64,000 nt of DNA from Rhizobiales bacterium Y(2018) (lineage in GTDB: Bacteria > Pseudomonadota > Alphaproteobacteria > Rhizobiales > Aestuariivirgaceae), in contig SCPD01000001.1 in the NCBI GenBank assembly GCA_005502925.1, positions 372,001 through 436,000 on the forward strand, read 5' to 3'. Positions 1 to 64,000 of the stretch are shown in pieces (position 1 is the stretch's first letter; each line of letters opens with the position of its first letter). A model generated the notes under the pieces. The model was not told the origin of the DNA and searched no databases. It saw nothing but the letters and a program-made list of their open reading frames with translations. The position numbers and the translations under genes were made by a program.

Positions 1-1
1 G

Positions 2-184
2 AAAATCGTCGAGAAGCCTGTCGAGGTGATGGTTGAGAAGGTTGTAAAGGAGATTCTATATATTCCGCTGCTCACCGACGATCCTGCCGCGGTGAAACGA
101 GCGCTAACCGACGCTATCCCCGACGAAATAGTCAACCTCGTCAAGATCACGACGAAGGACGCACCGCGTGCAAGTGAGACATAA
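2..184 (+). CDS. 3' end of an unknown protein (truncated by window start)
   Basis: An open frame runs from the first bases of the window to a TAA at 182-184 and gives the last 60 residues of a protein. The visible part is charged and has a Val/Glu/Lys-rich start (KIVEKPVEVMVEKVVKEIL) that could be helical or coiled-coil, followed by a short acidic-basic tail. I do not recognise a family. The next gene starts at a GTG 17 bases before this stop in another frame, so the two are probably one transcription unit and may be translationally coupled. The N-terminus lies outside the window. Confidence 0.5.
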   Translation, partial: KIVEKPVEVMVEKVVKEILYIPLLTDDPAAVKRALTDAIPDEIVNLVKITTKDAPRASET

Positions 185-1859
185 TACAGCTCTTCTTGAG
201 CAAGCAGTAGAGCACATTGTCCGAAGTGCCGCTATTCCTACGCTCAAGGCGGAAGCAGAAGCCAACGAAAGAACAATGCGAGCTCAAGCGTTTCGCAGAC
301 TTGCCTCAGGGTGTGCAATAGCTGCCGCGGCCATTGGGATCGGAATTGGTGTATATCTAGCCAAGGATCAACTTGTTGAAAACCGAGATTCTTCCGCGCG
401 AAATATAGAAGTGCAACCGAAACCAGAAATGGCCCCTGAACCTAAGCAAGACGCACGACTACCACCGATCGAGGAAAGCCAAGATCCTGAACCTCAAACT
501 GAAATTGTCACGACCAACTACAGCATCTTCACTAACAAGACCATTTCAATGCTCGGAAGGCAGTGGGATATAGAGGCCGGACATCACTTTGAGAGTGAGC
601 GGGACCCACAATGGACACGAGCGTGGTGCTATACTTCGGCAGAGGTCGATGGCGTTGCAATCAAAATAGACCTTTTGCATCGCACTTCCCCTACAGCAAA
701 GCCCATCGGGCCAGTTGCGACAGAAAAGACGCTCCGAGAGGCCGGGCTAACCGAATTAGATGCCTTGGGTCTCGCTACCAAATGCGCATGGCTGGACAAT
801 CGCACCTTTAACCTGACCGATATCATCCCTGCACCTGGTCGGCCTCAGCCATCACCTAACCAGATTCCAAGCTTCAATTTGGTTGGAATGAGTCTCACTT
901 TTAAGGGGCCAATTGAGGACAATTTTTTATCGAAACTGATGGGATTTCAATTTCGTGAACTTCAGATTGACAGCCCAGGTGGTTCAATTGTTCAAGCAAT
1001 GGAAGGCGGCCGATATCTGAGACAGAAGGGTGTAATGGTCACAACTACATCCGAGTGTCTCTCAGCTTGCGTATTGGTATTAGCAGGTGGACTCGTGCGC
1101 GAAGCTGAGCCCCGCGCGAGAATTGGTGTTCATCGATTTTACTCTTCCGTTTCGATAGACGGGAAAGCTGCGACTGAGGTAGCGCAGCAGATGTCCTCAG
1201 AGATATTGCAGTATCTATCTCAGATGGGGGTCGATGCCGAACTCTTTCATAAAATGGCGTCTGTCTCCTCCGACCAGATGGTATTTTTATCACACGACCA
1301 GCTCCAAAGTTGGAATCTGCTTGGCAGCAAGCGTGGCATTGTCGAACGCAAACTGGATTTCGAGCCATCCGTCAAAGGCGATACAGGTGCCGTGACCACT
1401 GAACTGCACAGATTCTTGGGCCGAGACGTGGGAGGGGGTGACTATCAAAAATTAAGCAAGGTCAATCTCTCTGATTGTGAAGACTCTTGTAAGCGGGACA
1501 ACAAATGCCGCGCACTGACTTATGATAGGTGGAACAAACTGTGCTTCCTAAAATCGGAGATTGGTCTCCTACGTCGTGAGCCTAGGAGCATAGTTGCAAC
1601 CAAGTCCGGTATAGATGTGAAGTTCAACACCGATAGCGTAACTTTTCTGCAACGAAAGAACCGCGCGTTTCCTGATAAGCCTTTTCGCACCGCTCCGGCA
1701 GGCAGCTTCAGCGAATGCCTCTCAATTTGCACCGCTGAGGATGAATGCGAGGCCATCAACTACTTACATGCATCAAACTCCTGTGCACTTCTCAAAAATC
1801 TAAGCCCATATCGGGAGAGCCCTGGAACCGAACTAGGGATGAAACTTCAAGCGCCGTGA
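168..1859 (+). CDS. Membrane-anchored ClpP-like serine protease/hydrolase with two PAN-like domains
   Basis: The 563-aa protein has a short cytoplasmic N-terminus, one membrane segment at about residues 46-65, a Pro/Glu-rich linker to about 115, and an exported body. Residues about 265-330 match the periplasmic ClpP/crotonase-like family (COG3904-type): an SPGG loop at 269-272, a probable nucleophile in LSAC (Ser299), and GVHRF with a candidate catalytic His322. Two Cys-rich C-terminal segments at about 436-470 and 518-552 have the spacing of PAN/Apple modules, which usually bind protein or carbohydrate. The start is a GTG overlapping the upstream frame. Proteolysis is inferred from the fold motifs. 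The substrate is unknown. The gene is AT-richer than the right half of the window. Confidence 0.75.
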   Translation: MQVRHNTALLEQAVEHIVRSAAIPTLKAEAEANERTMRAQAFRRLASGCAIAAAAIGIGIGVYLAKDQLVENRDSSARNIEVQPKPEMAPEPKQDARLPPIEESQDPEPQTEIVTTNYSIFTNKTISMLGRQWDIEAGHHFESERDPQWTRAWCYTSAEVDGVAIKIDLLHRTSPTAKPIGPVATEKTLREAGLTELDALGLATKCAWLDNRTFNLTDIIPAPGRPQPSPNQIPSFNLVGMSLTFKGPIEDNFLSKLMGFQFRELQIDSPGGSIVQAMEGGRYLRQKGVMVTTTSECLSACVLVLAGGLVREAEPRARIGVHRFYSSVSIDGKAATEVAQQMSSEILQYLSQMGVDAELFHKMASVSSDQMVFLSHDQLQSWNLLGSKRGIVERKLDFEPSVKGDTGAVTTELHRFLGRDVGGGDYQKLSKVNLSDCEDSCKRDNKCRALTYDRWNKLCFLKSEIGLLRREPRSIVATKSGIDVKFNTDSVTFLQRKNRAFPDKPFRTAPAGSFSECLSICTAEDECEAINYLHASNSCALLKNLSPYRESPGTELGMKLQAP

Positions 1860-2182
1860 CTCCTGATTAGTTACGACCAGTCGTATTCAACCCATGAGCT
1901 CGTGCAGCGATATGAATATGGGATGAGCCACTTCGCTCCATAGCCACCAGATTAGGAGCACAATCGGCGCGATGACGCCGGTTGCAGCAATAAAACCCAT
2001 AGTAAAAGCTTGGCGCCTCCCGGCTCAGCGATCTTTCACGTGCGGCCAAAACCCTGGCTCCCCATTCAAGCTAGACAAAAGTAAATCGGTGGAAAACGCT
2101 TCCCATGACACGTTTTGTCACCTCGTTTAGCTAAAGATAGATTACCTTACGAAATGTTTGCCTTTATAAGACAGAAGAGTTG
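1860..2182. other. Intergenic region before the five-gene operon
   Basis: This stretch of about 320 bases separates the ClpP-like gene from the nuclease-helicase operon and must hold that operon's promoter if it is transcribed alone. The last 80 bases before 2183 are AT-rich, and a purine-rich AGAAGAG lies just before the start. I cannot assign -35/-10 boxes with confidence. The minus strand carries a 37-codon frame, described separately. Nothing else is evident. Confidence 0.5.
1887..2000 (-). CDS. Possible 37-aa single-pass membrane peptide
   Basis: ATG at 2000 to TGA at 1887 gives a 37-residue frame. It is strongly hydrophobic in its first half (ATGVIAPIVLLIWWLW) and ends in HELMG, so it looks like one membrane helix with a short polar tail. 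A GGGAGG lies about 15 bases upstream, farther than is usual for a ribosome-binding site. Small membrane peptides are common in defence islands, but a hydrophobic frame of this length can arise by chance. No homology is claimed. Confidence 0.2.
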   Translation of the reverse strand: MGFIAATGVIAPIVLLIWWLWSEVAHPIFISLHELMG

Positions 2183-4837
2183 ATGCATCAACGACACACA
2201 GTGGTTGTCCACGGCCGGTTGGCAATGCGCGAGCATCGCCTTTCCGCTGCCCGGAAGCGGTTGCACGGCCTACAGATAATGACTTTTGAGCATCTCGCGG
2301 CGCGGTTGGCAGGAGGCCTCTCTCGTCCAGTCGATGAAGGGACGTTAAGAGCTGCGATTCGGACTGTCTTGCCGAAAGTTGAGCTGGGTGAGCTCGACGG
2401 CCTGAAGTCGCTGCCTGGCATGGTGACAGCGGTTGTTGATACTTTGCGCAAGGCATGGCGCGCTGGTATCGATTTGCAAGCTCGCGCGCCTGAACATCCA
2501 CGTTTAGCGTCGATTGCGAAGCTCGAAGCGTCCGTGCTCGCTGCCATGCCACCGGCTATGATGCGTCCCACTGACCTCGTGGCGACGGCCATTGGCCGCC
2601 TAAATTATGTCGAGGCTTTGTTTGGGCCGATTGAGATTGTCGGGATTACTGAACTTTCGCCTTGCTGGCGACCACTTCTGCACGCGATCGCAGAGCGAGT
2701 GCCAGTTCGTTGGACTGCCGGGCCGCGACGGATTCCTGAATGGCTCCATAGAGGCGTTATCGACGTAGAACGCGGCCAGCCCCATAAGCCGGAAATTGTT
2801 GCCGTTAGCACCGCCACCACGTATCATGAGGCGATCGAAGCTATGCGGTGGGCGCGGCAGCTCGTTGCGTCAGGTAAGGCCGACCCGGCCGAGATCGCCA
2901 TCGCATCGGTTACGCCGGCGGATTACGACGACCATTTTCTCGCCTTGCGGGCCGACAGCAATTTCGACCTCCATTTCGTTCATGGCGTCAAAATCACGGC
3001 CTGTAGGGAAGGTCAGGCAGCCGCAGCCTTGGCGGATATCCTGGTTCGGGGATTATCCCAGACCCGGATGCGGCGCTTGGCGGCACTGTTGGCAGTCTAT
3101 TCTGGCCCGTTTCAGGAGCTGCCCGAAGGCTGGATGCGCATACTGCCAGCGGATGCCCCGCTGGCGTCCGCCCAAGCATGGACGCATCTGCTTGACCGCC
3201 TGACGGCCGCGGATTGGCCCGATGAGGTCGATCATGGTTCGGCGCTACGCGAGATCATCTTGTTACTGTCACAGGGCGTCGCGGCGGCCGAGGCCGTTGG
3301 CGAAAATCTGCTGCGCGGCAGAAGCTTGGCCATCTGGCGGAAAGCACTCGTTGTTGGATCGGTTGCATCGGTTGACCAGACATTGGAGACGCTGAAGCAG
3401 GATGATGGCGTGGACGCCTGCGTCTCAATCGCTTGGATGCCGGCGAGTGCGTTAGCAGCATCACCGCGCCGCTTCGCTCGTCTTCTCGGCCTCAATTCCT
3501 CCCGCTGGCCACGCGGCATTTCAGAGGATCGCCTCCTCTCCGATCACATCATCTCTAGTGCTGAGCTTGACCCACTCCCGGTGGGCTCGGCTGACCGGCG
3601 GGACTTCGCGACAATCCTCGCCACCAGTGAACGCCAGGTTGTCCTATCGCGGGCACGGCGCGACAGCGATGGTCGGCTTCTTGGCCGCAGCACCTTGCTG
3701 CAGGGGCCGCCCGACGAGATCTATCTGCGGCGCAACCGAGTGCCCGAACATGCCTTCAGCGAGACCGATCGGATGATGGCCAGGCCGCAGGAATTCCGCG
3801 CCTTGCCGCAAGCCGTCGCGGCGGCTACTTGCTGGCGTAACTGGCTTCGGGAGGAGCTCACGCCGCATGACGGGGTTGTCCGGGCCGATCATCCTGTTGT
3901 GCGGGCAATTCTGGAGCGCACCCAATCGGCTAGCTCTCTCCGCCAGCTCCTGCGAAACCCCCTCGGCTTCGTCTGGCACTATGGCTTGCGGTGGCGAGCA
4001 CCTGAAAGCACCAATGATCCGCTCGTCCTCGATCCGCTCGAGATGGGTGATCTTGTTCACCTCACTCTTGATCGGACGTTGCGCATACTGGAAGTCAACG
4101 GTGGACTTGCCGCTGCGACGGCGCTGCAGATCGCTGATGCCGTCGCTGGCGCGACTGCTCAAGTTACAGAGATCTGGGCGACGGAGCGCGCCGTGCCGCC
4201 GCGCGTGATTTGGCGACGAACGCTCGATGAAACGCGCCAACTCAGCAGGCGTGCGCTCACATTTGGCGATGAACGGCTGCCTGGCACCCGAGCCTTTGGC
4301 GAGGTGCCGTTCGGCGGAGCAGTGCCCAAATCCGACGTTGCACCACCCTGGATCGCTGCTGCCAGCGTCCAAATTCCCGAATCTGGCTTCCGGATCGCTG
4401 GTTACATAGATCGGCTTGATATCTCCGCCGATGGACGTCGTGCTCTGGTGCGCGACTATAAGACCGGTAAAAAGCCTGCGGACAACATTGTCCTGGACGG
4501 CGGTAGGGAGCTGCAGCGCTGCCTCTACGCGTTCGCCGCCAAGGCTATGCTGGGCGACGAGGTCGAAATCAGCGCTTCGCTCCTTTATCCACGCGACGAG
4601 ATCGATCTGCGACTTGACAATCCCGAAGCGACCCTCGTGGAGATCGCAGGTTACTTGCGCGCCGCACGCGCCAACCTTCTTTCCGGCGGAGCCGTGCTCG
4701 GGATCGATACGGGCGGCTCTTATGACGACCTCGCTCTTGCACTGCCCGCGAACGCAGCTGCTACCTACTGCAAACGCAAGGCTGCCGCGGCGACCACCCG
4801 TCTGGGCGACGCCACACAGGTCTGGGACGCTCCGTGA
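2183..4837 (+). CDS. PD-(D/E)XK nuclease, AddB/RecB-exonuclease-like (operon gene 1)
   Basis: This 884-aa protein resembles the AddB/COG2887 group. Its C-terminus carries a PD-(D/E)XK nuclease core at about residues 735-800: GYIDRLDI (metal-binding Asp) followed by VRDYKTGKKP (D-x-K), then a helix with RCLYAF. The N-terminal two-thirds resembles a degenerate superfamily 1 helicase fold, but no Walker A motif is visible, as in subunits that are structural partners of AddA. Start: TTG at 2180 and ATG at 2183 are adjacent, and I chose the ATG behind AGAAGAG. The stop overlaps the next gene (TGATG), so the pair is probably co-translated. The expected role is single-strand cleavage next to the UvrD-type motor encoded downstream. 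Confidence 0.8.
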   Translation: MHQRHTVVVHGRLAMREHRLSAARKRLHGLQIMTFEHLAARLAGGLSRPVDEGTLRAAIRTVLPKVELGELDGLKSLPGMVTAVVDTLRKAWRAGIDLQARAPEHPRLASIAKLEASVLAAMPPAMMRPTDLVATAIGRLNYVEALFGPIEIVGITELSPCWRPLLHAIAERVPVRWTAGPRRIPEWLHRGVIDVERGQPHKPEIVAVSTATTYHEAIEAMRWARQLVASGKADPAEIAIASVTPADYDDHFLALRADSNFDLHFVHGVKITACREGQAAAALADILVRGLSQTRMRRLAALLAVYSGPFQELPEGWMRILPADAPLASAQAWTHLLDRLTAADWPDEVDHGSALREIILLLSQGVAAAEAVGENLLRGRSLAIWRKALVVGSVASVDQTLETLKQDDGVDACVSIAWMPASALAASPRRFARLLGLNSSRWPRGISEDRLLSDHIISSAELDPLPVGSADRRDFATILATSERQVVLSRARRDSDGRLLGRSTLLQGPPDEIYLRRNRVPEHAFSETDRMMARPQEFRALPQAVAAATCWRNWLREELTPHDGVVRADHPVVRAILERTQSASSLRQLLRNPLGFVWHYGLRWRAPESTNDPLVLDPLEMGDLVHLTLDRTLRILEVNGGLAAATALQIADAVAGATAQVTEIWATERAVPPRVIWRRTLDETRQLSRRALTFGDERLPGTRAFGEVPFGGAVPKSDVAPPWIAAASVQIPESGFRIAGYIDRLDISADGRRALVRDYKTGKKPADNIVLDGGRELQRCLYAFAAKAMLGDEVEISASLLYPRDEIDLRLDNPEATLVEIAGYLRAARANLLSGGAVLGIDTGGSYDDLALALPANAAATYCKRKAAAATTRLGDATQVWDAP

Positions 4838-7800
4838 TGAATGCGCCGGTTACACTGCTCGCCGATGACGAGGCTCGACGCTCCGCCATTGCGATCCACA
4901 ATCGTTCATTTTTGGTGGAGGCCGGGGCCGGCTCCGGAAAGACCGCCGTCATGGCCGGCCGCATCGCTCTGATGCTAGCCGAGGGCATAGCACCTAAGAT
5001 GGTGGCCGCGGTCACCTTTACCGAACTCGCCGCAAGCGAGCTTCTCATCCGTATTCGGGAGTTCGTTGGTGAGTTGGCCGCGGGCCGCGTCCCCGCTGAG
5101 CTTCGAGTCGCCTTGCCCCATGGCCTTTCCGACACTCAACAACGCCATCTCTCGGCCGTCAGCATGTCCATCGACGACATTACCTGCTCGACCATCCACG
5201 GATTCTGTCAGCGTTTAATCAAGCCATATCCGGTCGAAGCTGACATAGATCCCGGTGCGGTAGTGATGGACCGCAATCAGGCGGATCTTGCTTTTACCGA
5301 GACCATTGAAAGCTGGCTTCGAGAAGAGCTTGCTGACGATACCGACGACCTCCTTGCCGAACTAGTCCTACAGGATCCCGACGAGACCGTCGGATTGATC
5401 CACAGGATTCTCGCTCACCTTCGCAACCATCGTGCGCTTACCGCCAACGCATCAGAAGTGCTGGCCGTCTTTGTTAATTCTTTCTGCCAGGCGGCAAGTG
5501 ACTTCGCGTCCTTTGTTCGCAACGCCGTCGTCAACGAGCCCGAAACCACCGATGTCGCGATGGGGTTCTCGGAAATGGCGAAGACGTTGGTGAATATACT
5601 GCCCGCGGAAGAGCCTGCTGATCTTGTCCAGTTACTACTCACACGACCCCGTCCCGATCTCTGCACAGCTACCGGTGACTTTCGGTCATACAAGAAGAAG
5701 GGAAAATGGCGCAACGCGGCCAAGATCACGGGTCTAGCCAAGGCCGACGGCGAACGTTTGAACGCTGCCGCTGAACGTCACCACGCCGCCTGTTGCGCGG
5801 CGTGGACGACGCTTTTGCAGGCTACTGCCACCCGGACTCTCGACGATCTCATCCGTCTCGTGCAGCCGGCGATGGATCGGTTTCGCGACTACAAGCGTTC
5901 CGCTGCGCTTCTGGACTTCGACGATCTCATCTTCGCCGCGCGCACCCTACTGCGCGATCATGAGGTGGTGCGGCGCGCACTCGCAGCCCGCTTCACTCAT
6001 GTCCTTGTTGACGAGTTCCAGGACACTGACCCATTACAGACCGAGATCTTTTGGCGTCTTTGCGGCGACCCTCCGTCGGGAGCCGACAATGCCGACTGGG
6101 GTAAGTTCCATATCCGTCCCGGCGCGTTGTTCCTTGTCGGCGACCCTAAACAAGCAATCTATCGCTTCCGCGGTGCGGACGTTACCACCTATATCCAAGC
6201 GCGGAATGCGCTTCTTGCGCAGGCACCAGATAGCATTCTGACCATCTCGACTAATTTCCGGTCATGCGAACCAATCCTGCGCTATGTGAACGATCGTTTT
6301 GAACTCCTGCTGTCGGCCGAGAATGGCCAGCCAGGATTCACAGCGCTGTATCCTTTCCATCCTCCACGTGACGAAGGGCTTTGCGTCATGGCCCTCGACA
6401 TCAAGGTGGCCGACGCGGACGGCAAGGCTTCAGCCGAGCGTCAGCGGGATGGTGAAGCGGAGGCGGTCGCTGATATGTGCGCGCGGCTGATTGGGAGTGA
6501 AGCAATAGTCGATCGCAAGACCGGTGAACGCCGCGCATGCAGGCCCGGTGATATAGCACTCCTAGCACCGACCGGAAGCGACCTGTGGCGTTACGAGGAT
6601 GCTCTGGAGCAGCGCGGCATTCCGGTCGCGACCCAAGCCGGCAAGGGCTTGTTTCGCCGTCAGGAGATCCAGGACCTAATTGCGCTCACTCGTGTCCTCT
6701 CCGACCGCCGCGACACGCTCGCGCTAGGCGCGCTGTTGCGCGGGCCATTAGTCGGCCTGACCGAGGAGGAACTGCTCGACATCGTTTGGACGCTGCCGCG
6801 GCCCGAAGACGCCCCGGACGCCCTGCCACGATTGGACCTTGGCGTCGCGCCAGAAGCCATCTTCCACTCCCATGCCCGTGATGTGATCGAGAAACTCCAG
6901 GCATTGCGCCGCAAGATCAATGCCACGACGCCACACGACCTGTTGTCGCAAGCGATCGACGTGCTACGTGTGCGGCCTACCCTTCTTCACCGCCACCGTG
7001 ATCAAGCTGAACGTGCTCTGGCCAACGTTGACCTGTATCTTAGCCTCTCCCGCGCCTATGGAGTCCGCGGCCTAGGCGCCTTCGCAGAAGCAATGTCGGC
7101 CGCATGGACCAACGAGTCGCGGGCCGTTGAAGGTCGCCCCGACGCCCAGGAAGAGGCGGTCGCGCTCTACACCATGCATGCCGCTAAAGGGCTGGAATGG
7201 CCGATCGTTGTGCCGATCAACACCATGACTCAGATCATCGCACCTGAAAGCGCCGTCACCGAGCGTGACAGCGGCCGATTCTATTGTCCAGTATTTGGCG
7301 TGAAGCCGACGGGATACGAAGCAGCGCGTCAGGCCGAGAAGGCTGAACTCGACCGCGAGCGCATCCGTCTCTGGTATGTCGCCGCCACGAGAGCGCGCGA
7401 ACTTTTGGTCCTGCCGCGGCTCGATGCCACCGCGAAGAGAACCGCTTGGATATCACTTCTCGATCTGTCGCTTGAAAAGCTGCCGGCGCTCGACCTTAGC
7501 CAGTCTCCACTCGAGCTCGGGGTTGGCACAGGAGCTGCGGAGAATAGGCAGACACGCGATGTTTTCGCTGCCGAAGCGGCGGAGATCGCCGAGCGTCAAC
7601 AGCGCATCGTTTGGGTGGCACCGAGTCGCGATGAAGGTCAGACGAACCCGACATTGCGTGCGGAGATGTCGGAGATCCTGACGCCAGATGTCAACGGCGC
7701 GCAGGTGGAAGACGGCACTATCCCGGCGATTCAGGGCGGTCGTGAGCGCGGAGCCATTCTACATAAGCTGATTGAGGAGGTTCTCACCGGCGAAACAGCC

Positions 7801-8244
7801 GAGAGGGAGGAGGTTCTCGTCGCGCGCGCCGAAGCCCTAATCCAGGCAGTTGGACGCGCAGTCGCCAAAGACCCTGCGCATGGGCTCGTGCCTGCCGAGC
7901 TCGCTGCCTGCGTCGTTCGTGCTCTCGCACTGCCGGAAATTATTGCCCTTAGGCCCAGTCTGTTGCCGGAGTTTCCTGTATACGCCTCAAGTTTGACCGA
8001 CGAACATGAAGAAGCGACCGCCGGCATTGCCGATGCAATCGTCTTCGATCCGGACGGAAAGCCTCAGGTAGTGGTGGATTGGAAGAGTGATGTCTCACCC
8101 TCTCCAGAGATACTTGAGCATTACCGCGCTCAGGTCCGCAGCTATCTCGAGGTAACCAAGTCCGCGCTCGGGCTCATTGTCTTGATGACCACCGGACAAA
8201 TTATCAGCGTTACACGACCTTTGTGCAATTCCACCGCGAACTGA
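4837..8244 (+). CDS. UvrD/AddA-like helicase-nuclease (operon gene 2)
   Basis: This 1135-aa superfamily 1A helicase has a C-terminal nuclease domain. Visible motifs are Walker A GAGSGKT (about 30-36), Walker B/motif II LVDEFQDTDP (about 390), motif III LVGDPKQAIYRFRGAD (about 430), motif V YTMHAAKGLEW (about 785) and motif VI LWYVAATRARELL (about 845). Near the C-terminus, GIADAIVFDPDGK followed by VVDWKSD forms a PD-(D/E)XK core (about 1063-1090). The length and layout match AddA. The ATG at 4837 shares a base with the upstream stop (a GTG at 4834 is possible). Pairing with an AddB-like partner suggests an ATP-driven DNA end-processing complex. The position in a defence cluster suggests attack on foreign DNA rather than housekeeping recombination. 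Confidence 0.85.
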   Translation: MNAPVTLLADDEARRSAIAIHNRSFLVEAGAGSGKTAVMAGRIALMLAEGIAPKMVAAVTFTELAASELLIRIREFVGELAAGRVPAELRVALPHGLSDTQQRHLSAVSMSIDDITCSTIHGFCQRLIKPYPVEADIDPGAVVMDRNQADLAFTETIESWLREELADDTDDLLAELVLQDPDETVGLIHRILAHLRNHRALTANASEVLAVFVNSFCQAASDFASFVRNAVVNEPETTDVAMGFSEMAKTLVNILPAEEPADLVQLLLTRPRPDLCTATGDFRSYKKKGKWRNAAKITGLAKADGERLNAAAERHHAACCAAWTTLLQATATRTLDDLIRLVQPAMDRFRDYKRSAALLDFDDLIFAARTLLRDHEVVRRALAARFTHVLVDEFQDTDPLQTEIFWRLCGDPPSGADNADWGKFHIRPGALFLVGDPKQAIYRFRGADVTTYIQARNALLAQAPDSILTISTNFRSCEPILRYVNDRFELLLSAENGQPGFTALYPFHPPRDEGLCVMALDIKVADADGKASAERQRDGEAEAVADMCARLIGSEAIVDRKTGERRACRPGDIALLAPTGSDLWRYEDALEQRGIPVATQAGKGLFRRQEIQDLIALTRVLSDRRDTLALGALLRGPLVGLTEEELLDIVWTLPRPEDAPDALPRLDLGVAPEAIFHSHARDVIEKLQALRRKINATTPHDLLSQAIDVLRVRPTLLHRHRDQAERALANVDLYLSLSRAYGVRGLGAFAEAMSAAWTNESRAVEGRPDAQEEAVALYTMHAAKGLEWPIVVPINTMTQIIAPESAVTERDSGRFYCPVFGVKPTGYEAARQAEKAELDRERIRLWYVAATRARELLVLPRLDATAKRTAWISLLDLSLEKLPALDLSQSPLELGVGTGAAENRQTRDVFAAEAAEIAERQQRIVWVAPSRDEGQTNPTLRAEMSEILTPDVNGAQVEDGTIPAIQGGRERGAILHKLIEEVLTGETAEREEVLVARAEALIQAVGRAVAKDPAHGLVPAELAACVVRALALPEIIALRPSLLPEFPVYASSLTDEHEEATAGIADAIVFDPDGKPQVVVDWKSDVSPSPEILEHYRAQVRSYLEVTKSALGLIVLMTTGQIISVTRPLCNSTAN

Positions 8245-8254
8245 AGGCGTAAGC

Positions 8255-9430
8255 ATGTCATCTCTTGCATGGATAGATTTCGACGAAGCCGAGCGGCAGC
8301 GCGCGCAGCGGATCATGGCATTCTTTCAAGAGCGCGAAAGCCGTGACGAACTGGGACTCGGCGCAATTCGTGATTCCATTTCAGATCATCTTTTTCCAGG
8401 GACGAGCACAATCCAAACTCGACTCCGATACATGCTGTTTATTCCATGGCTGTTTCAATTGCTGGAAGGATCGGATGCCACGGAAAGTCAGGTTCGCACG
8501 AAGGCCCGCGATCTCGAGACTGGGCTGGCCGATGCACTCAAAGCCGGAGGAGAGTCAAAGGGCATAATCGGGCGCGAAGCGGGCCGCGACCTTCTGAGAC
8601 TGCCTAGTTCGGTCTACTGGGCTGGCCTCGGCTCATGGGGTATCCGGCTCTTCCCCGGGTCAATCGAGAGCTTGCTTGTTTCGCATCATATTCTCGGACG
8701 ATCACGCGCATCACTGGGCAATGAGGACGGATCCGCTTCCCTAGCGCTATCCATTTGGACCAAAGCGCTTCCGCCTTCACCCAAAGACCTGCTCAAGCGC
8801 GCTGTATTTCGCCTAACTGTGGATGAGGCTCAGTTCATTGTCGATCGACTCATCGCCAATCATCCCAATTCACTTCTTACGATGTTGGCACGCGATCACA
8901 TCTACGATGAATGCGGCCATATTTGGGAGCACCCCCGCCTTTCTCTGTTTCCACCTCAAATCCGTCGACTTCTCAACCATGCTGATATTTTCTCTCAAGT
9001 CATGCACGGGGCCTCCCTGCTTTACAATCTTTCACTAAGCGAACTACGAAAAAATGCTGACTGGTCCGCTGATTATCGAGAGCAGATCCAAAACTGGAAG
9101 TCCGCGCTCAATCTGTCTGATATTCGCAATTGGTCGCTAGACGACTTTTGGGACACCGTTGCCCATCCAGCTCATACTATTCGTCCGGGAGCGAAGCAAT
9201 TCGTGAAGCAGTGGGTTCAACTTGTTAACACCCAAACGGAAACGTTTGAACCCACCTCCTCCGCCGGAACTATAGTGGAAGGACGCGAACGCCACCTCAA
9301 GACAACACAATCCCGTTACATAAATCGCGCCGCACGCGATAACTGGCGGGGCGCATCTGGGGTCGACCGCTTAGCTTTTCGCTGGAACCAAGCGAAATCA
9401 TACCTTTTGGACCTCGCCAATGTTGAATAA
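8255..9430 (+). CDS. DUF6361-family protein (operon gene 3)
   Basis: This 391-aa protein has the conserved N-terminus I associate with DUF6361: WIDFDEAERQR, then DELGLGAIRD (about 31-40) and FPGTSTIQTR followed by a hydrophobic LFIPWLF (about 47-66). The biochemical function of this family is unknown to me. No catalytic motif or membrane segment stands out. It lies 10 bases after the helicase-nuclease stop and overlaps the PLD gene by 11 bases, so it is an integral operon member. In other genomes this family tends to sit beside PLD-fold and helicase genes, so I infer a DNA-sensing or scaffolding role. That is an inference from context, not from sequence. Confidence 0.75.
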   Translation: MSSLAWIDFDEAERQRAQRIMAFFQERESRDELGLGAIRDSISDHLFPGTSTIQTRLRYMLFIPWLFQLLEGSDATESQVRTKARDLETGLADALKAGGESKGIIGREAGRDLLRLPSSVYWAGLGSWGIRLFPGSIESLLVSHHILGRSRASLGNEDGSASLALSIWTKALPPSPKDLLKRAVFRLTVDEAQFIVDRLIANHPNSLLTMLARDHIYDECGHIWEHPRLSLFPPQIRRLLNHADIFSQVMHGASLLYNLSLSELRKNADWSADYREQIQNWKSALNLSDIRNWSLDDFWDTVAHPAHTIRPGAKQFVKQWVQLVNTQTETFEPTSSAGTIVEGRERHLKTTQSRYINRAARDNWRGASGVDRLAFRWNQAKSYLLDLANVE

Positions 9431-11276
9431 ATTCAGCTTAGATCCTGACACTCGTATACTTTATGGAGCGAACTTGCAGCCACCGGCTGGTTATGTGTTT
9501 GACGCTGGGATCGCAACGACTTTCTCCCTCGACTTCGAAACAGCACTCGCTGTGCCCGTTAGCCTAGCGCTCTTCGCCGCCGAGAATCGAGATGAGATTC
9601 TCTTGCATCCGCTAGCGTTGCTCGAAGCTGCTGAACGTGTCGCTGGCAGACTACTGGTTTTTACCGACGTAGGACGCATACATGCGCAAACGCGTCCTCA
9701 CTCGCGACTTTGCTCATTGCTCGAGCGGTTTATGGTCGAAGTTGCAGCGCCCAATGGCGGAGCCTTTCATCCTAAGATGTGGGCGCTTCGATATAGGTCA
9801 ACCCTTCTCAACGCGCCATTCCGTCTGCGTCTCGTGGTGATGTCTCGAAATATGACGCGAGATCGCTCGTGGGACACGGCGTTGACACTCGATGGAGTGG
9901 CCACCGGCCGATCGCGGTCCGTAAACCGCCCCATAGTCGAGCTAATTCGCGGTTTGCCAAATCTTTGGAACGCGGGACTTCCAGAAGGGTGTCGCCAATT
10001 AGTTGACGACCTCACTGAAGACCTTTCGCGCGCGGAATGGACGCTGCCTGATCCCTTTCAGGACATCACTTTCGCCGTGAATGGTCTAGGCAATCATCCG
10101 TGGAAACCGAAGAAATGTTCACGACTTGGAATTATATCGCCATTCTGCGATGACAAGGCGCTCTCGAAACTGGCGGACCTAGCGACTAAAGAGAAGCCAA
10201 TTCTAGTTGGCCGTCCGGATGAGCTTATGTCGGTGTCACCGTTGACACTCGGTCGATTCAGCCGAGTGGCGGTGATGGATGAACTGGCGGCCACAGAGGA
10301 TGGTGAAGAGCTCGACCCAACGTCATTGCAGGGCCTTCATGCAAAGGCATTTATTGCAGAAATAGGCTGGGACACCGCGATTACCGTGGGTTCGGCCAAT
10401 GCTACACAACCTGCACTACTATCCAGCAAAAACATAGAGCTACTCGCCACAATATCTGGCAAAAGCTCGCGCGTCGGCAGTATCGAGCAGATCTTGGGCG
10501 AAAAGGGATTTGGTCGATTGACACATCCCTTTATCCCGAACGAGGTTCTTGCCCCGGATGCAGCAAACCGCGCAGCAGAGAAGCGACTTGACGTGGCCCG
10601 TCGCGAGATTTGCCTCGGCGGATTGACACTCCGTTGTGAACGCGAGACGTCGGCTGAGGGATCCGTAGTTCCTTGGCGCGTCTGGTTGATGCCTTCCGTC
10701 TCACTACCGCTCGCTGGCATTGCCGGTTTGCGCGTTTGGCTGGTCACTCGGGGCGAACCTCACGCTAAGCACGCACTCGAGTCACTGCGACTTGGACAGC
10801 CCGTTGATCTTGACCTGGTGCCGCTTGCCGATCTCACTCGGTTCCTTGCTCTTGAACTCACTGACGTTGGAGGCAACCTAAAAACCCTATTCAGCACCGG
10901 CCTCGATCTGCAAGGGCTACCGTCGGAAAGAAATGCAGCGATCTTAAGATCTATAATTGAAAACAAGGAAGCCTTCTTCCGATATTTGCGGTTGCTTCTG
11001 TCGGAACAAGGAGATCCTTTCGCTTTCGCAGTTTCTGCACAGGAAGGTTCTGGCTACGGAGCGTGGCAGAAATCGAACGACGAGTCGCCCCTCCTCGAGG
11101 AATTAGTGCGTGAATTCTGCCGGGGTGGCGATCAACTCCGGGCAATCGAGCGCTTAATCGATCGCTTGGATTCTTTGGACCTGGATAAATCAGATCCGAT
11201 TCCAGCCGACTTCAGAGCCCTTTGGCATACATTTCAGATCGCGCTTAAGGCCCAGGGAAGCACGCATGCAAAATGA
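9420..11276 (+). CDS. Phospholipase D-fold nuclease-like protein (operon gene 4)
   Basis: This 618-aa protein carries two HxK half-sites typical of the PLD superfamily. The first is FHPKMWAL (His117, Lys119) followed about 20 residues later by VVMSRNMT. The second is LHAKAFIAE (His307, Lys309) followed by VGSANAT. Two such halves make one active site. In bacterial defence loci the fold usually cuts nucleic acid. The position after the second Lys where many members have Asp holds Glu. There is no signal peptide. The ATG overlaps the DUF6361 stop by 11 bases, and the gene overlaps the helicase start by 11 bases. The PLD-plus-helicase pairing recalls DISARM (drmC) and Mokosh, but the partners here differ. 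Confidence 0.8.
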   Translation: MLNKFSLDPDTRILYGANLQPPAGYVFDAGIATTFSLDFETALAVPVSLALFAAENRDEILLHPLALLEAAERVAGRLLVFTDVGRIHAQTRPHSRLCSLLERFMVEVAAPNGGAFHPKMWALRYRSTLLNAPFRLRLVVMSRNMTRDRSWDTALTLDGVATGRSRSVNRPIVELIRGLPNLWNAGLPEGCRQLVDDLTEDLSRAEWTLPDPFQDITFAVNGLGNHPWKPKKCSRLGIISPFCDDKALSKLADLATKEKPILVGRPDELMSVSPLTLGRFSRVAVMDELAATEDGEELDPTSLQGLHAKAFIAEIGWDTAITVGSANATQPALLSSKNIELLATISGKSSRVGSIEQILGEKGFGRLTHPFIPNEVLAPDAANRAAEKRLDVARREICLGGLTLRCERETSAEGSVVPWRVWLMPSVSLPLAGIAGLRVWLVTRGEPHAKHALESLRLGQPVDLDLVPLADLTRFLALELTDVGGNLKTLFSTGLDLQGLPSERNAAILRSIIENKEAFFRYLRLLLSEQGDPFAFAVSAQEGSGYGAWQKSNDESPLLEELVREFCRGGDQLRAIERLIDRLDSLDLDKSDPIPADFRALWHTFQIALKAQGSTHAK

Positions 11277-14200
11277 TGATTTTAGCGCCGCAGTAGCATT
11301 AGCACCGCTTAAGGCCTTTCAACGCCGCACCGTTGATTATGTATTCGACCGCCTTTATGGCACAGAGGACCCAGTGCTCCGTTTTCTTGTGGCCGATGAG
11401 GTCGGTCTTGGAAAGACTCTGGTAGCGCGTGGTGTCATTGCGCGAACCATTGAACGCCTCTGGAACACACCCAAGCGGATTGATATCCTATATATCTGTT
11501 CAAATCAGGCGATCGCGGCTCAAAATCTCAATCGCCTCAATGTGCTTGGTCGCCGAGAGCTTGCCCTCCCCACCCGTATGACTTTGATCCCGTTACAATT
11601 GCGCGACCGCGAAGGTCTTGACGCTAAGATCAACTTCATAAGCCTTACACCTGGAACTACATTTGAGCTTCATTCGGCCACCGGCGTGACGCAAGAACGT
11701 GCCTTCTTGTTGCATCTACTAAAGGATCTTGTCACCTACCCACGCGGCCTTCACAACCTCCTCCAGGTCTCAGCAGGGGTGGATGCGTGGAATAACGCTG
11801 TCAACGACCTAGACCTGGAAGGGATCGACAAGGAGATCACCGAACGCTTCCGTCGAAGTGTGCAGGCCGATCAAGATTTGTTTCAAGAATTGGAGCGCCT
11901 CTGCGAGATATTTCCTCGTCGCAGGGACAAGTATCCGCCCGAAATGACCAAGCCGAGAAACAAGCTGGTCGCGAGGCTACGCGCAAAACTTTCCCACGCT
12001 TGCGTTGACGCACTTGAGCCCGACTTGATCATTATGGATGAATTCCAGCGCTTTCGCGATCTTCTACACGGCAACGGCGATGCAGCGATCCTGGCTAGGG
12101 AGATATTGGACTATGTCGATAGCGATGGCCACGCCGCCCGAACGCTGCTTCTGTCCGCAACTCCCTATCGAATGCTGACGCTCGCCGGCGACGATGCTGA
12201 AGCTGGCGATCATCACAAGGATTTCCTGGAGACGGTCAGCTTTCTATACGGAAGAGACAAGGGACCCGACATAGCCGCTGCGCTAGCACGTGAAATGCGC
12301 GCCTTTCGCAGTTTCCTTCATGGACTGCCCCTTTCCCAACCCGCTGCAATCGAAGCGCGACGGACAGTCGAACAGCGTCTGCGCGGTGTAATTGCTCGCA
12401 CGGAGCGGATCAACACCACGGTTCGACGGGATTCAATGCTGGTCGAAGTGCCCCTCGACGTCTCGATCGCAGCCGATGATCTTCTTCAGGCCGCAGTAGT
12501 CGCCAAAGTGGCGCGGGTCCTTGATGCGCCGGAAATCGTCGAATATTGGAAGTCGGCACCATACCTCCTTAACTTTATGCGACACTACAAGCTAAAGGAA
12601 TTACTGGAGCAACGTATCAACGACACCAATCCCGATCTCTGCGAAGCAATACAGGCAGCGCGGTCAGCAATGCTCAATCGCAAGACACTCAATCTCTATT
12701 CGCCATTGGAACCTGCCAATGGTCGCATGCGAGCTGTTATCAAGGAGATCTTTGACGCTGGTCTGGAAAAGCACCTCTGGATACCGCCAGCCTTGCCATA
12801 CTATGGAGACGACCGACACGTTAAGCCCTTGACCAAGGGATTGATATTTTCCTCCTGGTCCATGGTTCCAGATGCGGTTGCTGCGCTACTCACATACGAA
12901 GCAGAACGCCGAATGGGCGCTGGTGATTCTGGCCAGCGATACTTTGACCAGCAACGCGCACGACCACTTCAGTTTGGACACGATCAAGGTCGATTGGCCG
13001 GGCTGAGAGCTCTGTTATTGATCTATCCCTCGCCGAGGTTGGCAGAAATTGCTGATCCACTCGCAATCTTTGCCGAAAAAAGCCGCACACTTTCACAAGA
13101 AGACATACGTGACGCTATCGGAAAGCGCCTTGATCAGGTGATACATTTAATTGAAACCGGGTCTCAAACAGGATCCGACGGAAGCATGGTTGAATGGGCG
13201 CTCCCAGCGGCCATTGACGCAATGTCTGGTTCGCGTGCCGGCGAATGGTTATCTTCTTCAGGTGGATTGTCTTCGCTTGCTAGCGAGGATGGCTTCCAAG
13301 AACATGTGGCCGAGCTTAACAAGGCAAGAACGGCACGAGATTTTGGCTCGGTCACTGACGATGTCCGGTCTCTCCTTGTTGATATTGCGCTGGGCAGCCC
13401 TGCCATTTGTGCTCTTCGTGCGATACGTCGGATTGCACCGGAGCTTGCATGGGACGATCCACACTTACTCGGTGCCGCGGCGCAGGTTGCCTGGGCTTTT
13501 CGAACACTGTTCAATCAGCATGATGCTGTAGCTCTACTACGACGTGGGGCAGATGACCGCTATTGGCATCGTGTTTTGACCTATAGCGTTGATCACAATC
13601 TCCAAGCAGTGCTTGACGAGTATGCTCACTACTTAGTCGAAGCTGAAGGGCTGATGACACGCACACCTGAGGAACGTGTGGCCGGCGTTGCAAAGGCAAT
13701 GGCCACCGCCCTATCTATTAGGCCTTCTCAGATTGACGTTGACGAACCACGAGTGAAAAGTGGTGCGTTAGCAATACGAAAGTTCCAGATGCGCGGGCGC
13801 TTCGCCATGCGCCTTGCTGATTATCGCGATGAGGAAGGCGCAGTTGCTCGCCTGGGCGCGGTCAGAGACGCGTTCAATTCACCGTTCCGACCATTTGTCC
13901 TGGCTACCACATCAATCGGTCAAGAGGGGCTGGACTTTCACCCTTATTGCTACCGGATTTACCACTGGAATTTGCCGGGAAATCCGGTGGAACTTGAGCA
14001 AAGAGAGGGCCGGATTCATCGTTTCAAGAGCCATGCGATCCGTCTCAATCTGGCCGAGCGCCAAGGCCTAACGATACGCGGAAGTGGGCAGGCGCCCGAC
14101 GACCCATGGAAGTTTATGTTCGATCGGGCGCGATCCGAAGCAATAGTTGATAGCGATATTATTCCTTACTGGATCTATGAAGGTTCCGTGCAAGTTGAGC

Positions 14201-14445
14201 GCCGGGTCCCTCTTCTGCCGTTCAGCCGTGAAGTAGCGAGATTGGACTGGCTGAAGCGTAGCCTAGTTATATACAGACTTGCTTTTGGCCAGCCACGTCA
14301 AGATGACCTGCTCCAATACCTGCATAGTTTAGCTGAATTGAAACTGGACCCTGCGGTCCTAGCAAGTCTTCAGATCTCGCTTGAACCCCATCAGGGTCGA
14401 CGTGAATATCGCGGAAGGCCTTCCTCACTCACTCACCTAGCCTAG
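11266..14445 (+). CDS. SNF2-like superfamily 2 helicase (operon gene 5)
   Basis: This 1059-aa protein is a superfamily 2 motor. Motif I is ADEVGLGKT (ends at about residue 51), motif II is IIMDEFQRF (about 256-264, DEFQ rather than DEAH), motif III is LLLSATPYRM (about 295-304), and the C-terminal RecA lobe carries SIGQEGLDFHPYC and QREGRIHRF (about 890-920). Between the lobes is a long insertion (about 330-830) that I cannot assign. It lacks the DUF1998 partner and the helicase layout typical of DISARM. It is the last gene of the overlapping operon. The likely job is ATP-driven translocation or remodelling of invading DNA for the PLD and PD-(D/E)XK nucleases. Confidence 0.85.
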   Translation: MQNDDFSAAVALAPLKAFQRRTVDYVFDRLYGTEDPVLRFLVADEVGLGKTLVARGVIARTIERLWNTPKRIDILYICSNQAIAAQNLNRLNVLGRRELALPTRMTLIPLQLRDREGLDAKINFISLTPGTTFELHSATGVTQERAFLLHLLKDLVTYPRGLHNLLQVSAGVDAWNNAVNDLDLEGIDKEITERFRRSVQADQDLFQELERLCEIFPRRRDKYPPEMTKPRNKLVARLRAKLSHACVDALEPDLIIMDEFQRFRDLLHGNGDAAILAREILDYVDSDGHAARTLLLSATPYRMLTLAGDDAEAGDHHKDFLETVSFLYGRDKGPDIAAALAREMRAFRSFLHGLPLSQPAAIEARRTVEQRLRGVIARTERINTTVRRDSMLVEVPLDVSIAADDLLQAAVVAKVARVLDAPEIVEYWKSAPYLLNFMRHYKLKELLEQRINDTNPDLCEAIQAARSAMLNRKTLNLYSPLEPANGRMRAVIKEIFDAGLEKHLWIPPALPYYGDDRHVKPLTKGLIFSSWSMVPDAVAALLTYEAERRMGAGDSGQRYFDQQRARPLQFGHDQGRLAGLRALLLIYPSPRLAEIADPLAIFAEKSRTLSQEDIRDAIGKRLDQVIHLIETGSQTGSDGSMVEWALPAAIDAMSGSRAGEWLSSSGGLSSLASEDGFQEHVAELNKARTARDFGSVTDDVRSLLVDIALGSPAICALRAIRRIAPELAWDDPHLLGAAAQVAWAFRTLFNQHDAVALLRRGADDRYWHRVLTYSVDHNLQAVLDEYAHYLVEAEGLMTRTPEERVAGVAKAMATALSIRPSQIDVDEPRVKSGALAIRKFQMRGRFAMRLADYRDEEGAVARLGAVRDAFNSPFRPFVLATTSIGQEGLDFHPYCYRIYHWNLPGNPVELEQREGRIHRFKSHAIRLNLAERQGLTIRGSGQAPDDPWKFMFDRARSEAIVDSDIIPYWIYEGSVQVERRVPLLPFSREVARLDWLKRSLVIYRLAFGQPRQDDLLQYLHSLAELKLDPAVLASLQISLEPHQGRREYRGRPSSLTHLA

Positions 14446-14463
14446 GATCATTCTCCCTTTATA

Positions 14464-14514
14464 GGTGACGACAGAAATTGTCACCCTCCTCATCGATAAT
14501 TCCAAAAGCGAGGA
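14464..14514 (+). promoter_or_regulatory. Paired hairpins upstream of first 89-aa gene
   Basis: Two overlapping inverted repeats are visible. GGTGAC (14464-14469) pairs with GTCACC (14480-14485) across a 10-base loop. TCCTC (14487-14491) can pair with GAGGA (14510-14514), the probable ribosome-binding site of the gene starting at 14524. The 13-base block GTCACCCTCCTCA (14480-14492) recurs before the second paralogue at 19070. Sequestering of the ribosome-binding site, or an operator in the first palindrome, are both possible. This is inferred from sequence only. Confidence 0.45.
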
Positions 14515-14523
14515 AACACGACA

Positions 14524-14793
14524 ATGCGAACTTTACATGCGCGCAAAAGATGTCAACAGCGCGCAATACGAGGTGACGTCATCGATCTATTGTTAGACTT
14601 TGGACAGTGCCGCCGTCGGCAACGTGCTGATGCGTATTTTATGGACCATCGTGCCCGCAGGACCGCTCAGCGAGCGCTCGGCCCCAAAGTGTTTGCAAAG
14701 CTAGCTGATCGTCTTGACTGCTACCTGGTCGTATCGGATGACGGTGACCTCGTTACAGCTGCCAATCGGATACGAAAACTGAAGCTCAAGTAG
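14524..14793 (+). CDS. 89-aa DUF4258/RelE-toxin-like small protein, copy 1
   Basis: This small basic protein begins HARKRCQQRAI and continues through ID-LLLDFGQ, YFMDHRARR, AKLADRL and VVSDDGDLVTA. I recognise a widespread family of about 90-aa proteins (DUF4258-like) with a compact alpha/beta fold reminiscent of RelE-type toxins, whose function I do not know. About 68 of 89 residues match the second copy at 19113. GAGGA sits ten bases before the ATG. It stands between the five-gene operon and the SbcD/SbcC-like pair, on the same strand. With no antitoxin-like neighbour visible, a toxin role is only a possibility. Confidence 0.7.
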   Translation: MRTLHARKRCQQRAIRGDVIDLLLDFGQCRRRQRADAYFMDHRARRTAQRALGPKVFAKLADRLDCYLVVSDDGDLVTAANRIRKLKLK

Positions 14794-15103
14794 AAGGCGG
14801 TAGGCCGCACTTGCAGAATCGCGACCATGGCGGCAACGGTTGGTATGCGGGTGTGCAAAACGCGATTAGATTCGGACTAGCAGTGCACTTCTGAGATGAG
14901 AGATCGAATTGAAGCCCAAGCTGGCAGATCTGACGTGACAGAATTTGACATGTCGGTCTCATAAACTTCCCTCATATTGGGCTTGCCGACCCGTTGCCAC
15001 TATTTAACTTCGGGGCTCCCACCATGGGTTGATGATGATTGCGCGCGCCCTACTTCGATCCGGAAACTCCAATCCTCGAAAAGCGATCTAAGCAACGAGT
15101 TCA
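14794..15103 (+). other. Intergenic region before the SbcD/SbcC-like pair
   Basis: About 310 bases lie without a convincing gene. The stretch presumably holds the promoter of the nuclease-ATPase pair. No clear -35/-10 boxes, terminator hairpin or repeat stand out. I cannot say more from sequence alone. Confidence 0.4.
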
Positions 15104-16303
15104 ATGGAAGCAGTCATGCAGCTCAATGACCTAAAGCTACGTCATTCTCATGTTTATCTTGGCGGCATACGATTCATTCACACCGCCGACTGGCAGATCG
15201 GCAAACCGTTCCGAACGTTCGGCGAGCGCGAGCCAATGTTGCGGCAGGCAAGGCTTGCCGCAATCGAGAACATTGGCAGGCTGGCAATGGTGGAGAGTGC
15301 TCAACACGTGCTGATTGCCGGCGACTTCTACGATACCGAATCGCCTACACAGAAGACCTTGCTGGAGCCTCTGGAGCGTATGCGGCAATTTCCGAATGTC
15401 GCCTGGCATGTTATTTCCGGTAATCACGATCCACACCGAGGCAACGGTCTCTGGGATCGCGTGCAATCCACTAGCCTCCCGCCGAATGTTCATTTGCACC
15501 TCGCGCCCGAGTCGGTTGCGCTTGGCGACAATGCTGTGCTGCTGCCTGCACCCATGCGACGCAAGAGTGAGGCTTCTGACCTGACCCAATGGATGAGCGA
15601 CGCCCCCACCCCACCTGGCCTCATCCGCATCGGGCTCGCCCATGGCTCGGTCACGGGCTTCGATGTAGGCGGTGAAGCTAATAATCCCATCGCACCGGAC
15701 CGCGCCAGCCGCGCAGGTCTAGACTATCTAGCCCTCGGTGATTGGCATCGCACCATGCAAATCAATGACAGGACGTGGTATGCGGGAACCCCGGAGGCCG
15801 ACAGGTTCAACAGCCAGGAATTGGGCCAAGCGCTGATCGTCGACATTCCCGCCTCCGGAGCTCCGCCTTTGGTAACGCCAGCAACCACCGGCACTTATCG
15901 CTGGCTCACGATGACCGAAGACCTCCGCGACACGCCCGAACTGGAAGGTTTGGAAAACCGGCTTCGGGCGCTGCAAGACTCTACGACAATGGTCCTGAAG
16001 CTCTCCATCATGGGTGCCCTGCCGATCAGCGGGCGTGCTGAACTCGAGCGCCGTCTCAGTGGAGTTGAAGCCTCGATGTTCCATCTGGCAACCGACCTTA
16101 ACGCCCTACGGGTGCGGCCGACGACTGGCGACCTTGAAGCTATTGATTTTGGTGGAGTGCTGCGCGAGGCAGCCGATACGTTAAAGGCCCTTTCCGAGGA
16201 TAGCAACCGCACGGGGGCGGAGCGCTTACGGGCCGAGGAAGCCCTGATCCAGCTCTTCCTGATGACCACCGGCAACACCAGCATGATAGGAACCGCAAGT
16301 TGA
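15104..16303 (+). CDS. Mre11/SbcD-like (YhaO-type) metallophosphoesterase
   Basis: This 399-aa calcineurin-fold DNA nuclease has its metal-site motifs in order: HTADWQIG (Asp29, with Gln31 where SbcD has His), GDFYD (73-77), GNHD (106-109), LAHGS (His180) and GDWH (212-215). Only the first-motif His is replaced, a variant I associate with a YhaO-like branch. An ATG at 15116 is an alternative start, and no strong ribosome-binding site decides. Its stop overlaps the TTG start of the ATPase gene. The pair should form a nuclease-ATPase complex acting on DNA ends or hairpins. The location between defence operons suggests an anti-invader function. Confidence 0.8.
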   Translation: MEAVMQLNDLKLRHSHVYLGGIRFIHTADWQIGKPFRTFGEREPMLRQARLAAIENIGRLAMVESAQHVLIAGDFYDTESPTQKTLLEPLERMRQFPNVAWHVISGNHDPHRGNGLWDRVQSTSLPPNVHLHLAPESVALGDNAVLLPAPMRRKSEASDLTQWMSDAPTPPGLIRIGLAHGSVTGFDVGGEANNPIAPDRASRAGLDYLALGDWHRTMQINDRTWYAGTPEADRFNSQELGQALIVDIPASGAPPLVTPATTGTYRWLTMTEDLRDTPELEGLENRLRALQDSTTMVLKLSIMGALPISGRAELERRLSGVEASMFHLATDLNALRVRPTTGDLEAIDFGGVLREAADTLKALSEDSNRTGAERLRAEEALIQLFLMTTGNTSMIGTAS

Positions 16304-18972
16304 GACTCACAAACGTTGAGATCGATGGCGTCGGTCGCTTCGGAACTCCCGCTCGCATCGAGGGCTTGGAAGCCGGCGTCAACATTCTGGCCGCCGGAAA
16401 CGAGGCGGGAAAATCCACGTTCTTCCGGGCTATCCGCACTTGCCTGTTCGAACGGCATGGATCCAGAAACCGCGACGTGATGGCGCTCGCCACCGATGGC
16501 TTGTCGCTTCCCGTTACGATCAAAATCAGCTTCGAACGTGGCGGACAATCCTACGAAATAAGCAAAACCTTCTTAAAGAGCACGTCGGCGAGCCTGCGCC
16601 GCGGCGGCGTGGAGATTGCCCGCAACACTGCGGCTGACGAGGAGCTGTGGAATCTTCTCGGAATAGCCCATGGCAGCAGCGGTAGCCGGTCGGTCGACGA
16701 GGCGGCCTTCGGCATTCTCTGGGTTGACCAAGGCAAGTCTTTCGCCGCGCCGGACCCCTCAGAGGCGGCGACTTCCGCCTTGAATGCGGCAATTCAGCAG
16801 GAGGTCGGAATGCTGGTTGGCGGTGAGCGCGCCCGGCAGGTCCTAGGCAGCTTGTCGGCTGAACTCGCCAAGCTCGCTACACGCACCGGCAAGCCCAAGA
16901 CTGGCAGTCCGTTGGCCGAGGCCTTGGAACAATCAGAGGTTATCGCTCAATCTCTCAGGGAGGCTAAGGAGCGACTTGAGCTACTTGACAGCAGTATGGA
17001 GGAGCTTGCGAAACTCCGCAGCGAACGCACGATCCTAACTGCCCCGGCAGATCTGGCCAAACTGCGGTCCGATCTTGAAGATGCGCAGAGACTATTTGAT
17101 GCTGGGGAGCAAGCAGCCGCGGCTCTTCGCATCTTCGAATCCGACGAGCGCCAGACCGCAACGGCGCTCGGTTCCCAGGTGACGCAGCTCGAGTCCCTGA
17201 TGGAGCATATCCAGCGCATTGACAGGAACCGTGAGCGCAGCGCGAAACTCGCTGGTGAACTCAGCCCCTTAAAGGCGGAGGAAACCGATGCCAGGGAAAA
17301 AGTCGCAGCCTCCTACGTTCGTATCGGCGATATCGACAAGCAGCTCCAAAGCGTCGAAGCGGAAGAGAGCCGGCTCCGGCGGATTGCAGCCGTCATGCAG
17401 AAATCATCAGCTCGCGCCGCCCTTGAGAGCCGGCTGAACGCTTTTCGGGACTACGAAGCACGACTCGCCCACACTGAAGCAGGCCTCAGGGTTAACAGCG
17501 TCGATGCAGCGGCCGTCTCCGCGCTGGACGAGATCGAACGGGACGCTGACAAGCTCACGGCCCGGCTTGAGGCCAGCGCAGCGCAGCTGAGCGTCGAGCG
17601 GCACGGATCCTCAGTTGTCACCATTAACGGTCAGCGACTCGAATCCAAGGCAGACCGTGCAATTACGGAACCGTTGACGATTACCGTGTCTGACGACGTC
17701 ACCATCAGGATCACGCCCGCGAATGAGAACCTTGCAGCAACGCAGAAGCAGCGAGACGCCCTTCAGCGGCGCCTACAACAGCTTCTTGCCAAGCACAGCG
17801 TCAACACGTCGGCCCAGCTGCGCAACGCCCGTGTCGCCCGTAACCTTTTGGAAGAAGCACAGCGTGGACTGACCGCCGAGAAATCGGCCTTGGGCGCAAA
17901 AGACCCAGTGTCGGCTGAGATTGCAGACATCGCGGCGGAGTTATCAAGGATAGAGAGTGAAATAGAGCGGATCCATATCGAATACGGATCTGATGCACTT
18001 CTCTCCCCCGAAAAGATCGGGCTGCGGCTGGTCGGCCTTCAACAATCGCGCGATACACTCCAGCCAGAACGCAGCCAGTGCGAGGCTATCATCAAGGACC
18101 GGAATGCCGTTATCTCGAAGATTGCCGATAGCCGCGGCACTTTGCAGGGCCAGATGACCGAGATCACCAACCAGCTCAAGATCGATCTCACTACTATCCC
18201 TGACGAACAGCGGACTGAAACGATGCGGGCCGCGGAGGATAAGAAAGCCAGGTTGTCGGAAGACCAGCGGATAGCAGCGCTCGCGCTCGCCGAAAAGCGG
18301 CGGTCGACACCGGATGCTGAAGAGCTTGAGCGCCGACGCAATCGCGTTAGCCGGTTGAAGGTTGTTGTTCACAATCGCGAGTCACAGATCTCCGCGCTGG
18401 CCCAGCGCATCGCCAATCTCGAAGGTCAGATCATATCCGCTGGCGGCGATGGCCTTGGCGAACGCGTGGCCAACTTGGGGGACCAGTTAGAAATTATCAA
18501 TGCGGAGGCTGCCCGCCAGAACGCGAAGGTTGAAACATTAAGATTGCTCCATGAGATTATCTTCGGGAGCTACGAGAAGCGACGTGAACAGCTCAATTCA
18601 CCCTTGCGACGCCACCTGAAGCCATTCCTGAACGATGTTTTCCCCCAGTCGGAGATAGAGATTGGCGACGGGTTCGCGGTTACCGGCCTGCGCCGCAATG
18701 GGCCTTGCAGCGAGCATTTCGATCGACTTTCGGCCGGCACCAAGGAACAGATCGCCGTCCTGGTCCGCCTCGCCATGGGCGCCATGATCTGCGAACGCGG
18801 TGAGGAAGTGCCCATCATCCTCGATGATGCCCTCGTCTTTTCCGATGACGTTCGTATCGAGCAGATGTTCGACGCTCTCAATCGAGCCGGTAAGAATCAA
18901 CAGGTGATCGTCTTCACTTGCCGCGCCAGATCCTTTGCTTCTCTCGGGGGCCGGCAACTCCAAATCGGCTAA
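16300..18972 (+). CDS. Rad50/SbcC/YhaN-like coiled-coil ATPase
   Basis: This 890-aa SMC-type ATPase has an N-terminal Walker A GNEAGKST (33-40), a Q-loop-like WVDQGKSF (about 145), long coiled coils, an ABC signature LSAGTKEQ (about 811) and Walker B PIILDDALVFSDD (about 837). No CxxC zinc hook is visible. Instead a short beta-rich segment (VVTINGQR... TITVSDDVTIRI, about 438-472) interrupts the coils. It uses a TTG start overlapping the upstream stop (TTGA), so translation is coupled to the nuclease gene. Size and signature resemble YhaN more than E. coli SbcC. It should clamp DNA and gate the partner nuclease through ATP binding. Confidence 0.8.
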   Translation: MRLTNVEIDGVGRFGTPARIEGLEAGVNILAAGNEAGKSTFFRAIRTCLFERHGSRNRDVMALATDGLSLPVTIKISFERGGQSYEISKTFLKSTSASLRRGGVEIARNTAADEELWNLLGIAHGSSGSRSVDEAAFGILWVDQGKSFAAPDPSEAATSALNAAIQQEVGMLVGGERARQVLGSLSAELAKLATRTGKPKTGSPLAEALEQSEVIAQSLREAKERLELLDSSMEELAKLRSERTILTAPADLAKLRSDLEDAQRLFDAGEQAAAALRIFESDERQTATALGSQVTQLESLMEHIQRIDRNRERSAKLAGELSPLKAEETDAREKVAASYVRIGDIDKQLQSVEAEESRLRRIAAVMQKSSARAALESRLNAFRDYEARLAHTEAGLRVNSVDAAAVSALDEIERDADKLTARLEASAAQLSVERHGSSVVTINGQRLESKADRAITEPLTITVSDDVTIRITPANENLAATQKQRDALQRRLQQLLAKHSVNTSAQLRNARVARNLLEEAQRGLTAEKSALGAKDPVSAEIADIAAELSRIESEIERIHIEYGSDALLSPEKIGLRLVGLQQSRDTLQPERSQCEAIIKDRNAVISKIADSRGTLQGQMTEITNQLKIDLTTIPDEQRTETMRAAEDKKARLSEDQRIAALALAEKRRSTPDAEELERRRNRVSRLKVVVHNRESQISALAQRIANLEGQIISAGGDGLGERVANLGDQLEIINAEAARQNAKVETLRLLHEIIFGSYEKRREQLNSPLRRHLKPFLNDVFPQSEIEIGDGFAVTGLRRNGPCSEHFDRLSAGTKEQIAVLVRLAMGAMICERGEEVPIILDDALVFSDDVRIEQMFDALNRAGKNQQVIVFTCRARSFASLGGRQLQIG

Positions 18973-19056
18973 TGTAAATTCTAGTCTCATAGGCTCCGAG
19001 GGCGGACCGCCTTACTCTGGTTACTCTCTAGATGGAGTCTAAAGCAGGGCTGCTCA

Positions 19057-19110
19057 GGCGACAGGATTCGTCACCCTCCTCACTTACAATTTCCTGATGA
19101 GGAGGACGAC
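19057..19110 (+). promoter_or_regulatory. RBS-sequestering hairpin upstream of second 89-aa gene
   Basis: CCTCCTCA (19075-19082) is perfectly complementary to TGAGGAGG (19098-19105), which contains the ribosome-binding site of the gene starting at 19113. The loop is 15 bases, and GTC/GAC add three outer pairs beyond a two-base internal mismatch. An imperfect upstream repeat GGCGAC (19057-19062)/GTCACC (19070-19075) could form the competing fold seen before copy 1. Conservation of the 13-base block between both copies supports a regulatory role. Confidence 0.5.
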
Positions 19111-19112
19111 AA

Positions 19113-19382
19113 ATGCACACGATTCATGCCCGCAAAAGATGTCAACAGCGCGCCATACGGCAGGACACTATCGACGTCCTCCTGGACTTTGGTCAATGCC
19201 GCCGACGGCATAACGCAGATGTCTATTTTTTGGATCATCGCGCCCGCAGAACGGCTCAACGAGCACTCGGCCGAAAGGCCTTTGCTAAGCTGGCCGATCG
19301 ATTGAATTGTTATCTAATTCTATCGGATGATGGCCATCTCATCACCGCTGCGAAGCGGCGACACAAACTAAAATTCAGATAG
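19113..19382 (+). CDS. 89-aa DUF4258/RelE-toxin-like small protein, copy 2
   Basis: This is a paralogue of the gene at 14524, of identical length and about 76% identical by eye count. The near-invariant core is HARKRCQQRAIR, LLDFGQCRRR, DHRARRTAQRALG, FAKLADRL and SDDG. Changes cluster at conservative positions (V/I, L/V, D/N), so both copies look maintained rather than decayed. A strong GAGGAGG lies seven bases before the ATG but can be buried in a hairpin. It follows the SbcC-like gene and precedes hsdM by 265 bases. The two copies are direct repeats bracketing the nuclease-ATPase pair. Confidence 0.7.
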   Translation: MHTIHARKRCQQRAIRQDTIDVLLDFGQCRRRHNADVYFLDHRARRTAQRALGRKAFAKLADRLNCYLILSDDGHLITAAKRRHKLKFR

Positions 19383-19647
19383 GGCGCAAGGGGGAAGAAC
19401 GACAAAGCTTAAACCGCTCAATTCTATCCAGGGCTGTATTCTGATGTCAATCTACCAAAGGTTTAATTGATCCCTCATCTCGCTCACGGGGCTAAGGAAC
19501 AGGTTGTCTAGGGATACGTATTTTCCTGTCTATAAAGAGGCCCGCCGGGACCGGGGGCCACAGGTTCATTCCGGCGATTGGCTTAGGTGGCACCCAAAGC
19601 TCTGCGAGGGTTCGCACCAGCCTGGCTTCTGGTTATAGTGGTCGAAA

Positions 19648-21840
19648 ATGACGGGGAGTTGGGATTCGAGAATGGATATGCGAGCAACCGCGGCGGTCAA
19701 GTCGGTGCCCCGAAAGGGAAAACAAGAACCACACGGCATTACCACCGACCACCTGCAGGGCCTTGAGAAATTCGAAGCCGGCCTCTGGAAGATTGCCGAC
19801 AACCTGCGGGCGAACTCCAATCTGGCGTCAAACGAATATTTCATGCCGATCATGGGCCTGATCTTTCTGCGTCATGCTACGAACCGTTTCTATGAGGCCA
19901 AGACGGCAATCGAGGCCGACAAGAAGGCGGGCAAAATACCCGACCGCCCCCTGGTCGAAGGCGATTTCACGCATCGCCGGGCGTTAAACTTACCCGAAAG
20001 TGCGCGGTTCGACGTGATCCTGAAGATGCTCAAGGGCGGCGATCTCGGCGCGACGCTTAACGCCGCCATGGAAGCAATCGAAGCTGCCTTCCCGCCGCTC
20101 GCGGGCCAACTACCAAAGGATTACGCGCGCTTCGAGAGCGGCATGCTTGAAGAGATGATGCGCATGTTCGACTCCGAGGGGCTGCGCACGGCCTCGGGCG
20201 ACGTGTTCGGCCGCATCTACGAATATTTCCTTGCCGAGTTCTCAAAGCAGGGTGCGCATGACAATGGCGAGTTCTTCACGCCTCCCTCGATTGTCCAGAC
20301 CATCGTGAACGTCATCGAGCCCGATCACGGCGTAATCCTCGACCCGGCCTGCGGTTCGGGCGGCATGTTCGTGCAGTCGAGCCATTTCATCGAGAACGCC
20401 GGCCAGGACACGATGAATAGTGTCACCTTCTACGGTCACGAGAAGAACGAGACCACGGCGAGGGTTGCACAGATCAACCTGGCAGTCCACGGTCTGGAAG
20501 GCACGATGCGGGCCGGGAACGAGGCCATCACCTATTACAAGGATCCGCACGAACTCATCGGCAAATGCGATTTCGTCATGGCCAATCCACCGTTCAATGT
20601 GGACGAGGTCGACGCCGAAAGGATCAAGGGCGACAAGCGCTTGCCGTTCGGCCTTCCAGGCGTCAACAAGGCAAAGAAGATCTCGAACGCCAACTATCTA
20701 TGGCTTTCCTATTTCTACGCCTATTTGAACGAGACGGGCCGCGCCGGCGTGGTGATGTCCTCACAGGCATCGAGCGCCGGGCGGGACGAAGCCACCGTGC
20801 GTCAGAAGCTGATCGAGACCGGTGCGGTCGATGTCATGATCGATATTCGCGGGAATTTCTTCTACACGCGCACCGTGCCTTGCCAGCTCTGGTTTTTCGA
20901 CCGGGCGAAGGAGAAGGACGACGCGCGGCGCGACCACATCCTGATGCTCGACGCGCGCAAAATCTTCCGCAAGGTGTCGCGCGCGGTCTGCGATTTTAGC
21001 CCGGAGCAGCAGAAGAACATTGCCGCCATCATCTGGCTCTATCGCGGACAGTCTGATCGCTTCCTTAAGCTCGTCGAAGCCTATCTAGCCCAGGCGATCG
21101 CGGACGGCGGAGCGGCGAGCGCTCCCCTCGCGGACTTCGAGGACGCCCTCGGCAAGGTTGTCGGCCTTATCGAACCCTTCGCCAAGTTAAAGCGCGAGAA
21201 TGATCCGCTGGCGGAGCCGTGGGAGGAGCTCACCGGCGCGATGGCGACAGTAACGGTAGACATCGCGACCTTCGGCAAGGAAGCGGCGGCACGGGCGGCT
21301 GCATGGACGTCCGTAGGCCGCAAGAATGCCGGGCTTAATGTGGCGCGCCTTGCACTGCATCCGCTGGCAGACCGCTGCCGTGACCTGACCAAGCAGATCG
21401 ACCATGCGGCGAAGCTCGCAGGTCGCATGATCGATATCGCCGTAAAGGAACTCGCCGCACGGGATTCAGACGCGTGGGGGAACGGCGACGTGAACAAGGC
21501 GCGCAAGGCGCTGGAGGCGGCACGCGCCGACGCCGTAGAGGCGCTTCGGCATCCGCGCTATTTCGTGCGTCAGGCCGACTGGCTTCAGGAACGCTTCCCG
21601 GAGGCGAAGCTCCGCGATGTGGAAGGTCTGGTGAAGCTGGTCGATCGGGCCATGATCAAGGCGCATGACTGGAGTCTGACACCAGGACGCTATGTCGGCG
21701 TTGCGTCGGACGAGCAGGACGAGAGCTTCGACTTCGAGGAGGCGTTGCGCGCAATCCATATCGACCTGAAAGAGCTGAACGAGGAAGCGGTGGAGCTGGC
21801 CACACGGATCGCCAAGAACTTTGAGGAATTGGGCGTGTGA
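19648..21840 (+). CDS. hsdM: Type I restriction-modification DNA adenine methylase subunit M
   Basis: This 730-aa N6-adenine methyltransferase has the HsdM N-terminal helical domain (LWKIADNLRANSNLASNEY, LIFLRHATNRF), AdoMet motif I DPACGSGGMF (about 232-241) and catalytic motif IV NPPF (about 313). It is longer than a classic HsdM (about 520 aa), with a helical C-terminal extension from about 450. The ATG at 19648 is used here, but 19672 and 19678 are possible and better placed after GGGAG/GGGA. Its stop overlaps the hsdS start. With HsdS it methylates the host recognition site, and with HsdR it restricts unmodified DNA. Confidence 0.93.
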   Translation: MTGSWDSRMDMRATAAVKSVPRKGKQEPHGITTDHLQGLEKFEAGLWKIADNLRANSNLASNEYFMPIMGLIFLRHATNRFYEAKTAIEADKKAGKIPDRPLVEGDFTHRRALNLPESARFDVILKMLKGGDLGATLNAAMEAIEAAFPPLAGQLPKDYARFESGMLEEMMRMFDSEGLRTASGDVFGRIYEYFLAEFSKQGAHDNGEFFTPPSIVQTIVNVIEPDHGVILDPACGSGGMFVQSSHFIENAGQDTMNSVTFYGHEKNETTARVAQINLAVHGLEGTMRAGNEAITYYKDPHELIGKCDFVMANPPFNVDEVDAERIKGDKRLPFGLPGVNKAKKISNANYLWLSYFYAYLNETGRAGVVMSSQASSAGRDEATVRQKLIETGAVDVMIDIRGNFFYTRTVPCQLWFFDRAKEKDDARRDHILMLDARKIFRKVSRAVCDFSPEQQKNIAAIIWLYRGQSDRFLKLVEAYLAQAIADGGAASAPLADFEDALGKVVGLIEPFAKLKRENDPLAEPWEELTGAMATVTVDIATFGKEAAARAAAWTSVGRKNAGLNVARLALHPLADRCRDLTKQIDHAAKLAGRMIDIAVKELAARDSDAWGNGDVNKARKALEAARADAVEALRHPRYFVRQADWLQERFPEAKLRDVEGLVKLVDRAMIKAHDWSLTPGRYVGVASDEQDESFDFEEALRAIHIDLKELNEEAVELATRIAKNFEELGV

Positions 21841-23087
21841 GGGCGATCATCGACGCAGGCTATAAAGTCCCCGACGGCTGGATCGTGCGCACAGTCGATG
21901 AGATTAAAGCCAACGAGGCGAGCTCCTGTGTCTCGGGCCCCTTCGGTTCGAAAATAAGTTCAAAGTATTTCGTAGAACAAGGTGTTCCGGTAATTCGGGG
22001 TTCAAACCTGCGGGATGACCTCACGAGGTTCGTTCCCGAGGGATTCGTGTTCGTTTCCGAGGATCGAGCCCGGGAATACGGTCCTCAACACGTCCGGGGC
22101 AACGACCTCGTATTCACCTGCTGGGGCACAATCGGTCAGGTTGGCATTGTGCCAACTGACGGACCACACAATTGCTACATTATTTCTAACAAGCAGCTGA
22201 AACTGCGAGTCAATGCCCAGATCGCAAACCCACTCTTCTGTTTCTACTATTTTTCGTCTCCAAAATACGTCGAATACGTTCGAGGACGGGGCATCGGCGG
22301 CGCAGTGCCGGGAATCAATCTAGGGATACTGAAATCTCTGAAGATCGCTCTGCCGAGCCGTCCGGTTCAGGACCAAATCGTTTCATTTCTCTCTGCCTAC
22401 GACGACCTGATCGAGAACAATCGGCGGCGGATTGCTCTTCTGGAAGAAGCGGCGCGGATGCTTTACCGCGAGTGGTTCGTCCATTTCCGCTTCCCCGGCC
22501 ACGAACATGTCAAAATCATCGACGGCATCCCAGAGGGGTGGGAACGGCGGTCGCTAGTCCAAATTGCCGAGATAGTCATGGGACAAAGCCCTAAGTCTTT
22601 GTTCTACAACGAGACAGAGGATGGCCTGCCGTTCCATCAAGGCGTAACTGATTACGGCTTCAGGTTTGTGTCTCATCGCACTTATTCAACGAAGGTTACG
22701 AAGATCGCAGAGGCGAACGACACTTTGCTAAGCGTGCGCGCGCCAGTTGGACGCATTAACGTGACAAGGGAAAAGATCGTTCTCGGGCGAGGCCTCGCCG
22801 CACTTCGATCGCGAAACGGCCATCGATCGTTCCTATTCTATGCGCTAAAGAACCACTTCTATGCAGAAGACATAATTGGCACTGGTGCCATCTACGCCGC
22901 TACAAACAAAAAGGAGCTCGAAGGCCAGTTGCTCGTAATCCCCACTAACTTACTGCTTTCTGAATTTGATGAGCAGGCTGGCAATATCGACGAGCAGATT
23001 GCAAACTTGACGAGCCAGAATGAGAAACTCACCGAGGCCCGCGACCTACTTCTCCCGCGGCTGATGAACGGGGAGATCGCGGTGTGA
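21837..23087 (+). CDS. hsdS: Type I restriction-modification specificity subunit S
   Basis: This 416-aa specificity subunit has two target-recognition domains, each followed by a helical spacer. The first half ends in LPSRPVQDQIVSFLSAYDD... NRRRIALLEE, and the second in FDEQAGNIDEQIANL... LLLPRLMNGEI, a typical HsdS ending. The start is a GTG overlapping the hsdM stop (GTGTGA). The two half-sites of the DNA target cannot be predicted from the sequence by eye. The gene is AT-richer inside the recognition domains than its neighbours, as expected for exchangeable segments. Confidence 0.92.
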   Translation: MRAIIDAGYKVPDGWIVRTVDEIKANEASSCVSGPFGSKISSKYFVEQGVPVIRGSNLRDDLTRFVPEGFVFVSEDRAREYGPQHVRGNDLVFTCWGTIGQVGIVPTDGPHNCYIISNKQLKLRVNAQIANPLFCFYYFSSPKYVEYVRGRGIGGAVPGINLGILKSLKIALPSRPVQDQIVSFLSAYDDLIENNRRRIALLEEAARMLYREWFVHFRFPGHEHVKIIDGIPEGWERRSLVQIAEIVMGQSPKSLFYNETEDGLPFHQGVTDYGFRFVSHRTYSTKVTKIAEANDTLLSVRAPVGRINVTREKIVLGRGLAALRSRNGHRSFLFYALKNHFYAEDIIGTGAIYAATNKKELEGQLLVIPTNLLLSEFDEQAGNIDEQIANLTSQNEKLTEARDLLLPRLMNGEIAV

Positions 23088-23106
23088 TAGCCACGGCCCG
23101 TTGACA

Positions 23107-26100
23107 ATGGCAGTCACCCGCATCAACAGCGAGGACCGGCTGGTGCAGGCGACCTTCGCCGAGCATCTCAAGGACAAGCTCGGCTGGGAGAGCGTCTATG
23201 CCTGGAACGACGAGACCTTCGGGCCGGGCGGCACTCTCGGGCGGAAGGATGCCACCGAGGCGGTGCTGACCCACGATCTGCGAGCAGCGCTTGAACGCCT
23301 CAACCCGGATCTGCCGGCTTTTGCTATCGATGATGCTATGCGGTCGCTTACCGTCCACGACTTTAGCCGCTCGATGGTGCAGCACAACCACGACTTCTAT
23401 CGCCTGATCCACAACGGAGTGCCAGTCTCCTATCGGGACGCAGCCGGGCGTCTTCGCAACGCTCGCGCCCGCGTGATCGACTTCGACAACTCGCCAGGTG
23501 CGAACCGCTTCCTCGCCGTGCGGGAGCTCAAGCTTACTGGTCTGCGCACACCTAACTACAACCGACGCGCCGATCTCGTCTGCTTCGTCAACGGACTGCC
23601 GCTGGTCTTCATCGAGCTAAAGGCTGTCTACAAAAACATCCGTGCCGGCTTCGACGGAAACTTGCGCGACTATATGGATGAGAACGTTATCGCGCACGCC
23701 TTCCATCACAACGCTTTCCTGATCGTCTCGAACGGCGACCGCGCTCGCTATGGCTCGATCACCAGCCAATGGGAGCATTTCTACGAATGGAAGCGCCTCG
23801 ACGAGTCCGACAAGGGTAAGGTCGATGCCGAAATCCTACTCGACGGCATGCTAGCGCATGACCGGCTGCTCGACATCATCGAGAACTTCATCTTATTCGA
23901 CGCGAGCAAGCCGGGCGCGACGCGCAAAGTGGTGGCGCGCAACCACCAGGTGCTCGGCGTCAACCGCGCGGTGGTATCAGTCGAGTGGCAGGAGGAGCTG
24001 AAGCGCGAGTTTCCGCTGGAAAGGCGGCTCCAGCATCGGGTAATCGATCTGCCACTGGAAAGACGCGCCATCGCCGACGAGAAGCGGCGTAGTGAGGCGA
24101 AAGCGGACGGACTACCCGTTCTGCCGTCGTTCATCCCTGAAGGGCCGGTGAAGATCGTCGAACGAGCGCATCCCGATCTAGGCCGGCTCGGCGTGTTCTG
24201 GCATACGCAGGGTAGCGGCAAGTCCTATTCCATGGCGTTCTTCGCCGAGAAGGTCCGACGCAAGGTGCCAGGGAATTTCACCTTCCTGTTGATGACCGAC
24301 CGTCACGATCTCGACGATCAGATTTACAAGACCTTCGCCGGAAGTGGCATCGCCGGCGAAGGAACGCCGCGTGCTGAAAACGGGGACGAACTCGAACGCA
24401 TCCTGAAAGAGAACCATCCTTACGTCTTCAGCCTGATACACAAGTTCAATAAGGACGTTGACCCTAAGCTGCCCTACAGCGAGCGAGACGATATCATCGT
24501 TATCTCCGACGAGGCGCACCGGACGCAGTCGGGACGGCTCGCGCGCAATATGCGTCTCGCTCTGCCCAACGCCGCCTTCATCGGATTTACGGGAACGCCG
24601 TTATTCAAGCAGGACGAGATCACCAAGCGCATCTTCGGCGACTATGTCTCGCGCTACGACTTCAAACGCTCGGAGGAAGACGGTGCCACGGTCAAGCTCG
24701 TTTACGAGAACCGCGGCGAGAAGCTCGGCGTAGCGCGCCTTGATCTGAACACTCGTATCGCGGAGAAAATTGAGGAGGCCGAGCTCGACCCGGACCAAGC
24801 GGCGCTCCTCGAGAAGCTCCTCGGCAAAGACTACGAGGTGATCACGGCTGATGAGCGCCTCGACAAGATTGCCGCCGATTTCGTCGAGCATTGCACGACC
24901 CGGTGGGAATCCGGCAAAGCGATGGTGGTCTGCATCGACAAGATCACCTGCGCACGCGTGTATCAGCGGATCATGCCTCTCTGGGCCGCGAAGACGGCAG
25001 AGATTCGAGCAGCCTACGAAGTAATGCAGGCGAGAGCGGCGGGCGCTACTGACGAGGCCGCGCGCGCCGCACTTCTGGACGAGGCGGCGATCCTGAAGGC
25101 GCAGGCCGTCTGGCTCGAGGAAACTATCGTCGAGATCATTATCAGCGAGGCGCAGAACGAGGTCGCCGACTTCAGAAAATGGGGATTCGACATCATTCCG
25201 CATCGCGAGCTGATGAAGAAGGGTTTCGAAACAAGAGACGGCAAGCGGGTCGATGTCGAGACTGGATTCAAGACGCCCGAGCATCCGTTCCGAGTGGCTA
25301 TCGTCTGCGCCATGTGGCTGACGGGCTTCGACGTGGAGAGCCTGTCTACGCTCTACATCGACAAACCCATGAAGGCGCACACCCTGATGCAGGCCATCGC
25401 GCGGGCGAACCGCGTCTATCCGGGCAAGGACTTTGGCCTGATCGTCGACTACAATGGCATGCTGGCAAGCCTGCGTGCGGCACTGGCGCAATATGCGCTG
25501 GGCGACGACGGCACGGGAGGCGAAGAGATCGTCGCGCCGATCGAGGAGCGGGTGCAAGCGCTCATCGAAGCTATCGAGGCGACCGAGGCTCATCTCAAGG
25601 CATTTGGCTTTGATCCAGTGTCACTCATCGGGACAAATGGTTTCCCACGTATAAAGGCCATCGCCGACGCCGTAGAAGCCGTTTATACGAGTGATGAGGT
25701 CAAAAGACGGTTCGAGATATTGGCGCGGCTGGTCTTTATCCGCTTCAAGGCGCTGCTGATGGAACCGACCGCATTCACCTATGCGGAACGGCACGACAAT
25801 ATCGAGGCCATTTACAGGAAACTCTCGGAACGGCGCGACACGGCCGACGTGACCGAACTGCTCAAGGAATTGCACCGGATCGTGAACGAGGCCATCCGGA
25901 CGGAGGCGCCCGGCGAGGATCAAGCCGAAGGGCTGACGTTTGATCTCAGCCGGATCGATATGGAGAAACTGCGTGAGGAGTTCGCGAAGAAGGTGAGCCG
26001 CAAGGCGACAATGATCGAGGATATCCGCGAAATCGTCGAGAAGAAACTTGCCGAGATGCTTGCGCGCAACCCGACGCGCATGGACTACCAGCGCAAATAC

Positions 26101-26532
26101 GAGGAAATCGTCGCCGACTATAATCGCGAGAAGGACCGGACAGCGATCGAGGAGATATTCCGACAGCTCGTCGAACTGGTGGACAGCCTCGATAAGGAAC
26201 AGAAGCGTGCGGCCCGGGAAGGACTCCGCGAGGATGAACTGGCGTTGTTCGACCTGCTGCAGAAGGACGGGTTAGACAAAAGCGCACGCGAAAGAGTGAA
26301 GCAGGCCAGCCGCGAGTTGCTCGCCGCGATCAAAGCCCGGTTGGGCGAACTTGATCGCTTCTGGGCGAAGGAGCAAACAAAGGCCGAGGTAGAAGTATTA
26401 ATTCTCAACAGAGTGCACGCGAGTCTTCCGGTGCCACCCTTTACGCTGGAAGAGAAACAACTCATCGCCGCTAATATCTATGCTCATGTTTGGCAGCAGG
26501 CGATGAGCGGCGAACTTGGGAAGGCGGCATGA
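23107..26532 (+). CDS. hsdR: Type I restriction endonuclease/translocase subunit R
   Basis: This protein of about 1141 aa has the HsdR N-terminal nuclease domain with a PD-(D/E)XK signature ending in FIELKAVY (about 172), then superfamily 2 translocase motifs HTQGSGKS (about 366-373), SDEAHRTQSG (about 469), FTGTPLF and, in the second lobe, MWLTGFDVESLSTLYIDKP and AIARANRVYPGK. It ends in a long charged helical C-terminal domain. A TTG at 23101 is an alternative start. It sits 19 bases after hsdS, completing an M-S-R operon. The complex cuts unmodified DNA after ATP-driven translocation. Confidence 0.92.
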   Translation: MAVTRINSEDRLVQATFAEHLKDKLGWESVYAWNDETFGPGGTLGRKDATEAVLTHDLRAALERLNPDLPAFAIDDAMRSLTVHDFSRSMVQHNHDFYRLIHNGVPVSYRDAAGRLRNARARVIDFDNSPGANRFLAVRELKLTGLRTPNYNRRADLVCFVNGLPLVFIELKAVYKNIRAGFDGNLRDYMDENVIAHAFHHNAFLIVSNGDRARYGSITSQWEHFYEWKRLDESDKGKVDAEILLDGMLAHDRLLDIIENFILFDASKPGATRKVVARNHQVLGVNRAVVSVEWQEELKREFPLERRLQHRVIDLPLERRAIADEKRRSEAKADGLPVLPSFIPEGPVKIVERAHPDLGRLGVFWHTQGSGKSYSMAFFAEKVRRKVPGNFTFLLMTDRHDLDDQIYKTFAGSGIAGEGTPRAENGDELERILKENHPYVFSLIHKFNKDVDPKLPYSERDDIIVISDEAHRTQSGRLARNMRLALPNAAFIGFTGTPLFKQDEITKRIFGDYVSRYDFKRSEEDGATVKLVYENRGEKLGVARLDLNTRIAEKIEEAELDPDQAALLEKLLGKDYEVITADERLDKIAADFVEHCTTRWESGKAMVVCIDKITCARVYQRIMPLWAAKTAEIRAAYEVMQARAAGATDEAARAALLDEAAILKAQAVWLEETIVEIIISEAQNEVADFRKWGFDIIPHRELMKKGFETRDGKRVDVETGFKTPEHPFRVAIVCAMWLTGFDVESLSTLYIDKPMKAHTLMQAIARANRVYPGKDFGLIVDYNGMLASLRAALAQYALGDDGTGGEEIVAPIEERVQALIEAIEATEAHLKAFGFDPVSLIGTNGFPRIKAIADAVEAVYTSDEVKRRFEILARLVFIRFKALLMEPTAFTYAERHDNIEAIYRKLSERRDTADVTELLKELHRIVNEAIRTEAPGEDQAEGLTFDLSRIDMEKLREEFAKKVSRKATMIEDIREIVEKKLAEMLARNPTRMDYQRKYEEIVADYNREKDRTAIEEIFRQLVELVDSLDKEQKRAAREGLREDELALFDLLQKDGLDKSARERVKQASRELLAAIKARLGELDRFWAKEQTKAEVEVLILNRVHASLPVPPFTLEEKQLIAANIYAHVWQQAMSGELGKAA

Positions 26533-26729
26533 ATACCCGTTTCGCCATTACGTCGGCACCGGCGATTTGGGCTGATGCCTATCTCGCGGCGAAAGGTTAC
26601 GCGGTTTTGCATCCGGGGGCGTTCGCACTCTCACCCAAATGCTTCCAGGCTTGTGCTGGTGCGCAAATTAGACAAGGACTGAGGCTCGCTGCAACCTTGG
26701 TGTGGCTGAGGCACTCTCAGCGAAGCTGA
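26529..26729 (+). pseudogene. 66-codon stub coupled to hsdR, probably a truncated gene
   Basis: An ATG at 26529 overlaps the hsdR stop (ATGA), the usual sign of a further operon gene, but the frame closes after 66 codons. The sequence begins MNTRFAITSAPAIWADAYL and has no recognisable domain. Some type I operons carry a metalloprotease or other accessory gene at this place, so I infer that the fourth gene has been lost and only its beginning remains. It may equally be a genuine small protein. The following genes lie on the other strand or belong to unrelated mobile DNA. Confidence 0.35.
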
Positions 26730-26741
26730 CCTGAGCGGACG

Positions 26742-27101
26742 CTATTTCTTTAACCGCTTAATTCCGCCTTCCACAAGCTTGGAGTTTCTAATAGCGAGAC
26801 GTGTTACATGAATCTTCTCTAAGGGCCAAGCACCCCCATAACTCCTCAAGTCCGCCTCCAATTGCTTTCGGAACTGGACCACCTCCTCAAGTGAGCAGGA
26901 CCCAAGGTCGGGAAGCTTAAAATCGAGGTCTAAGTCATCAAGCCTGACGTTGCCTTCTAATGCACGTAAATCGACGTCTGGGCTCCAGTCAGTGTCCGCG
27001 GCGCTAAAACCAGACTCAGACTCGTCGGGTTTCGTAGGTCCTTTTCGGACGGTTGCCGGCGGCACGCCTTTTCGCCTTGTTGAAGATCCTTTTTGTTTCA
27101 C
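26742..27101 (-). CDS. Small charged protein of unknown function
   Basis: This 119-aa frame starts at a GTG at 27101 behind a strong GGTGGAGG four to five bases away on the minus strand, which is the main evidence that it is real. The first 40 residues are Lys/Arg/Pro-rich (MKQKGSSTRRKGVP) and probably disordered. The middle is acidic, with LDDLDLDFKLPDL, and the end is helical. I recognise no family. It lies tail-to-tail with the hsdR operon, 12 bases from the stub's stop. Confidence 0.5.
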   Translation of the reverse strand: MKQKGSSTRRKGVPPATVRKGPTKPDESESGFSAADTDWSPDVDLRALEGNVRLDDLDLDFKLPDLGSCSLEEVVQFRKQLEADLRSYGGAWPLEKIHVTRLAIRNSKLVEGGIKRLKK

Positions 27102-27325
27102 TTCGCCTCCACCTCAGACAATCACCTTACGCAAAGTAAGCATTTTGAGAAACATCTTGGACGCTCCCGACCGAGGGGAGGCGGTCCACAGTAGTTGCAA
27201 GATATCTATTTGCAAGCCGCCCGTCTAAATCGATATCGCGCAGTGTGGCGCTTTCCTCGCGATCGCCTTATATCCTGTGGGAATCGAATTGGCCCCTTCC
27301 CCCATCGACGCCCCATCAGTGATTT

Positions 27326-28042
27326 ATGACTACGAAGCCTCTCGTCGCCTATGTTTCACTTTTCTCTCGTAAGAGCCTTAGTATCGACGAACTTAAGGCA
27401 TCGCCGGAGTTGAAGGAGCAACTTTATCTGGTCCGGAAATTTGCCAAGACCACCGGACGCAAGCTCCTTACGACATTCACTCGTCAAAGCACGTATCGGC
27501 GAAAGACGTTTTTTCATGAAGAGCAGTTTCAGTTGGCTATTAGAGAGTGCGACAAGCGTGAGGCGGACTTGGTAGTCGCCGATCTGTTCGGCCTCATGAG
27601 CAACCTGAACGTTGAAGAGACAAAGAGTGCAATTACTCGGTTATCAGGCCTAACGTTTCTGGTGTTCTCAGCTGCTGACGGTGGAGTCGCAGATCCGGCT
27701 GTGCTCCTTGTTAAAGCAAAAGCGGAGAACCTTGAGAGAAAGCGACGACGTTTTCGCACCCAGATCGGCGCTGAGGCGAGAGGTGCGAAGGCAGATCGTG
27801 CTGAGCGCTCAGGCACGGGGCTGAGGGGAGCGAAAATAGTTGCCAAGAAAAGCGATGATCGAGCTCGGACGCTGGCGCCGCTATTAGCATCCATGATCGG
27901 ATCTGGCCAATCTCCATCACTTGGAGAAATGGCTCAAGCCCTCAATGGGAAAGGCATTCCGACGCCGCGTGGTGGAGTGTGGCACCATGGGTCTGTGCGG
28001 CGAGTAATTGAACGGTGCCGGAAGTTGAAGCTCTTAGACTAG
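27326..28042 (+). CDS. Serine recombinase (resolvase)-like protein with degenerate catalytic domain
   Basis: The 238-aa protein ends in a resolvase-type recombinase DNA-binding segment, LNGKGIPTPRGGVWHHGSVRRVIERC, which is typical of large serine recombinases. Its N-terminal 130 residues align loosely with the resolvase fold (VAYVSLFSRKSL, LVRKFAKTTGRKL, ADLVVADLFGLM, DGGVADPAVLLV). They lack the usual Y-x-R-V-S-T-x-x-Q active-site stretch, so catalysis is doubtful. It may be a regulator or a relic of a mobile element. Known recombinases of this type move islands and transposons, which fits the patchy surroundings. Confidence 0.6.
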   Translation: MTTKPLVAYVSLFSRKSLSIDELKASPELKEQLYLVRKFAKTTGRKLLTTFTRQSTYRRKTFFHEEQFQLAIRECDKREADLVVADLFGLMSNLNVEETKSAITRLSGLTFLVFSAADGGVADPAVLLVKAKAENLERKRRRFRTQIGAEARGAKADRAERSGTGLRGAKIVAKKSDDRARTLAPLLASMIGSGQSPSLGEMAQALNGKGIPTPRGGVWHHGSVRRVIERCRKLKLLD

Positions 28043-29347
28043 GACAATGTTGTCTCAGACCGATCAAATCATTAACTTGCGAAGATTTGATCGGCGATGC
28101 GGAGGGCTTACAAGATAACGCCGGATTTCTGAAAAAACACAATAGAAAGCTCACTGGCTCACGATTGTCGTAGTAGTGATTGGGGGCGCTCGAAATGACG
28201 AGCGCTCGCCGGCAACGCCCTAAAGCGGTTTGTAGAGCTAGCCGTTGTCTACTCACAGCTGAACGTCCTTGAGGCTACTGTTGAGACCGGAGCTGAGTGC
28301 ACAGACGAGGAAAGCGCCCGATCCTGTTTCTCTCAGCCTGCTCACGTAAACGGATCAGCTTCTTGACCGGAACGCATTACCAACGCCATTCCCCGTCTAT
28401 TATTAGAATCTATAAGTAATAGTATATTACGAGAAATGGCATTGGGAATTAGGTCCGGTCCGGTCCGGCCCTTTCCGCCTGCCGGTGTCTGGGACGTCTC
28501 AGATCCACGGACCCGGCTGCATCGCCCCGACATACGCACTGCTCGGTCCCCTCAAAATTCGCCGGTCTCTCAGGGAAGCGCACCGGCTCGCAAGAATGCA
28601 GCGAGCATTTGGGAGTGCTGTGAGCGATAAACTCGAGCCAGGGGCGACCTAATGCGATCAGGAGACGCTCCAGCAGCGCATGACGCTGTGAGATCGTATC
28701 CCCAGAAGCTCTGGGGTGACGACTCAGCATGTCAATAAGCGGCGCCGTCAATGATGGCGCCTTCCATCGATCAATTGCTGGACCAAGCGCCAGATCTTCT
28801 AGTTCCGCCCGCGATATCACCCCGACCTTTCGCGCGGAACATCGACGGTGCGCCTTTGTTGCGAGAGCTCTCGGCTCTGGGCAGCGTGCTTGCTTGGCAT
28901 CGTTCAGGTGGTCAAGGCTAGAAATTTAAAAGCACGCGAAAGCACAACGACTCAGTCGCCCGATACGATATTCGACATCAAGCTCATCTATTTTTTGGAA
29001 CTGCGCGCCATACCCAAACAAACGACCGGTGCGTCGTTTGCCAAACAGATATTCCATTGAACTGAGCCAGTTTCGACCCAGCGCTTTTACCTGCTCAAAT
29101 ATGTATTCGCGCTTGCCTCATCGAGGTTTTCCGGAGGTCCGCATCGGCACACCATATCTGATAACTGTCTATTCCGTGTTGGTGCTCTCGGCCTTGGTTC
29201 CGATGGCGAGGTCTCGCTTCTGCAGTGATTCGAACTACCTGACGTGCGGTCCAGCACTCTCTTTCGCGTGCCTTTTTGTCAACTTCAGTAACGCTTTCCG
29301 ATCGAAAACCACACAGCCACGTCATTTATCCGATGTCTTGACCAGCA
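28043..29347. other. 1.3-kb stretch with no convincing gene (decayed DNA)
   Basis: Short frames occur on both strands, but none has a good ribosome-binding site plus recognisable family. The best is a 123-codon minus-strand frame, listed separately. An AT-rich patch near 28400-28435 stands out against its surroundings. The stretch reads like eroded mobile DNA between the resolvase-like gene and the repeat array at 29348. Confidence 0.5.
28449..28820 (-). CDS. Doubtful 123-aa frame, possibly a gene remnant
   Basis: The frame starts at a GTG at 28820 after GGTCGGG. Its first 65 residues (MISRAELEDLALGPAIDRW..., ...ALLERLLIALGRPWLEF) look protein-like and helical, but the second half is Cys/Arg/Pro-rich and low in hydrophobic order. 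I recognise no family. It could be the start of a broken gene that runs into noncoding DNA. Confidence 0.22.
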   Translation of the reverse strand: MISRAELEDLALGPAIDRWKAPSLTAPLIDMLSRHPRASGDTISQRHALLERLLIALGRPWLEFIAHSTPKCSLHSCEPVRFPERPANFEGTEQCVCRGDAAGSVDLRRPRHRQAERAGPDRT

Positions 29348-29453
29348 AAATGTTTACTTGTTAGATGCCAGCACCGACCAAATGTTGACGCCATCCGTTC
29401 AAATGTTGACAGATGTTGACGGCACGCAGCTCAGATGCTGACCAAACGTCGAC
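29348..29453 (+). repeat. Six direct decamer repeats phased to the DNA helix
   Basis: Variants of AAATGTTGAC begin at 29348 (AAATGTTTAC), 29380, 29401, 29411 (AGATGTTGAC), 29433 (AGATGCTGAC) and 29444 (AAACGTCGAC). All are on one strand. The start-to-start distances are 32, 21, 10, 22 and 11 bases, close to whole turns of B-DNA, so bound proteins would line up on one face. Such arrays occur as iterons, transposase-binding ends (for example IS21-like termini) or activator sites. No transposase or replication gene is adjacent. The nearest gene, at 29585, ends toward it. Confidence 0.6.
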
Positions 29454-29584
29454 TGAAAGCGCAGCGGATCTGGCCCATGGCCCCGATGATGGTCAAGTTT
29501 AAAGTTAACAATGGTGTTGGTGCCCAGCAAGGTGATTGGGCCTCATCAGCCACAGTATTGGTTGCCGCCACTCAATGCTTAACC

Positions 29585-30610
29585 TCAGGGCAGAAATTGC
29601 ACGCTACTCTCTAGCAGTTCGCGTGCCACCATGGCGTCGATTTGCGACTTAAAACTAATTGCCTGAATGATATGCGCGCCGCCATGCTCTCGATCTTCCA
29701 CAACGCGTAGCGACACATACATTGTTCCTTGCGACGTATTAGCTGGTCCCGTCCCGAGCACTGATCGCCGCCCCCTCCAAGTGCTCGCGGCGATAGAAAC
29801 CGGCACAGCGCCCGTCCCCGCGAATGCTTTCTTCGCGGTGTTCATTATGGCCTTGTCGGCATCGCTCCATTGTCCGCCGAAATCCATAAAGGACACCCCT
29901 GCAATTCCATCAGCTGACTCATTCATCAAGCTGACCACGTGTGCCGTGCGACCGTTTTCGGCCGTGAGGGAGCTTCGGTCGACGCTAAACGGAACATCGG
30001 AGAGGAGCGTCACGTGTGCTTCCGGATACCTGAATTCCTTACGTCCAGAAATCCACACTGGGTTCGACAGTTTTTCGATGCGAGCAAGAGACCCATCGAG
30101 TCCGCCCAAAACGGTTTGCGCCAGTTCGGGCGTTAAGTAGATACTTCCATTTTTGGTAGAAAAGGATCGCTTGGTAGCCGCCGCTTGAATCATTTGTTCG
30201 GCTGAGACGGCACCTTGCTTTGCTTGCTCTCGAAACGTCTCAATCTCGTCGTTCATAACTCGCTGTTTGGCAGCTTGATAGTCCGGCGAATAAATGACCT
30301 TCCCACCCTCTGCACTCATCTTGATTGAGAGCCAAGTTTCTTTCTGAAATTGTAATGCCTCAGGCAATATGCGACTCACTTGCTGCTGCAATTCTGCCCT
30401 AGCGTTCGCATCATTCCTTATGGACTCAGGCACGTATGACCAAAATTCGCGATGAAGTTCCTCAGTTAACACTCCATCAACCGGAGCAATCTGACTAAAA
30501 ATCTCCTGTTGGCGCGCTGTCAAACGTGGTTGCTGTTCGGCCGACGCAACAAGCGCGGACGCCCAAGTCAGGAGGAGAGCAATATAAAGCCGAACAAGTG
30601 CCTTGCGCAT
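29585..30610 (-). CDS. Exported protein of unknown function
   Basis: This 341-aa protein has a clear Sec signal peptide (MRKALVRLYIALLLTWASALVASA, likely cleaved after ASA at about residue 24). The mature part is mixed alpha/beta with no Cys pairs and no motif I recognise. It contains LTPELAQTVLGG and a C-terminal VSLRVVEDREHGGAHIIQAISF that looks like beta strands. It stands alone, facing away from the XRE regulator at 30848, with about 240 bases of possible promoter between them. Its function cannot be inferred. Confidence 0.6.
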   Translation of the reverse strand: MRKALVRLYIALLLTWASALVASAEQQPRLTARQQEIFSQIAPVDGVLTEELHREFWSYVPESIRNDANARAELQQQVSRILPEALQFQKETWLSIKMSAEGGKVIYSPDYQAAKQRVMNDEIETFREQAKQGAVSAEQMIQAAATKRSFSTKNGSIYLTPELAQTVLGGLDGSLARIEKLSNPVWISGRKEFRYPEAHVTLLSDVPFSVDRSSLTAENGRTAHVVSLMNESADGIAGVSFMDFGGQWSDADKAIMNTAKKAFAGTGAVPVSIAASTWRGRRSVLGTGPANTSQGTMYVSLRVVEDREHGGAHIIQAISFKSQIDAMVARELLESSVQFLP

Positions 30611-30847
30611 TTAACTCATCCGATGGACTAGAATAGATCTGAGATCATATTTGATAGTCTTGCTAACAGGCGAGCGGAAGAAACAGAAGCCCTTCTGGAA
30701 TAGGCGAAACATCAACTCATTGCGAAGGTCATCGACCTGACAATTTCGCCCTTCCGCTCTAGCTGGATGCTCAGTGCAACACGTCACTCGAAATCCCGTA
30801 TGGATCCCGCATTCTCGTCGCTATAGCTAGATCAGAGTCAATGACGA

Positions 30848-31273
30848 ATGAGCAGCAGGACGATGACATCAACAGCAGCCCTAGTCAAGAAAGCGATCGA
30901 GCGACTTGCCTATCGAAAGACACAACGGACAATTGCCGAGGAAGCTGGCTTCAAGACACCAAACATGCTTTCAATGATAAAATGTGGCAAAGCGCCCTTG
31001 CCACTTGATAAAGTGCCTGCACTGGCCTGCGCTCTCGAGATGGATCCAGCACTACTCTACAAGACAGCGCTTGCTGATCTTTGGCCAGCACACAACGCGG
31101 TGATTCACCAAATATTTCGAGGCGTCCTTACGAGTGACGAATGGGACATCATAAGTATTGTCAGAGAGAACGCCGGCGGGGATGTGCCCACCATCACAGC
31201 CGCTCTAAAGGACCAGGTCGCTGCTATTTTCAATACTGAAACTGAAAGCCGGACCGCTGAAACCGAGTCCTAA
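30848..31273 (+). CDS. XRE-family helix-turn-helix regulator
   Basis: The 141-aa protein has an N-terminal helix-turn-helix of the Cro/CI type (about residues 12-60: KTQRTIAEEAGFKTPNMLSMIKCGKAPLPLDKVPALACALEM). The C-terminal half (about 75-130) is unassigned and ends in a Glu/Thr-rich tail. It is divergent from the exported-protein gene at 29585-30610 and could repress it. The neighbour on the right is a thermonuclease gene on the opposite strand. Similar small regulators are common in phages and islands. Several ATGs lie close together and the exact start is uncertain. Confidence 0.75.
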   Translation: MSSRTMTSTAALVKKAIERLAYRKTQRTIAEEAGFKTPNMLSMIKCGKAPLPLDKVPALACALEMDPALLYKTALADLWPAHNAVIHQIFRGVLTSDEWDIISIVRENAGGDVPTITAALKDQVAAIFNTETESRTAETES

Positions 31274-31300
31274 CTTGTGAATGATGGTTATCGGAGGAAT

Positions 31301-31972
31301 CTATTGTATCGGCGGTCGCCAACCCGCTGATATAGCTTCTTTCTCATCACAAAACCACCGCTCGCCACTAGATAAATTGATCTTCGTCTTGGAATAGTGG
31401 CGAGACCACGGTGTATGATAAATGTGTTCGCCTTTGCGGTTTATGTTTCCCTTGATCGGACACCCATTCGGTGCAATTTGGACCGCCGTATTCCACCTGC
31501 GCTTTCGATACTCCCAAGGGGGCTGGGTCGCAGACTGCCAGATGCCGCTAGCCTTATGACGAGCCAAATCTTCCTGGCCAACATAGTCGCGTGAGTATTT
31601 TGTGTATGCCCAAGCTAACCCCTGCAAGACTAAGCTCGCATTGATGTCCGGTTCGGCCTCGGTTGAGCAAACTGCAATCAACCTACCATACTGATCGAAC
31701 GCTGAACCTCGGCAATGAACGACATGTCCGTCAACTAGTTTCGCCAGAGCATTTGCTGCTTCCGTTCCACAATCCCATACGCCTTTAGGCAGCTGGCAAC
31801 GCTGCGCTGTCTCTGGCGCATCGATACCGTGGAGTCTGATCGGACGAGAACCAATTTCAAGAGTATCGCCGTCGACAATTCTGGTCGGTCCCGATAGCTC
31901 GAATGCCAGAGTCGCTGGGCTACCCCAAGTGAGTGCTAGAAGCACGCTGACAATGCGGTAAAGAGGGTTCAT
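31301..31972 (-). CDS. Secreted thermonuclease (staphylococcal nuclease-like)
   Basis: The 223-aa protein has a signal peptide (about 1-23, ending LAFEL) followed by an SNase OB-fold: IVDGDTLEIGSRPIRLHGIDAPE contains the Ca-binding Asp/Asp and catalytic Arg and Glu, and ASAFDQYGRL-type residues follow at about 88-97. Four or more Cys suggest disulfides in the periplasm or outside. The C-terminal 70 residues (EYRKRRWNTAV... GCPIKGNINRKGEHIYH) resemble a common extension that may bind nucleic acid or envelope. It would hydrolyse DNA or RNA non-specifically. Confidence 0.85.
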   Translation of the reverse strand: MNPLYRIVSVLLALTWGSPATLAFELSGPTRIVDGDTLEIGSRPIRLHGIDAPETAQRCQLPKGVWDCGTEAANALAKLVDGHVVHCRGSAFDQYGRLIAVCSTEAEPDINASLVLQGLAWAYTKYSRDYVGQEDLARHKASGIWQSATQPPWEYRKRRWNTAVQIAPNGCPIKGNINRKGEHIYHTPWSRHYSKTKINLSSGERWFCDEKEAISAGWRPPIQ

Positions 31973-32548
31973 GTGAGTCTCGCCGTCCGTTTATGTCCAT
32001 AGAACATAATGTGGCTGCCAATAATCTGCAAAATGGCAAGAGCCATGCGGGGACACCCCCCTGCCCTTGATGCGTTTGCGCGAGCAGACCATGGTGGCCC
32101 ATCTGCGCGGCGTTACCAGGTTCAACCGAACCGAACTAGATCTACTCCTGGGAGAAGCAGATTCAGGAGTAAGCGCGGGCATTCAAAAGCGAGTGTGGAT
32201 GGCGGCGCGCTGATCGCAATATAGGAGATTGAGCGACCGCATGCGAAGGACCAACCGTCATCAGTGGTCCTGAGCACGCGGTCCACTTCCGCATAGGTTT
32301 GGACCAATTTACTGATTTAATTGAGGTATTTTCGCCTCCAAAAGAGAGACTTGAAATTTCGCGAAATGTCGCTAACACAGTGATTACGGACTTGAGCGGA
32401 AGCCAAGGACCGTCTTCGCGTAAAAGCGAGTTAATTTGCCAGAGGAGCCCGGGAAACCGAGGCTCCTCATGGTTTTTATGCCCAACTTGCTCACCAGCAG
32501 AATATCGATCCAGACACGACGCGTGTCGGCTTTCGGATTGCGCAGGCT
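31973..32548. other. 575-base stretch without a supported gene
   Basis: Two inverted repeats are visible. TACTCCTG (32143-32150) pairs with CAGGAGTA (32164-32171). GAGGAGCC (32442-32449) pairs with GGCTCCTC (32461-32468) and is followed by a short T-run on the plus strand. A 47-codon plus-strand frame at 32070-32213 reads MRLREQTMVAHLRGVTR and may be a remnant, but nothing confirms it. Confidence 0.45.
32442..32475 (+). terminator. Terminator-like hairpin
   Basis: A perfect 8-bp stem (GAGGAGCC/GGCTCCTC) with an 11-base loop is followed by ATGGTTTTT. It lies about 80 bases beyond the end of the three-gene minus-strand run (33360 to 32549). On that strand the tail is not T-rich, so termination there is less certain. 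Confidence 0.35.
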
Positions 32549-32860
32549 TTACAGCTTGGTTCTTCTTTTCTCAATGATCACCAGGTCGCCGTTCATCGGG
32601 ACTTTGCACATGCCTCTACCAGCCGGGGCCTTGACTAAGAAGCGATCATGGTCGTCGATCTGGGCGATACGCGACATATCCTCGAGCATGGACTGCCATA
32701 GTGTCGTTGTTGATGGAATTGGCGCCGTCGGTTGGTGCGAAGGCGAAAGGTCGTTCGTTTTGCTCATAGAGGCTTCGGCGTTCCCTACGTGCAAGCCCTG
32801 ACACTTATTGGTCGTTAGGACGGAGCACCGAGTGCGCTGTCCTACCGTTAGACGACTCAT
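32549..32860 (-). CDS. Unknown small protein, third of a three-gene run
   Basis: This 103-aa frame has an ATG at 32860 that overlaps the stop of the preceding minus-strand gene (ATGA), suggesting coupled translation. A later ATG at 32767 would give a 72-aa form starting MSKTNDLSPSHQP. The C-terminal half (MLEDMSRIAQIDDHDRFLVKAP, MNGDLVIIEKRR) looks like an ordered small domain. I recognise no family. It is probably cotranscribed with 32857-33102 and 33145-33360. Confidence 0.45.
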   Translation of the reverse strand: MSRLTVGQRTRCSVLTTNKCQGLHVGNAEASMSKTNDLSPSHQPTAPIPSTTTLWQSMLEDMSRIAQIDDHDRFLVKAPAGRGMCKVPMNGDLVIIEKRRTKL

Positions 32861-33102
32861 CCCTTGGTCATGTTCGGCGGCGTCGAGTGCGCTCTGAGCC
32901 AGAAGTATTCGGGATCTCCGGTCAATTCCGTCCCCAACTCGTCAATCGCCTTCGCCAGGGCATTACACCTTGCATGCCGTGGCGAGTCATAAGGCTGGCA
33001 GCTTCCATATTTCAAACTCCAAAGGCGCGCTTCCCGGAGCGCACCTAGGAGCAGTGGCATTTCACTGTTCGAGAACGATGGACGTAACGGACGGCGGATC
33101 AT
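32857..33102 (-). CDS. Unknown small protein, paralogue of the gene at 33145
   Basis: This is an 81-aa frame with the start placed at the ATG at 33102, behind TTGGAG about nine bases away. A GTG at 33141 would add 13 residues. The C-terminal part, RCNALAKAIDELGTELTGDPEYFW, matches the neighbour's RCEELIAAIDNVASELVGDASYF at the same spacing, so the two are tandem duplicates that have diverged. I have seen similar short hypothetical proteins in rhizobia, but the function is unknown to me. Helical, with no membrane segment. Confidence 0.6.
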   Translation of the reverse strand: MIRRPLRPSFSNSEMPLLLGALREARLWSLKYGSCQPYDSPRHARCNALAKAIDELGTELTGDPEYFWLRAHSTPPNMTKG

Positions 33103-33144
33103 CAGATACAACTCCAAAACACGCGGGATAGGCCCAGGCACCGC

Positions 33145-33360
33145 TCAGGCCCTCGACTGAACGTCCACAATTTGGAAATAGCTCGCATCCCCGACGAGCT
33201 CGCTGGCAACATTGTCGATAGCGGCGATAAGCTCCTCGCACCGCTTCCGAAGTTCGGAATCGTGGCACTCGCCCCTCTCACAGGCGATGGACAGGTTACG
33301 GCATACGGCGAGCGACTGGATGAACTGTTGGCGATCGGAAAAACTCATTGGACGGAACAT
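33145..33360 (-). CDS. Unknown small protein, first of a three-gene run
   Basis: This 71-aa helical protein begins MFRPMSFSDRQQFIQSL and ends FQIVDVQSRA. Its RC-x2-L-x2-AID-x5-L-x-GD-x2-YF core is shared with the next gene downstream. The ATG at 33360 lies behind GGTGAG; a second ATG five codons on is possible. It is divergent from the SRAP gene at 33440, with 79 bases between. The three-gene run has no recognised function. Confidence 0.55.
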   Translation of the reverse strand: MFRPMSFSDRQQFIQSLAVCRNLSIACERGECHDSELRKRCEELIAAIDNVASELVGDASYFQIVDVQSRA

Positions 33361-33439
33361 GACTACTCACCGGGTTGACAGGGCTCTTTCCCAGGACTAG
33401 AACAGAAAGGGAACATACAGTCCAGAGGTTTTGCGTAAA

Positions 33440-34114
33440 ATGTGTGGACGAATTCGCGACCCAAATGTCGAGGAAATATCCGAGATCAAAATCAACCCGC
33501 TCCGGAATTACTGGAAGCGGGAGCGAGCCAGCTACATGCGCGCAGGCTCGGACGTTCCGGTGGTCGTCTTGGAGGATGGAAGCCGCGCCCTAGTTGGGAT
33601 GAAATGGGGCTTGCTCCCGTCATGGTCTAAATCCGAGACCTTGGACTATTCGACCTACAATGCCCGATCAGAAAGCATCCGGGAGACCGCGACGTTTCGC
33701 GGCGCATGGCATCGAGGGCAGCGCTGCCTATTCCCGACAACCGGCTTCTATGAGAAGCGCCGAACGGATGGGAAGATGTTTTGCTTTAGCCTCGCCGATT
33801 CAGCGCTCATGACATTCGCCGGCCTTTGGGACGAATGGAGAAGCCCGATAACGGGCGAGATCATCCGAAGCACCACGATCATAACAACGCGACCGAATGA
33901 GCTTGTCGGGAAGATCCACAACCGCATGCCGGTGATTATAGCACCGGAGGATCGAGCGCGATGGCTTGGCGAGGAGCTGGCGACGGAAGACGAGTTGTTG
34001 GCTTTGCTGGGGCCCTACCCTTCAGACGTGATGACCGTCTCTCCGGAGATCAGCGGACAGGTTGGACGAGCGAGCGCTAAGCGATCAAGCGATCAGTTGC
34101 CGTTGTTCGGATAA
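33440..34114 (+). CDS. SRAP-domain (HMCES/YedK) abasic-site protein, island copy
   Basis: This 224-aa SRAP protein traps abasic sites in single-stranded DNA through a thiazolidine bond to the Cys after the initiator Met. The start was therefore set at ATG 33440, giving MCGRIRD, rather than the TTG at 33431 that would bury the Cys. Family landmarks are MKWGLLPSW, YSTYNARSE, GFYEKR (catalytic Glu) and HNRMPVI (active-site His). The C-terminus PLFG resembles a beta-clamp-type tail. A second SRAP gene lies at 60578 and shares most of these blocks. SRAP genes are frequent near phage and SOS loci. Confidence 0.9.
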   Translation: MCGRIRDPNVEEISEIKINPLRNYWKRERASYMRAGSDVPVVVLEDGSRALVGMKWGLLPSWSKSETLDYSTYNARSESIRETATFRGAWHRGQRCLFPTTGFYEKRRTDGKMFCFSLADSALMTFAGLWDEWRSPITGEIIRSTTIITTRPNELVGKIHNRMPVIIAPEDRARWLGEELATEDELLALLGPYPSDVMTVSPEISGQVGRASAKRSSDQLPLFG

Positions 34115-34128
34115 TGGGTGCGCCGGAT

Positions 34129-34875
34129 TTAGTCCGTCATTGCCCATTTATCGATCTCTTTTCCAAGTAGCGCCCGATTCCAAAATTCTTCGGCTTCTTC
34201 TCGGCAGTGCTCTTGTAGATCGGTTAGCTCAAGTGACTTTCCCGTAATTGCAATGCTGGCATTCTCCAAAACATCGCGGGCACAAACTGTGAGGCGAAAA
34301 AGCTGGCCATAGGTCAGATTAAGCTTCTTGTCGCGCATAAGCGAATGGGCGAAATGGTTATCGCGCGCGACCTTCAAGCGCTTCAGGCCAGATTGCCCAA
34401 GCTTTCCGCGAAAAGTAACGGTATAGGCCTTTGAGGCCTTATCAATGGCGTTCAGACAGTCCTGCTCGAACCGAGCCGCGAAGTGGAGATCACCTCTTGG
34501 GCTAGAGTTACGGGCATTCTTGGCAAGCGCTCGTCGACAACGCTTTTGACGAAGTAACCGGATCATGAGCGGAATCGAGGCCGCGTCCTTGGTATTTGCG
34601 TGGCGATGCCGGTTGCCCCTGTCGAACAAACGGGCGAGATGCATCGCCAGATCGAAGCTTAAGCACTCTTTGATCGTGTTGTATGCGCCCACGCCGGGAA
34701 TCTCAGTGTCGGACATCCTGCCCACTAAATCGTTGCCGGCTTCAAGCGTGGCTTCGATCTTGAGAGCGCCTACGATATTGGTCTCAAGGATCGGAATCAT
34801 TCGGTCGAGTTTGGCCAGCGCGGCCTTAGCGCTGATCACGTTCCGCTTTTTCTTTTTTGGCTTCTGCGGCAACAA
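34129..34875 (-). CDS. HEPN/AbiU2-like protein
   Basis: The 248-aa all-helical protein has a C-terminal R-x5-H motif, RDNHFAH (Arg171, His177), in the place expected for HEPN RNases of the AbiU2 type. The N-terminus is Lys-rich (PKKKKRN). HEPN proteins commonly cut RNA and appear in abortive infection and toxin-antitoxin systems. The DUF4145 gene at 34878-35609 ends only two bases before this start, so the two form an operon with DUF4145 first. The assignment rests on the motif and helical pattern. Which target it cuts, if any, is unknown. Confidence 0.65.
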   Translation of the reverse strand: MLPQKPKKKKRNVISAKAALAKLDRMIPILETNIVGALKIEATLEAGNDLVGRMSDTEIPGVGAYNTIKECLSFDLAMHLARLFDRGNRHRHANTKDAASIPLMIRLLRQKRCRRALAKNARNSSPRGDLHFAARFEQDCLNAIDKASKAYTVTFRGKLGQSGLKRLKVARDNHFAHSLMRDKKLNLTYGQLFRLTVCARDVLENASIAITGKSLELTDLQEHCREEAEEFWNRALLGKEIDKWAMTD

Positions 34876-34877
34876 GA

Positions 34878-35609
34878 CTAGCTCGTCACTGACTTGGCGA
34901 GCTTCATTAGACGCTCAATCAAATCATCATGCTGATAGACAGCCTTAAGAATTTCCTTTGCTACATCAATAGCCACTTCGGCATGCGGCTTGTCCACATC
35001 TTCATACACCTTCGCTTCAACGTGCGCCGCATCATTCCCGAGTATTCTTAAGTGATCCGCAGCCGCGAGGAGTTTGGGCGGTAAAACGGCATGCTCGCCC
35101 AAGTTGGAAATGCGCTCTTTAAGATTGCCGCCTTTTACGCCCTTATCCTCACAGAGCAACTCTAACGTCTTGCGCACCATCAGCGCTGCGGCATTGAATG
35201 AGGCGACGCTATGACTTGCTATTGCCTCCCTAAGGGCTTTGACGATCTTCTCCGGAACCCCGTTGGTTTGAAAATCGATCAATTCGGGCGGTGCGACCCA
35301 GGGCAAATTGTCCTGCGGGCGGCCCAGGCCACCATCCGCAAAAGCGATGAGCGCGCCGCAATTCGGGTTTGGACACCGTCGCAGTCCCATTGTCATCGTG
35401 ACAGTAGATTGCCTCCGATTGTTTTCGACGCTTCCCACCCACTTTAAATACTGAGCATCGTTGATACCCCCGATGGGCGAGAACGAGCCGGCGCGACCGC
35501 AATGTGGGCAGGTGATGTTGAGGGGCCTTGGATTGGCGTGTGTCGGTTTTTCGTGATCCGGGCGAAGAAGATTGGGGTCGTCGTATTCCTGGATTGGCGG
35601 TTGAGCCAT
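34878..35609 (-). CDS. DUF4145-domain protein with zinc ribbon
   Basis: The 243-aa protein has an N-terminal zinc-ribbon-like part (TCPHCG at about 33-38 and RCPNPNCG at about 78-85) and a C-terminal DUF4145 helical domain (about 118-230) with the typical end LRILGNDAAHVEA, an R-x7-H arrangement (Arg188, His196) related to HEPN. DUF4145 domains occur in restriction enzymes and in stand-alone defence genes. It is coupled to the AbiU2-like gene downstream. Its start lies about 90 bases from tRNA-Ser, on the same strand. Confidence 0.75.
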   Translation of the reverse strand: MAQPPIQEYDDPNLLRPDHEKPTHANPRPLNITCPHCGRAGSFSPIGGINDAQYLKWVGSVENNRRQSTVTMTMGLRRCPNPNCGALIAFADGGLGRPQDNLPWVAPPELIDFQTNGVPEKIVKALREAIASHSVASFNAAALMVRKTLELLCEDKGVKGGNLKERISNLGEHAVLPPKLLAAADHLRILGNDAAHVEAKVYEDVDKPHAEVAIDVAKEILKAVYQHDDLIERLMKLAKSVTS

Positions 35610-35701
35610 GGTTTCCCCGTCCCAAATTTATGACCACAAAACCGCTACAAAAACGCGCTTCGCTCCGGTCTAACTAATTTATTTTATTGAGAAAAATAGA
35701 C

Positions 35702-35795
35702 TGGCGGAGACGGAGGGATTCGAACCCTCGATACGCCTTTACAAACGTATAACGGTTTAGCAAACCGCCGCCTTCAGCCGCTCGGCCACGTCTCC
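35702..35795 (-). tRNA. tRNA-Ser(GCU)
   Basis: On the minus strand the acceptor arms GGAGACG/CGTCTCC, the anticodon arm CGGTTTGCTAAACCG (anticodon GCT), the long variable arm expected for serine tRNAs, the T loop GGGTTCGAATCCC, and an encoded CCA at 35702-35704 are all visible. The 3' end points toward the accessory half, which is the usual orientation when an island integrates into a tRNA gene. Confidence 0.95.
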
Positions 35796-35993
35796 TGCGC
35801 GGGCCACCTCTTGCCCGTATTTGGCCCGCCTGTGAAGGGAAATTTTGCGAGGAAATAAGTCACATTGGAGTGACATGGGCCCTCAGGCCAATTGCCTGGC
35901 GGCGGGAACCGTGCGACATTGGCAGAGTTAAATGAATCTTATCGGGCTCCGTGGCAATGGCGTCCCGGTGGACTGTGTAGTCAGGAGAAGAAA

Positions 35994-36269
35994 ATGCGCC
36001 GGATTATTTTGAGTATCGCTTTCGCCGGTGCGGTTTTCGGCCCCGCTCTTGCGGCCGAGAATTTCATTCCCGGCGGCCACACTTATTCGCCCGACAACAT
36101 CCCCCTGCCCCAGCTCAACACCGAGCAGGACAATATCAACCGGCAAGCCGACATCATCCAGTCGGACATCTATACCAAGCAGCGCGAGCAGAAGCTGCTC
36201 GACAGCCAGTTCAGCCGCTTTACCAGCGAGCAGGAGCTGCATGGCGATGATTTTTCACTCGACTACTGA
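35994..36269 (+). CDS. Small exported protein of unknown function
   Basis: This 91-aa protein has a signal peptide (MRRIILSIAFAGAVFGPALAAE). The mature part is a Gln/Asp-rich helical chain (NTEQDNINRQADIIQSDIYTKQREQKLLDSQF), probably coiled-coil. The start is fixed by CAGGAGAAG four to nine bases before the ATG at 35994. An in-frame extension to 35892 has no ribosome-binding site. It is the first gene right of tRNA-Ser and ends 15 bases from the CDGSH gene, convergent with it. No family is recognised. Confidence 0.7.
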   Translation: MRRIILSIAFAGAVFGPALAAENFIPGGHTYSPDNIPLPQLNTEQDNINRQADIIQSDIYTKQREQKLLDSQFSRFTSEQELHGDDFSLDY

Positions 36270-36284
36270 GGTCGGCCCGCTTCC

Positions 36285-36980
36285 TTACAGACCGTCACGG
36301 AATTTGATCGCCGCGTGACTGCCGTCGCAGAACGGCTTGTTCTTCGATTCGCCGCAGCGGCATAAAGTTACGCGGTTGCGCAGCTCATATTTGCCGCCAT
36401 CGGCAGCGACCACTTCGATGCCGCCCCGCAGCCACAGCGGACCGCTGCAGCGCTGCTCGGGATCCTCCACCAGACCAATAGACACAGGCAAATCGGGCTC
36501 GACCGGCTTGCCGGTCTTCTTGTCCCAGGCAACCAGGCGCCCGGCCGGGCAATTGCCGACCTGACGGATGAAATCAGCACGGATAGCGGGCTTGTCCGTC
36601 TCCAACACCTGATTCCACACCTGCCCCTTGGGGTCGCAGAACCGGCCGAAGGCGCACAGGCCTTCGGCGTCGGTCAGCCGCATCTCGGGTCCCTCGAACA
36701 GCTGCGCCTGCTCGACATAGAGCGTGCGGCTCGCCGTCTCCTCGCCGTCGAACCCAACCTTGGCATGCGATCCATCGCAAAAGGGCTTCTGCTCAGAATG
36801 GCCGCAGCGGCATAATTCGTAGCTTTCGGATACCGTGAAGGCCTTGCCTTCGCGCCAGTTCTCCGAGCCGCCCTCCTCATCCGCGATGATGGTCTGCTGA
36901 GCGAGCGGCACGGCGCCGCTGACCACATAAGGTCCGTCTTCGATGACGACAATCTGTGCCCTGGCTTTCGGCTGGGTCAT
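36285..36980 (-). CDS. Double CDGSH iron-sulfur protein
   Basis: The 231-aa protein carries two CDGSH motifs, CRCGHSEQKPFCDGSH (about 84-99) and CRCGESKNKPFCDGSH near the C-terminus (about 207-222), each able to bind a redox-active 2Fe-2S cluster. The middle part contains CAFGRFCDP and GNCPAGRL, seen in larger bacterial mitoNEET-like proteins. ATG at 36980 (MTQPKAR) is preferred to a TTG at 37016. It is convergent with the small exported gene and followed upstream by the Sel1 gene in the same direction. A role in iron-sulfur or redox homeostasis is likely from the family. Confidence 0.85.
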   Translation of the reverse strand: MTQPKARAQIVVIEDGPYVVSGAVPLAQQTIIADEEGGSENWREGKAFTVSESYELCRCGHSEQKPFCDGSHAKVGFDGEETASRTLYVEQAQLFEGPEMRLTDAEGLCAFGRFCDPKGQVWNQVLETDKPAIRADFIRQVGNCPAGRLVAWDKKTGKPVEPDLPVSIGLVEDPEQRCSGPLWLRGGIEVVAADGGKYELRNRVTLCRCGESKNKPFCDGSHAAIKFRDGL

Positions 36981-37034
36981 GGCCTCCAGGCTATGGAGGG
37001 CGCCGAAAACGATCAAGTCATATTTTGACGGGGT

Positions 37035-37295
37035 TCAGTGGAGGCTGATCCAGTCACGCGCCTGGCGCTGCGCCTCGGCAATCTGAGCGATGCTCATCTC
37101 GCGCGAGATCTCGCAGCGGCAGCGCCGCGCCTCGGGGCTGCCTTTCAGCGCCGCGATATTGAACCACTTATGCGCCGTGACATAGTTCCGTTCGACCTCG
37201 CGGCCGAGGCAATACATCATGCCGAGATGATAAAGCATCTCGGCGGATGAGCCTTTCTCCACCGCCGATGCCGGCAGCGCTGTAGAGCGTGTCAT
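37035..37295 (-). CDS. Sel1-repeat protein
   Basis: This 86-aa protein has one clear Sel1-like repeat (AEMLYHLGMMYCLGREVERNYVTAHKWFNIAALKG), a TPR-related helical hairpin that mediates protein contacts. The start is set at ATG 37295 behind GGGAG; an upstream extension to 37355 is less likely. The C-terminus EAQRQARDWISLH is helical. Sel1 proteins this short with one complete repeat are common in Hyphomicrobiales and usually unassigned. Confidence 0.75.
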   Translation of the reverse strand: MTRSTALPASAVEKGSSAEMLYHLGMMYCLGREVERNYVTAHKWFNIAALKGSPEARRCRCEISREMSIAQIAEAQRQARDWISLH

Positions 37296-37511
37296 GCTCC
37301 CGTCCCTCTGTTTGACTGTCCCTGCCGATCCTCTTTGTGATCGTGCGAGGACCAAGATGACTCCGCGCCCGCCAAAAGGACGTTAAGCGACAGGCTTAAC
37401 AGGGGTTGAAGGCGGTTCCTTCAAATCTCCTTAAAATCAAGTTATTACAGAGAGTTAGGCGATATTTCGAAAGGTGCCTGTTTACAGGGCGCTAACCAGC
37501 CGGCGGTTTCG

Positions 37512-38543
37512 TCAGGGCGTGACCGGAACGGCGACGCGCACCACCAGCGGATAATGATCGGAACCCGCATCATTTCCGATGCGCACCTTTTCCAGCCCCT
37601 TCACTTCAGGGCTGGCGAAGATGTGGTCAATGGCGAGCTGCGGCATCTGGAAATTGGCGGGCCAGGTCGGCAGCCAGCCATCGAGCCGGCGCAAAGTGCT
37701 TCTCTGCTCGAATGTGGAAAGCAGACGCGATGACGGCGTGGCGTTGAAATCACCCATCACGACGCGAGGGCCCTCCAGCTTGCGGATGAGGTCGGCCAGC
37801 TCATTCAGCTGGGTGAGCTGGGCGCGCAAATAGGGAAAGCGGATCGTATGGGTGCCGATCACGGTCAGCCCGCCGAGTTCCTTGCCGAAGGAGGCCCGCA
37901 CCATCGGCGGACCAACCCATGAGGCATGGCTTTCGAAATCGGCGATCGGGAATTTCGACACCACCGCCATGTAGCAGTGTTCGAGATGGCGGCAGTCGTC
38001 CTGATAGGGCCATTGCGGCTTGAGCTTGTCGAGCAAGGCGCGCTTCTCGTTGCCGAATTCGAGCAGCACCAGGATATCGGGGTCGTTGCGCTGCACCTCC
38101 GCGGCGATCGCGTCGACATTGGCGTTTTCGAGCCAGGTGTTGAAGGACATGACGCGCAGCACACGATGCTCGGCCGGCGGCTTTACCTCAGGCGCTGGAT
38201 AAGACGCGGCCGTCAGATGCGGCATGATGCCGATGACGAGAAGCCCGATCACCGTAATCGCGATCCCGGTCAGCACCCGTGCAAAAGGCACGAAGAAGGC
38301 AATGCCGAAGGCGATCGCGACCAGCCAGAACTGGTAGGAGAATTGAGCGAAGACGTCGAAGGCGATCCACAGATTGCCGAACCAGCCGCCGAGCACACCG
38401 GCCAGGCCCAGCACAGCGAAGACAAAACTGGCGAAACGTCCGCGCCGGCGCTTTCTGGGGGGAGCCTCTGGGGAAGAATCATCTTCCAATTCCTCAGGCT
38501 CGAGTTCCGGCGCAATGCGGCCGGTTTCCGTGTCTACAGTCAA
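37512..38543 (-). CDS. Membrane-anchored endonuclease/exonuclease/phosphatase-fold protein
   Basis: The 343-aa protein has an acidic N-terminus, a basic PPRKRRRGR stretch, three membrane helices (about 35-110), and a periplasm-facing EEP domain from about 125. Landmarks are RVMSFNTWLENAN (catalytic Asn), LVLLEFGNE (metal Glu), GTHTIRF, MGDFNATPSS and GSDHYPLVV (catalytic Asp-His). EEP enzymes cleave phosphodiesters in nucleic acids, lipids or inositol phosphates, and the substrate here is unknown. The start is probably TTG at 38543, because no ATG occurs before the membrane region. It follows the GST gene by 19 bases in the same direction. Confidence 0.85.
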   Translation of the reverse strand: MTVDTETGRIAPELEPEELEDDSSPEAPPRKRRRGRFASFVFAVLGLAGVLGGWFGNLWIAFDVFAQFSYQFWLVAIAFGIAFFVPFARVLTGIAITVIGLLVIGIMPHLTAASYPAPEVKPPAEHRVLRVMSFNTWLENANVDAIAAEVQRNDPDILVLLEFGNEKRALLDKLKPQWPYQDDCRHLEHCYMAVVSKFPIADFESHASWVGPPMVRASFGKELGGLTVIGTHTIRFPYLRAQLTQLNELADLIRKLEGPRVVMGDFNATPSSRLLSTFEQRSTLRRLDGWLPTWPANFQMPQLAIDHIFASPEVKGLEKVRIGNDAGSDHYPLVVRVAVPVTP

Positions 38544-38562
38544 ATCCCTAAGGCCTCAGATT

Positions 38563-39318
38563 CTACAGCAGCCGGCTCTCCAGCGGCAAAAGCTGCTCGG
38601 GTGTAGCAAAACCCGGAAGCGCTTCAAAGCGCTTCTTCCAGTCGGCGACCTTTGGATAGACCTGAACATCCATGCCGGCTTCCGCAGCGTAGCGGATCAC
38701 GCCATAAGCATCGATGTCGGCGATGGTGGGCTTGCGGCCGGCGAGCCATTCCGATTTGGACAGCTCATGTTCGAGCACGTTCAGAGCCGAGCGGGACTCG
38801 CCGTCATACATGACCTTCACCTCGTCGCCGAACTGGCGCAGGCCGCGGGCACGCTGACGCAATCGATAGATGGGCGACGCCAGCTTGTCCCAGATCCAGA
38901 ACATCCATTCGCGCACGCGCTGCTGCTCGAATTCGGTCTTGCCGTCGAATTTGCCGAGCTTGCCGGCCAGATATTCGAGGATCGCCGCCGACTGGCTGAG
39001 GAAGATCTGCCCGTCGCGCAGGCACGGGACCTGGCCGTAGCGGTTTTTGACGAGATAATCGGGCTGCTTGTGAGCCCCCTCCCGCAAATTGACATGGATG
39101 TAGGAAAACGGATGTCGGCACAGCGACAGCATCAGGGCCACCGTATAAGTGGGGCCCGACAAAGCAAAACCGTGCAGGGTGAAACGCTCCTTGTTGCTGG
39201 CGACCGGGGCTTCGGGCTTTGGGCGCGGCGATGGCTTCACCGGCCGGCGCGCCGACGTCTTGGATACAGGCTTCCTTACGGCCGCTTTCTTTACGACCTT
39301 CTTCGCAGCTTTGGCCAT
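38563..39318 (-). CDS. Glutathione S-transferase-like protein with Lys/Pro/Ala-rich tail
   Basis: In this 251-aa protein, residues about 46-251 form a GST: a thioredoxin-like N-domain (FTLHGFALSGPTYTVALMLSL, GQVPCLRDG, LSQSAAILEYLA) and a helical C-domain (WLAGRKPTIADIDAYGVIRY). The first 42 residues are extremely Lys/Ala/Pro-rich (MAKAAKKVVKKAAVRKP), like a histone H1 or bacterial H1-like tail, which is unusual on a GST and could bind nucleic acid or polyphosphate. It conjugates or reduces with glutathione by family analogy. It probably shares a transcript with the EEP gene. Confidence 0.85.
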   Translation of the reverse strand: MAKAAKKVVKKAAVRKPVSKTSARRPVKPSPRPKPEAPVASNKERFTLHGFALSGPTYTVALMLSLCRHPFSYIHVNLREGAHKQPDYLVKNRYGQVPCLRDGQIFLSQSAAILEYLAGKLGKFDGKTEFEQQRVREWMFWIWDKLASPIYRLRQRARGLRQFGDEVKVMYDGESRSALNVLEHELSKSEWLAGRKPTIADIDAYGVIRYAAEAGMDVQVYPKVADWKKRFEALPGFATPEQLLPLESRLL

Positions 39319-39455
39319 TCAGTCCTCCGATGGCGCGGGTCCCAGCACCGCGCGCCCCCCTTCTTAATCCGGGTACGGACTATAGCGCCAATTCTAGCGA
39401 ATCGGAACTCTCTGATAAGTTATTGGTAAATCAACGAAAATTCTTAAGGCTATGG

Positions 39456-40934
39456 TTAAATCCCAAGCTTCTTGCGCAGAATTTCGTTAACGGCCTGCGG
39501 ATTCGCCTTGCCGCCGGTGGTCTTCATGACCTGGCCGACGAACCAGCCCAGCATGGTCGGTTTGGCCTTCACCTGCTCGACCTTGTCCGGATTGGCGGCA
39601 ATGATCTCATCTACCGCCTTTTCGATGGCGCCGGTATCGGTGACCTGCTTGAGGCCGCGCTTCTCGACGATCTCGGCCGGGTCGCCGCCCTCGGTCCAGA
39701 CGATCTCGAAAATGTCCTTGCCGATCTTGCCGGAGATCGTGCCGGCCCCGATCAGGTCGACGATGGCGCCCAGCTGGCCGGCGGAAATCGGTGTGTTTTC
39801 AATGACTTTTCCTTCTTTATTCAAGCGTCCGAAGAGCTCGTTGATGACCCAGTTGGCGGCCATCTTGCCGTCGCGGCCCCGGGCGACCTCCTCGAAATAG
39901 GTGGCGGACGCACTTTCGGCGATCAGCACATCGGCGTCATAGACCGACAGCCCATAGTCCTTGACGAAGCGGTCGCGCTTCTCATCCGGAAGTTCCGGCA
40001 GGCTCTGCCTGATCCGCTCGATCCAGTCGGCCTCCAGTTCCAGTGGCAGGAGGTCCGGATCGGGAAAATAGCGATAGTCATGCGCCTCTTCCTTGGAGCG
40101 CATCGACCGCGTCTCGCCTTTCCTAGCGTCAAAAAGACGGGTCTCCTGGTCGATCTTGCCGCCGTCCTCGAGGACGCCGATCTGGCGCTTCGCCTCATAG
40201 ACGATGGCCTGCCCCATGAAGCGGATGGAATTGACGTTCTTGATCTCGCAACGGGTGCCGAAGGCCTCGCCGGGTCGGCGCACCGACACGTTGATGTCGG
40301 CCCTGAGGCTGCCCTCTTCCATATTGCCGTCGCAGGTGCCGAGATAACGCATGATCTGGCGCAGCTTGGTTACATAGGCCTTGGCCTCGTCGGGAGAGCG
40401 CATGTCGGGCTTCGACACGATCTCCATCAGCGCCACGCCGGACCGGTTCAGGTCGACGAAGCTCATACTGGGATGCTGGTCGTGCAGGCTCTTGCCGGCA
40501 TCCTGCTCGAGATGCAGCCGCTCGATGCCGACATCGACGGACTGGCCCTCATCGAGGTCGATGCGGACCACGCCCTCGCCCACCACCGGCTGCTTGTACT
40601 GCGAGATCTGATAGCCCTGCGGCAGGTCGGGATAGAAATAGTTCTTGCGGTCGAACACCGAGCGCCGATTGATCTCGGCCTTGAGGCCGAGCCCCGTTTT
40701 CACCGCCTGCTCGACGCAGAATTCGTTGATCACCGGCAGCATGCCGGGCATCGCCGCGTCGACGAGCGATACGTGGTCATTGGGCTCGCCGCCATATTCA
40801 GCCGAAGCGCCGGAAAACAGCTTGGACTTGGAGAGAACCTGGGCATGAACCTCCATGCCGATGACGATCTCCCAATCCCCCGTGGCGCCCTTCAGCCAGT
40901 CCTTCTTGTCGGCGACGCGCAATTCTGAATTCAT
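39456..40934 (-). CDS. gatB: Aspartyl/glutamyl-tRNA(Asn/Gln) amidotransferase subunit B
   Basis: The 492-aa protein is the GatB subunit that, with GatA and GatC, converts Glu-tRNA(Gln) and Asp-tRNA(Asn) to the amidated forms. Signatures are [50 protein letters not shown], and the C-terminal YqeY-like domain ending [16 protein letters not shown]. The start was set at ATG 40934 (MNSELRV), behind GGAG, rather than at 40943. gatA and gatC are not in the window beyond this strand's start. Confidence 0.97.
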
Positions 40935-41039
40935 AGACCACACTCCATTTCGGGAAGCTTGGTACTGGGTTGGGAGGCCGGGTTCAAGGCCTACACATCC
41001 CCCGGCCGGCCTGGGGTTCCGTCTGATTTTTATAGAGGC

Positions 41040-41070
41040 AAATATTTTAATTGGATAAAATATTTATTGC
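41040..41070. promoter_or_regulatory. AT-rich palindrome upstream of the cupin/oxidase operon, possible TetR site
   Basis: AAATATTTT (41040-41048) and AAAATATTT (41057-41065) form a perfect 9-bp inverted repeat with an 8-base spacer, in high-GC surroundings. The segment ATAAAATATTTATTGC (41055-41070) closely resembles the one at 43585-43601 before the M24 gene. A shared operator for the TetR regulator between them is plausible but inferred. Confidence 0.4.
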
Positions 41071-41133
41071 GGCTGCGGCCTGGCGCGATTAGACACGGAG
41101 GCGGATCCTTCAAAGACGACACAGGTACAATTC

Positions 41134-41568
41134 ATGATCGCATACAAGGCCGGCGGAACGCGCGTCGAGCTCACCCCTCTCACCGTGAAGCCTCAGATCC
41201 TCGACGGCAATCCGCTCGAAGCGAGCCGGCGCCTCATCGACGCGCCTGCGGGCGGCCCGGTGCGCAGCGGCATCTATGAGGTGAGCCGCGGTAAGTTCGT
41301 CATCACCTTCGCCTTCCACGAGCTGGCGACGGTGCTCGAAGGCACGGTCGAGCTCACCGATGAGGCGGGCAACAGCGTGACCTATGGGCCGGGCGATTCC
41401 TGGTTCTGCCAGAAGGGCGAGAAAGTCACCTGGAACGTGACCAGCGAGCGCCTGCGCAAATGTTTCATGGCGGTCGATCCCGACCACTTGAACCGCGACG
41501 GCGGCATGATCGAGCCTCTCGCCTATAAGGGCCCGGATGCTCAGGGCGCAATCCCGGTGATCGGTTAA
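41134..41568 (+). CDS. Cupin-domain protein (DUF861/EutQ-like)
   Basis: This 144-aa single cupin has its core strands at about 45-120: KFVITFAFHELATVLEGTVELTDEAGN, TYGPGDSWFCQKGE, and RLRKCFMAV. The HELATVLEG and GPGD turns correspond to the two cupin motifs, though fewer metal-binding His are present than usual. It starts ahead of the FAD-oxidase gene with a four-base gap, so the two are an operon. Cupins beside amine oxidases often belong to amine, opine or ureide catabolism. The exact substrate is unknown. Confidence 0.8.
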   Translation: MIAYKAGGTRVELTPLTVKPQILDGNPLEASRRLIDAPAGGPVRSGIYEVSRGKFVITFAFHELATVLEGTVELTDEAGNSVTYGPGDSWFCQKGEKVTWNVTSERLRKCFMAVDPDHLNRDGGMIEPLAYKGPDAQGAIPVIG

Positions 41569-41572
41569 AGAC

Positions 41573-42892
41573 ATGAGCGCCGACTTCCAGAACAGCCTGA
41601 TCGAGAAATCACTGTGGGTGGCGACAGCCGGAGCCGGACCCGACTTCCCCGTCCTCGGCGGTGATGCCTCCTGCGATGTGGCGATCATCGGGGCCGGCAT
41701 TCTCGGCCTGTCGACGGCGCTCCACATCGCCGCCCGCGGCGGCTCGGTCATCGTGCTGGATGCGGCCACGCCGGGCTGGGGCGGCGGCGGGCGCAATGGC
41801 GGCCAGGTCAATCCGGGCCTCAAGCTCGATCCCGAAGAACTCGTCAGCCATTTCGGACCGACGGCTGGTCCAGCGCTCGCCGAATTCGGCACCGTCACGG
41901 CGGATGAAACCTTTGAGACACTCGGCAAGTTCAATATTGCCTGCGATCACACGCGTCAGGGATGGCTGCAGCTCGCCCACGCCCCGCAGGCGATGGCCGG
42001 ACTGGAACGGCGCGCCAGGCAATGGCAGGCGCGCGGCATTGCGGTGGAGGTGCTTTCTGCCACGGACGCGCAGAAGCTCAGCGGAAGTGCCGCCTATGCC
42101 GGCGGCATCCTCAATCCCAAAGGCGGCAGCCTGCATCCCTTGAAGCTGGTGCGCGGCCTCGCCCAGGCGGCGCTCACGCGCGGCGCGCGGATCTTCCGCG
42201 ACAGCCGGGTCGTGAAGATCGAACAGGCCCAGGGCCAACATTCCCTCGCCACGGCGAGAGGCCGGGTCAGCGCCCGGCAGGTGCTCGTTTCGACCGATGC
42301 CTATACGGATGGCCTCGTGCCCGGCCTCGCCAAAAGCGTGCTGCCGGTCAGCACGTTCCAGATCGCCAGCGAACCGTTGAGCGCCGATCTGGCACGCAGC
42401 ATCCTGCCCGGCGGCCAGCACGTCTCCGATACCCATCGCTCGCTCTATTACTTCCGCAAGGATGGGCAAGGACGCTTCCTGATCGGTGGCCGCGGCGCCT
42501 ATGGTCCCGGAGGCGCAGCCGGCGCCTATGCCGAACTCAGGCATGTCGCGGCCAAAATCTATCCGGCGCTGGCCAATTGCCAATGGGTCTACCGCTGGGG
42601 CGGCATGGTCGCGGTCACCGAAGACCATCTCTTCCATGTCACGGAGCCCGTACCCGGAATCCTCACCGCGATCGGCTGCAATGGCCGTGGCGTTGCGCTC
42701 AGCGTTTCGCTCGGCAAGCGCCTCGCCGAGCAGCTCATCACCGGCTCACCTGCGGGCATTCCCTTCCCGGTCGAGCGCCTGCGTCCCGTCGCACTGCATG
42801 GCCTGAAGAAGGCTATGCTGCCCGTCATCGCCAAGACCTATTCGGTTCTCGACCATCTCGACAAGGGCAGCGTGCTGCGCCGCAAAGCCTGA
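41573..42892 (+). CDS. FAD-dependent amine oxidase (PuuB/OrdL-like)
   Basis: The 439-aa D-amino-acid-oxidase-family flavoprotein has the Rossmann FAD motif VAIIGAGILGLSTALH (about 36-51), then GGRNGGQVNPGLKL, and a C-terminal RWGGMVAVTEDHLFH... GCNGRGVALS block typical of gamma-glutamylputrescine oxidoreductases and related enzymes. It oxidises a secondary or primary amine and produces H2O2. It follows the cupin gene with four bases between. The TetR regulator lies 65 bases downstream. Substrate specificity cannot be told from the sequence. Confidence 0.88.
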   Translation: MSADFQNSLIEKSLWVATAGAGPDFPVLGGDASCDVAIIGAGILGLSTALHIAARGGSVIVLDAATPGWGGGGRNGGQVNPGLKLDPEELVSHFGPTAGPALAEFGTVTADETFETLGKFNIACDHTRQGWLQLAHAPQAMAGLERRARQWQARGIAVEVLSATDAQKLSGSAAYAGGILNPKGGSLHPLKLVRGLAQAALTRGARIFRDSRVVKIEQAQGQHSLATARGRVSARQVLVSTDAYTDGLVPGLAKSVLPVSTFQIASEPLSADLARSILPGGQHVSDTHRSLYYFRKDGQGRFLIGGRGAYGPGGAAGAYAELRHVAAKIYPALANCQWVYRWGGMVAVTEDHLFHVTEPVPGILTAIGCNGRGVALSVSLGKRLAEQLITGSPAGIPFPVERLRPVALHGLKKAMLPVIAKTYSVLDHLDKGSVLRRKA

Positions 42893-42957
42893 TCGGCCTA
42901 TTGCGGGACTCTGCTCGTCATGGTCATTTGCGGGGATCATAATAAGAGGAGCCTTGA

Positions 42958-43572
42958 GTGACAGGACTTCGCGGCAAACAGAAGACGATGCGGCGCCAGC
43001 ATATTCTCGACGCCACGTTGAAGCTCCTGTCGAAGAAGATGTTCTCCGACATCAGCCTGCAGGACATCGCAGCCGAGGCCGATGTCACGGTGCCGACGAT
43101 ATACAACTATTTTGGCTCCAAGAGCGCCGTCATCCTCGAGCTTGTGCTCAGCCGGCAGGAGGAACTGTCCGAGCGCATGGACGCCTTCATCACCAAGCGC
43201 AGCCACCGCGACGCCCAGCGCGCTCTTACCGACTGGGTGAGGCTCGTCACCGACGGCGCGTTCGACACCCTCGATCGCGACGTCTGGCGCTCGCTCTATC
43301 AGGAGCGCGTGCGCGATGACGATCTGGGGCCTCTCTTCGGCAAGCTCAGCTCCTTCTTTGTCGACAGATCGGTGCAGTTTCTCGACACGCTGAAGCAGAA
43401 ACAGCTCATCCACGCTGAAACCGACACCAAGGCGGCCGCGAAACTGCTCGATGCGGTCTGCGAGCATTATTTCCGCCTGGCCATCTTCTACAATGCGCAA
43501 AGCCGGTCAGGCCATGGCGACGAGATCAAAGCCATCGTCAAGGAACTCTATCGGGGCCTGGCACCTTCCTAA
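42958..43572 (+). CDS. TetR/AcrR-family regulator
   Basis: The 204-aa regulator has an N-terminal TetR helix-turn-helix (HILDATLKLLSKKMFSDISL, then QDIAAEADVTVPTIYNYFGSK, about residues 15-57) and a helical ligand-binding domain. It starts with GTG at 42958 behind AAGAGGAG; an ATG at codon 11 is possible. It sits between the cupin-oxidase operon and the M24 hydrolase, and similar AT-rich palindromes precede both units, so it may control both and respond to their substrate. That link is an inference. Confidence 0.88.
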   Translation: MTGLRGKQKTMRRQHILDATLKLLSKKMFSDISLQDIAAEADVTVPTIYNYFGSKSAVILELVLSRQEELSERMDAFITKRSHRDAQRALTDWVRLVTDGAFDTLDRDVWRSLYQERVRDDDLGPLFGKLSSFFVDRSVQFLDTLKQKQLIHAETDTKAAAKLLDAVCEHYFRLAIFYNAQSRSGHGDEIKAIVKELYRGLAPS

Positions 43573-43601
43573 TTTTTTATTCTCATAAAAAATTTTATTG
43601 C
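43571..43601. promoter_or_regulatory. AT-rich inverted repeat between the TetR and M24 genes
   Basis: AATTTTTTAT (43571-43580) and ATAAAAAATT (43585-43594) are perfect 10-bp arms around TCTC, starting in the TetR stop codon and followed by TTATTGC. It could work as an AT-rich terminator or, because of its similarity to 41055-41070, as an operator for the M24 gene that starts 53 bases downstream. Confidence 0.4.
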
Positions 43602-43653
43602 ACTAAAATATAGACATGATTAAATCCCGGCGACATTCGCAAGGGAGACCGTC

Positions 43654-44880
43654 ATGGATATGAACATCAGGAGCCGGGTCGATTGGGAGCAGCCCTTCCC
43701 GCCGGAGGAATATGACGAGCGCCGCGCCAAGGTGAAAAAGGCGCTCGAACAGGCAGGTTATGACGGCATCGTCGTCACCGCGCCGCGCGATTACAACTAT
43801 CTCACCGGCCATGATCATATCTGGCAGTATCGTCACGCGGTGGTCGGACTCTATTTCGACACCGCCAGCGGTTCCTATGTCTTCTTCGACAACACCAGCC
43901 ACAAGGTGCTGATCTCCAATACGCCGGAGATCAAGGACATCTGGTATCACTCGCGCAGCATTCCGGCCACCGAGCAGACCAAGGAACTCGCGGGCAAGAT
44001 CCTGGCCAATGGCTGGGGACGCGGCAAGATCGCGATCCAGAGCTGGGGTTATGGCGGCCATCCCGACCATGTCCGCGCGATCGGCAAATACCTGGCCGAG
44101 GCCGGCGCCACAGTCGTCGAGGATTCCGACATCATCGAGGATGTCCGGCTCTATAAGTCGCCGCGCGAGGTCGCGGTGGTGCGGGAAGCCGCCCGGATCA
44201 CCCTCGCGACGATGGAGAAGGCGCGCGACTTCTTGCGGGTCGGCGTCGCCGAGACCGAGATCGACGCGGTCATCTGCTACGAGCTGATGAAACGCGGCGG
44301 CGGCCATCCCGGCATCCGCACTATGATCGGCAGCGGCCCGCGTTCCGGTTGCCATCACGCCCCCGCCTCGCATCGTCGGCTCAAAAGCGGCGACGTCGTG
44401 CATCTCGACTTCAGCGCCAGCCTGCATCGCTATCACGTCAATCTCAGCCGCAGCTTCGCCATGGGTGAGATCGACAAGCGCTGGCATGATCTGTTCGACC
44501 GCTCAGCGGGCTGCAGCGACGCCATCGTCAAAGGCGTCAAGCCGGGTGATCCGTTCAGCAAAGTCCAGGAAGCGGCGGACGCCTTCATCGCGCAGTCGGG
44601 CGTCGACCGGGCCAAATATGAATGGTTCATCGGCGGCTACACGCTCGGCATCGCCTTCCCGCCGGACTGGGTGCATCGCCACCGCCCCAATCCCTTCGAG
44701 CCGACCAATGATCCGGTCATGAAGCCCGGCATGGTGTTCAATTTCGAGGTCCAGTACGACGTCTTCGAAGATTGGCCCGGCGGCTCGGGCGCCGGCTGGA
44801 TCGACTCCTACCTCATGACCGAGAAGGGCCTCGAGATCCTCACCGAGATGCCGCGTAATCTGGTAGTGGTCGGCAAATAG
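43654..44880 (+). CDS. M24-fold hydrolase, creatinase-like with altered metal site
   Basis: This 408-aa two-domain pita-bread protein has an N-terminal creatinase-type domain (DGIVVTAPRDYNYLTGHDH) and a C-terminal catalytic fold from about 180. The metal-binding pattern of aminopeptidases is not intact: HLDFSASLHRYHVNLSRSF keeps the first Asp but has Asn at the second, the GH of the His motif is replaced in GGYTLGIAF, and GAGWIDSYLMTEKG has Asp/Tyr in place of the Glu-based signature. It therefore resembles metal-free creatinase-type C-N hydrolases or an inactive peptidase. GGGAG lies before the ATG. It ends at a strong hairpin terminator. Confidence 0.82.
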   Translation: MDMNIRSRVDWEQPFPPEEYDERRAKVKKALEQAGYDGIVVTAPRDYNYLTGHDHIWQYRHAVVGLYFDTASGSYVFFDNTSHKVLISNTPEIKDIWYHSRSIPATEQTKELAGKILANGWGRGKIAIQSWGYGGHPDHVRAIGKYLAEAGATVVEDSDIIEDVRLYKSPREVAVVREAARITLATMEKARDFLRVGVAETEIDAVICYELMKRGGGHPGIRTMIGSGPRSGCHHAPASHRRLKSGDVVHLDFSASLHRYHVNLSRSFAMGEIDKRWHDLFDRSAGCSDAIVKGVKPGDPFSKVQEAADAFIAQSGVDRAKYEWFIGGYTLGIAFPPDWVHRHRPNPFEPTNDPVMKPGMVFNFEVQYDVFEDWPGGSGAGWIDSYLMTEKGLEILTEMPRNLVVVGK

Positions 44881-44894
44881 CGACGACATTGACA

Positions 44895-44952
44895 CTGTGC
44901 CCGGGCTCATGACGGACGACGTCGTCTTCATGGTTCCCGGGCACAGCCTTTT
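44895..44952 (+). terminator. Rho-independent-type terminator after the M24 gene
   Basis: CTGTGCCCGGG (44895-44905) pairs perfectly with CCCGGGCACAG (44936-44946), with an inner self-complementary GACGACGTCGTC, and is followed by CCTTTT. It lies 15 bases beyond the M24 stop codon and separates that cluster from the CPT-like gene. Confidence 0.75.
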
Positions 44953-45005
44953 AGAAACCGCCACCCGCTCTTTCCTTCCGAGCGGATGAATGGCAGCTTG
45001 CCGCC

Positions 45006-45554
45006 ATGTCTCGCATCATCCTTCTCAATGGCGTCGGCAGCGCCGGCAAGAGCTCGATCGCCCGCGCCCTCCAGGACATCACCGTCCAGCCCTTCCTGCA
45101 TGTTACGATGGACAGTTTCCTCGACATGCTGCCCGCCACCTATTGGGGGCATCCGGACGGTTTCATTTTCGAGACCACTCTCGAGGACGACGCACCCGTG
45201 GTTGCCATCAGGACCGGGGCTTTCGGAATGCAGCTGATGCGCGGCATGCGGCGCGCCATGGCCGGGCTGGCGGCGGAAGGCAACAATCTGATCATCGACG
45301 ATGTCATGCTTGGGTCCGACGCCGAGGATTACAGAACTCAATTTGTCGGCCATGAGATATCCTTCGTCGGGGTCATGGCCCCGCTGAGCATTATCGAGCA
45401 ACGCGAGCGCGACCGCAAAGACCGGATGATCGGGCTTGCTCGTTGGCAATTCACCCGCGTCCATCAAGGTGTCGACTACGATCTCACCATCGATTCGAGC
45501 GTTGCAACGCCCGCGCAATGCGCCGCCAAGATCAAGGAAACATTCGGTTTGTAA
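45006..45554 (+). CDS. CPT-like P-loop kinase (chloramphenicol phosphotransferase family)
   Basis: The 182-aa P-loop protein has Walker A GVGSAGKSS (about 9-17), then HVTMDSFLDMLP and a Walker B-like NLIIDDVM, plus RERDRKDR in a lid-like helix. This is the layout of chloramphenicol 3-O-phosphotransferase and related small-molecule kinases. Whether it confers resistance is not known; most chromosomal members are uncharacterised. It follows the M24 terminator and precedes the serine hydrolase by 23 bases. Confidence 0.8.
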   Translation: MSRIILLNGVGSAGKSSIARALQDITVQPFLHVTMDSFLDMLPATYWGHPDGFIFETTLEDDAPVVAIRTGAFGMQLMRGMRRAMAGLAAEGNNLIIDDVMLGSDAEDYRTQFVGHEISFVGVMAPLSIIEQRERDRKDRMIGLARWQFTRVHQGVDYDLTIDSSVATPAQCAAKIKETFGL

Positions 45555-45577
45555 CCCGACCATACAAATCCGCCACA

Positions 45578-46738
45578 ATGTCGGACGAGAGATTCCCCAC
45601 CTTTCGAGATACGACGTTGCGCTCACCATTCTTCCGTTGGCTCCTGCTACCGCTTCTGGCTCTGGTCATTCTAACGACCGGCGCCTTCCTCTATGCGCCT
45701 TACCTGCCGACGCTTCTCGCCGAGGGGTTCCCCAGGCCCGAATGGCCGGCGCGCGGGACCTTTGCGGAAGTGCCAGGTATCGCCGGAGCCGACGATCTGG
45801 GCGAGCCGGAACAGACGACGCTCAGCCCCGCCCTCGCCAAGCTCCTCGCCGACAGCGGCGGCAAGGCCCTTCTCGTCTATCAGGGCGGCAAGCTGAAGAT
45901 CGAATACTACGCGCCGGGCTTTTCGCGCGACACGCGGTTCAACTCCTATTCGCTGGTGAAGAGCCTGGTCGGCGTGCTGACCTTGAGTGCCGTCGCCCGC
46001 GGCGAGCTGCCGGCGCTCGACACGCCGGCGCCGAAACTTGGCCTCGCCCCGCGCGAGCTTCTCGACATGAAAAGTGGCATCGTCTTCGAGACCGATGAAA
46101 TGAAGCACGCTTCCGGCCAGCCGGAGAAGGACCTGGAGGCGACGATCTCCAATCCCTTCGGTCCCATGGCCAGGCTGCATGTGAGCGGCCTCAAGGACTT
46201 CGAGCCGGCGCTCCATATCGATCCCACGAAACGCGGTCTGTTCAGCTACCAGAACGTGAATACAGCGCTGCTGGGCGCACTCCTCGGCGCTGCCGATCAG
46301 CGGCTGTCACGCGAGATCTGGCAACCGGCCGGCGCCCAGGGCGCCCAGTGGCGACGCTACGGCCCCGAACTCGATATCTCAGCCTATTGTTGCCTATACG
46401 CCAGAGCGCGCGACTGGGTGCACGCCACCCGCTACATCATGAACAACGGCACGCCGGGCCAGCCCCTGCTGAAGGCCGAGCTCCATCAGGCTTTTCTGGG
46501 CCGGGACCTCACCGATGATCAGGTGCGCCAGGGCCTTTACCGGCTCCATGCCTGGCACAATATCCTCGACCGGCCAGGCGAGGCGCTTCAGGGCCAATTC
46601 ACCTTTTTCATGGGCAATGGCGGCCAGGCCGTCTATCTGATGCCGGAAAAGGATCTGATCGTCGTGCGCTTCGGCGCCGAGCCGCAATTGCTCCATTCGA
46701 CGCTTTATGAAGCGTGGAAGCAGATCGGCGGCCGTTGA
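45578..46738 (+). CDS. Membrane-anchored serine hydrolase (class C beta-lactamase fold)
   Basis: The 386-aa protein has an N-terminal membrane anchor or signal (about 18-38, FRWLLLPLLALVILTTGAFLY) and a penicillin-binding-protein-like domain. The SxxK nucleophile box is SLVK in NSYSLVKSLVGVL, and FMGNGGQAVYLMPEKDLIVV resembles the C-terminal strand with the KTG-like position. Such periplasmic serine hydrolases may be esterases, amidases or peptidases. The start was set at ATG 45578; earlier in-frame codons overlap the kinase gene. The enzyme's substrate is unknown. Confidence 0.82.
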   Translation: MSDERFPTFRDTTLRSPFFRWLLLPLLALVILTTGAFLYAPYLPTLLAEGFPRPEWPARGTFAEVPGIAGADDLGEPEQTTLSPALAKLLADSGGKALLVYQGGKLKIEYYAPGFSRDTRFNSYSLVKSLVGVLTLSAVARGELPALDTPAPKLGLAPRELLDMKSGIVFETDEMKHASGQPEKDLEATISNPFGPMARLHVSGLKDFEPALHIDPTKRGLFSYQNVNTALLGALLGAADQRLSREIWQPAGAQGAQWRRYGPELDISAYCCLYARARDWVHATRYIMNNGTPGQPLLKAELHQAFLGRDLTDDQVRQGLYRLHAWHNILDRPGEALQGQFTFFMGNGGQAVYLMPEKDLIVVRFGAEPQLLHSTLYEAWKQIGGR

Positions 46739-46747
46739 TCCGCCCGC

Positions 46748-46981
46748 CTATTTGCGCAGCTCCCGCTCGACCGACCGGGCGAAAATGAAGGCGGCGACGC
46801 CGAGACCGCCCACAATAGCGAGAAAAGTGTAATCCTGACGCGTGCCGCCGACGGCGGCGGCGGCGAACCATTTCTGCCAGACCACGAGGGCGAAGATGGC
46901 GGCGAGGGCCAGCGTGGAGAACCGCGCCCCCCAGAGCATGGCGACCAGGACGAACCTGCCCAGTGGCGACATATCACTCAT
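46748..46981 (-). CDS. Small two-helix membrane protein
   Basis: This 77-aa protein has two predicted membrane segments (LVAMLWGARFSTLALAAIFALVVW and FLAIVGGLGVAAFIFA) and a charged end RSVERELRK. The ATG at 46981 follows GAAGGG. It is convergent with the serine hydrolase (10-base gap) and divergent from metC (66 bases). I recognise no named family. A much longer open frame reading through to 48244 on this strand is antisense to metC and not used. Confidence 0.6.
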   Translation of the reverse strand: MSDMSPLGRFVLVAMLWGARFSTLALAAIFALVVWQKWFAAAAVGGTRQDYTFLAIVGGLGVAAFIFARSVERELRK

Positions 46982-47047
46982 GACTTTTCCCTTCGCGGCC
47001 TGCCGTGCTAACCGGAAGGTTCTACCCCCTTCCACATGAATTGAGCC

Positions 47048-48223
47048 ATGGCGAAATCCAAGACCGACCTCAAGAGCCTCAAACCGGCGACCCGCCTCGT
47101 TTCCACCGCGCGCGACTATTCCGAACATGGCATCGTCTCGCCGGCCGTCTATCACGCCTCGACCATACTCTATCCGACCTATCAGGCGCTGAAGGAACAG
47201 AAGCAGACCTATCAATATGGCCGGCGCGGCACGCCAACCTCGCGCTCGGTCGAAACCGCTATCGCGACGCTCGAGAATGGCTTCGCCAGCAAAGTCACGC
47301 CTTCCGGCCTTTCCGCCATCACCACCACGCTGCTGTCCTTTCTCAAGCCGGGCGATCATGTCCTCATCCCCGACAGCATCTATGCGCCGGGACGCGCTTT
47401 CTGCGACAAGTTGCTGAAGAACTGGGGCGTCGCCGTCGAATACTACGATCCGCTGCTGGGTGGCGCAGTCTCGGCCTTCATGCGGGCGACGACACGCATC
47501 GTCTATTGTGAAAGCCCCGGATCGCAAACGATGGAAGTGCAGGACATTCCGGCGATCGCCGAAGTGGCGCACAAAGCCGGCGCCCTCGTCGTCGTCGACA
47601 ACACCTGGTCGGGCGGCCACTACTTCAATGTCTTCGCCCACGGCGGCGACATCTCGATCCACGCGGCGACGAAATATATCGTCGGCCATTCCGACGTCAT
47701 GATGGGCGCCGTCACCTGCAACGAGGAAACCTGGCCGCGCTTCAAGGAAGGTTATGAGACGCTGGGCCAGTTCGCCGGTCCCGACGACATGTATCTGACG
47801 CTCCGGGGCCTGCGCACCATCGATATCCGTCTCGAGCGCCATATGAAAAGCGCCCTCAACATCGCCGACTGGCTCAAGGGCCGTCCCGAGGTGGATGAAG
47901 TGCTCTATCCGGCGCTGCCCGGGGCGCCCGGCCATGAAATCTGGAAGCGCGACTTCACCGGCGCCAGCGGCCTGTTCTCGGTGGTGCTCAAGCCGCAGAG
48001 CGACGCGGCGCTCGCTGCCTTTCTCGACGGCCTCGAGCTGTTCGGCATGGGCTATTCCTGGGGCGGGTTCGAAAGCCTGTGCGTGCCGTTCAAGCCCAAT
48101 CGCACGGCGCGGCCGTGGACGCGCCAGGGTACCTGTCTGCGCTTCCATATCGGGCTCGAGGATCCGGACGACCTCAAGGCCGATCTCACGGCTGGTTTCG
48201 AGCGCCTCAAGGCGGCGTCTTGA
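47048..48223 (+). CDS. metC: Cystathionine beta-lyase
   Basis: The 391-aa PLP enzyme of the Cys/Met-metabolism family cleaves cystathionine to homocysteine, pyruvate and ammonia. The PLP lysine lies in HAATKYIVGHSDVMMGA, the cofactor phosphate-binding part in TPSGLSAITTTLL, and the TRSVET-type dimer motif in RRGTPTSRSVETAI. The C-terminus SLCVPFKPNRTARPW and LRFHIGLEDPDDLKADL is typical of the bacterial lyase. ATG 47048 is 66 bases from the divergent small membrane gene. The role is methionine biosynthesis or cysteine breakdown. Confidence 0.92.
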   Translation: MAKSKTDLKSLKPATRLVSTARDYSEHGIVSPAVYHASTILYPTYQALKEQKQTYQYGRRGTPTSRSVETAIATLENGFASKVTPSGLSAITTTLLSFLKPGDHVLIPDSIYAPGRAFCDKLLKNWGVAVEYYDPLLGGAVSAFMRATTRIVYCESPGSQTMEVQDIPAIAEVAHKAGALVVVDNTWSGGHYFNVFAHGGDISIHAATKYIVGHSDVMMGAVTCNEETWPRFKEGYETLGQFAGPDDMYLTLRGLRTIDIRLERHMKSALNIADWLKGRPEVDEVLYPALPGAPGHEIWKRDFTGASGLFSVVLKPQSDAALAAFLDGLELFGMGYSWGGFESLCVPFKPNRTARPWTRQGTCLRFHIGLEDPDDLKADLTAGFERLKAAS

Positions 48224-48273
48224 ATTCGGGCCCGGCGGGGCCATTTCTCCGGAAGCCGAAAGGAAGTTCGCCC

Positions 48274-48792
48274 ATGCGCCTCTATGCCAAGCTTGTCGCC
48301 CTTGCCGTTGCGGGATGTGCCGTCATCGCCCCGCTCGCCGCGCAGGAAGCGGACGATCCCGAGCTCATCTTCAAGAAGACGACGGTGTGGCGCATGCTGT
48401 CGCCCGACGCCAAGCTCGCGACCTACGCGCTTGACGACCCGCTGGTCGAGGGTATCGCCTGCCATTTCACAGTGCCGGAGATCGGCGGCTGGACCGGTTG
48501 GGCCGGCTTCGCCGAGGAACGCTCGGAAGCTTCGCTTTCCTGCAAGCAGATCGGTCCCATCACCTTCAAGGGCAAATTCGCCCAAGGCGATGACGTCTAC
48601 CGGATGCGCCGCTCGATGTTCTTCAAGAAATTCCACATCTCGCGCGGCTGCGACGCCAAGCGCAATGTGCTCGTCTATCTGAGCTACACCGACAAGCTCA
48701 TCGAAGGCAGCCCGCAGAACTCGACCACCACCGTGGCGGTCATGCCCTGGGGCTCGCTGCCGGCGCCCAAATGCGGAGACTTCCTGGAGTGA
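48274..48792 (+). CDS. creA: CreA-family exported protein
   Basis: This 172-aa periplasmic protein has a signal peptide (MRLYAKLVALAVAGCAVIAPLAAQ) followed by the CreA domain: KKTTVWRMLSPDA, DPLVEGIACHFT, and RMRRSMFFKKFHISRGCDAKRNVLVYLSYTDKLIEGSPQNS. Function is unknown in the family. The ATG at 48274 follows GGAAG, and an extension to 48079 overlaps metC and is rejected. It lies 50 bases after metC in the same direction. Confidence 0.88.
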   Translation: MRLYAKLVALAVAGCAVIAPLAAQEADDPELIFKKTTVWRMLSPDAKLATYALDDPLVEGIACHFTVPEIGGWTGWAGFAEERSEASLSCKQIGPITFKGKFAQGDDVYRMRRSMFFKKFHISRGCDAKRNVLVYLSYTDKLIEGSPQNSTTTVAVMPWGSLPAPKCGDFLE

Positions 48793-48820
48793 GCGAGGCG
48801 GATATCGCTCATTCCCTTTT
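48790..48820 (+). terminator. Hairpin terminator after creA
   Basis: TGAGCGA (48790-48796) pairs with TCGCTCA (48805-48811) around an eight-base loop and is followed by TTCCCTTTT. The left arm includes the creA stop codon. It lies between convergent creA and the DUF992 gene. Confidence 0.6.
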
Positions 48821-48823
48821 GTG

Positions 48824-49300
48824 TCAGTGAGCCTTCAGCTCGATCGCACCGATACCAATGGCGACATTGAGCCCCTCCTCGCCCGAGACGCTCAAGGGCT
48901 GAAGGGCGACGGACTTCTCGAAGCCGCCCACCAGCACATTGGCGCCTAGGCCGACGCCGATCGCCGCATCGGCGGTGGCGCCCACATAGGTGCCGGCCAG
49001 CGCATTCGGCTTGAGCTTGCCCGGCGCGAACACCACCCAGGTGATATAGCTCTTCTCGGTTACCCCGATATCGATACCGACCTTGGTGACGGTCCCATGA
49101 TAGGCCGATTCAGGCCCGCCCTCGGCCGGCGCGAAATTGCATTTCATGTCCTTGGACGATCCGAAGATCAGACCGACACCGCCATCGACCGTGCATTTGA
49201 GCACGCCGACATTCACGCCGCTCTTGGCGAGCGCCGGGCCCGTCGCCGCGTGGATGAAACCGGCCGCAAGCGCGATGGCTAGAATTCCTTTGACCTTCAT
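48824..49300 (-). CDS. DUF992-family exported protein
   Basis: The 158-aa exported protein has a signal peptide (MKVKGILAIALAAGFIHAATGPALA) and a beta-rich body with GVLKCTVDGGVGLIFGSSK, MKCNF and LAGTYVGATADAAIGVGLGANVLVGG, which fits the alphaproteobacterial DUF992 family. Members are small envelope proteins of unknown function. ATG 49300 is used; upstream codons to 49495 lie in the promoter region shared with the divergent lipase gene. Confidence 0.85.
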   Translation of the reverse strand: MKVKGILAIALAAGFIHAATGPALAKSGVNVGVLKCTVDGGVGLIFGSSKDMKCNFAPAEGGPESAYHGTVTKVGIDIGVTEKSYITWVVFAPGKLKPNALAGTYVGATADAAIGVGLGANVLVGGFEKSVALQPLSVSGEEGLNVAIGIGAIELKAH

Positions 49301-49495
49301 CGATTGGACCCCTGATTGAGTTAACGCTGAGCTCCCGTATCTCTTAGCATCCAAAGCAAGAGTGTTGGAAGTACGAACCGGGTCAGCATCATGCTCCGAA
49401 AGTTTAATCAATTTTGCGAGTGTCATGTCGAACTTGCATCCTGCCCGAATTTCAGCCCTCATAGCTAACGTCCTGCAGCACGCTCGGTAGTTCAC

Positions 49496-50674
49496 ATGAT
49501 CAATCTATGTCGTATCGCATTTGTCGCCCTTATGATGATTGCGGGCATGGAGCCTGTAGCGGCGAAGCCGGTATCGCCGCTCGACGTCTTCTATACGGTG
49601 CGCGCCGAAGATCTCGCCGGCGCGCCGGGCACGCTCATCCGCCTGGCGCCGATCGACATTCTATCGGTCTATCGCGCCAAGGCCTATCGCATCCTTTATG
49701 TCTCGCGCAATCTCAAGGGCGAGAAGATCGGCGTCTCCGGCATGATGGTGGTGTCGACCCTGCCGAGCCGCGGCGCGACACGGCCCGTCGTGGCCTGGGC
49801 GCATGCGACGACCGGCATCGCCCATAAATGCGCGCCGTCGCGGCGCTCCGATCCGCTTGCCATTCCCGGCATCAAGGACATGATCGCCGGAGGTTATACG
49901 GTGGTCGCCACCGATTATCCTGGTCTCGGAACGCCGGGGCCGGTGCCCTATCTGATCGGGCTCGGCGAGGCGCAATCGGTCCTCGATTCGGTCAAGGCGG
50001 TCCGTACCTTGCCCGAGGCGCAAGCGGGCGACGCATTCGTCCTCTGGGGACACTCGCAAGGCGGCCATGCCGTCCTCTTCGCGGCCAGCCTCGCCAAGAC
50101 CTATGCCGCGGAACTCAAGCTGCTCGGCGTCGCCGCGGCCGCGCCCGCGACCAATCTCGCCGCCCTGCTGCACGCCGATGTCAACACGATCCCGGGCCGC
50201 ATCCTGGCGGCAATGACGCTGTTGTCCTGGTCACGCAATTTCGGCTTCCCGCTCGACGGCCTTCTCACCCAAGACACGATCGAGGTGATGGAGCATATCG
50301 ACAAGTCCTGCCTCGACAGCCTGTCTGGAAAACTCGATGCGCTGTCGGCGGAACAGGATCTCGGCGCCAAATACCTGAACTATGATCCAGGCTCGCGTCA
50401 GCCCTGGCGCGGCCTCCTCGCCGACAACAATCCGTTTTATGGGCTGATCACCGTTCCAACCTTCATCGCGCAAGGCGCGGACGATACGCTGGTGCGGCCG
50501 GAGATCACGACGGGTTTCGTCGACGCCTTGTGCCGAAGCGATAAATCCGTGCGTTATGTGACGATGCCCAGGGTCGATCACGGCGCCATCGCCGGCAAAA
50601 GCGCGGCGCAAGCGGTAGCCTGGATGGAGGAGCGGTTCAGAGGCGTTCGCGCCGTCAACGGCTGCCCGAGATAA
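49496..50674 (+). CDS. Secreted alpha/beta-hydrolase, lipase-like
   Basis: The 392-aa protein has a signal peptide (MINLCRIAFVALMMIAGMEPVAA) and a secretory-lipase alpha/beta-hydrolase domain. Landmarks are WAHATTGIAHKCAPSR, WGHSQGGHA (nucleophile Ser in GHSQG, about 183), FIAQGADDTLVRPE (catalytic Asp) and PRVDHGAI (catalytic His). Likely substrates are lipids or esters. It is divergent from the DUF992 gene with 195 bases between, and ends 46 bases before the tRNA-Arg gene on the other strand. Confidence 0.85.
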   Translation: MINLCRIAFVALMMIAGMEPVAAKPVSPLDVFYTVRAEDLAGAPGTLIRLAPIDILSVYRAKAYRILYVSRNLKGEKIGVSGMMVVSTLPSRGATRPVVAWAHATTGIAHKCAPSRRSDPLAIPGIKDMIAGGYTVVATDYPGLGTPGPVPYLIGLGEAQSVLDSVKAVRTLPEAQAGDAFVLWGHSQGGHAVLFAASLAKTYAAELKLLGVAAAAPATNLAALLHADVNTIPGRILAAMTLLSWSRNFGFPLDGLLTQDTIEVMEHIDKSCLDSLSGKLDALSAEQDLGAKYLNYDPGSRQPWRGLLADNNPFYGLITVPTFIAQGADDTLVRPEITTGFVDALCRSDKSVRYVTMPRVDHGAIAGKSAAQAVAWMEERFRGVRAVNGCPR

Positions 50675-50720
50675 GGCCTCGCCGCGGCGCTGATTAACCA
50701 GCTAAACCATTGAAAAGATT

Positions 50721-50797
50721 TGGCGACCCCGGAGGGATTCGAACCCCCGACCCACAGCTTAGAAGGCTGTTGCTCTATCCAACTGAGCTACGGGGTC
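50721..50797 (-). tRNA. tRNA-Arg(UCU)
   Basis: On the minus strand: acceptor GACCCCG/CGGGGTC, D-arm AGCTCAGTTGGATAGAGCA, anticodon loop CTTCTAA (anticodon TCT), T loop GGTTCGAATCC and an encoded CCA at 50721-50723. The cloverleaf is intact. Confidence 0.95.
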
Positions 50798-50927
50798 ATG
50801 CCGCGAAAGGCTTTTCTGAAGCTACGAGCCTTATCGGCTCTATAATGGACGCCTTGCCTTCCGGCAACGGCCCGCGTGGCGGAACTTTGCCGAGATGCAG
50901 TTCGTTTGCGTGCCGGGGGAGGAGGAC

Positions 50928-51236
50928 ATGGTGTATCGGCTGATCCTTGCCTCAATCATGGTGCTTGGCTTCTCGCTGCCGACGGGAGCGGATGTGTCCG
51001 AGAACGAATGCGCGCGGCGGTTCAACGCATGCGCCAATGCCTGCGCCGCCCTCGAAAGCGACGCCAATGACGGCTGCCTGGGCCGTTGCCTGGTGGATAA
51101 TGGCTGCGAGATCGATGACGATAAATCGGCCGGGAACGGAACTCCCCGAGGCACGCTTCCGGGTGATACCTTGCCGCGGAGCTCTCTGCCGGGTGATCGC
51201 CTGCCTACGAGCCAGCTGCCCGACAGCAGGATGTGA
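50928..51236 (+). CDS. Small exported Cys-rich protein with pentad repeats
   Basis: This 102-aa protein has a signal peptide (MVYRLILASIMVLGFSLPTGA), a Cys-rich middle with six Cys (NECARRFNACANACAAL, DGCLGRCLVDNGCE), and a C-terminus of five-residue repeats around Leu-Pro: TLPGD, TLPRS, SLPGD, RLPTS, QLPDS. The ATG at 50928 was chosen because GGAGGAGG lies five bases before it. The Cys pattern suggests three disulfides in the periplasm. I do not know a family with this combination. Confidence 0.7.
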   Translation: MVYRLILASIMVLGFSLPTGADVSENECARRFNACANACAALESDANDGCLGRCLVDNGCEIDDDKSAGNGTPRGTLPGDTLPRSSLPGDRLPTSQLPDSRM

Positions 51237-51322
51237 GGCGTAAAAGTCATTAACTGTCCGCGACTTAACGTTAATGCGAGTGGCCTCGGCCTTGCTTCGC
51301 TGAACCTGCGGAGCATTGCATC

Positions 51323-52411
51323 ATGTTTCATAACAAGACACTTGCCGACAGCCTCAGCGAGAAGCGGAACTCGTTCAACCTGATCCGCCTCGCCGCGGCG
51401 CTGAGCGTCCTCATTTCGCACGCCTATATCCTCGTGGGGCAAAGCGAGATGCAGCCGCTGCGCGACTGGACCTCCTATACGATCGGCCAGCATGCCGTGA
51501 ATATCTTCTTCGTCCTGTCGGGCCTGATGCTGACCCAGAGCCTCATCCGCGATCCCAATCTCTGGAACTTCGTAACAGCCCGCATCCTGCGCATCTTCCC
51601 GGCTCTCTTCGGCTTCGGCCTGTTCTTCTCGTTCCTGCTTGGCCCGCTGCTCACCACCGCCGATCTCGGCGAGTATTTCGCTGATGCCCACACCTATTCC
51701 TACCCGATCGACCTGCTCTTCCGCTTCCATGAAGCCCAGCCGCCGCACGGAATGTTTACCGACCTCCCGGTGCCAGGGGTCGTCAACGACTCGCTCTGGA
51801 CCATCCGCTATGAGCTGCTGGCCTATGCCGCGCTCGTCGTCATGTTCGTTCTGGGGGTCGCCAAGACGAGGCTCGGCTCATGGCTCTGCTTGGCCGGCAT
51901 GATGGCCGCCCTCGCGGCGATCAATGCCGGCTGGATCGGGGGACTCGATACGCCCCTGGAGCAGCTCTGCCGCTATGCGGTCTGCTTCCTCATCGGCGTC
52001 AATCTGTTCCACTGGAAGGATCGCATCACCACCCAATGGTGGCCGCTGCTGGCGACATTCGCCCTCGCCTATCTCGTCTCCGGCACGCCGCTGGCGCCCC
52101 TGGGCGCGATCCTGTTCGCCGCGCATCTGACGATCTCTATCGGCACTCGCAGCTTCGGCATGCTCACCCGCTGGACAAGCAAGAACGATATTTCCTACGG
52201 CACCTACATCTATGGCTGGCCGACCCAGCAGGTGCTCCTCACCTTCTTCCCCACTTTGACTCCAATCATCTTCGCCATAGCCTCAATGGCGATCACGCCG
52301 ATCTTCGGCGCCTTGTCCTGGATCCTGGTGGAGAAGCCCGCGCTGGGGCTCAAAAAGAGACTGCGCCGGCCGATATCCGCGGCCGGTATCGGCGCCGAGG
52401 CCTATCGCTGA
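51323..52411 (+). CDS. Acyltransferase 3-family membrane protein
   Basis: The 362-aa polytopic protein of the acyltransferase 3 family has about ten membrane helices. The N-terminal active-site region is NSFNLIRLAAALSVLISHAYI (conserved R and H), followed by FFVLSGLMLTQSL and an R-rich RILRIFPALFGFG. Members acylate exopolysaccharides, lipopolysaccharide or peptidoglycan sugars. The C-terminal GAKKE-like end is LVEKPALGLKKRL. It ends just before the RIME-like palindrome, convergent with the complex I gene. Confidence 0.88.
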   Translation: MFHNKTLADSLSEKRNSFNLIRLAAALSVLISHAYILVGQSEMQPLRDWTSYTIGQHAVNIFFVLSGLMLTQSLIRDPNLWNFVTARILRIFPALFGFGLFFSFLLGPLLTTADLGEYFADAHTYSYPIDLLFRFHEAQPPHGMFTDLPVPGVVNDSLWTIRYELLAYAALVVMFVLGVAKTRLGSWLCLAGMMAALAAINAGWIGGLDTPLEQLCRYAVCFLIGVNLFHWKDRITTQWWPLLATFALAYLVSGTPLAPLGAILFAAHLTISIGTRSFGMLTRWTSKNDISYGTYIYGWPTQQVLLTFFPTLTPIIFAIASMAITPIFGALSWILVEKPALGLKKRLRRPISAAGIGAEAYR

Positions 52412-52419
52412 GCCTGATC

Positions 52420-52535
52420 AGCGCGGGATGCGAAAAAGTGGATGCCGGTTTTTCGCTAGAATCCCGCGCTAATTCACAAACATCGATCACGTTTATGAGT
52501 TTGGATTGATTCAATCCAAACTCATAAACGTGATC
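52420..52535. repeat. RIME-like two-palindrome intergenic element
   Basis: Two large palindromes are adjacent. The first has AGCGCGGGAT (52420-52429) with ATCCCGCGCT (52461-52470) and inner GCGAAAAA (52430-52437) with TTTTTCGC (52449-52456). The second is a perfect 25-bp inverted repeat, 52485-52509 against 52511-52535, with one base between the arms. The total of 116 bases and the two-hairpin build fit the rhizobial intergenic mosaic element RIME. It lies between convergent genes, where it could also end transcription on both strands. Confidence 0.7.
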
Positions 52536-52840
52536 TAGTGGGTCCAGTTTTCGTTACGGCCCCATTTGAAGTTGTCGGCATAGGACTTACGGTGCGTCCG
52601 CGCCGGCGCTTCGGGCTCCAGCCAATAGGCGATGCCATTGCGCTCGGCATAAGCCACAGCCTGCTCCTTGCTCTCGAAAGTGAGGCGCAGCTGCTGCTTC
52701 ATGTCGCCGGACGAGGTCCAGCCCATCAACGGATCCGCCGTCAGGCGGGTCTCCGGCTCATATTCGAGCAGCCAGATGTCGGCCTTGCCTTTGCCGGACT
52801 GCATGGCGTTGCGGGCGGGCTTGTAGATTTTCGCGGTCAT
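52535..52840 (-). CDS. NADH-quinone oxidoreductase accessory subunit (NDUFS4-like)
   Basis: The 101-aa protein resembles the ETC complex I subunit of 18 kDa type: MTAKIYKPARNAMQSGKGKAD, WLLEYEPET, MGWTSSGDMKQQLRLTFESKEQAVAYAERNGI, and SYADNFKWGRNENWTH. Mitochondrial NDUFS4 stabilises the NADH-binding arm, and alphaproteobacteria carry this homologue. The ATG at 52840 is preferred to 52867. Its TAG stop shares one base with the palindromic element, so the repeat abuts the gene end. The tRNA-Pro gene lies upstream on the same strand. Confidence 0.92.
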   Translation of the reverse strand: MTAKIYKPARNAMQSGKGKADIWLLEYEPETRLTADPLMGWTSSGDMKQQLRLTFESKEQAVAYAERNGIAYWLEPEAPARTHRKSYADNFKWGRNENWTH

Positions 52841-52869
52841 GCCGTTACCTTCATCGCTTCGACGCATAG

Positions 52870-52946
52870 TGGTCGGGGTGGCCAGATTCGAACTGACGAC
52901 CCCCTGCGCCCAAGGCAGGTGCGCTACCAGACTGCGCTACACCCCG
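52870..52946 (-). tRNA. tRNA-Pro(UGG)
   Basis: On the minus strand: acceptor CGGGGTG/CACCCCG, anticodon arm CCTGC-CTTGGGC-GCAGG (anticodon TGG), T loop GTTCGAATC and an encoded CCA at 52870-52872. Only 29 bases separate it from the complex I gene, so the two may share a transcript. Confidence 0.95.
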
Positions 52947-53000
52947 ACATCGCCTATGCTCCGCAGGGGCTTAGCGAAATAGGCTCAAAGGGGCAAGTGA

Positions 53001-53468
53001 TCATCCACCGGCCCCAAAAACAGGGCTCACCAGCCGGTCGCCGGGCTCAAGCCCAAGCCGGCGGGCCGAGCCTGCCTTGACCTCGAGGACGGCGTAAACC
53101 GGCATTCCTGGGGTGATAATCTCCTCCGAATAGGGAACCGTATTGCGGGCGATATAGAGGACTGCCCCCTTGTCGTCGGTGAAGATCATATCGAGCGACA
53201 GCGGCGTGTTCTTCATCCACATCGAGACGCTGCGGGTCTCCTTGAAGTCGAACAGCATGCCGCGATTGTCGGCGAGCTCGGTGCGGAACATCAGCCCCTT
53301 GGCGCGGTGCTCGGGTGTCTCGGCGAGCTCAACTGTGAGATCGGCCTTGGTCGCCCCGTCTTTTCCCTGAATCGTCAAGGCGATCAGCGGCATGCCGGAC
53401 GGTGTCTGAGCAAAAGCGGCGCCCACCGCCGCAATCACGAAGAGGAAAGCGATAACGACGGGACGCAT
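53001..53468 (-). CDS. DUF192-family exported protein
   Basis: The 155-aa protein has a signal peptide (MRPVVIAFLFVIAAVGAAFA) and a DUF192 beta-barrel: TVELAETPEHRAKGLMFRTEL, GMLFDFKETRSVSMWMKNTPLSLDMIF, and AVLEVKAGSARRLGLEPGD. Function is unknown. It lies 20 bases after the double cold-shock-domain gene in the same direction, an arrangement common in Hyphomicrobiales, so the pair is likely cotranscribed. Confidence 0.9.
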   Translation of the reverse strand: MRPVVIAFLFVIAAVGAAFAQTPSGMPLIALTIQGKDGATKADLTVELAETPEHRAKGLMFRTELADNRGMLFDFKETRSVSMWMKNTPLSLDMIFTDDKGAVLYIARNTVPYSEEIITPGMPVYAVLEVKAGSARRLGLEPGDRLVSPVFGAGG

Positions 53469-53488
53469 GGGACCTATCCGCGCTGAAG

Positions 53489-54067
53489 CTAGTTAGTGTG
53501 GCGCGGTCCGTTGTCGAGAGTAAGGCGGACCTCGGCGGCCATCTGGCCCTTGGGGCCGGCACCGAAGCGCACATAGATCCATTGGTCGGGATGAAGCTCG
53601 GCGATCGCCGTCTTACGCAGGGTCTCCATGTGAATGAAGATATCCGGCGAGCCGTCGCCTTCGCTGACAAAGCCGAAGCCGCGCGCACGGTTGAACCACT
53701 TGACGCGCGCCCTGACCCAGCCGCTCGATGCCGACACATTCACATGGGTGCGGCTCGGTCGCTCAACCGGATGAATAGCCGTCGAGATATCCACGCCCAG
53801 CACGCGCAATGCCTGATAGCCCTTCTGGCGCTCGACCGCCTCACAGAAGACACGTGTGCCTTCGAGCGGCGCGTCGAAACCGTCGCGCTTCAGACAGCTC
53901 AGATGCAGCAGCACATCCGGCATGCCGTTGTCGGGGATGATGAAGCCATAACCCCGACCGACATCGAACCACTTCACGAAGCCGCTGATCTGGAAAATTC
54001 TTACATTGATATCAGGGGCCTGATGCTCAAGCTCCCTGTCTGCCTCGAAGGGCTCGCTAACCGCCAT
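53489..54067 (-). CDS. Double cold-shock-domain protein
   Basis: This 192-aa protein has two cold-shock domains in one chain. The first (about 27-95) has [20 protein letters not shown] and DVLLHLSCL, and the second (about 118-188) has [21 protein letters not shown] and DIFIHMETL. Both keep the aromatic RNP1/RNP2 surfaces that bind single-stranded RNA or DNA. The two-domain CspD-like form is typical of Hyphomicrobiales. It is first in a two-gene unit with DUF192. A hairpin lies just upstream of its ATG in the leader. Confidence 0.92.
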
Positions 54068-54404
54068 GACCGCATACCCGAACTAATGGCAGCCCTCAGT
54101 CATACCCCGCTGCCATGACTTAGATTGAGCGACTCTTTTGCAATTGTACAGAGAGCGGGCACGCAAGAGATGTGGAAAACACGAGATTGCGCTTGCGCGA
54201 TCATTCCTTCGCATCCGCGCGCGCAGTTCTGCGATGCGAAAAAGCCCTGAAAACAAAGACTGAATCGTATCATGCGGTGAATAACGCGGCAGTTGCGCCA
54301 CCGATAACGATCGCTGCTCGACGCATCTCGAAGCACTCACAATGATCGCACCCACACGAGGCGCGCACAGGTGAATCGCGCAGATTCAGGCAAAAGTGAT
54401 TCGT
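54068..54404 (-). other. Leader and promoter region of the cold-shock gene
   Basis: This 337-base intergenic stretch separates the cold-shock gene from the end of the sirtuin gene. It holds the hairpin at 54086-54116 and an AT-richer part toward 54250-54280 that could contain the promoter. No other gene is supported. Confidence 0.5.
54086..54116 (-). promoter_or_regulatory. Leader hairpin of the cold-shock gene
   Basis: ATGGCAGC (54086-54093) and GCTGCCAT (54109-54116) form a perfect 8-bp stem with a 15-base loop, ending 18 bases before the ATG at 54067. A structured leader is typical of cold-shock messenger RNAs, in which temperature alters folding and translation, but here this is inferred from position alone. 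Confidence 0.4.
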
Positions 54405-55166
54405 TCAGTGCCGCCAGAGACGCTCGGCGGCGGCACTCAGAACAGCACCAAGCTCGCCCGAGATCACCAGATCGGCGAGCGCGTCGATGCCGGTCGGCTC
54501 GCGGTTGATGATGACCAGCTTGGCGCGGTTGCTCTTCGCCATCACCGGAAAACTCGCGGCGGGAAAGACTTGCAGCGAGGAGCCCATGGCGAGAAACAGA
54601 TCGGCATCGAAGGTCGCGGCGCGGGCTCGCGCCATCTCGTCCTCGGGCATGGGCTGACCGAAGGAAATGGTCGCCGTCTTCACGATGCCGGCGCAAGCGG
54701 AGCAATAAGGTGGGCGGCTTTCGGCCAGGATGCGGGCGCGCGCCCATTCAAGTTCATAACGCTCGCCACAGCTCAGGCACTTGGCATACGAGCCATTGCC
54801 GTGAAGCTCGATGATCGCGGCTTCGGGCACGCCCGAGACACGATGCAGATCGTCGATGTTCTGCGTGATGACATGGCTCACCTTGCCGGCGCGATAAAGC
54901 CTGGCGATGAACTTGTGACTGGGACCCGGCGCGGCCTTGGCCACGGCTTCGTAGATCTTGAAATAGCGCCGCCAGGCTTCGAGCCGCATTTCCTCCGAGG
55001 CCAGATAATCGTTGAACTCGATCGGCTTGTATCTGGTCCAGAAGCCACCGGGGGAACGAAAATCAGGAATGCCGCATTCCGTCGAGATGCCAGCGCCAGT
55101 GAAGACGACGGCGCGGCGCGACGACTGGATCATTTCGGCAAGCTCGTCTATGTCATCTTCCATCAT
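54405..55166 (-). CDS. NAD-dependent protein deacylase (sirtuin)
   Basis: The roughly 253-aa Sir2-family enzyme has the NAD motif VFTGAGISTECGIPDFRSPGG (about 20-40), TQNIDDLH with the catalytic His in IELHG, and a zinc site with paired CLSCG and CSACAG. It removes acetyl or other acyl groups from lysines. Two adjacent ATGs at 55166 and 55163 follow GGGAG. It is divergent from the glyoxalase gene at 55194 with only 27 bases between, so the promoters overlap the other gene's leader. Confidence 0.92.
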   Translation of the reverse strand: MMEDDIDELAEMIQSSRRAVVFTGAGISTECGIPDFRSPGGFWTRYKPIEFNDYLASEEMRLEAWRRYFKIYEAVAKAAPGPSHKFIARLYRAGKVSHVITQNIDDLHRVSGVPEAAIIELHGNGSYAKCLSCGERYELEWARARILAESRPPYCSACAGIVKTATISFGQPMPEDEMARARAATFDADLFLAMGSSLQVFPAASFPVMAKSNRAKLVIINREPTGIDALADLVISGELGAVLSAAAERLWRH

Positions 55167-55193
55167 CGGCTCCCAGGCAAAGAGGTTCAGGCA

Positions 55194-55613
55194 ATGAAGT
55201 ATCTCCACACCATGATCCGGGTCTCCAATCTGGACCAATCGCTCGACTTCTTCATCAATAAACTCGGCTTCGTCGAGCAGCGCCGCTACGAGAATGAAAA
55301 AGGCCGCTTCACCTTGATCTTCGTTGCCGCGCCGGAAAGCCCCGATGCTCCGGTCGAGCTCACTTACAATTGGGATCCGGAAGTTTACACGGGCGGACGC
55401 AATTTCGGCCATCTCGCCATCGAGGTCGATGATGTCTATGCCTATTGCGACAGACTTCAGAAGCAGGGCATCACCATCAACCGTCCGCCGCGCGACGGCC
55501 GCATGGCCTTCATCAAGACGCCTGACGGCATCTCGATCGAGATCCTGAACAAAGGGGGCGCCCTGCCCTTCGCCGAGCCCTGGTCCTCGATGCCGAATAC
55601 CGGCACCTGGTAA
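55194..55613 (+). CDS. gloA: Lactoylglutathione lyase (glyoxalase I)
   Basis: The 139-aa protein has the vicinal oxygen chelate fold with YLHTMIRVSNLDQSLDFFINKLGF (first metal His), APVELTYNWDPEVY (Glu), FGHLAIEVDDVYAYCDRL (second His), and AFIKTPDGISIEIL (second Glu). It converts the methylglyoxal-glutathione adduct to lactoylglutathione. The ATG at 55194 is close to the divergent sirtuin start. It ends 12 bases before the SDR gene on the opposite strand. Confidence 0.92.
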   Translation: MKYLHTMIRVSNLDQSLDFFINKLGFVEQRRYENEKGRFTLIFVAAPESPDAPVELTYNWDPEVYTGGRNFGHLAIEVDDVYAYCDRLQKQGITINRPPRDGRMAFIKTPDGISIEILNKGGALPFAEPWSSMPNTGTW

Positions 55614-55625
55614 GACTGAAAGAGA

Positions 55626-56417
55626 TCAGGGCATCAAGAGGCCGCCATTCACCTCGATGACCTGACCGGTCACGTAGCCGGAGGCCTCGTCGCTCGCGAG
55701 ATAGACGAAGGTGCCGGCGCAGTCTTCCGCCGTGCCAAGACGGCCGAGCGGCACCAGCTTGCGGGTGGCTTCGAGCTTGTCGGGCGTCGAATGGCGATCG
55801 TGAAAGGCCGTGTGGATTGTCCCCGGCGACACGGCGTTCACCCGGATATTGCTGGGCGCCAGTTCCTTGGCCATGGATTTGGTGATCGCCGACACGAAGC
55901 CTTTGGTGCCGGCATAGACGCCGGAACCGGCGGCACCACCCGAGCGCGCCGCGATCGATGAGACATTGATGATGTTGCCGGAGCGCTGCGCCTCGAACAG
56001 CGGGATGGCGGCGCGGCAGCAATCGACCAATTGGCGCACATTCAGTTCCAGAACCTGATCATACAGCGCATCGTCGAATTCGGCGATGAGGCGGCGTTCG
56101 ACCATGCCGCCGGCATTGTTGATCAGAACGTCGATGCCGCCGAGACGCTTTTGCGCCTCCTCGATGAGCCGCCATGGCGCCTTGCGTTCGAGGAGATCGA
56201 GCTTGAAGGTCTCGATCCCCTGCTTGGCGAAAGCGGCCACCTCCTTCTCGCCCGAAAGATACTGCGCGAAGAGCCTGGCGCCCATTTGGGCCAAAGCGAG
56301 CGTCGCCGCCCCGCCGATGCCGGTCACGCCGCCGGTGATGATTATGCGCTTGTTCTTGAGATCGCTGAACACCGGGGACGCCCTCGCTTGTCTGGAAGTG
56401 ATCGAGGGCTCGCTCAT
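55626..56417 (-). CDS. Short-chain dehydrogenase/reductase
   Basis: The 263-aa SDR enzyme has the cofactor motif TGGVTGIGG, the NNAGG strand, Ser in NVSSIAAR and the catalytic YAGTK, with the C-terminal SGYVTGQVIEVNGGLLMP. The substrate is unknown. Start at ATG 56417 (MSEPSIT); a longer form to 56459 is possible. It is the only gene between the glyoxalase and the small membrane gene on this strand. Confidence 0.88.
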   Translation of the reverse strand: MSEPSITSRQARASPVFSDLKNKRIIITGGVTGIGGAATLALAQMGARLFAQYLSGEKEVAAFAKQGIETFKLDLLERKAPWRLIEEAQKRLGGIDVLINNAGGMVERRLIAEFDDALYDQVLELNVRQLVDCCRAAIPLFEAQRSGNIINVSSIAARSGGAAGSGVYAGTKGFVSAITKSMAKELAPSNIRVNAVSPGTIHTAFHDRHSTPDKLEATRKLVPLGRLGTAEDCAGTFVYLASDEASGYVTGQVIEVNGGLLMP

Positions 56418-56519
56418 ATGCGGGCCTGCCGGGCTTGTAAATCCGGCCCGCCCCTTCAACTACAGGTTGATTTCGGGGGCTATTGATCCCATGCGGCGCC
56501 GGCGCCCGTCCCTTCTTGC

Positions 56520-56669
56520 CTACGTCATCAAGACGTGCAGGATCATGCCGCAGGAAACGCCGATGATGGCGCCGATCAGGATTCCGATCGGTGGTGTCAA
56601 GATGAAGCAGCCCGCAAGGCCGCCAAAGGCCGCTCCGAGCGTCAAGCCCAGAACAAATCGATTATGCAC
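56520..56669 (-). CDS. 49-aa glycine-zipper-like membrane peptide
   Basis: A GTG at 56669 follows GGGAGG and opens a 49-residue hydrophobic peptide (VLGLTLGAAFGGLAGCFILT, then GILIGAIIGVSCGMIL) with Gly-rich spacing typical of packed membrane helices. The longer frame upstream has no ribosome-binding site. I infer a small inner-membrane protein of unknown role. Confidence 0.5.
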   Translation of the reverse strand: MHNRFVLGLTLGAAFGGLAGCFILTPPIGILIGAIIGVSCGMILHVLMT

Positions 56670-56818
56670 CCCAATCCTCCCGGAACGGCACGCCGATACA
56701 CGCCGCTTGATCGCAATCGCTGGTCCGATTTTAGATTCTATTTTGTGTGTTTTTTGGCGAGCCCTCATGGGGCTGAGCGGGCTGGCTTCTAGTCCATTTC
56801 CCGGCTCGACGCAAAGCC

Positions 56819-56843
56819 TTTCTTTGACCACTGGTCAAAGAAA
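56819..56843. repeat. Perfect 12-bp palindrome with TTGACCA/TGGTCAA core
   Basis: TTTCTTTGACCA (56819-56830) and TGGTCAAAGAAA (56832-56843) are perfect arms with one base between them. The core TTGACCA-N-TGGTCAA looks like an operator for a dimeric repressor of the GntR or TetR type (it differs from the RutR consensus by a one-base spacer). It lies upstream of the small membrane gene and downstream of the GH94 gene. It is an odd terminator, since no T-run follows. Confidence 0.55.
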
Positions 56844-56965
56844 AGGAAAATAGGCCAGCTTACGGTTTTCCATCCATTGCTTCAGGATTGAAACAAGACT
56901 TTTCTTCGTGTGTCTTGGAGAAGAGTCCTGTACTTTTTTGAGCGTACATTTTTGGCAGTATTCGG

Positions 56966-59900
56966 TCAGCTGCCGGTTCCTGGCGCCATTGTGAGTTTCG
57001 CGCCTTTGAGTCGTTTCGGCAGCAGCGGCGAGGATACTTCCATGCCGAAATGACGCCTGCGGCCGAAGGCCAGGCGCACCAGCACATTGGTGTAGAGGCC
57101 GGGACCACTCGAATAGATGCGCCACCCGCCATCGACGGCGATCTCGCCCGCCTTGACCCGCTCCCATTCCGCGCTCGCCGCATAGCGATCCGGGAAGCCC
57201 GCGTCACTGCTGCTGAAATACGTGTTGCGCTGGCGCAGCGATGCGGTGCCGAGATGCTCGGTCACCGCGACGGGATTGACCTTGAGAAGCGCATCCCACA
57301 ACGCATCCGCCTCGCCCAGCACGGCCATCGCCTCGCCATAACGCAGATGCGCGTGTGTATACATGAGGCCGACCTCACGGCCGAAATTCGCCGCCGACTC
57401 GGCGCGGCGGAAAATGCGTTCCGGCCCACCGCGATAGATCACCGGCCGGTCCATGAGCCGCGCGCCATCGGGGAACAACAGATGCTCGCGGATGATCTCC
57501 AGGTGATGCGCGGTCTGCTCGGGCGTGAAGAGCCCGGCGATGATCGCGCGTTTCATCGGCAGCAGCGAATAAGTGAGGCCGGTCCGCTTGTCACTCGGAT
57601 GGATCAGGATTTCCGGCTTGTCGTGGCCCGGCTCAAAGATGGCATAACCGGCGGCGGTTCCGTCGACGATAAGATGGCGATTGAAGTCGGCGCGGATCTC
57701 CTCCGACAGAGCCTGCAGCTTCTCCGCTTCATCGCCGCGTCCGACCCGGCGCAGCACCTCGGCATAACGCCTGAGCTGCTGGAACAGCAGCGCCACCGTC
57801 CAGCCGCTCACCATCCAGTCGCGCAGCTTCGGATCGGCAGGCTGGAGGGAATCGTTCCAGTCGCCCTCGCCGTACCGGATGAGGCTGGTTCCCGGAATAA
57901 AGCGCTCACGCACCGTGGCGATGAGCTTGGTGATGTGACGGGCGACCGGATCCTTGCGTGCGGTGCGCGCGAAAGTGTCCTCATCGCGCCAGGCGACCGG
58001 CTCGTCGAGAAAAGCCAGATCATTGGTCCATTCGAGATAATCGCAAAGCGCCTTCAAGGGCCAGACGATGACATCGCCATGGGCATGTTTGTCCTGAATG
58101 TTCGAATAGGGCTCAAGCATGAACCATTGCGGCCAGTCGCCCCGCTTCTCATATTGCTGGGCAAAAACCAGTCTCAGAATTTCCTTCACGGGCTGGTCGT
58201 GGTCTAGCGACAGCAGGAATTCGACCGGCCCCTGGCAGACATCACGCGTGCCCCAGGCCGCACCCGTATATTGCTCGAGCCCATGCGGCACGGTCAGATG
58301 GATCATCGCATTGTGGGCGATCCACGGGAAAGTGGTGTCGAGGCTTACGGCATCGGGATCGTCGCTTTCGATGCGCAGCCGGCGCGTGACATGCTGCCAA
58401 TAACACCGAGCCGGGACGAGCAAACTTTCCTCGTCGGGGCCGGCAGCGAATTTCTCCGCCAGGTCTTTGGCCGCTGCGGCATCGGTCAATGAGCCGGTGA
58501 CGGCGAAACGCAGCTCATTCGTGGCACGCGTCCTGAGCGCGACATGGGCGCCGCCGCGTGCTTTTCCATCGGTATAGAGCAAGTCATCACCGCCCACGGC
58601 CTCGACCGCACCGGGCGTGCTCGTCACCAGGTGATAGACGCTCTCAGGATAACGCTGACCCCACAGGAATTGCGGGTCGGGCCTGAAGCTGAAGCGCTTG
58701 TTCACACTGTCGATCTCGACGCGGCCGGCATGGGCGAGTTCGCGTTCGCCCAATACAAGATGGCCGAAGACCAGGAAGCGGCAGGCCTTGCCTTCGACGC
58801 TGACGCGCCATTGCATCGCCGGATCATCGCCCGCGGCGACCGCGTGAACCGTGATGGTGCGGGAACCCAGCCGGTAGATCCAGCGGCAGTCGCTCAGACC
58901 GATCTCGAAAACCGAGGGCACCGCAAGCAGCCGCCATCCCTCGTCCAGATCGACGAGGATGCGCAGGCCACTGGCGCGCGTGATGTTGTAGGGATCGCGC
59001 GAGATCGAGAAGAGCTTGTGGAAGGACGTATTGCCGATGGTGAGCTGGGCGCCGAAAATGCCGTGCATCCAGCCGGTGGCGCAGAGCGTCGTCTCGTCGA
59101 GCAGCATGCCCTGCCCGCTGCGCAGGAGCGTACCGTGCCGACGCGGAATGAGATGCTCCTTGGCGGCGAGGACGACATGGCGGTTATGGATGCCGTCCGG
59201 CACGAAGAAGGACAGGAACTCGCCACCCTGATGTTCCTCATGCAGGCGCTGGTCGTAGCGCGCCTGGATCTCCGCGACGCTCATCCGATCGGCGATGACG
59301 GGTGCTGCATCCTGCACGATGCCGCGCACGGGTTCTGCGACGGCGACAAGCATCGGCTTGAAGCTCGCCTGGGCATGGCGCACGTGATCGAGCTTCGCCA
59401 GATCGGTCTTGCCGGACGCCTCGGCATGATCCGGCTCATAGAGCCCGAAGAACGTCCATTTGGCGGAACCGCCCGCTCCGATCGTCTCTCCATGCGACTG
59501 GAGCGCGACGCAAGCGACCTCATGCTGCAGCCTGCGGCTTGGCAGACCTTGCGGGAAATCGAGACTGCCGCGGTCGCGATAGAGGGGACCGAATATCTGG
59601 AGCGCATCAGTGGCGTAACCCTCGGCGCCATCGAGGCAGCCTTGCAGAATCCAGGGAAAACGCCCGTTCTGCTGGGCGAGATTCTGCCGGCTCATCACCA
59701 CCGGCCCGAGATCGGGCGCCGGCTCGACATGGTGATCAATATATTGTGAGACATAGGCTTCGTTGTTGGAAATGAAGCCGCGATCGCCCAGCCCCAGATC
59801 CTGGATCAGGAAGGCGTCGCAGATGAGTTTGCCCTTACCGCTGTTCGCGACCTCGATCTGCCACAGCCAGATATTGCTCTTGGGCGCGAGCCAGAGCGTC

Positions 59901-60229
59901 GCTCGATGGCTTATACCCGCCGTCTCGCCTTCCCAGACAAAACGGTCATCGGCAGTGCCGACCCGGCATCTGGCCCCGGGGCCGACGATCTCGATGGTCT
60001 GGCCGGTCTGGCCGCCGATCCGCAGCAGGAGACGTCCGATGCCGCCGGCAATGGGCGAGCCCGGCACCTGGTTCAGCATGATGCGGCCGCGCTCGCTCAC
60101 ATGCTCGATGGCGAAGAGACAGCCATTGGGAAGCACGCTGACGGTGAGGCCGGTCTTATTGGAGATCTGCCGCAAGCGCAGATCACCGTCGCGCGGGAGG
60201 GTGAAAGTGCGAACGGCGTCCTGTGTCAT
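56966..60229 (-). CDS. GH94-family glycoside phosphorylase/NdvB-like protein
   Basis: This 1087-aa protein matches the GH94 (former glycosyltransferase 36) family. The alpha/alpha-barrel carries YTGAAWGTRDVCQGPVEFL, EPYSNIQDKHAHGDVIVWPLKALCDYL and YGEGDWNDSLQPADP, whose Asp in GDWND is the usual general acid. The N-terminal part is a beta-sandwich. It phosphorolyses beta-linked glucosides (cellobiose-, sophorose- or cyclic beta-1,2-glucan-type). It lacks the membrane glycosyltransferase part of the 2800-aa cyclic glucan synthase, so it acts in the cytoplasm. The ATG is 348 bases from the SRAP gene. Confidence 0.85.
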   Translation of the reverse strand: MTQDAVRTFTLPRDGDLRLRQISNKTGLTVSVLPNGCLFAIEHVSERGRIMLNQVPGSPIAGGIGRLLLRIGGQTGQTIEIVGPGARCRVGTADDRFVWEGETAGISHRATLWLAPKSNIWLWQIEVANSGKGKLICDAFLIQDLGLGDRGFISNNEAYVSQYIDHHVEPAPDLGPVVMSRQNLAQQNGRFPWILQGCLDGAEGYATDALQIFGPLYRDRGSLDFPQGLPSRRLQHEVACVALQSHGETIGAGGSAKWTFFGLYEPDHAEASGKTDLAKLDHVRHAQASFKPMLVAVAEPVRGIVQDAAPVIADRMSVAEIQARYDQRLHEEHQGGEFLSFFVPDGIHNRHVVLAAKEHLIPRRHGTLLRSGQGMLLDETTLCATGWMHGIFGAQLTIGNTSFHKLFSISRDPYNITRASGLRILVDLDEGWRLLAVPSVFEIGLSDCRWIYRLGSRTITVHAVAAGDDPAMQWRVSVEGKACRFLVFGHLVLGERELAHAGRVEIDSVNKRFSFRPDPQFLWGQRYPESVYHLVTSTPGAVEAVGGDDLLYTDGKARGGAHVALRTRATNELRFAVTGSLTDAAAAKDLAEKFAAGPDEESLLVPARCYWQHVTRRLRIESDDPDAVSLDTTFPWIAHNAMIHLTVPHGLEQYTGAAWGTRDVCQGPVEFLLSLDHDQPVKEILRLVFAQQYEKRGDWPQWFMLEPYSNIQDKHAHGDVIVWPLKALCDYLEWTNDLAFLDEPVAWRDEDTFARTARKDPVARHITKLIATVRERFIPGTSLIRYGEGDWNDSLQPADPKLRDWMVSGWTVALLFQQLRRYAEVLRRVGRGDEAEKLQALSEEIRADFNRHLIVDGTAAGYAIFEPGHDKPEILIHPSDKRTGLTYSLLPMKRAIIAGLFTPEQTAHHLEIIREHLLFPDGARLMDRPVIYRGGPERIFRRAESAANFGREVGLMYTHAHLRYGEAMAVLGEADALWDALLKVNPVAVTEHLGTASLRQRNTYFSSSDAGFPDRYAASAEWERVKAGEIAVDGGWRIYSSGPGLYTNVLVRLAFGRRRHFGMEVSSPLLPKRLKGAKLTMAPGTGS

Positions 60230-60577
60230 GCGAAGTCTCCCAAATCACAACCAACTCCCGCAAGAAGGAACGCGGAGCGGCGTGTTTTGTCAATCGCGGC
60301 GCAAGTGCGGGAAGCTGACCCGACGGCGGCGCATGGCGCGCCGGTGGGATACTGGGCCAGCCGATCGCCCCGAATAGACGTGGAGGATTGTGTTCCCTGC
60401 CTGTTGGATTGTTTTTCCCTGCCCTGATGACAGGCGTCTGTCACGTGGATCTCCGGGATTGCGGTGAAATTTGCCGAGGACCGGAGCGCGGAACGCCGCT
60501 TTTTGTGATTTTACCCTGTATCTACCTTGTATCCGTTCGAACCGGCACGACACCGGACTCGCGGAATCCCGCCTGGT
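60230..60577 (-). other. Promoter region of the GH94 gene
   Basis: This 348-base intergenic stretch separates the GH94 start from the end of the second SRAP gene. An inverted repeat TGACAG-GCGT-CTGTCA (60428-60443) is the only clear structure and could be an operator or a terminator of the SRAP gene. No gene is supported. Confidence 0.45.
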
Positions 60578-61228
60578 TTAGAACAATTGCAGCTGGCTAT
60601 TTTCCTTCGCCGCGTTTTGTTTTGGTTTTGCACCAAAGGGCGGCGAGACGTCCATGAGCTCGGCTGGATACGGCTTGAGCAGGGCCTTCAGCTGGTCGTC
60701 CGTTGCCTCCTCTTCGCCCAGCCATTGCGCCCAATCGGCGCGGCCGATGATCACCGGCATGCGGTCGTGAACCCGGCCCACCAGTTCATTCGGCGCGGTC
60801 GTGATGATCGTGTAGCTCCTCAGCACACCGCCGATCGGATTCTTCCATTCGTCCCAGAGGCCGGCGAGCATCATGAGCTTCGCCTCGCGCAGGAAGAAGA
60901 AGTGTTTCCTCTCATAGAAGCCTTCGGCCGGAATCAGGCACCGCTGCCCCTTCCGCCAGGCGCCGCGATAGGTCGCCGTCTCGCTGATCCGCTCGCTTCG
61001 CGCATTGTAGGTAGAATACTCAAGAAGATCGGATTCAGACCAAGCCGGGATCAGGCCCCAACGCATCTCCTCGGCGATCCTCTCGCCATTTTCGAAGATG
61101 ATGACCGGCGCAAATTTTCCCGGTGTCCTGTCACCACTCAAAGCCTCGTGCCAAAAGCGGCCGCGAAGCTGCTTGAGCTTGATCTCGCTCACTTCCTCGA
61201 CATTCGGGTCCCTGACGCGTCCGCACAT
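60578..61228 (-). CDS. SRAP-domain (HMCES/YedK) abasic-site protein, core copy
   Basis: This 216-aa SRAP protein has the catalytic Cys2 (MCGRVRDPNVEEVSEIK) and the blocks WGLIPAWSE, YSTYNARSE, GFYERK (Glu) and HDRMPVIIG (active His). Most blocks match the copy at 33440, and the two also share DPNVEE-SEIK near the N-terminus, so they are close paralogues. It forms a covalent adduct with abasic sites in single-stranded DNA. It ends QLQLF, a possible sliding-clamp-binding tail. It lies near tRNA-Glu and recJ, both linked to the core chromosome. Confidence 0.92.
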   Translation of the reverse strand: MCGRVRDPNVEEVSEIKLKQLRGRFWHEALSGDRTPGKFAPVIIFENGERIAEEMRWGLIPAWSESDLLEYSTYNARSERISETATYRGAWRKGQRCLIPAEGFYERKHFFFLREAKLMMLAGLWDEWKNPIGGVLRSYTIITTAPNELVGRVHDRMPVIIGRADWAQWLGEEEATDDQLKALLKPYPAELMDVSPPFGAKPKQNAAKENSQLQLF

Positions 61229-61358
61229 GCCCTACTCACAAACTTACCAAACGCTAGTTCTCGATATGTTCTAGTCGTGGTTCATGGGCCACGTCAAATG
61301 ACAAATAGGCCCGGAGATGAGCCAGGCCGGCATGGAACTGTGAAGATGGGGAAAGAGT

Positions 61359-61432
61359 GGCGCGCCCTACGGGAATCGAACCCGTCTTTACAACGTGAAA
61401 GGCTGTCGTCCTAACCGATAGACGAAGGGCGC
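61359..61432 (-). tRNA. tRNA-Glu(UUC)
   Basis: On the minus strand: acceptor GCGCCCT/AGGGCGC, D-arm GTCTATCGGTTAGGAC, anticodon loop CTTTCAC (anticodon TTC), T loop GGTTCGATTCC and an encoded CCA at 61359-61361. The cloverleaf is intact. Confidence 0.93.
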
Positions 61433-61505
61433 GCGGAATGGCGGCTCTATAAGGGGCTTCGCGCGGAAGCGCAAGACGTGAAATTAATCATTGAAATCAA
61501 TGAAA

Positions 61506-63326
61506 TCAGGCCGCGATCCGGGCCACGTCCTCGACATGGAGCGAGGGCACGCGCTCACGGCCCCAGTCGTCGACCACCAGCCGGCCGGCGACATGGAGCG
61601 GGTGCTGGCGCTCGGTCAGGAGCAATTCGCCCATATCGGTGCCGAGCGCCCGGAAAGCGATGGCCTTGATACGGGTTCCATCGGATGCGGCGAGCGTCAG
61701 GCGGACATGGTCACTGCCGGCGCTGTCGGCATAGACCACGCGATGCGCCGGCAGCACGAAGACCGGCGCCGGATTGCCGGCCCCATAGGGTCCTGCCTGC
61801 TCGACCAGCTCGATGAGATCCAGCGTGGCGCCCGACGCGGTCAAGGCGCCATCGACATCGAGATAGCGCTGGTCCGCGAGCTGCAGGGCGTAAGCGAGAT
61901 GGGTTTCGAGAAAGGCACGGAAATCGCCGAGCCTGGACCTCTCGATAGTGAGGCCCGCCGCCATGGCATGGCCGCCGCCCTTGATGAGGATGCCGGCATC
62001 GAGCGCGGCGCGCACGGCTTTGCCCAGATCGACGCCCGCGATCGAGCGGCCGGAGCCGCTGGCCTTCAGGCCTTCCTTCTCGAAGCCGAGCACAATGCTC
62101 GGCCGGTTGAAGCGTTCCTTCAGCCGCGCCGCGGCGAGCCCCAGGACGCCCGGATGCCAGCCCTCGCCCGCGACGACGATGGCCGGGCTCGTCCGCTCGG
62201 CGCCCAACGAGGCGTCGGCCTCGCGCAGCGCCTGGTCGAGCACGCTGAGCTCGATCGTCTGGCGCTCGCGGTTTAGCCGTTCGAGGTCGCCTGCGATGAT
62301 GGCGCAGCGCCCGCGGTCCTGGCTCGTCAGCAGTTCGAAAGCGAGATTGGCATGGCCGATGCGGCCCGCCGCATTGAGGCGCGGCCCCAGAAGGAAGGCC
62401 AAGGCATAGGCGTCGGGGCGACGCTTGAGCCGGGCGACATCGGACAGAGCGGCGAGACCCGGATTCTCGCGGCGCGCCATGATGCGCAGGCCTTGCGTGA
62501 CATAAGCGCGGTTGAGGCCGGTGAGCGGCACGACATCGCAGACCGTCGCCAGCGCCACTAGTTCCAGCCATTGCAGCATGTTGGGCTCAGGGCGCGCCGG
62601 TCCGTACCAGCCGCGCTGGCGTAAGGTTCGGTTGACGACGCTCACCAGGATCATGGCGACGCCACAGGCGCAGAGATAGCCGAAGCCCGATATGTCGTCC
62701 TGGCGGTTCGGGTTGATGACCGCCGTCGCATCGGGCAGCGTGGCGCCGGCCTGATGGTGATCGACAATGACCACATCCATGCCGAGCGCCTTGGCCTTGG
62801 CCAAGGGATCATGCGAGAGCACACCGCAATCGAGGGTCAGCAGCAGTTGCGTGCCCTGCTCCTTGAGCGACTTGACCGCCGCCTCGCTCGGCCCATAGCC
62901 TTCGGTGATGCGGTCGGGGATATGAACGATGTTGCCGGCGCCGACGCTCTCCAGGAAGCGCGTGACGAGTGCCGCAGAGGAGACGCCGTCGACGTCATAG
63001 TCGCTGATCGTGCCGATGCGCTCGCCCGTCATGATGGCGCGCGCCAGACGCTCGGCGCCCTTCTCCATGTCGACCAATGCCTGAGGCTGCGGCATCAGGC
63101 GGCGGATCGTCGGGTTCAAATAATTCTCGACATCGTCGAGGCCGACCGATCGCGCGGCGAGGACGCGGCCCAAGAGCTCCGGCAGGTCGTTCTTCTCGGA
63201 GATGGCTTGCGCATCGCGGCTCTGGAAGGCCCGCGGCCGCCACAGACGGCCGGTCACGGAGCGGCTGACGCCGAGAAAGGCAGTCGATGAATTGTTGGCC
63301 GTCCGGCTATCGAGCAAGAGAGACAT
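61506..63326 (-). CDS. recJ: Single-stranded-DNA-specific exonuclease RecJ
   Basis: This 606-aa 5'-3' single-strand exonuclease has DHH-family motifs ISDYDVDGVSSAALV (metal Asp), LTLDCGVLS, VIVDHHQAG and, in the DHHA1 part, IKGGGHAMAAGLTIERSR. It acts in mismatch repair and recombination. It has its own ATG at 63326, 156 bases from the divergent small gene. RecJ next to the SRAP gene and the left-half defence nucleases is coincidental as far as I can tell. Confidence 0.95.
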   Translation of the reverse strand: MSLLLDSRTANNSSTAFLGVSRSVTGRLWRPRAFQSRDAQAISEKNDLPELLGRVLAARSVGLDDVENYLNPTIRRLMPQPQALVDMEKGAERLARAIMTGERIGTISDYDVDGVSSAALVTRFLESVGAGNIVHIPDRITEGYGPSEAAVKSLKEQGTQLLLTLDCGVLSHDPLAKAKALGMDVVIVDHHQAGATLPDATAVINPNRQDDISGFGYLCACGVAMILVSVVNRTLRQRGWYGPARPEPNMLQWLELVALATVCDVVPLTGLNRAYVTQGLRIMARRENPGLAALSDVARLKRRPDAYALAFLLGPRLNAAGRIGHANLAFELLTSQDRGRCAIIAGDLERLNRERQTIELSVLDQALREADASLGAERTSPAIVVAGEGWHPGVLGLAAARLKERFNRPSIVLGFEKEGLKASGSGRSIAGVDLGKAVRAALDAGILIKGGGHAMAAGLTIERSRLGDFRAFLETHLAYALQLADQRYLDVDGALTASGATLDLIELVEQAGPYGAGNPAPVFVLPAHRVVYADSAGSDHVRLTLAASDGTRIKAIAFRALGTDMGELLLTERQHPLHVAGRLVVDDWGRERVPSLHVEDVARIAA

Positions 63327-63482
63327 GATCCTTCATTGGACACCGATTCGGCCGCGCCTTCGACAGCATCGACCAGACCGGAAAGAGGTTCCATACTCAC
63401 CCCCGGGACAGCCCGCAAGCGCGGGAACCTTACCCTGCTCCAGCCATTGATATTCAAACGGAAACAGGAATTGGGAGCCGCG

Positions 63483-63632
63483 ATGATCCGCAAGCTGAAG
63501 TCAGGTGAATACCGGCTCTATTCGCGCAAGAAGGATCCCAAGACCGGACGGCGGCGCAATCTCGGCACATTCAAGAGCCGCGCCGCCGCGGAAAAACACG
63601 AACGCGAGGTGCAATATTTCAAGCACCACTGA
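63483..63632 (+). CDS. 49-aa conserved basic protein
   Basis: ATG 63483 behind GGGAG opens a 49-residue basic protein (MIRKLKSGEYRLYSRKKDP, RRNLGTFKSRAAAEKHEREVQYFKHH). Short proteins with this pattern are widespread in alphaproteobacteria. Function is unknown; the basic charge suggests a nucleic-acid or ribosome contact. It ends seven bases before the end of argC on the other strand. Confidence 0.75.
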   Translation: MIRKLKSGEYRLYSRKKDPKTGRRRNLGTFKSRAAAEKHEREVQYFKHH

Positions 63633-63638
63633 TCCTGA

Positions 63639-64000
63639 TTACGGGAACAGCGCGACCTGCTCGAGACCTTGGCTTTCTGGCAGACCGAACATCAGGTTGA
63701 AGTTCTGAATGGCCTGGCCGGCCGAGCCCTTCACCAGATTGTCCAGCGTCGAAATCAGGATGACGCGGCCGGGCACGCGATCGGCATAGACGCCGAGCAT
63801 CACATTGTTCGAGCCGCGCACATACTGGGTCGAGGGCATGACGCCCTTCGGCGCCATGAAGACGAAGGGTTCGTCCTTGTAATGCTTCTCGAGCGCCGCA
63901 ACGCAATCGGCGGCCGTGGCGCCGCCTTTCAGCTTCGCATAGCTGGTGCACAACTCGCCGCGGCTCATCGGAATGAGATGCGGGGTGAAGTTGACGATCA
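63639..64000 (-). CDS. argC: N-acetyl-gamma-glutamyl-phosphate reductase, C-terminal part
   Basis: The open frame runs off the window and ends at 63639. It reads VNFTPHLIPMSRGELCTSY, VRGSNNVMLGVYADRV, VILISTLDNLVKGSAGQAIQNFNLMFGLPES, which is the C-terminal half of ArgC, the NADPH enzyme of arginine biosynthesis that reduces acetylglutamyl phosphate. The start lies outside the window. Confidence 0.92.
   Translation of the reverse strand, partial: IVNFTPHLIPMSRGELCTSYAKLKGGATAADCVAALEKHYKDEPFVFMAPKGVMPSTQYVRGSNNVMLGVYADRVPGRVILISTLDNLVKGSAGQAIQNFNLMFGLPESQGLEQVALFP

Follow-up and report, generated by a model that had tools for sequence, protein, structure and literature searches.

An Azaca defense operon preceded by a partner-switching AddAB-like helicase-nuclease cassette

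Among the described systems closest to the locus analyzed here are the defense system Azaca and the AddAB enzyme. Azaca (zacABC) was reportedly described by Millman et al. in 2022, and AddAB is a break-repair enzyme whose canonical AddB subunit bears an iron-sulfur cluster. PMC12278908 names "Azaca (ZacC)," PMC10952713 ties a PLD-like domain to Azaca, and PMC12926258 gives Azaca and Shango as systems of unknown mechanism. PMC12839542 and PMC9122601 contain no mention of AddA, RecB, UvrD, Azaca or Shango. Among the literature matches listed, no title or abstract start describes Azaca, Shango or BREX together with an AddAB-like pair, which does not imply absence from print.

Within the window, the 64,000-nucleotide stretch of DNA that was analyzed, five consecutive ORFs, confirmed as real, form a plus-strand operon spanning 2183-14445. 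This operon and its downstream surroundings comprise the following features:

2183..4837 (ORF 2180-4837), + strand, gene 1: AddB-like subunit with C-terminal PD-(D/E)XK nuclease (Pfam, TIGR03623, fold match)
4834..8244, + strand, gene 2: AddA-like subunit, UvrD-family helicase with C-terminal RecB-type nuclease (TIGR02784, PDB profile match)
8255..9430, + strand, gene 3: ZacA (DUF6361), Azaca subunit (PADLOC ZacA, PF19888)
9420..11276, + strand, gene 4: ZacB, PLD-fold nuclease of Azaca, two HxK motifs (PADLOC ZacB)
11266..14445, + strand, gene 5: ZacC, SF2 helicase of Azaca (PADLOC ZacC)
15104-18972, downstream: SbcD-like/SbcC-like pair
19648-26532, downstream: type I RM genes
35702..35718, no strand: putative right end of island, 17 bases forming the 3' end of a tRNA-Ser gene (exact 17-bp repeat)

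The operon coordinates agree with a sequence-only reading of the same DNA, which had described five coupled genes joined by overlaps or a 10-base gap and set in a defense island with an SbcCD-like module and a type I RM system downstream. The overlap of genes 1 and 2 measures 1 to 4 bases according to the starts used (gene 1 opens with TTG at 2180, giving 885 aa, with an ATG also at 2183; gene 2, of 1136 aa, has an ATG at 4837), the 10-base gap lies between genes 2 and 3, and genes 3/4 and 4/5 each overlap by 11 bases.

Judged by nearly full-length PADLOC matches, genes 3-5 are ZacA, ZacB and ZacC of the named, already described system Azaca, adjacent and in the same order in one operon (8255-14445). 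Gene 3 matched ZacA with 419.3 bits (residues 2-389) and PF19888 (DUF6361) with 298.9 bits (7.2e-89), gene 4 matched ZacB with 541.6 bits (6.9e-163, residues 7-612) and gave no match in a Pfam scan, and gene 5 matched ZacC with 1105.9 bits (residues 7-1041) together with Pfam DEAD and Helicase_C. Both HxK motifs of ZacB and the N after each were invariant in 71/71 aligned rows, in agreement with the two-motif PLD-fold nuclease proposed earlier. For ZacC, motifs II and VI were invariant in 74/74 rows and the Walker A K was kept in 72 of them; the earlier assignment as a large helicase holds, with a correction to its SNF2-like label, the SNF2-like helicase models of DISARM (DrmD) and Dpd (DpdE) matching ZacC weakly at ~40 bits against 1105.9 bits for the ZacC model. 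DUF1998 was not found by Pfam in the 13 genes tested around ZacC. The predicted structure of ZacA is all-helical (mean pLDDT 85.8) and matched no PDB fold at E<=0.001, and PDB sequence searches with ZacA and the AddB-like protein reached only E 0.79 at best.

What sets this locus apart from Azaca, represented in PADLOC by three Zac proteins, is the pair of genes coupled in front. This pair resembles AddAB, AdnAB and RecBCD in that an AddA-type subunit, with helicase and nuclease, lies next to an AddB-type subunit, with its fold and nuclease, and in that the active-site residues are intact. The AddA-like protein matched Pfam UvrD-helicase (1.5e-53) and, over its whole length, AddA-type profiles, and its family profile found AddA 3u44 as best PDB match (2.7e-60). 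Walker A GKT, DExQ and motif VI were invariant in 45/45 rows, and nuclease residues D1082, K1084 and D1086 were present in all 43 rows with letters at those positions, the 2 further rows being gaps. The AddB-like protein matched Pfam PDDEXK_1 (2.2e-19), and its nuclease residues H627, D744, D759, K761 and Q779 were invariant in 40/40 rows. Its AddB fold is suggested by a modest-confidence AlphaFold model (mean pLDDT 66.9, pTM 0.42), for which the top five PDB chains in Foldseek were all AddB (E 1e-12 to 1e-11, prob 1.00), with TM-scores of only ~0.33. By its invariant motif residues, the pair has a single helicase and two nuclease domains of the RecB type. The PD-(D/E)XK, UvrD/AddA-like and DUF6361 assignments of the sequence-only reading are supported by these profiles and PF19888, and its view that the five genes encode DNA-attacking enzymes is supported as well.

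The pair nevertheless differs from canonical AddAB. The AddA-like protein scored 291.8 bits against TIGR02784 (addA_alphas, residues 24-1107), below the NCBIfam equivalog cut-off of 860.75, and the AddB-like protein scored 30.5 bits against TIGR03623 (cut-off 299.6) and 20.9 bits against a further NCBIfam cut-off of 486.5; a CX2CX5C motif was looked for in the AddB-like protein and is absent. A separate addAB in the same genome exceeds both curated cut-offs (C22:115034-121317; AddA 1195.2, AddB 855.8 bits), so the pair is distinct from the housekeeping enzyme. In the four same-genus genomes searched, the AddA-like protein found matches at only 25-42% identity. The pair, lying in defense loci, looks like a specialized second version of the cellular machine that processes DNA breaks. 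A phage origin was considered and rejected: the AddB-like protein had no match in 50,697 phage records, and 29 viral-contig loci, which share ~70-100 nuclease-domain residues at 28-38% identity, were left unused.

Defense-system profiles recognize the two halves unequally. With PADLOC 2.0.0, genes 3-5 are Azaca, no family matches the AddB-like protein, and the AddA-like protein matches 47 families, the best 25 of which are all generic UvrD-type (GajB, RTasHel); among these matches no five-gene system places the pair with Zac proteins. GajB of Gabija, a UvrD-type helicase, is the best PADLOC match of the AddA-like protein (125.7 bits), but it covers the helicase parts only, whereas the window protein has AddA-type length and a nuclease domain; for GajA, the eight genes scanned gave only a weak SbcC-like match (16.4 bits). 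The sequence-only reading had taken the whole set as undescribed: this fails for genes 3-5; the five genes together matched no named system in PADLOC 2.0.0 or among the literature matches listed. The set is more aptly viewed as a known system joined by a traveling two-gene cassette that is also found with Shango and others.

The linkage of the cassette with Azaca was examined in 397 genomes of one order, counting AddB-like genes that were near full length at >=60% identity. AddB-like was present in 11 genomes, DUF6361 in 12, and both on one contig in 10. AddB-like stood alone in 1 genome and DUF6361 in 2, and 384 lacked both (Fisher p 3e-17; 9e-16 once the center G744, already known to carry both, is removed). 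This co-occurrence, 10/11 and 10/12, argues that the pair is not a chance neighbor of DUF6361, although in 2 of the 10 genomes the Zac genes lie 12-13 kb off and face the opposite way. Among 398 genomes sampled from the phylum, 5 had AddB-like matches, and 3 of these reached >=65% identity: the window itself, G066, and lastly G547, the contig of which agrees in length and place with that of G982.

Conservation of the five-gene order, proposed earlier as a check, was borne out by loci collected from ZacC relatives, a scan of the best 80 of 249 in which close kin are over-represented. Of 79 ZacC loci, 39 had ZacC identity >=55% and >=2.5 kb upstream of ZacA (L001-L007 left out, L025 and L026 both included), and among these AddA-like lay within 4 kb upstream of ZacA in 23 and AddB-like in 22. 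The cassette was missing from this position in 16 of the 39 (in L027 and L053 the contig ends too early) and in all 21 distant eligible loci; the Azaca family therefore does not need it. In ten plasmid records ZacA follows AddB, in the same orientation, at a distance of 3.4-3.5 kb.

Elsewhere, this pair is located behind Shango genes or next to BREX, Hma or type III methylase genes. In L109, PADLOC SngA, SngB and SngC precede AddB-like and AddA-like, and Shango with the cassette also occurs in L154, L155, L158, L163 and L164 (annotation and similarity); Shango (sngABC) and zacABC have no subunit in common. The two cassette genes move together and change partners: r is 0.98 between AddA and AddB distances (18 loci), against 0.34 for AddA and ZacC (21 loci), and the AddB tree holds >=13 partner changes, with non-exclusive partner labels (L154 and L155 have Shango upstream and are labeled by the downstream helicase; L193, labeled Azaca, holds only a ZacA remnant). 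These observations were further strengthened by near-identical cassette copies with different partners, in which similarity stops within ~30 bases of the AddA stop codon; L018 (Azaca) and L199 (SIR2-HerA), for instance, share 97% identity over 6158 bp, ending ~28 bases beyond it. Without two loci with divergent Zac sets, correlation with ZacC rises to 0.58 (AddA) and 0.73 (AddB), and the cassette and Azaca are therefore partly co-inherited in the main Azaca lineages, a pattern that is compatible with cooperation and makes a "freely mobile" reading weaker.

Both halves of the operon thus have identifiable parts with intact active sites, and they are co-oriented and tightly spaced. We lean, with somewhat better than even confidence, toward Azaca being preceded by a mobile AddAB-type helicase-nuclease cassette that digests invader ends made by Azaca. 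Azaca would recognize and cut or nick invading DNA, with ZacC moving on DNA and ZacB cleaving, and the AddA/AddB-like heterodimer would load on the resulting ends, unwind and digest the invader, such that a few Azaca cuts could lead to its full destruction. Because the cassette has diverged far from housekeeping AddAB, it may also evade the phage proteins and Chi-like signals that restrain the host enzyme; loading on ends, blindness to Chi and evasion of phage inhibitors are conjectural. Shared mobility alone can also bring systems together in defense islands.

A free-standing defense or anti-plasmid system that landed beside others and does not cooperate with Azaca is a rather unlikely alternative, fitting the evolution of AddA and AddB as one unit and the distant pairs (36-44% identity) that have no recognized partner directly in line (e.g. 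L160, L168-L170). A WYL gene, moreover, is the next upstream gene on the opposite strand in 24 of 59 loci and could be the pair's own control unit; these loci lean toward Azaca because the ZacC scan took the best 80 of 249 relatives, and L112, L113, L115, L192, L194, L205 and L025 were dropped as copies from this set and from the plasmid and WYL counts; L172 was dropped too, though not as a copy. In the window no WYL gene adjoins AddB, and a WYL-WCX protein lies 3.8 kb upstream, beyond the window. Against this reading, the cassette is often in line and few bases from its partner (SngC-AddB 2 bases in L154, L155 and L163; AddA-ZacA 10 bases in the window), and its Azaca linkage in the 397 genomes is near complete, the two opposed cases notwithstanding.

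We regard as improbable an accessory repair role, in which the pair would shield host or plasmid from breaks made by its own defense systems; the known repair function of AddAB, the conjugative typing of 39 of the 63 plasmid records with an AddB-like gene and the many neighbors that are DNA-targeting systems speak for it, but the host already has canonical addAB and the pair keeps to defense loci. That the operon is just Azaca beside a chance neighbor is very improbable: zacABC is complete alone and its 21 distant eligible loci lack the pair upstream, which speaks for this reading, but neither the co-occurrence nor the repeated arrangement in 23 eligible genome loci and 10 plasmid records fits chance.

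Returning to the cassette as a digesting partner, a broader version, for which we see about an even chance, is that this mobile AddAB-type helicase-nuclease, often near a WYL regulator, is an interchangeable DNA-destruction module supplying or amplifying the nuclease step for Azaca, Shango and BREX-, Hma- or type III methylase-linked loci. Shango and Hma are not known to have a nuclease subunit. The abstract of PMC9122589 states that a nuclease appears to be missing from all BREX systems. With BREX, Shango and Hma, the same cassette would supply the nuclease. If true, a core repair enzyme would have been copied into a defense effector, a plug-in common to several unrelated systems, and annotation tools could recognize the extended loci. 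The exchangeable cassette also offers a natural experiment, in which one pair of genes can be compared across its partners, and these partners compared in the presence and absence of the pair.

The putative island that contains the operon measures 43 kb and lies at a tRNA-Ser gene (35702-35795). The 17-bp sequence at the putative right end is repeated exactly at C11:364503-364519, where an ORF for a tyrosine integrase begins, to the left of the window (integrase PF00589 at L172:12468-14306). Over 20 kb around the tRNA, two same-genus genomes match the right flank only, similarity beginning exactly at 35702 in one; in the other it begins 82 bases further into the proposed island, at 35620. The SbcD-like/SbcC-like pair was rejected as part of the unit, with no match at E 1e-5 in 86 loci (later plasmid loci lie outside that set); relatives of the SbcC-like ATPase occur on 116 plasmid records.

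The region at 2183-14445 is organized as one operon of five genes on the + strand, whose junctions are overlaps of at most 11 bases and a single 10-base gap:

2183-4837, + strand, AddB-like gene
4834-8244, + strand, AddA-like gene
8255-9430, + strand, zacA
9420-11276, + strand, zacB
11266-14445, + strand, zacC

The sequence-only reading had assigned the domains of all five genes correctly, and the DNA defence role that it claimed for the operon is the likeliest reading. Its proposal of a wholly undescribed five-gene system was not upheld, since genes 3-5 match ZacA, ZacB and ZacC of the PADLOC-named system Azaca, reportedly described by Millman and co-workers in 2022. On profile evidence these genes are the Azaca subunits: the PADLOC models cover genes 3, 4 and 5 at nearly full length with 419.3, 541.6 and 1105.9 bits, respectively. 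The two HxK motifs of ZacB are invariant (71/71 aligned rows), helicase motifs are retained in ZacC, and the structure model of ZacA is predicted to be all-helical (mean pLDDT 85.8), with zero PDB matches at E<=0.001. Passages of PMC12278908 and PMC10952713 tie ZacC and a PLD-like domain, respectively, to Azaca, and a 2026 review (PMC12926258) gives the mechanism of Azaca as unknown.

Genes 1-2 are an AddAB-type pair distinct from the canonical one. AddA profiles align along the whole AddA-like protein, which differs from canonical AddAB in falling below the curated AddA cut-off (291.8 vs 860.75 bits), and a profile built from its family ranks AddA (3u44) as the top solved structure (2.7e-60). 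For the AddB-like protein, Pfam recovers only a PD-(D/E)XK domain and no PDB relative was found by sequence; the best five Foldseek matches of its model, itself of modest confidence, are all AddB chains (E 1e-12 to 1e-11), followed by AdnA and RecC, with low TM-scores of about 0.33. Helicase motif residues of the AddA-like protein are invariant in 45/45 rows and its nuclease residues in the 43/43 rows having letters at those positions, as are the AddB-like nuclease residues (40/40 rows). A separate addAB pair elsewhere in the genome scores above both curated cut-offs.

Linkage of the pair to Azaca exceeds what chance would give. Scanning one genome per species (84,980 species) with ZacC gave 249 relatives, the best 80 of which represent 79 distinct loci. 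Among these, 39 were eligible (ZacC identity at least 55% and no less than 2.5 kb of sequence ahead of ZacA), with an AddA-like gene upstream in 23/39 and an AddB-like gene in 22/39; in the more distant loci of the same 80, the pair was upstream in 0/21. Excluded from these figures is a distant pair (26% and 31% identity) in Williamsia muralis (L066:15165-19224), which lies downstream of zacC rather than upstream. A second sample, selected by neither gene except at its centre, comprised 397 genomes from the order to which Xanthobacter belongs (locus L012, genome G744), which we take to be Hyphomicrobiales. Some AddB-like match occurred in 18/397, in 11 of which it is nearly complete in length and at least 60% identical; DUF6361, the ZacA domain, occurred in 12/397. 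Ten of the 11 also carried DUF6361 on the same contig (Fisher p 3e-17, or 9e-16 minus the centre, related genomes not being independent). In eight of the ten it lies behind AddA on the same strand, twice with a ResIII-type helicase ahead of it and once as a 131-aa ZacA remnant; in the other two it is 12-13 kb off on the opposite strand. One sampled genome holds a broken AddB/AddA-like pair (L204:5381-11373). In a sample of the window's class comprising 385 genomes, DUF6361 was present in 7, the AddB-like gene in 9, both in 6 and both on one contig in 3; in the seventh DUF6361 genome an AddA-like gene adjoins DUF6361 at a contig end. Among 72,556 plasmid records, 63 carried the AddB-like gene and 45 carried ZacA; in 10 records ZacA shares the strand of AddB and follows it at a distance of 3.4-3.5 kb.

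The pair also accompanies systems other than Azaca, and that it is a free-standing system sharing the same islands is a serious alternative. It stands behind Shango in L109, where PADLOC calls SngA, SngB and SngC, and, by annotation and similarity, in L154, L155 and L163 (gap of 2 bases), L158 (272 bases) and L164 (another gene between). It lies opposite BREX genes, from which a WYL gene separates it (L151, L153, L195), HmaA (L197, L200), a DrmD-like helicase and type III methylase (L199), or a type III methylase and SNF2/HKD protein (L192). In L156 and L157 it follows a methyltransferase and helicase, taken for type III RM, with an AAA ATPase and McrBC-type gene intervening in L156. Among the 21 of 63 plasmid records whose neighbourhoods were examined, pairs of ~36-40% identity had no recognised partner directly in line. 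In two loci the AddB-like gene is immediately preceded by multiubiquitin, ThiF-type E1 and DUF6527 genes, and Zac genes of ~40% identity follow the pair:

L152:8479-10821, multiubiquitin, ThiF-type E1 and DUF6527 genes
L162:8437-10776, multiubiquitin, ThiF-type E1 and DUF6527 genes

Both loci have a further large UvrD helicase upstream; the ubiquitin-like module adjoins the cassette.

Immediately upstream of the pair, on the other strand, a WYL gene is found in 24/59 loci; among L192-L201 this arrangement holds for 9/10, and in L193 the WYL gene is nearby on the same strand. WYL regulators are known to accompany defence islands (PMC9122601 and PMC9122589). In the window, a PAN-domain protein (168-1859) occupies the position upstream of the operon where many relatives carry a divergent WYL regulator, and a WYL-WCX protein is encoded beyond the window edge, 3.8 kb ahead of the operon.

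Possibly there is a third cassette gene, a conserved ResIII-type helicase of ~1113 aa found behind the AddA-like gene in 11/59 loci, with Azaca present or absent, and matching PADLOC and NCBIfam models weakly. Examples are:

L026:3503-6928, ResIII-type helicase
L047:3582-6923, ResIII-type helicase
L107:5407-8748, ResIII-type helicase
L151:16050-19391, ResIII-type helicase

A ~1100-aa helicase of this type separates AddA from zacA in L025, L026 and L047, and a relative precedes zacA in L027 and L053, whose contigs end there. In L031 and L032 an SF1-type protein takes this place.

Sequence comparisons indicate that the pair moves as a cassette. The Azaca locus L018 and the SIR2-HerA locus L199 have 6158 bp in common at 97% identity, ending ~28 bases beyond the stop codon of AddA. 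Shango and the pair are common to L154 and L163 at 95%, and these two loci diverge 20-30 bases ahead of that codon, after which L154 continues into the ResIII-type helicase. AddA distances correlate closely with those of AddB (r 0.98, 18 loci) but weakly with those of ZacC (r 0.34, 21 loci). Once two loci whose Zac set is divergent are omitted, the AddA-ZacC value rises to 0.58 and AddB-ZacC to 0.73; the pair and the Zac half are therefore partly co-inherited and sometimes exchanged. On a quick AddB tree with long branches flagged (52 rows), the four partner labels must switch 13 times or more, which is below the mean of 24.9 obtained on shuffling; on the ZacC tree (78 rows, 60 labelled) the pair must have been gained or lost six times. 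Identity, linkage, integrity and mobility are established; in the most likely scheme, Azaca would cut or mark invading DNA, and the AddA/AddB-like enzyme would enter at DNA ends and digest it.

The operon lies in a putative island that would extend from a tyrosine integrase, located beyond the window's left edge, to tRNA-Ser (35702-35795), whose 3'-end 17 bases are repeated exactly at the integrase, 43.2 kb distant. GC is ~0.62 to the left of the island and 0.50-0.61 inside, the AddB/AddA genes having values at the upper end of that range. Similarity begins exactly at 35702 in one same-genus genome and 82 bases inside the putative island in another; no empty site was found in the same-genus genomes compared, and a close AddA-like gene was absent from the 4/4 searched. 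Overlapping genes at 15104-18972 encode an SbcD-like metallophosphoesterase and SbcC/SMC-like ATPase and look like a separate pair; relatives of the ATPase occur in 116 plasmid records (67/116 from Rhizobium), and a 'DNA repair exonuclease' adjoins it in several of the ten listed. At the right end of the putative island (33431-35609) are SRAP (SOS-associated peptidase), HEPN AbiU2 and DUF4145 genes, and an annotated SOS response-associated peptidase is also found behind AddA in plasmid locus L156.
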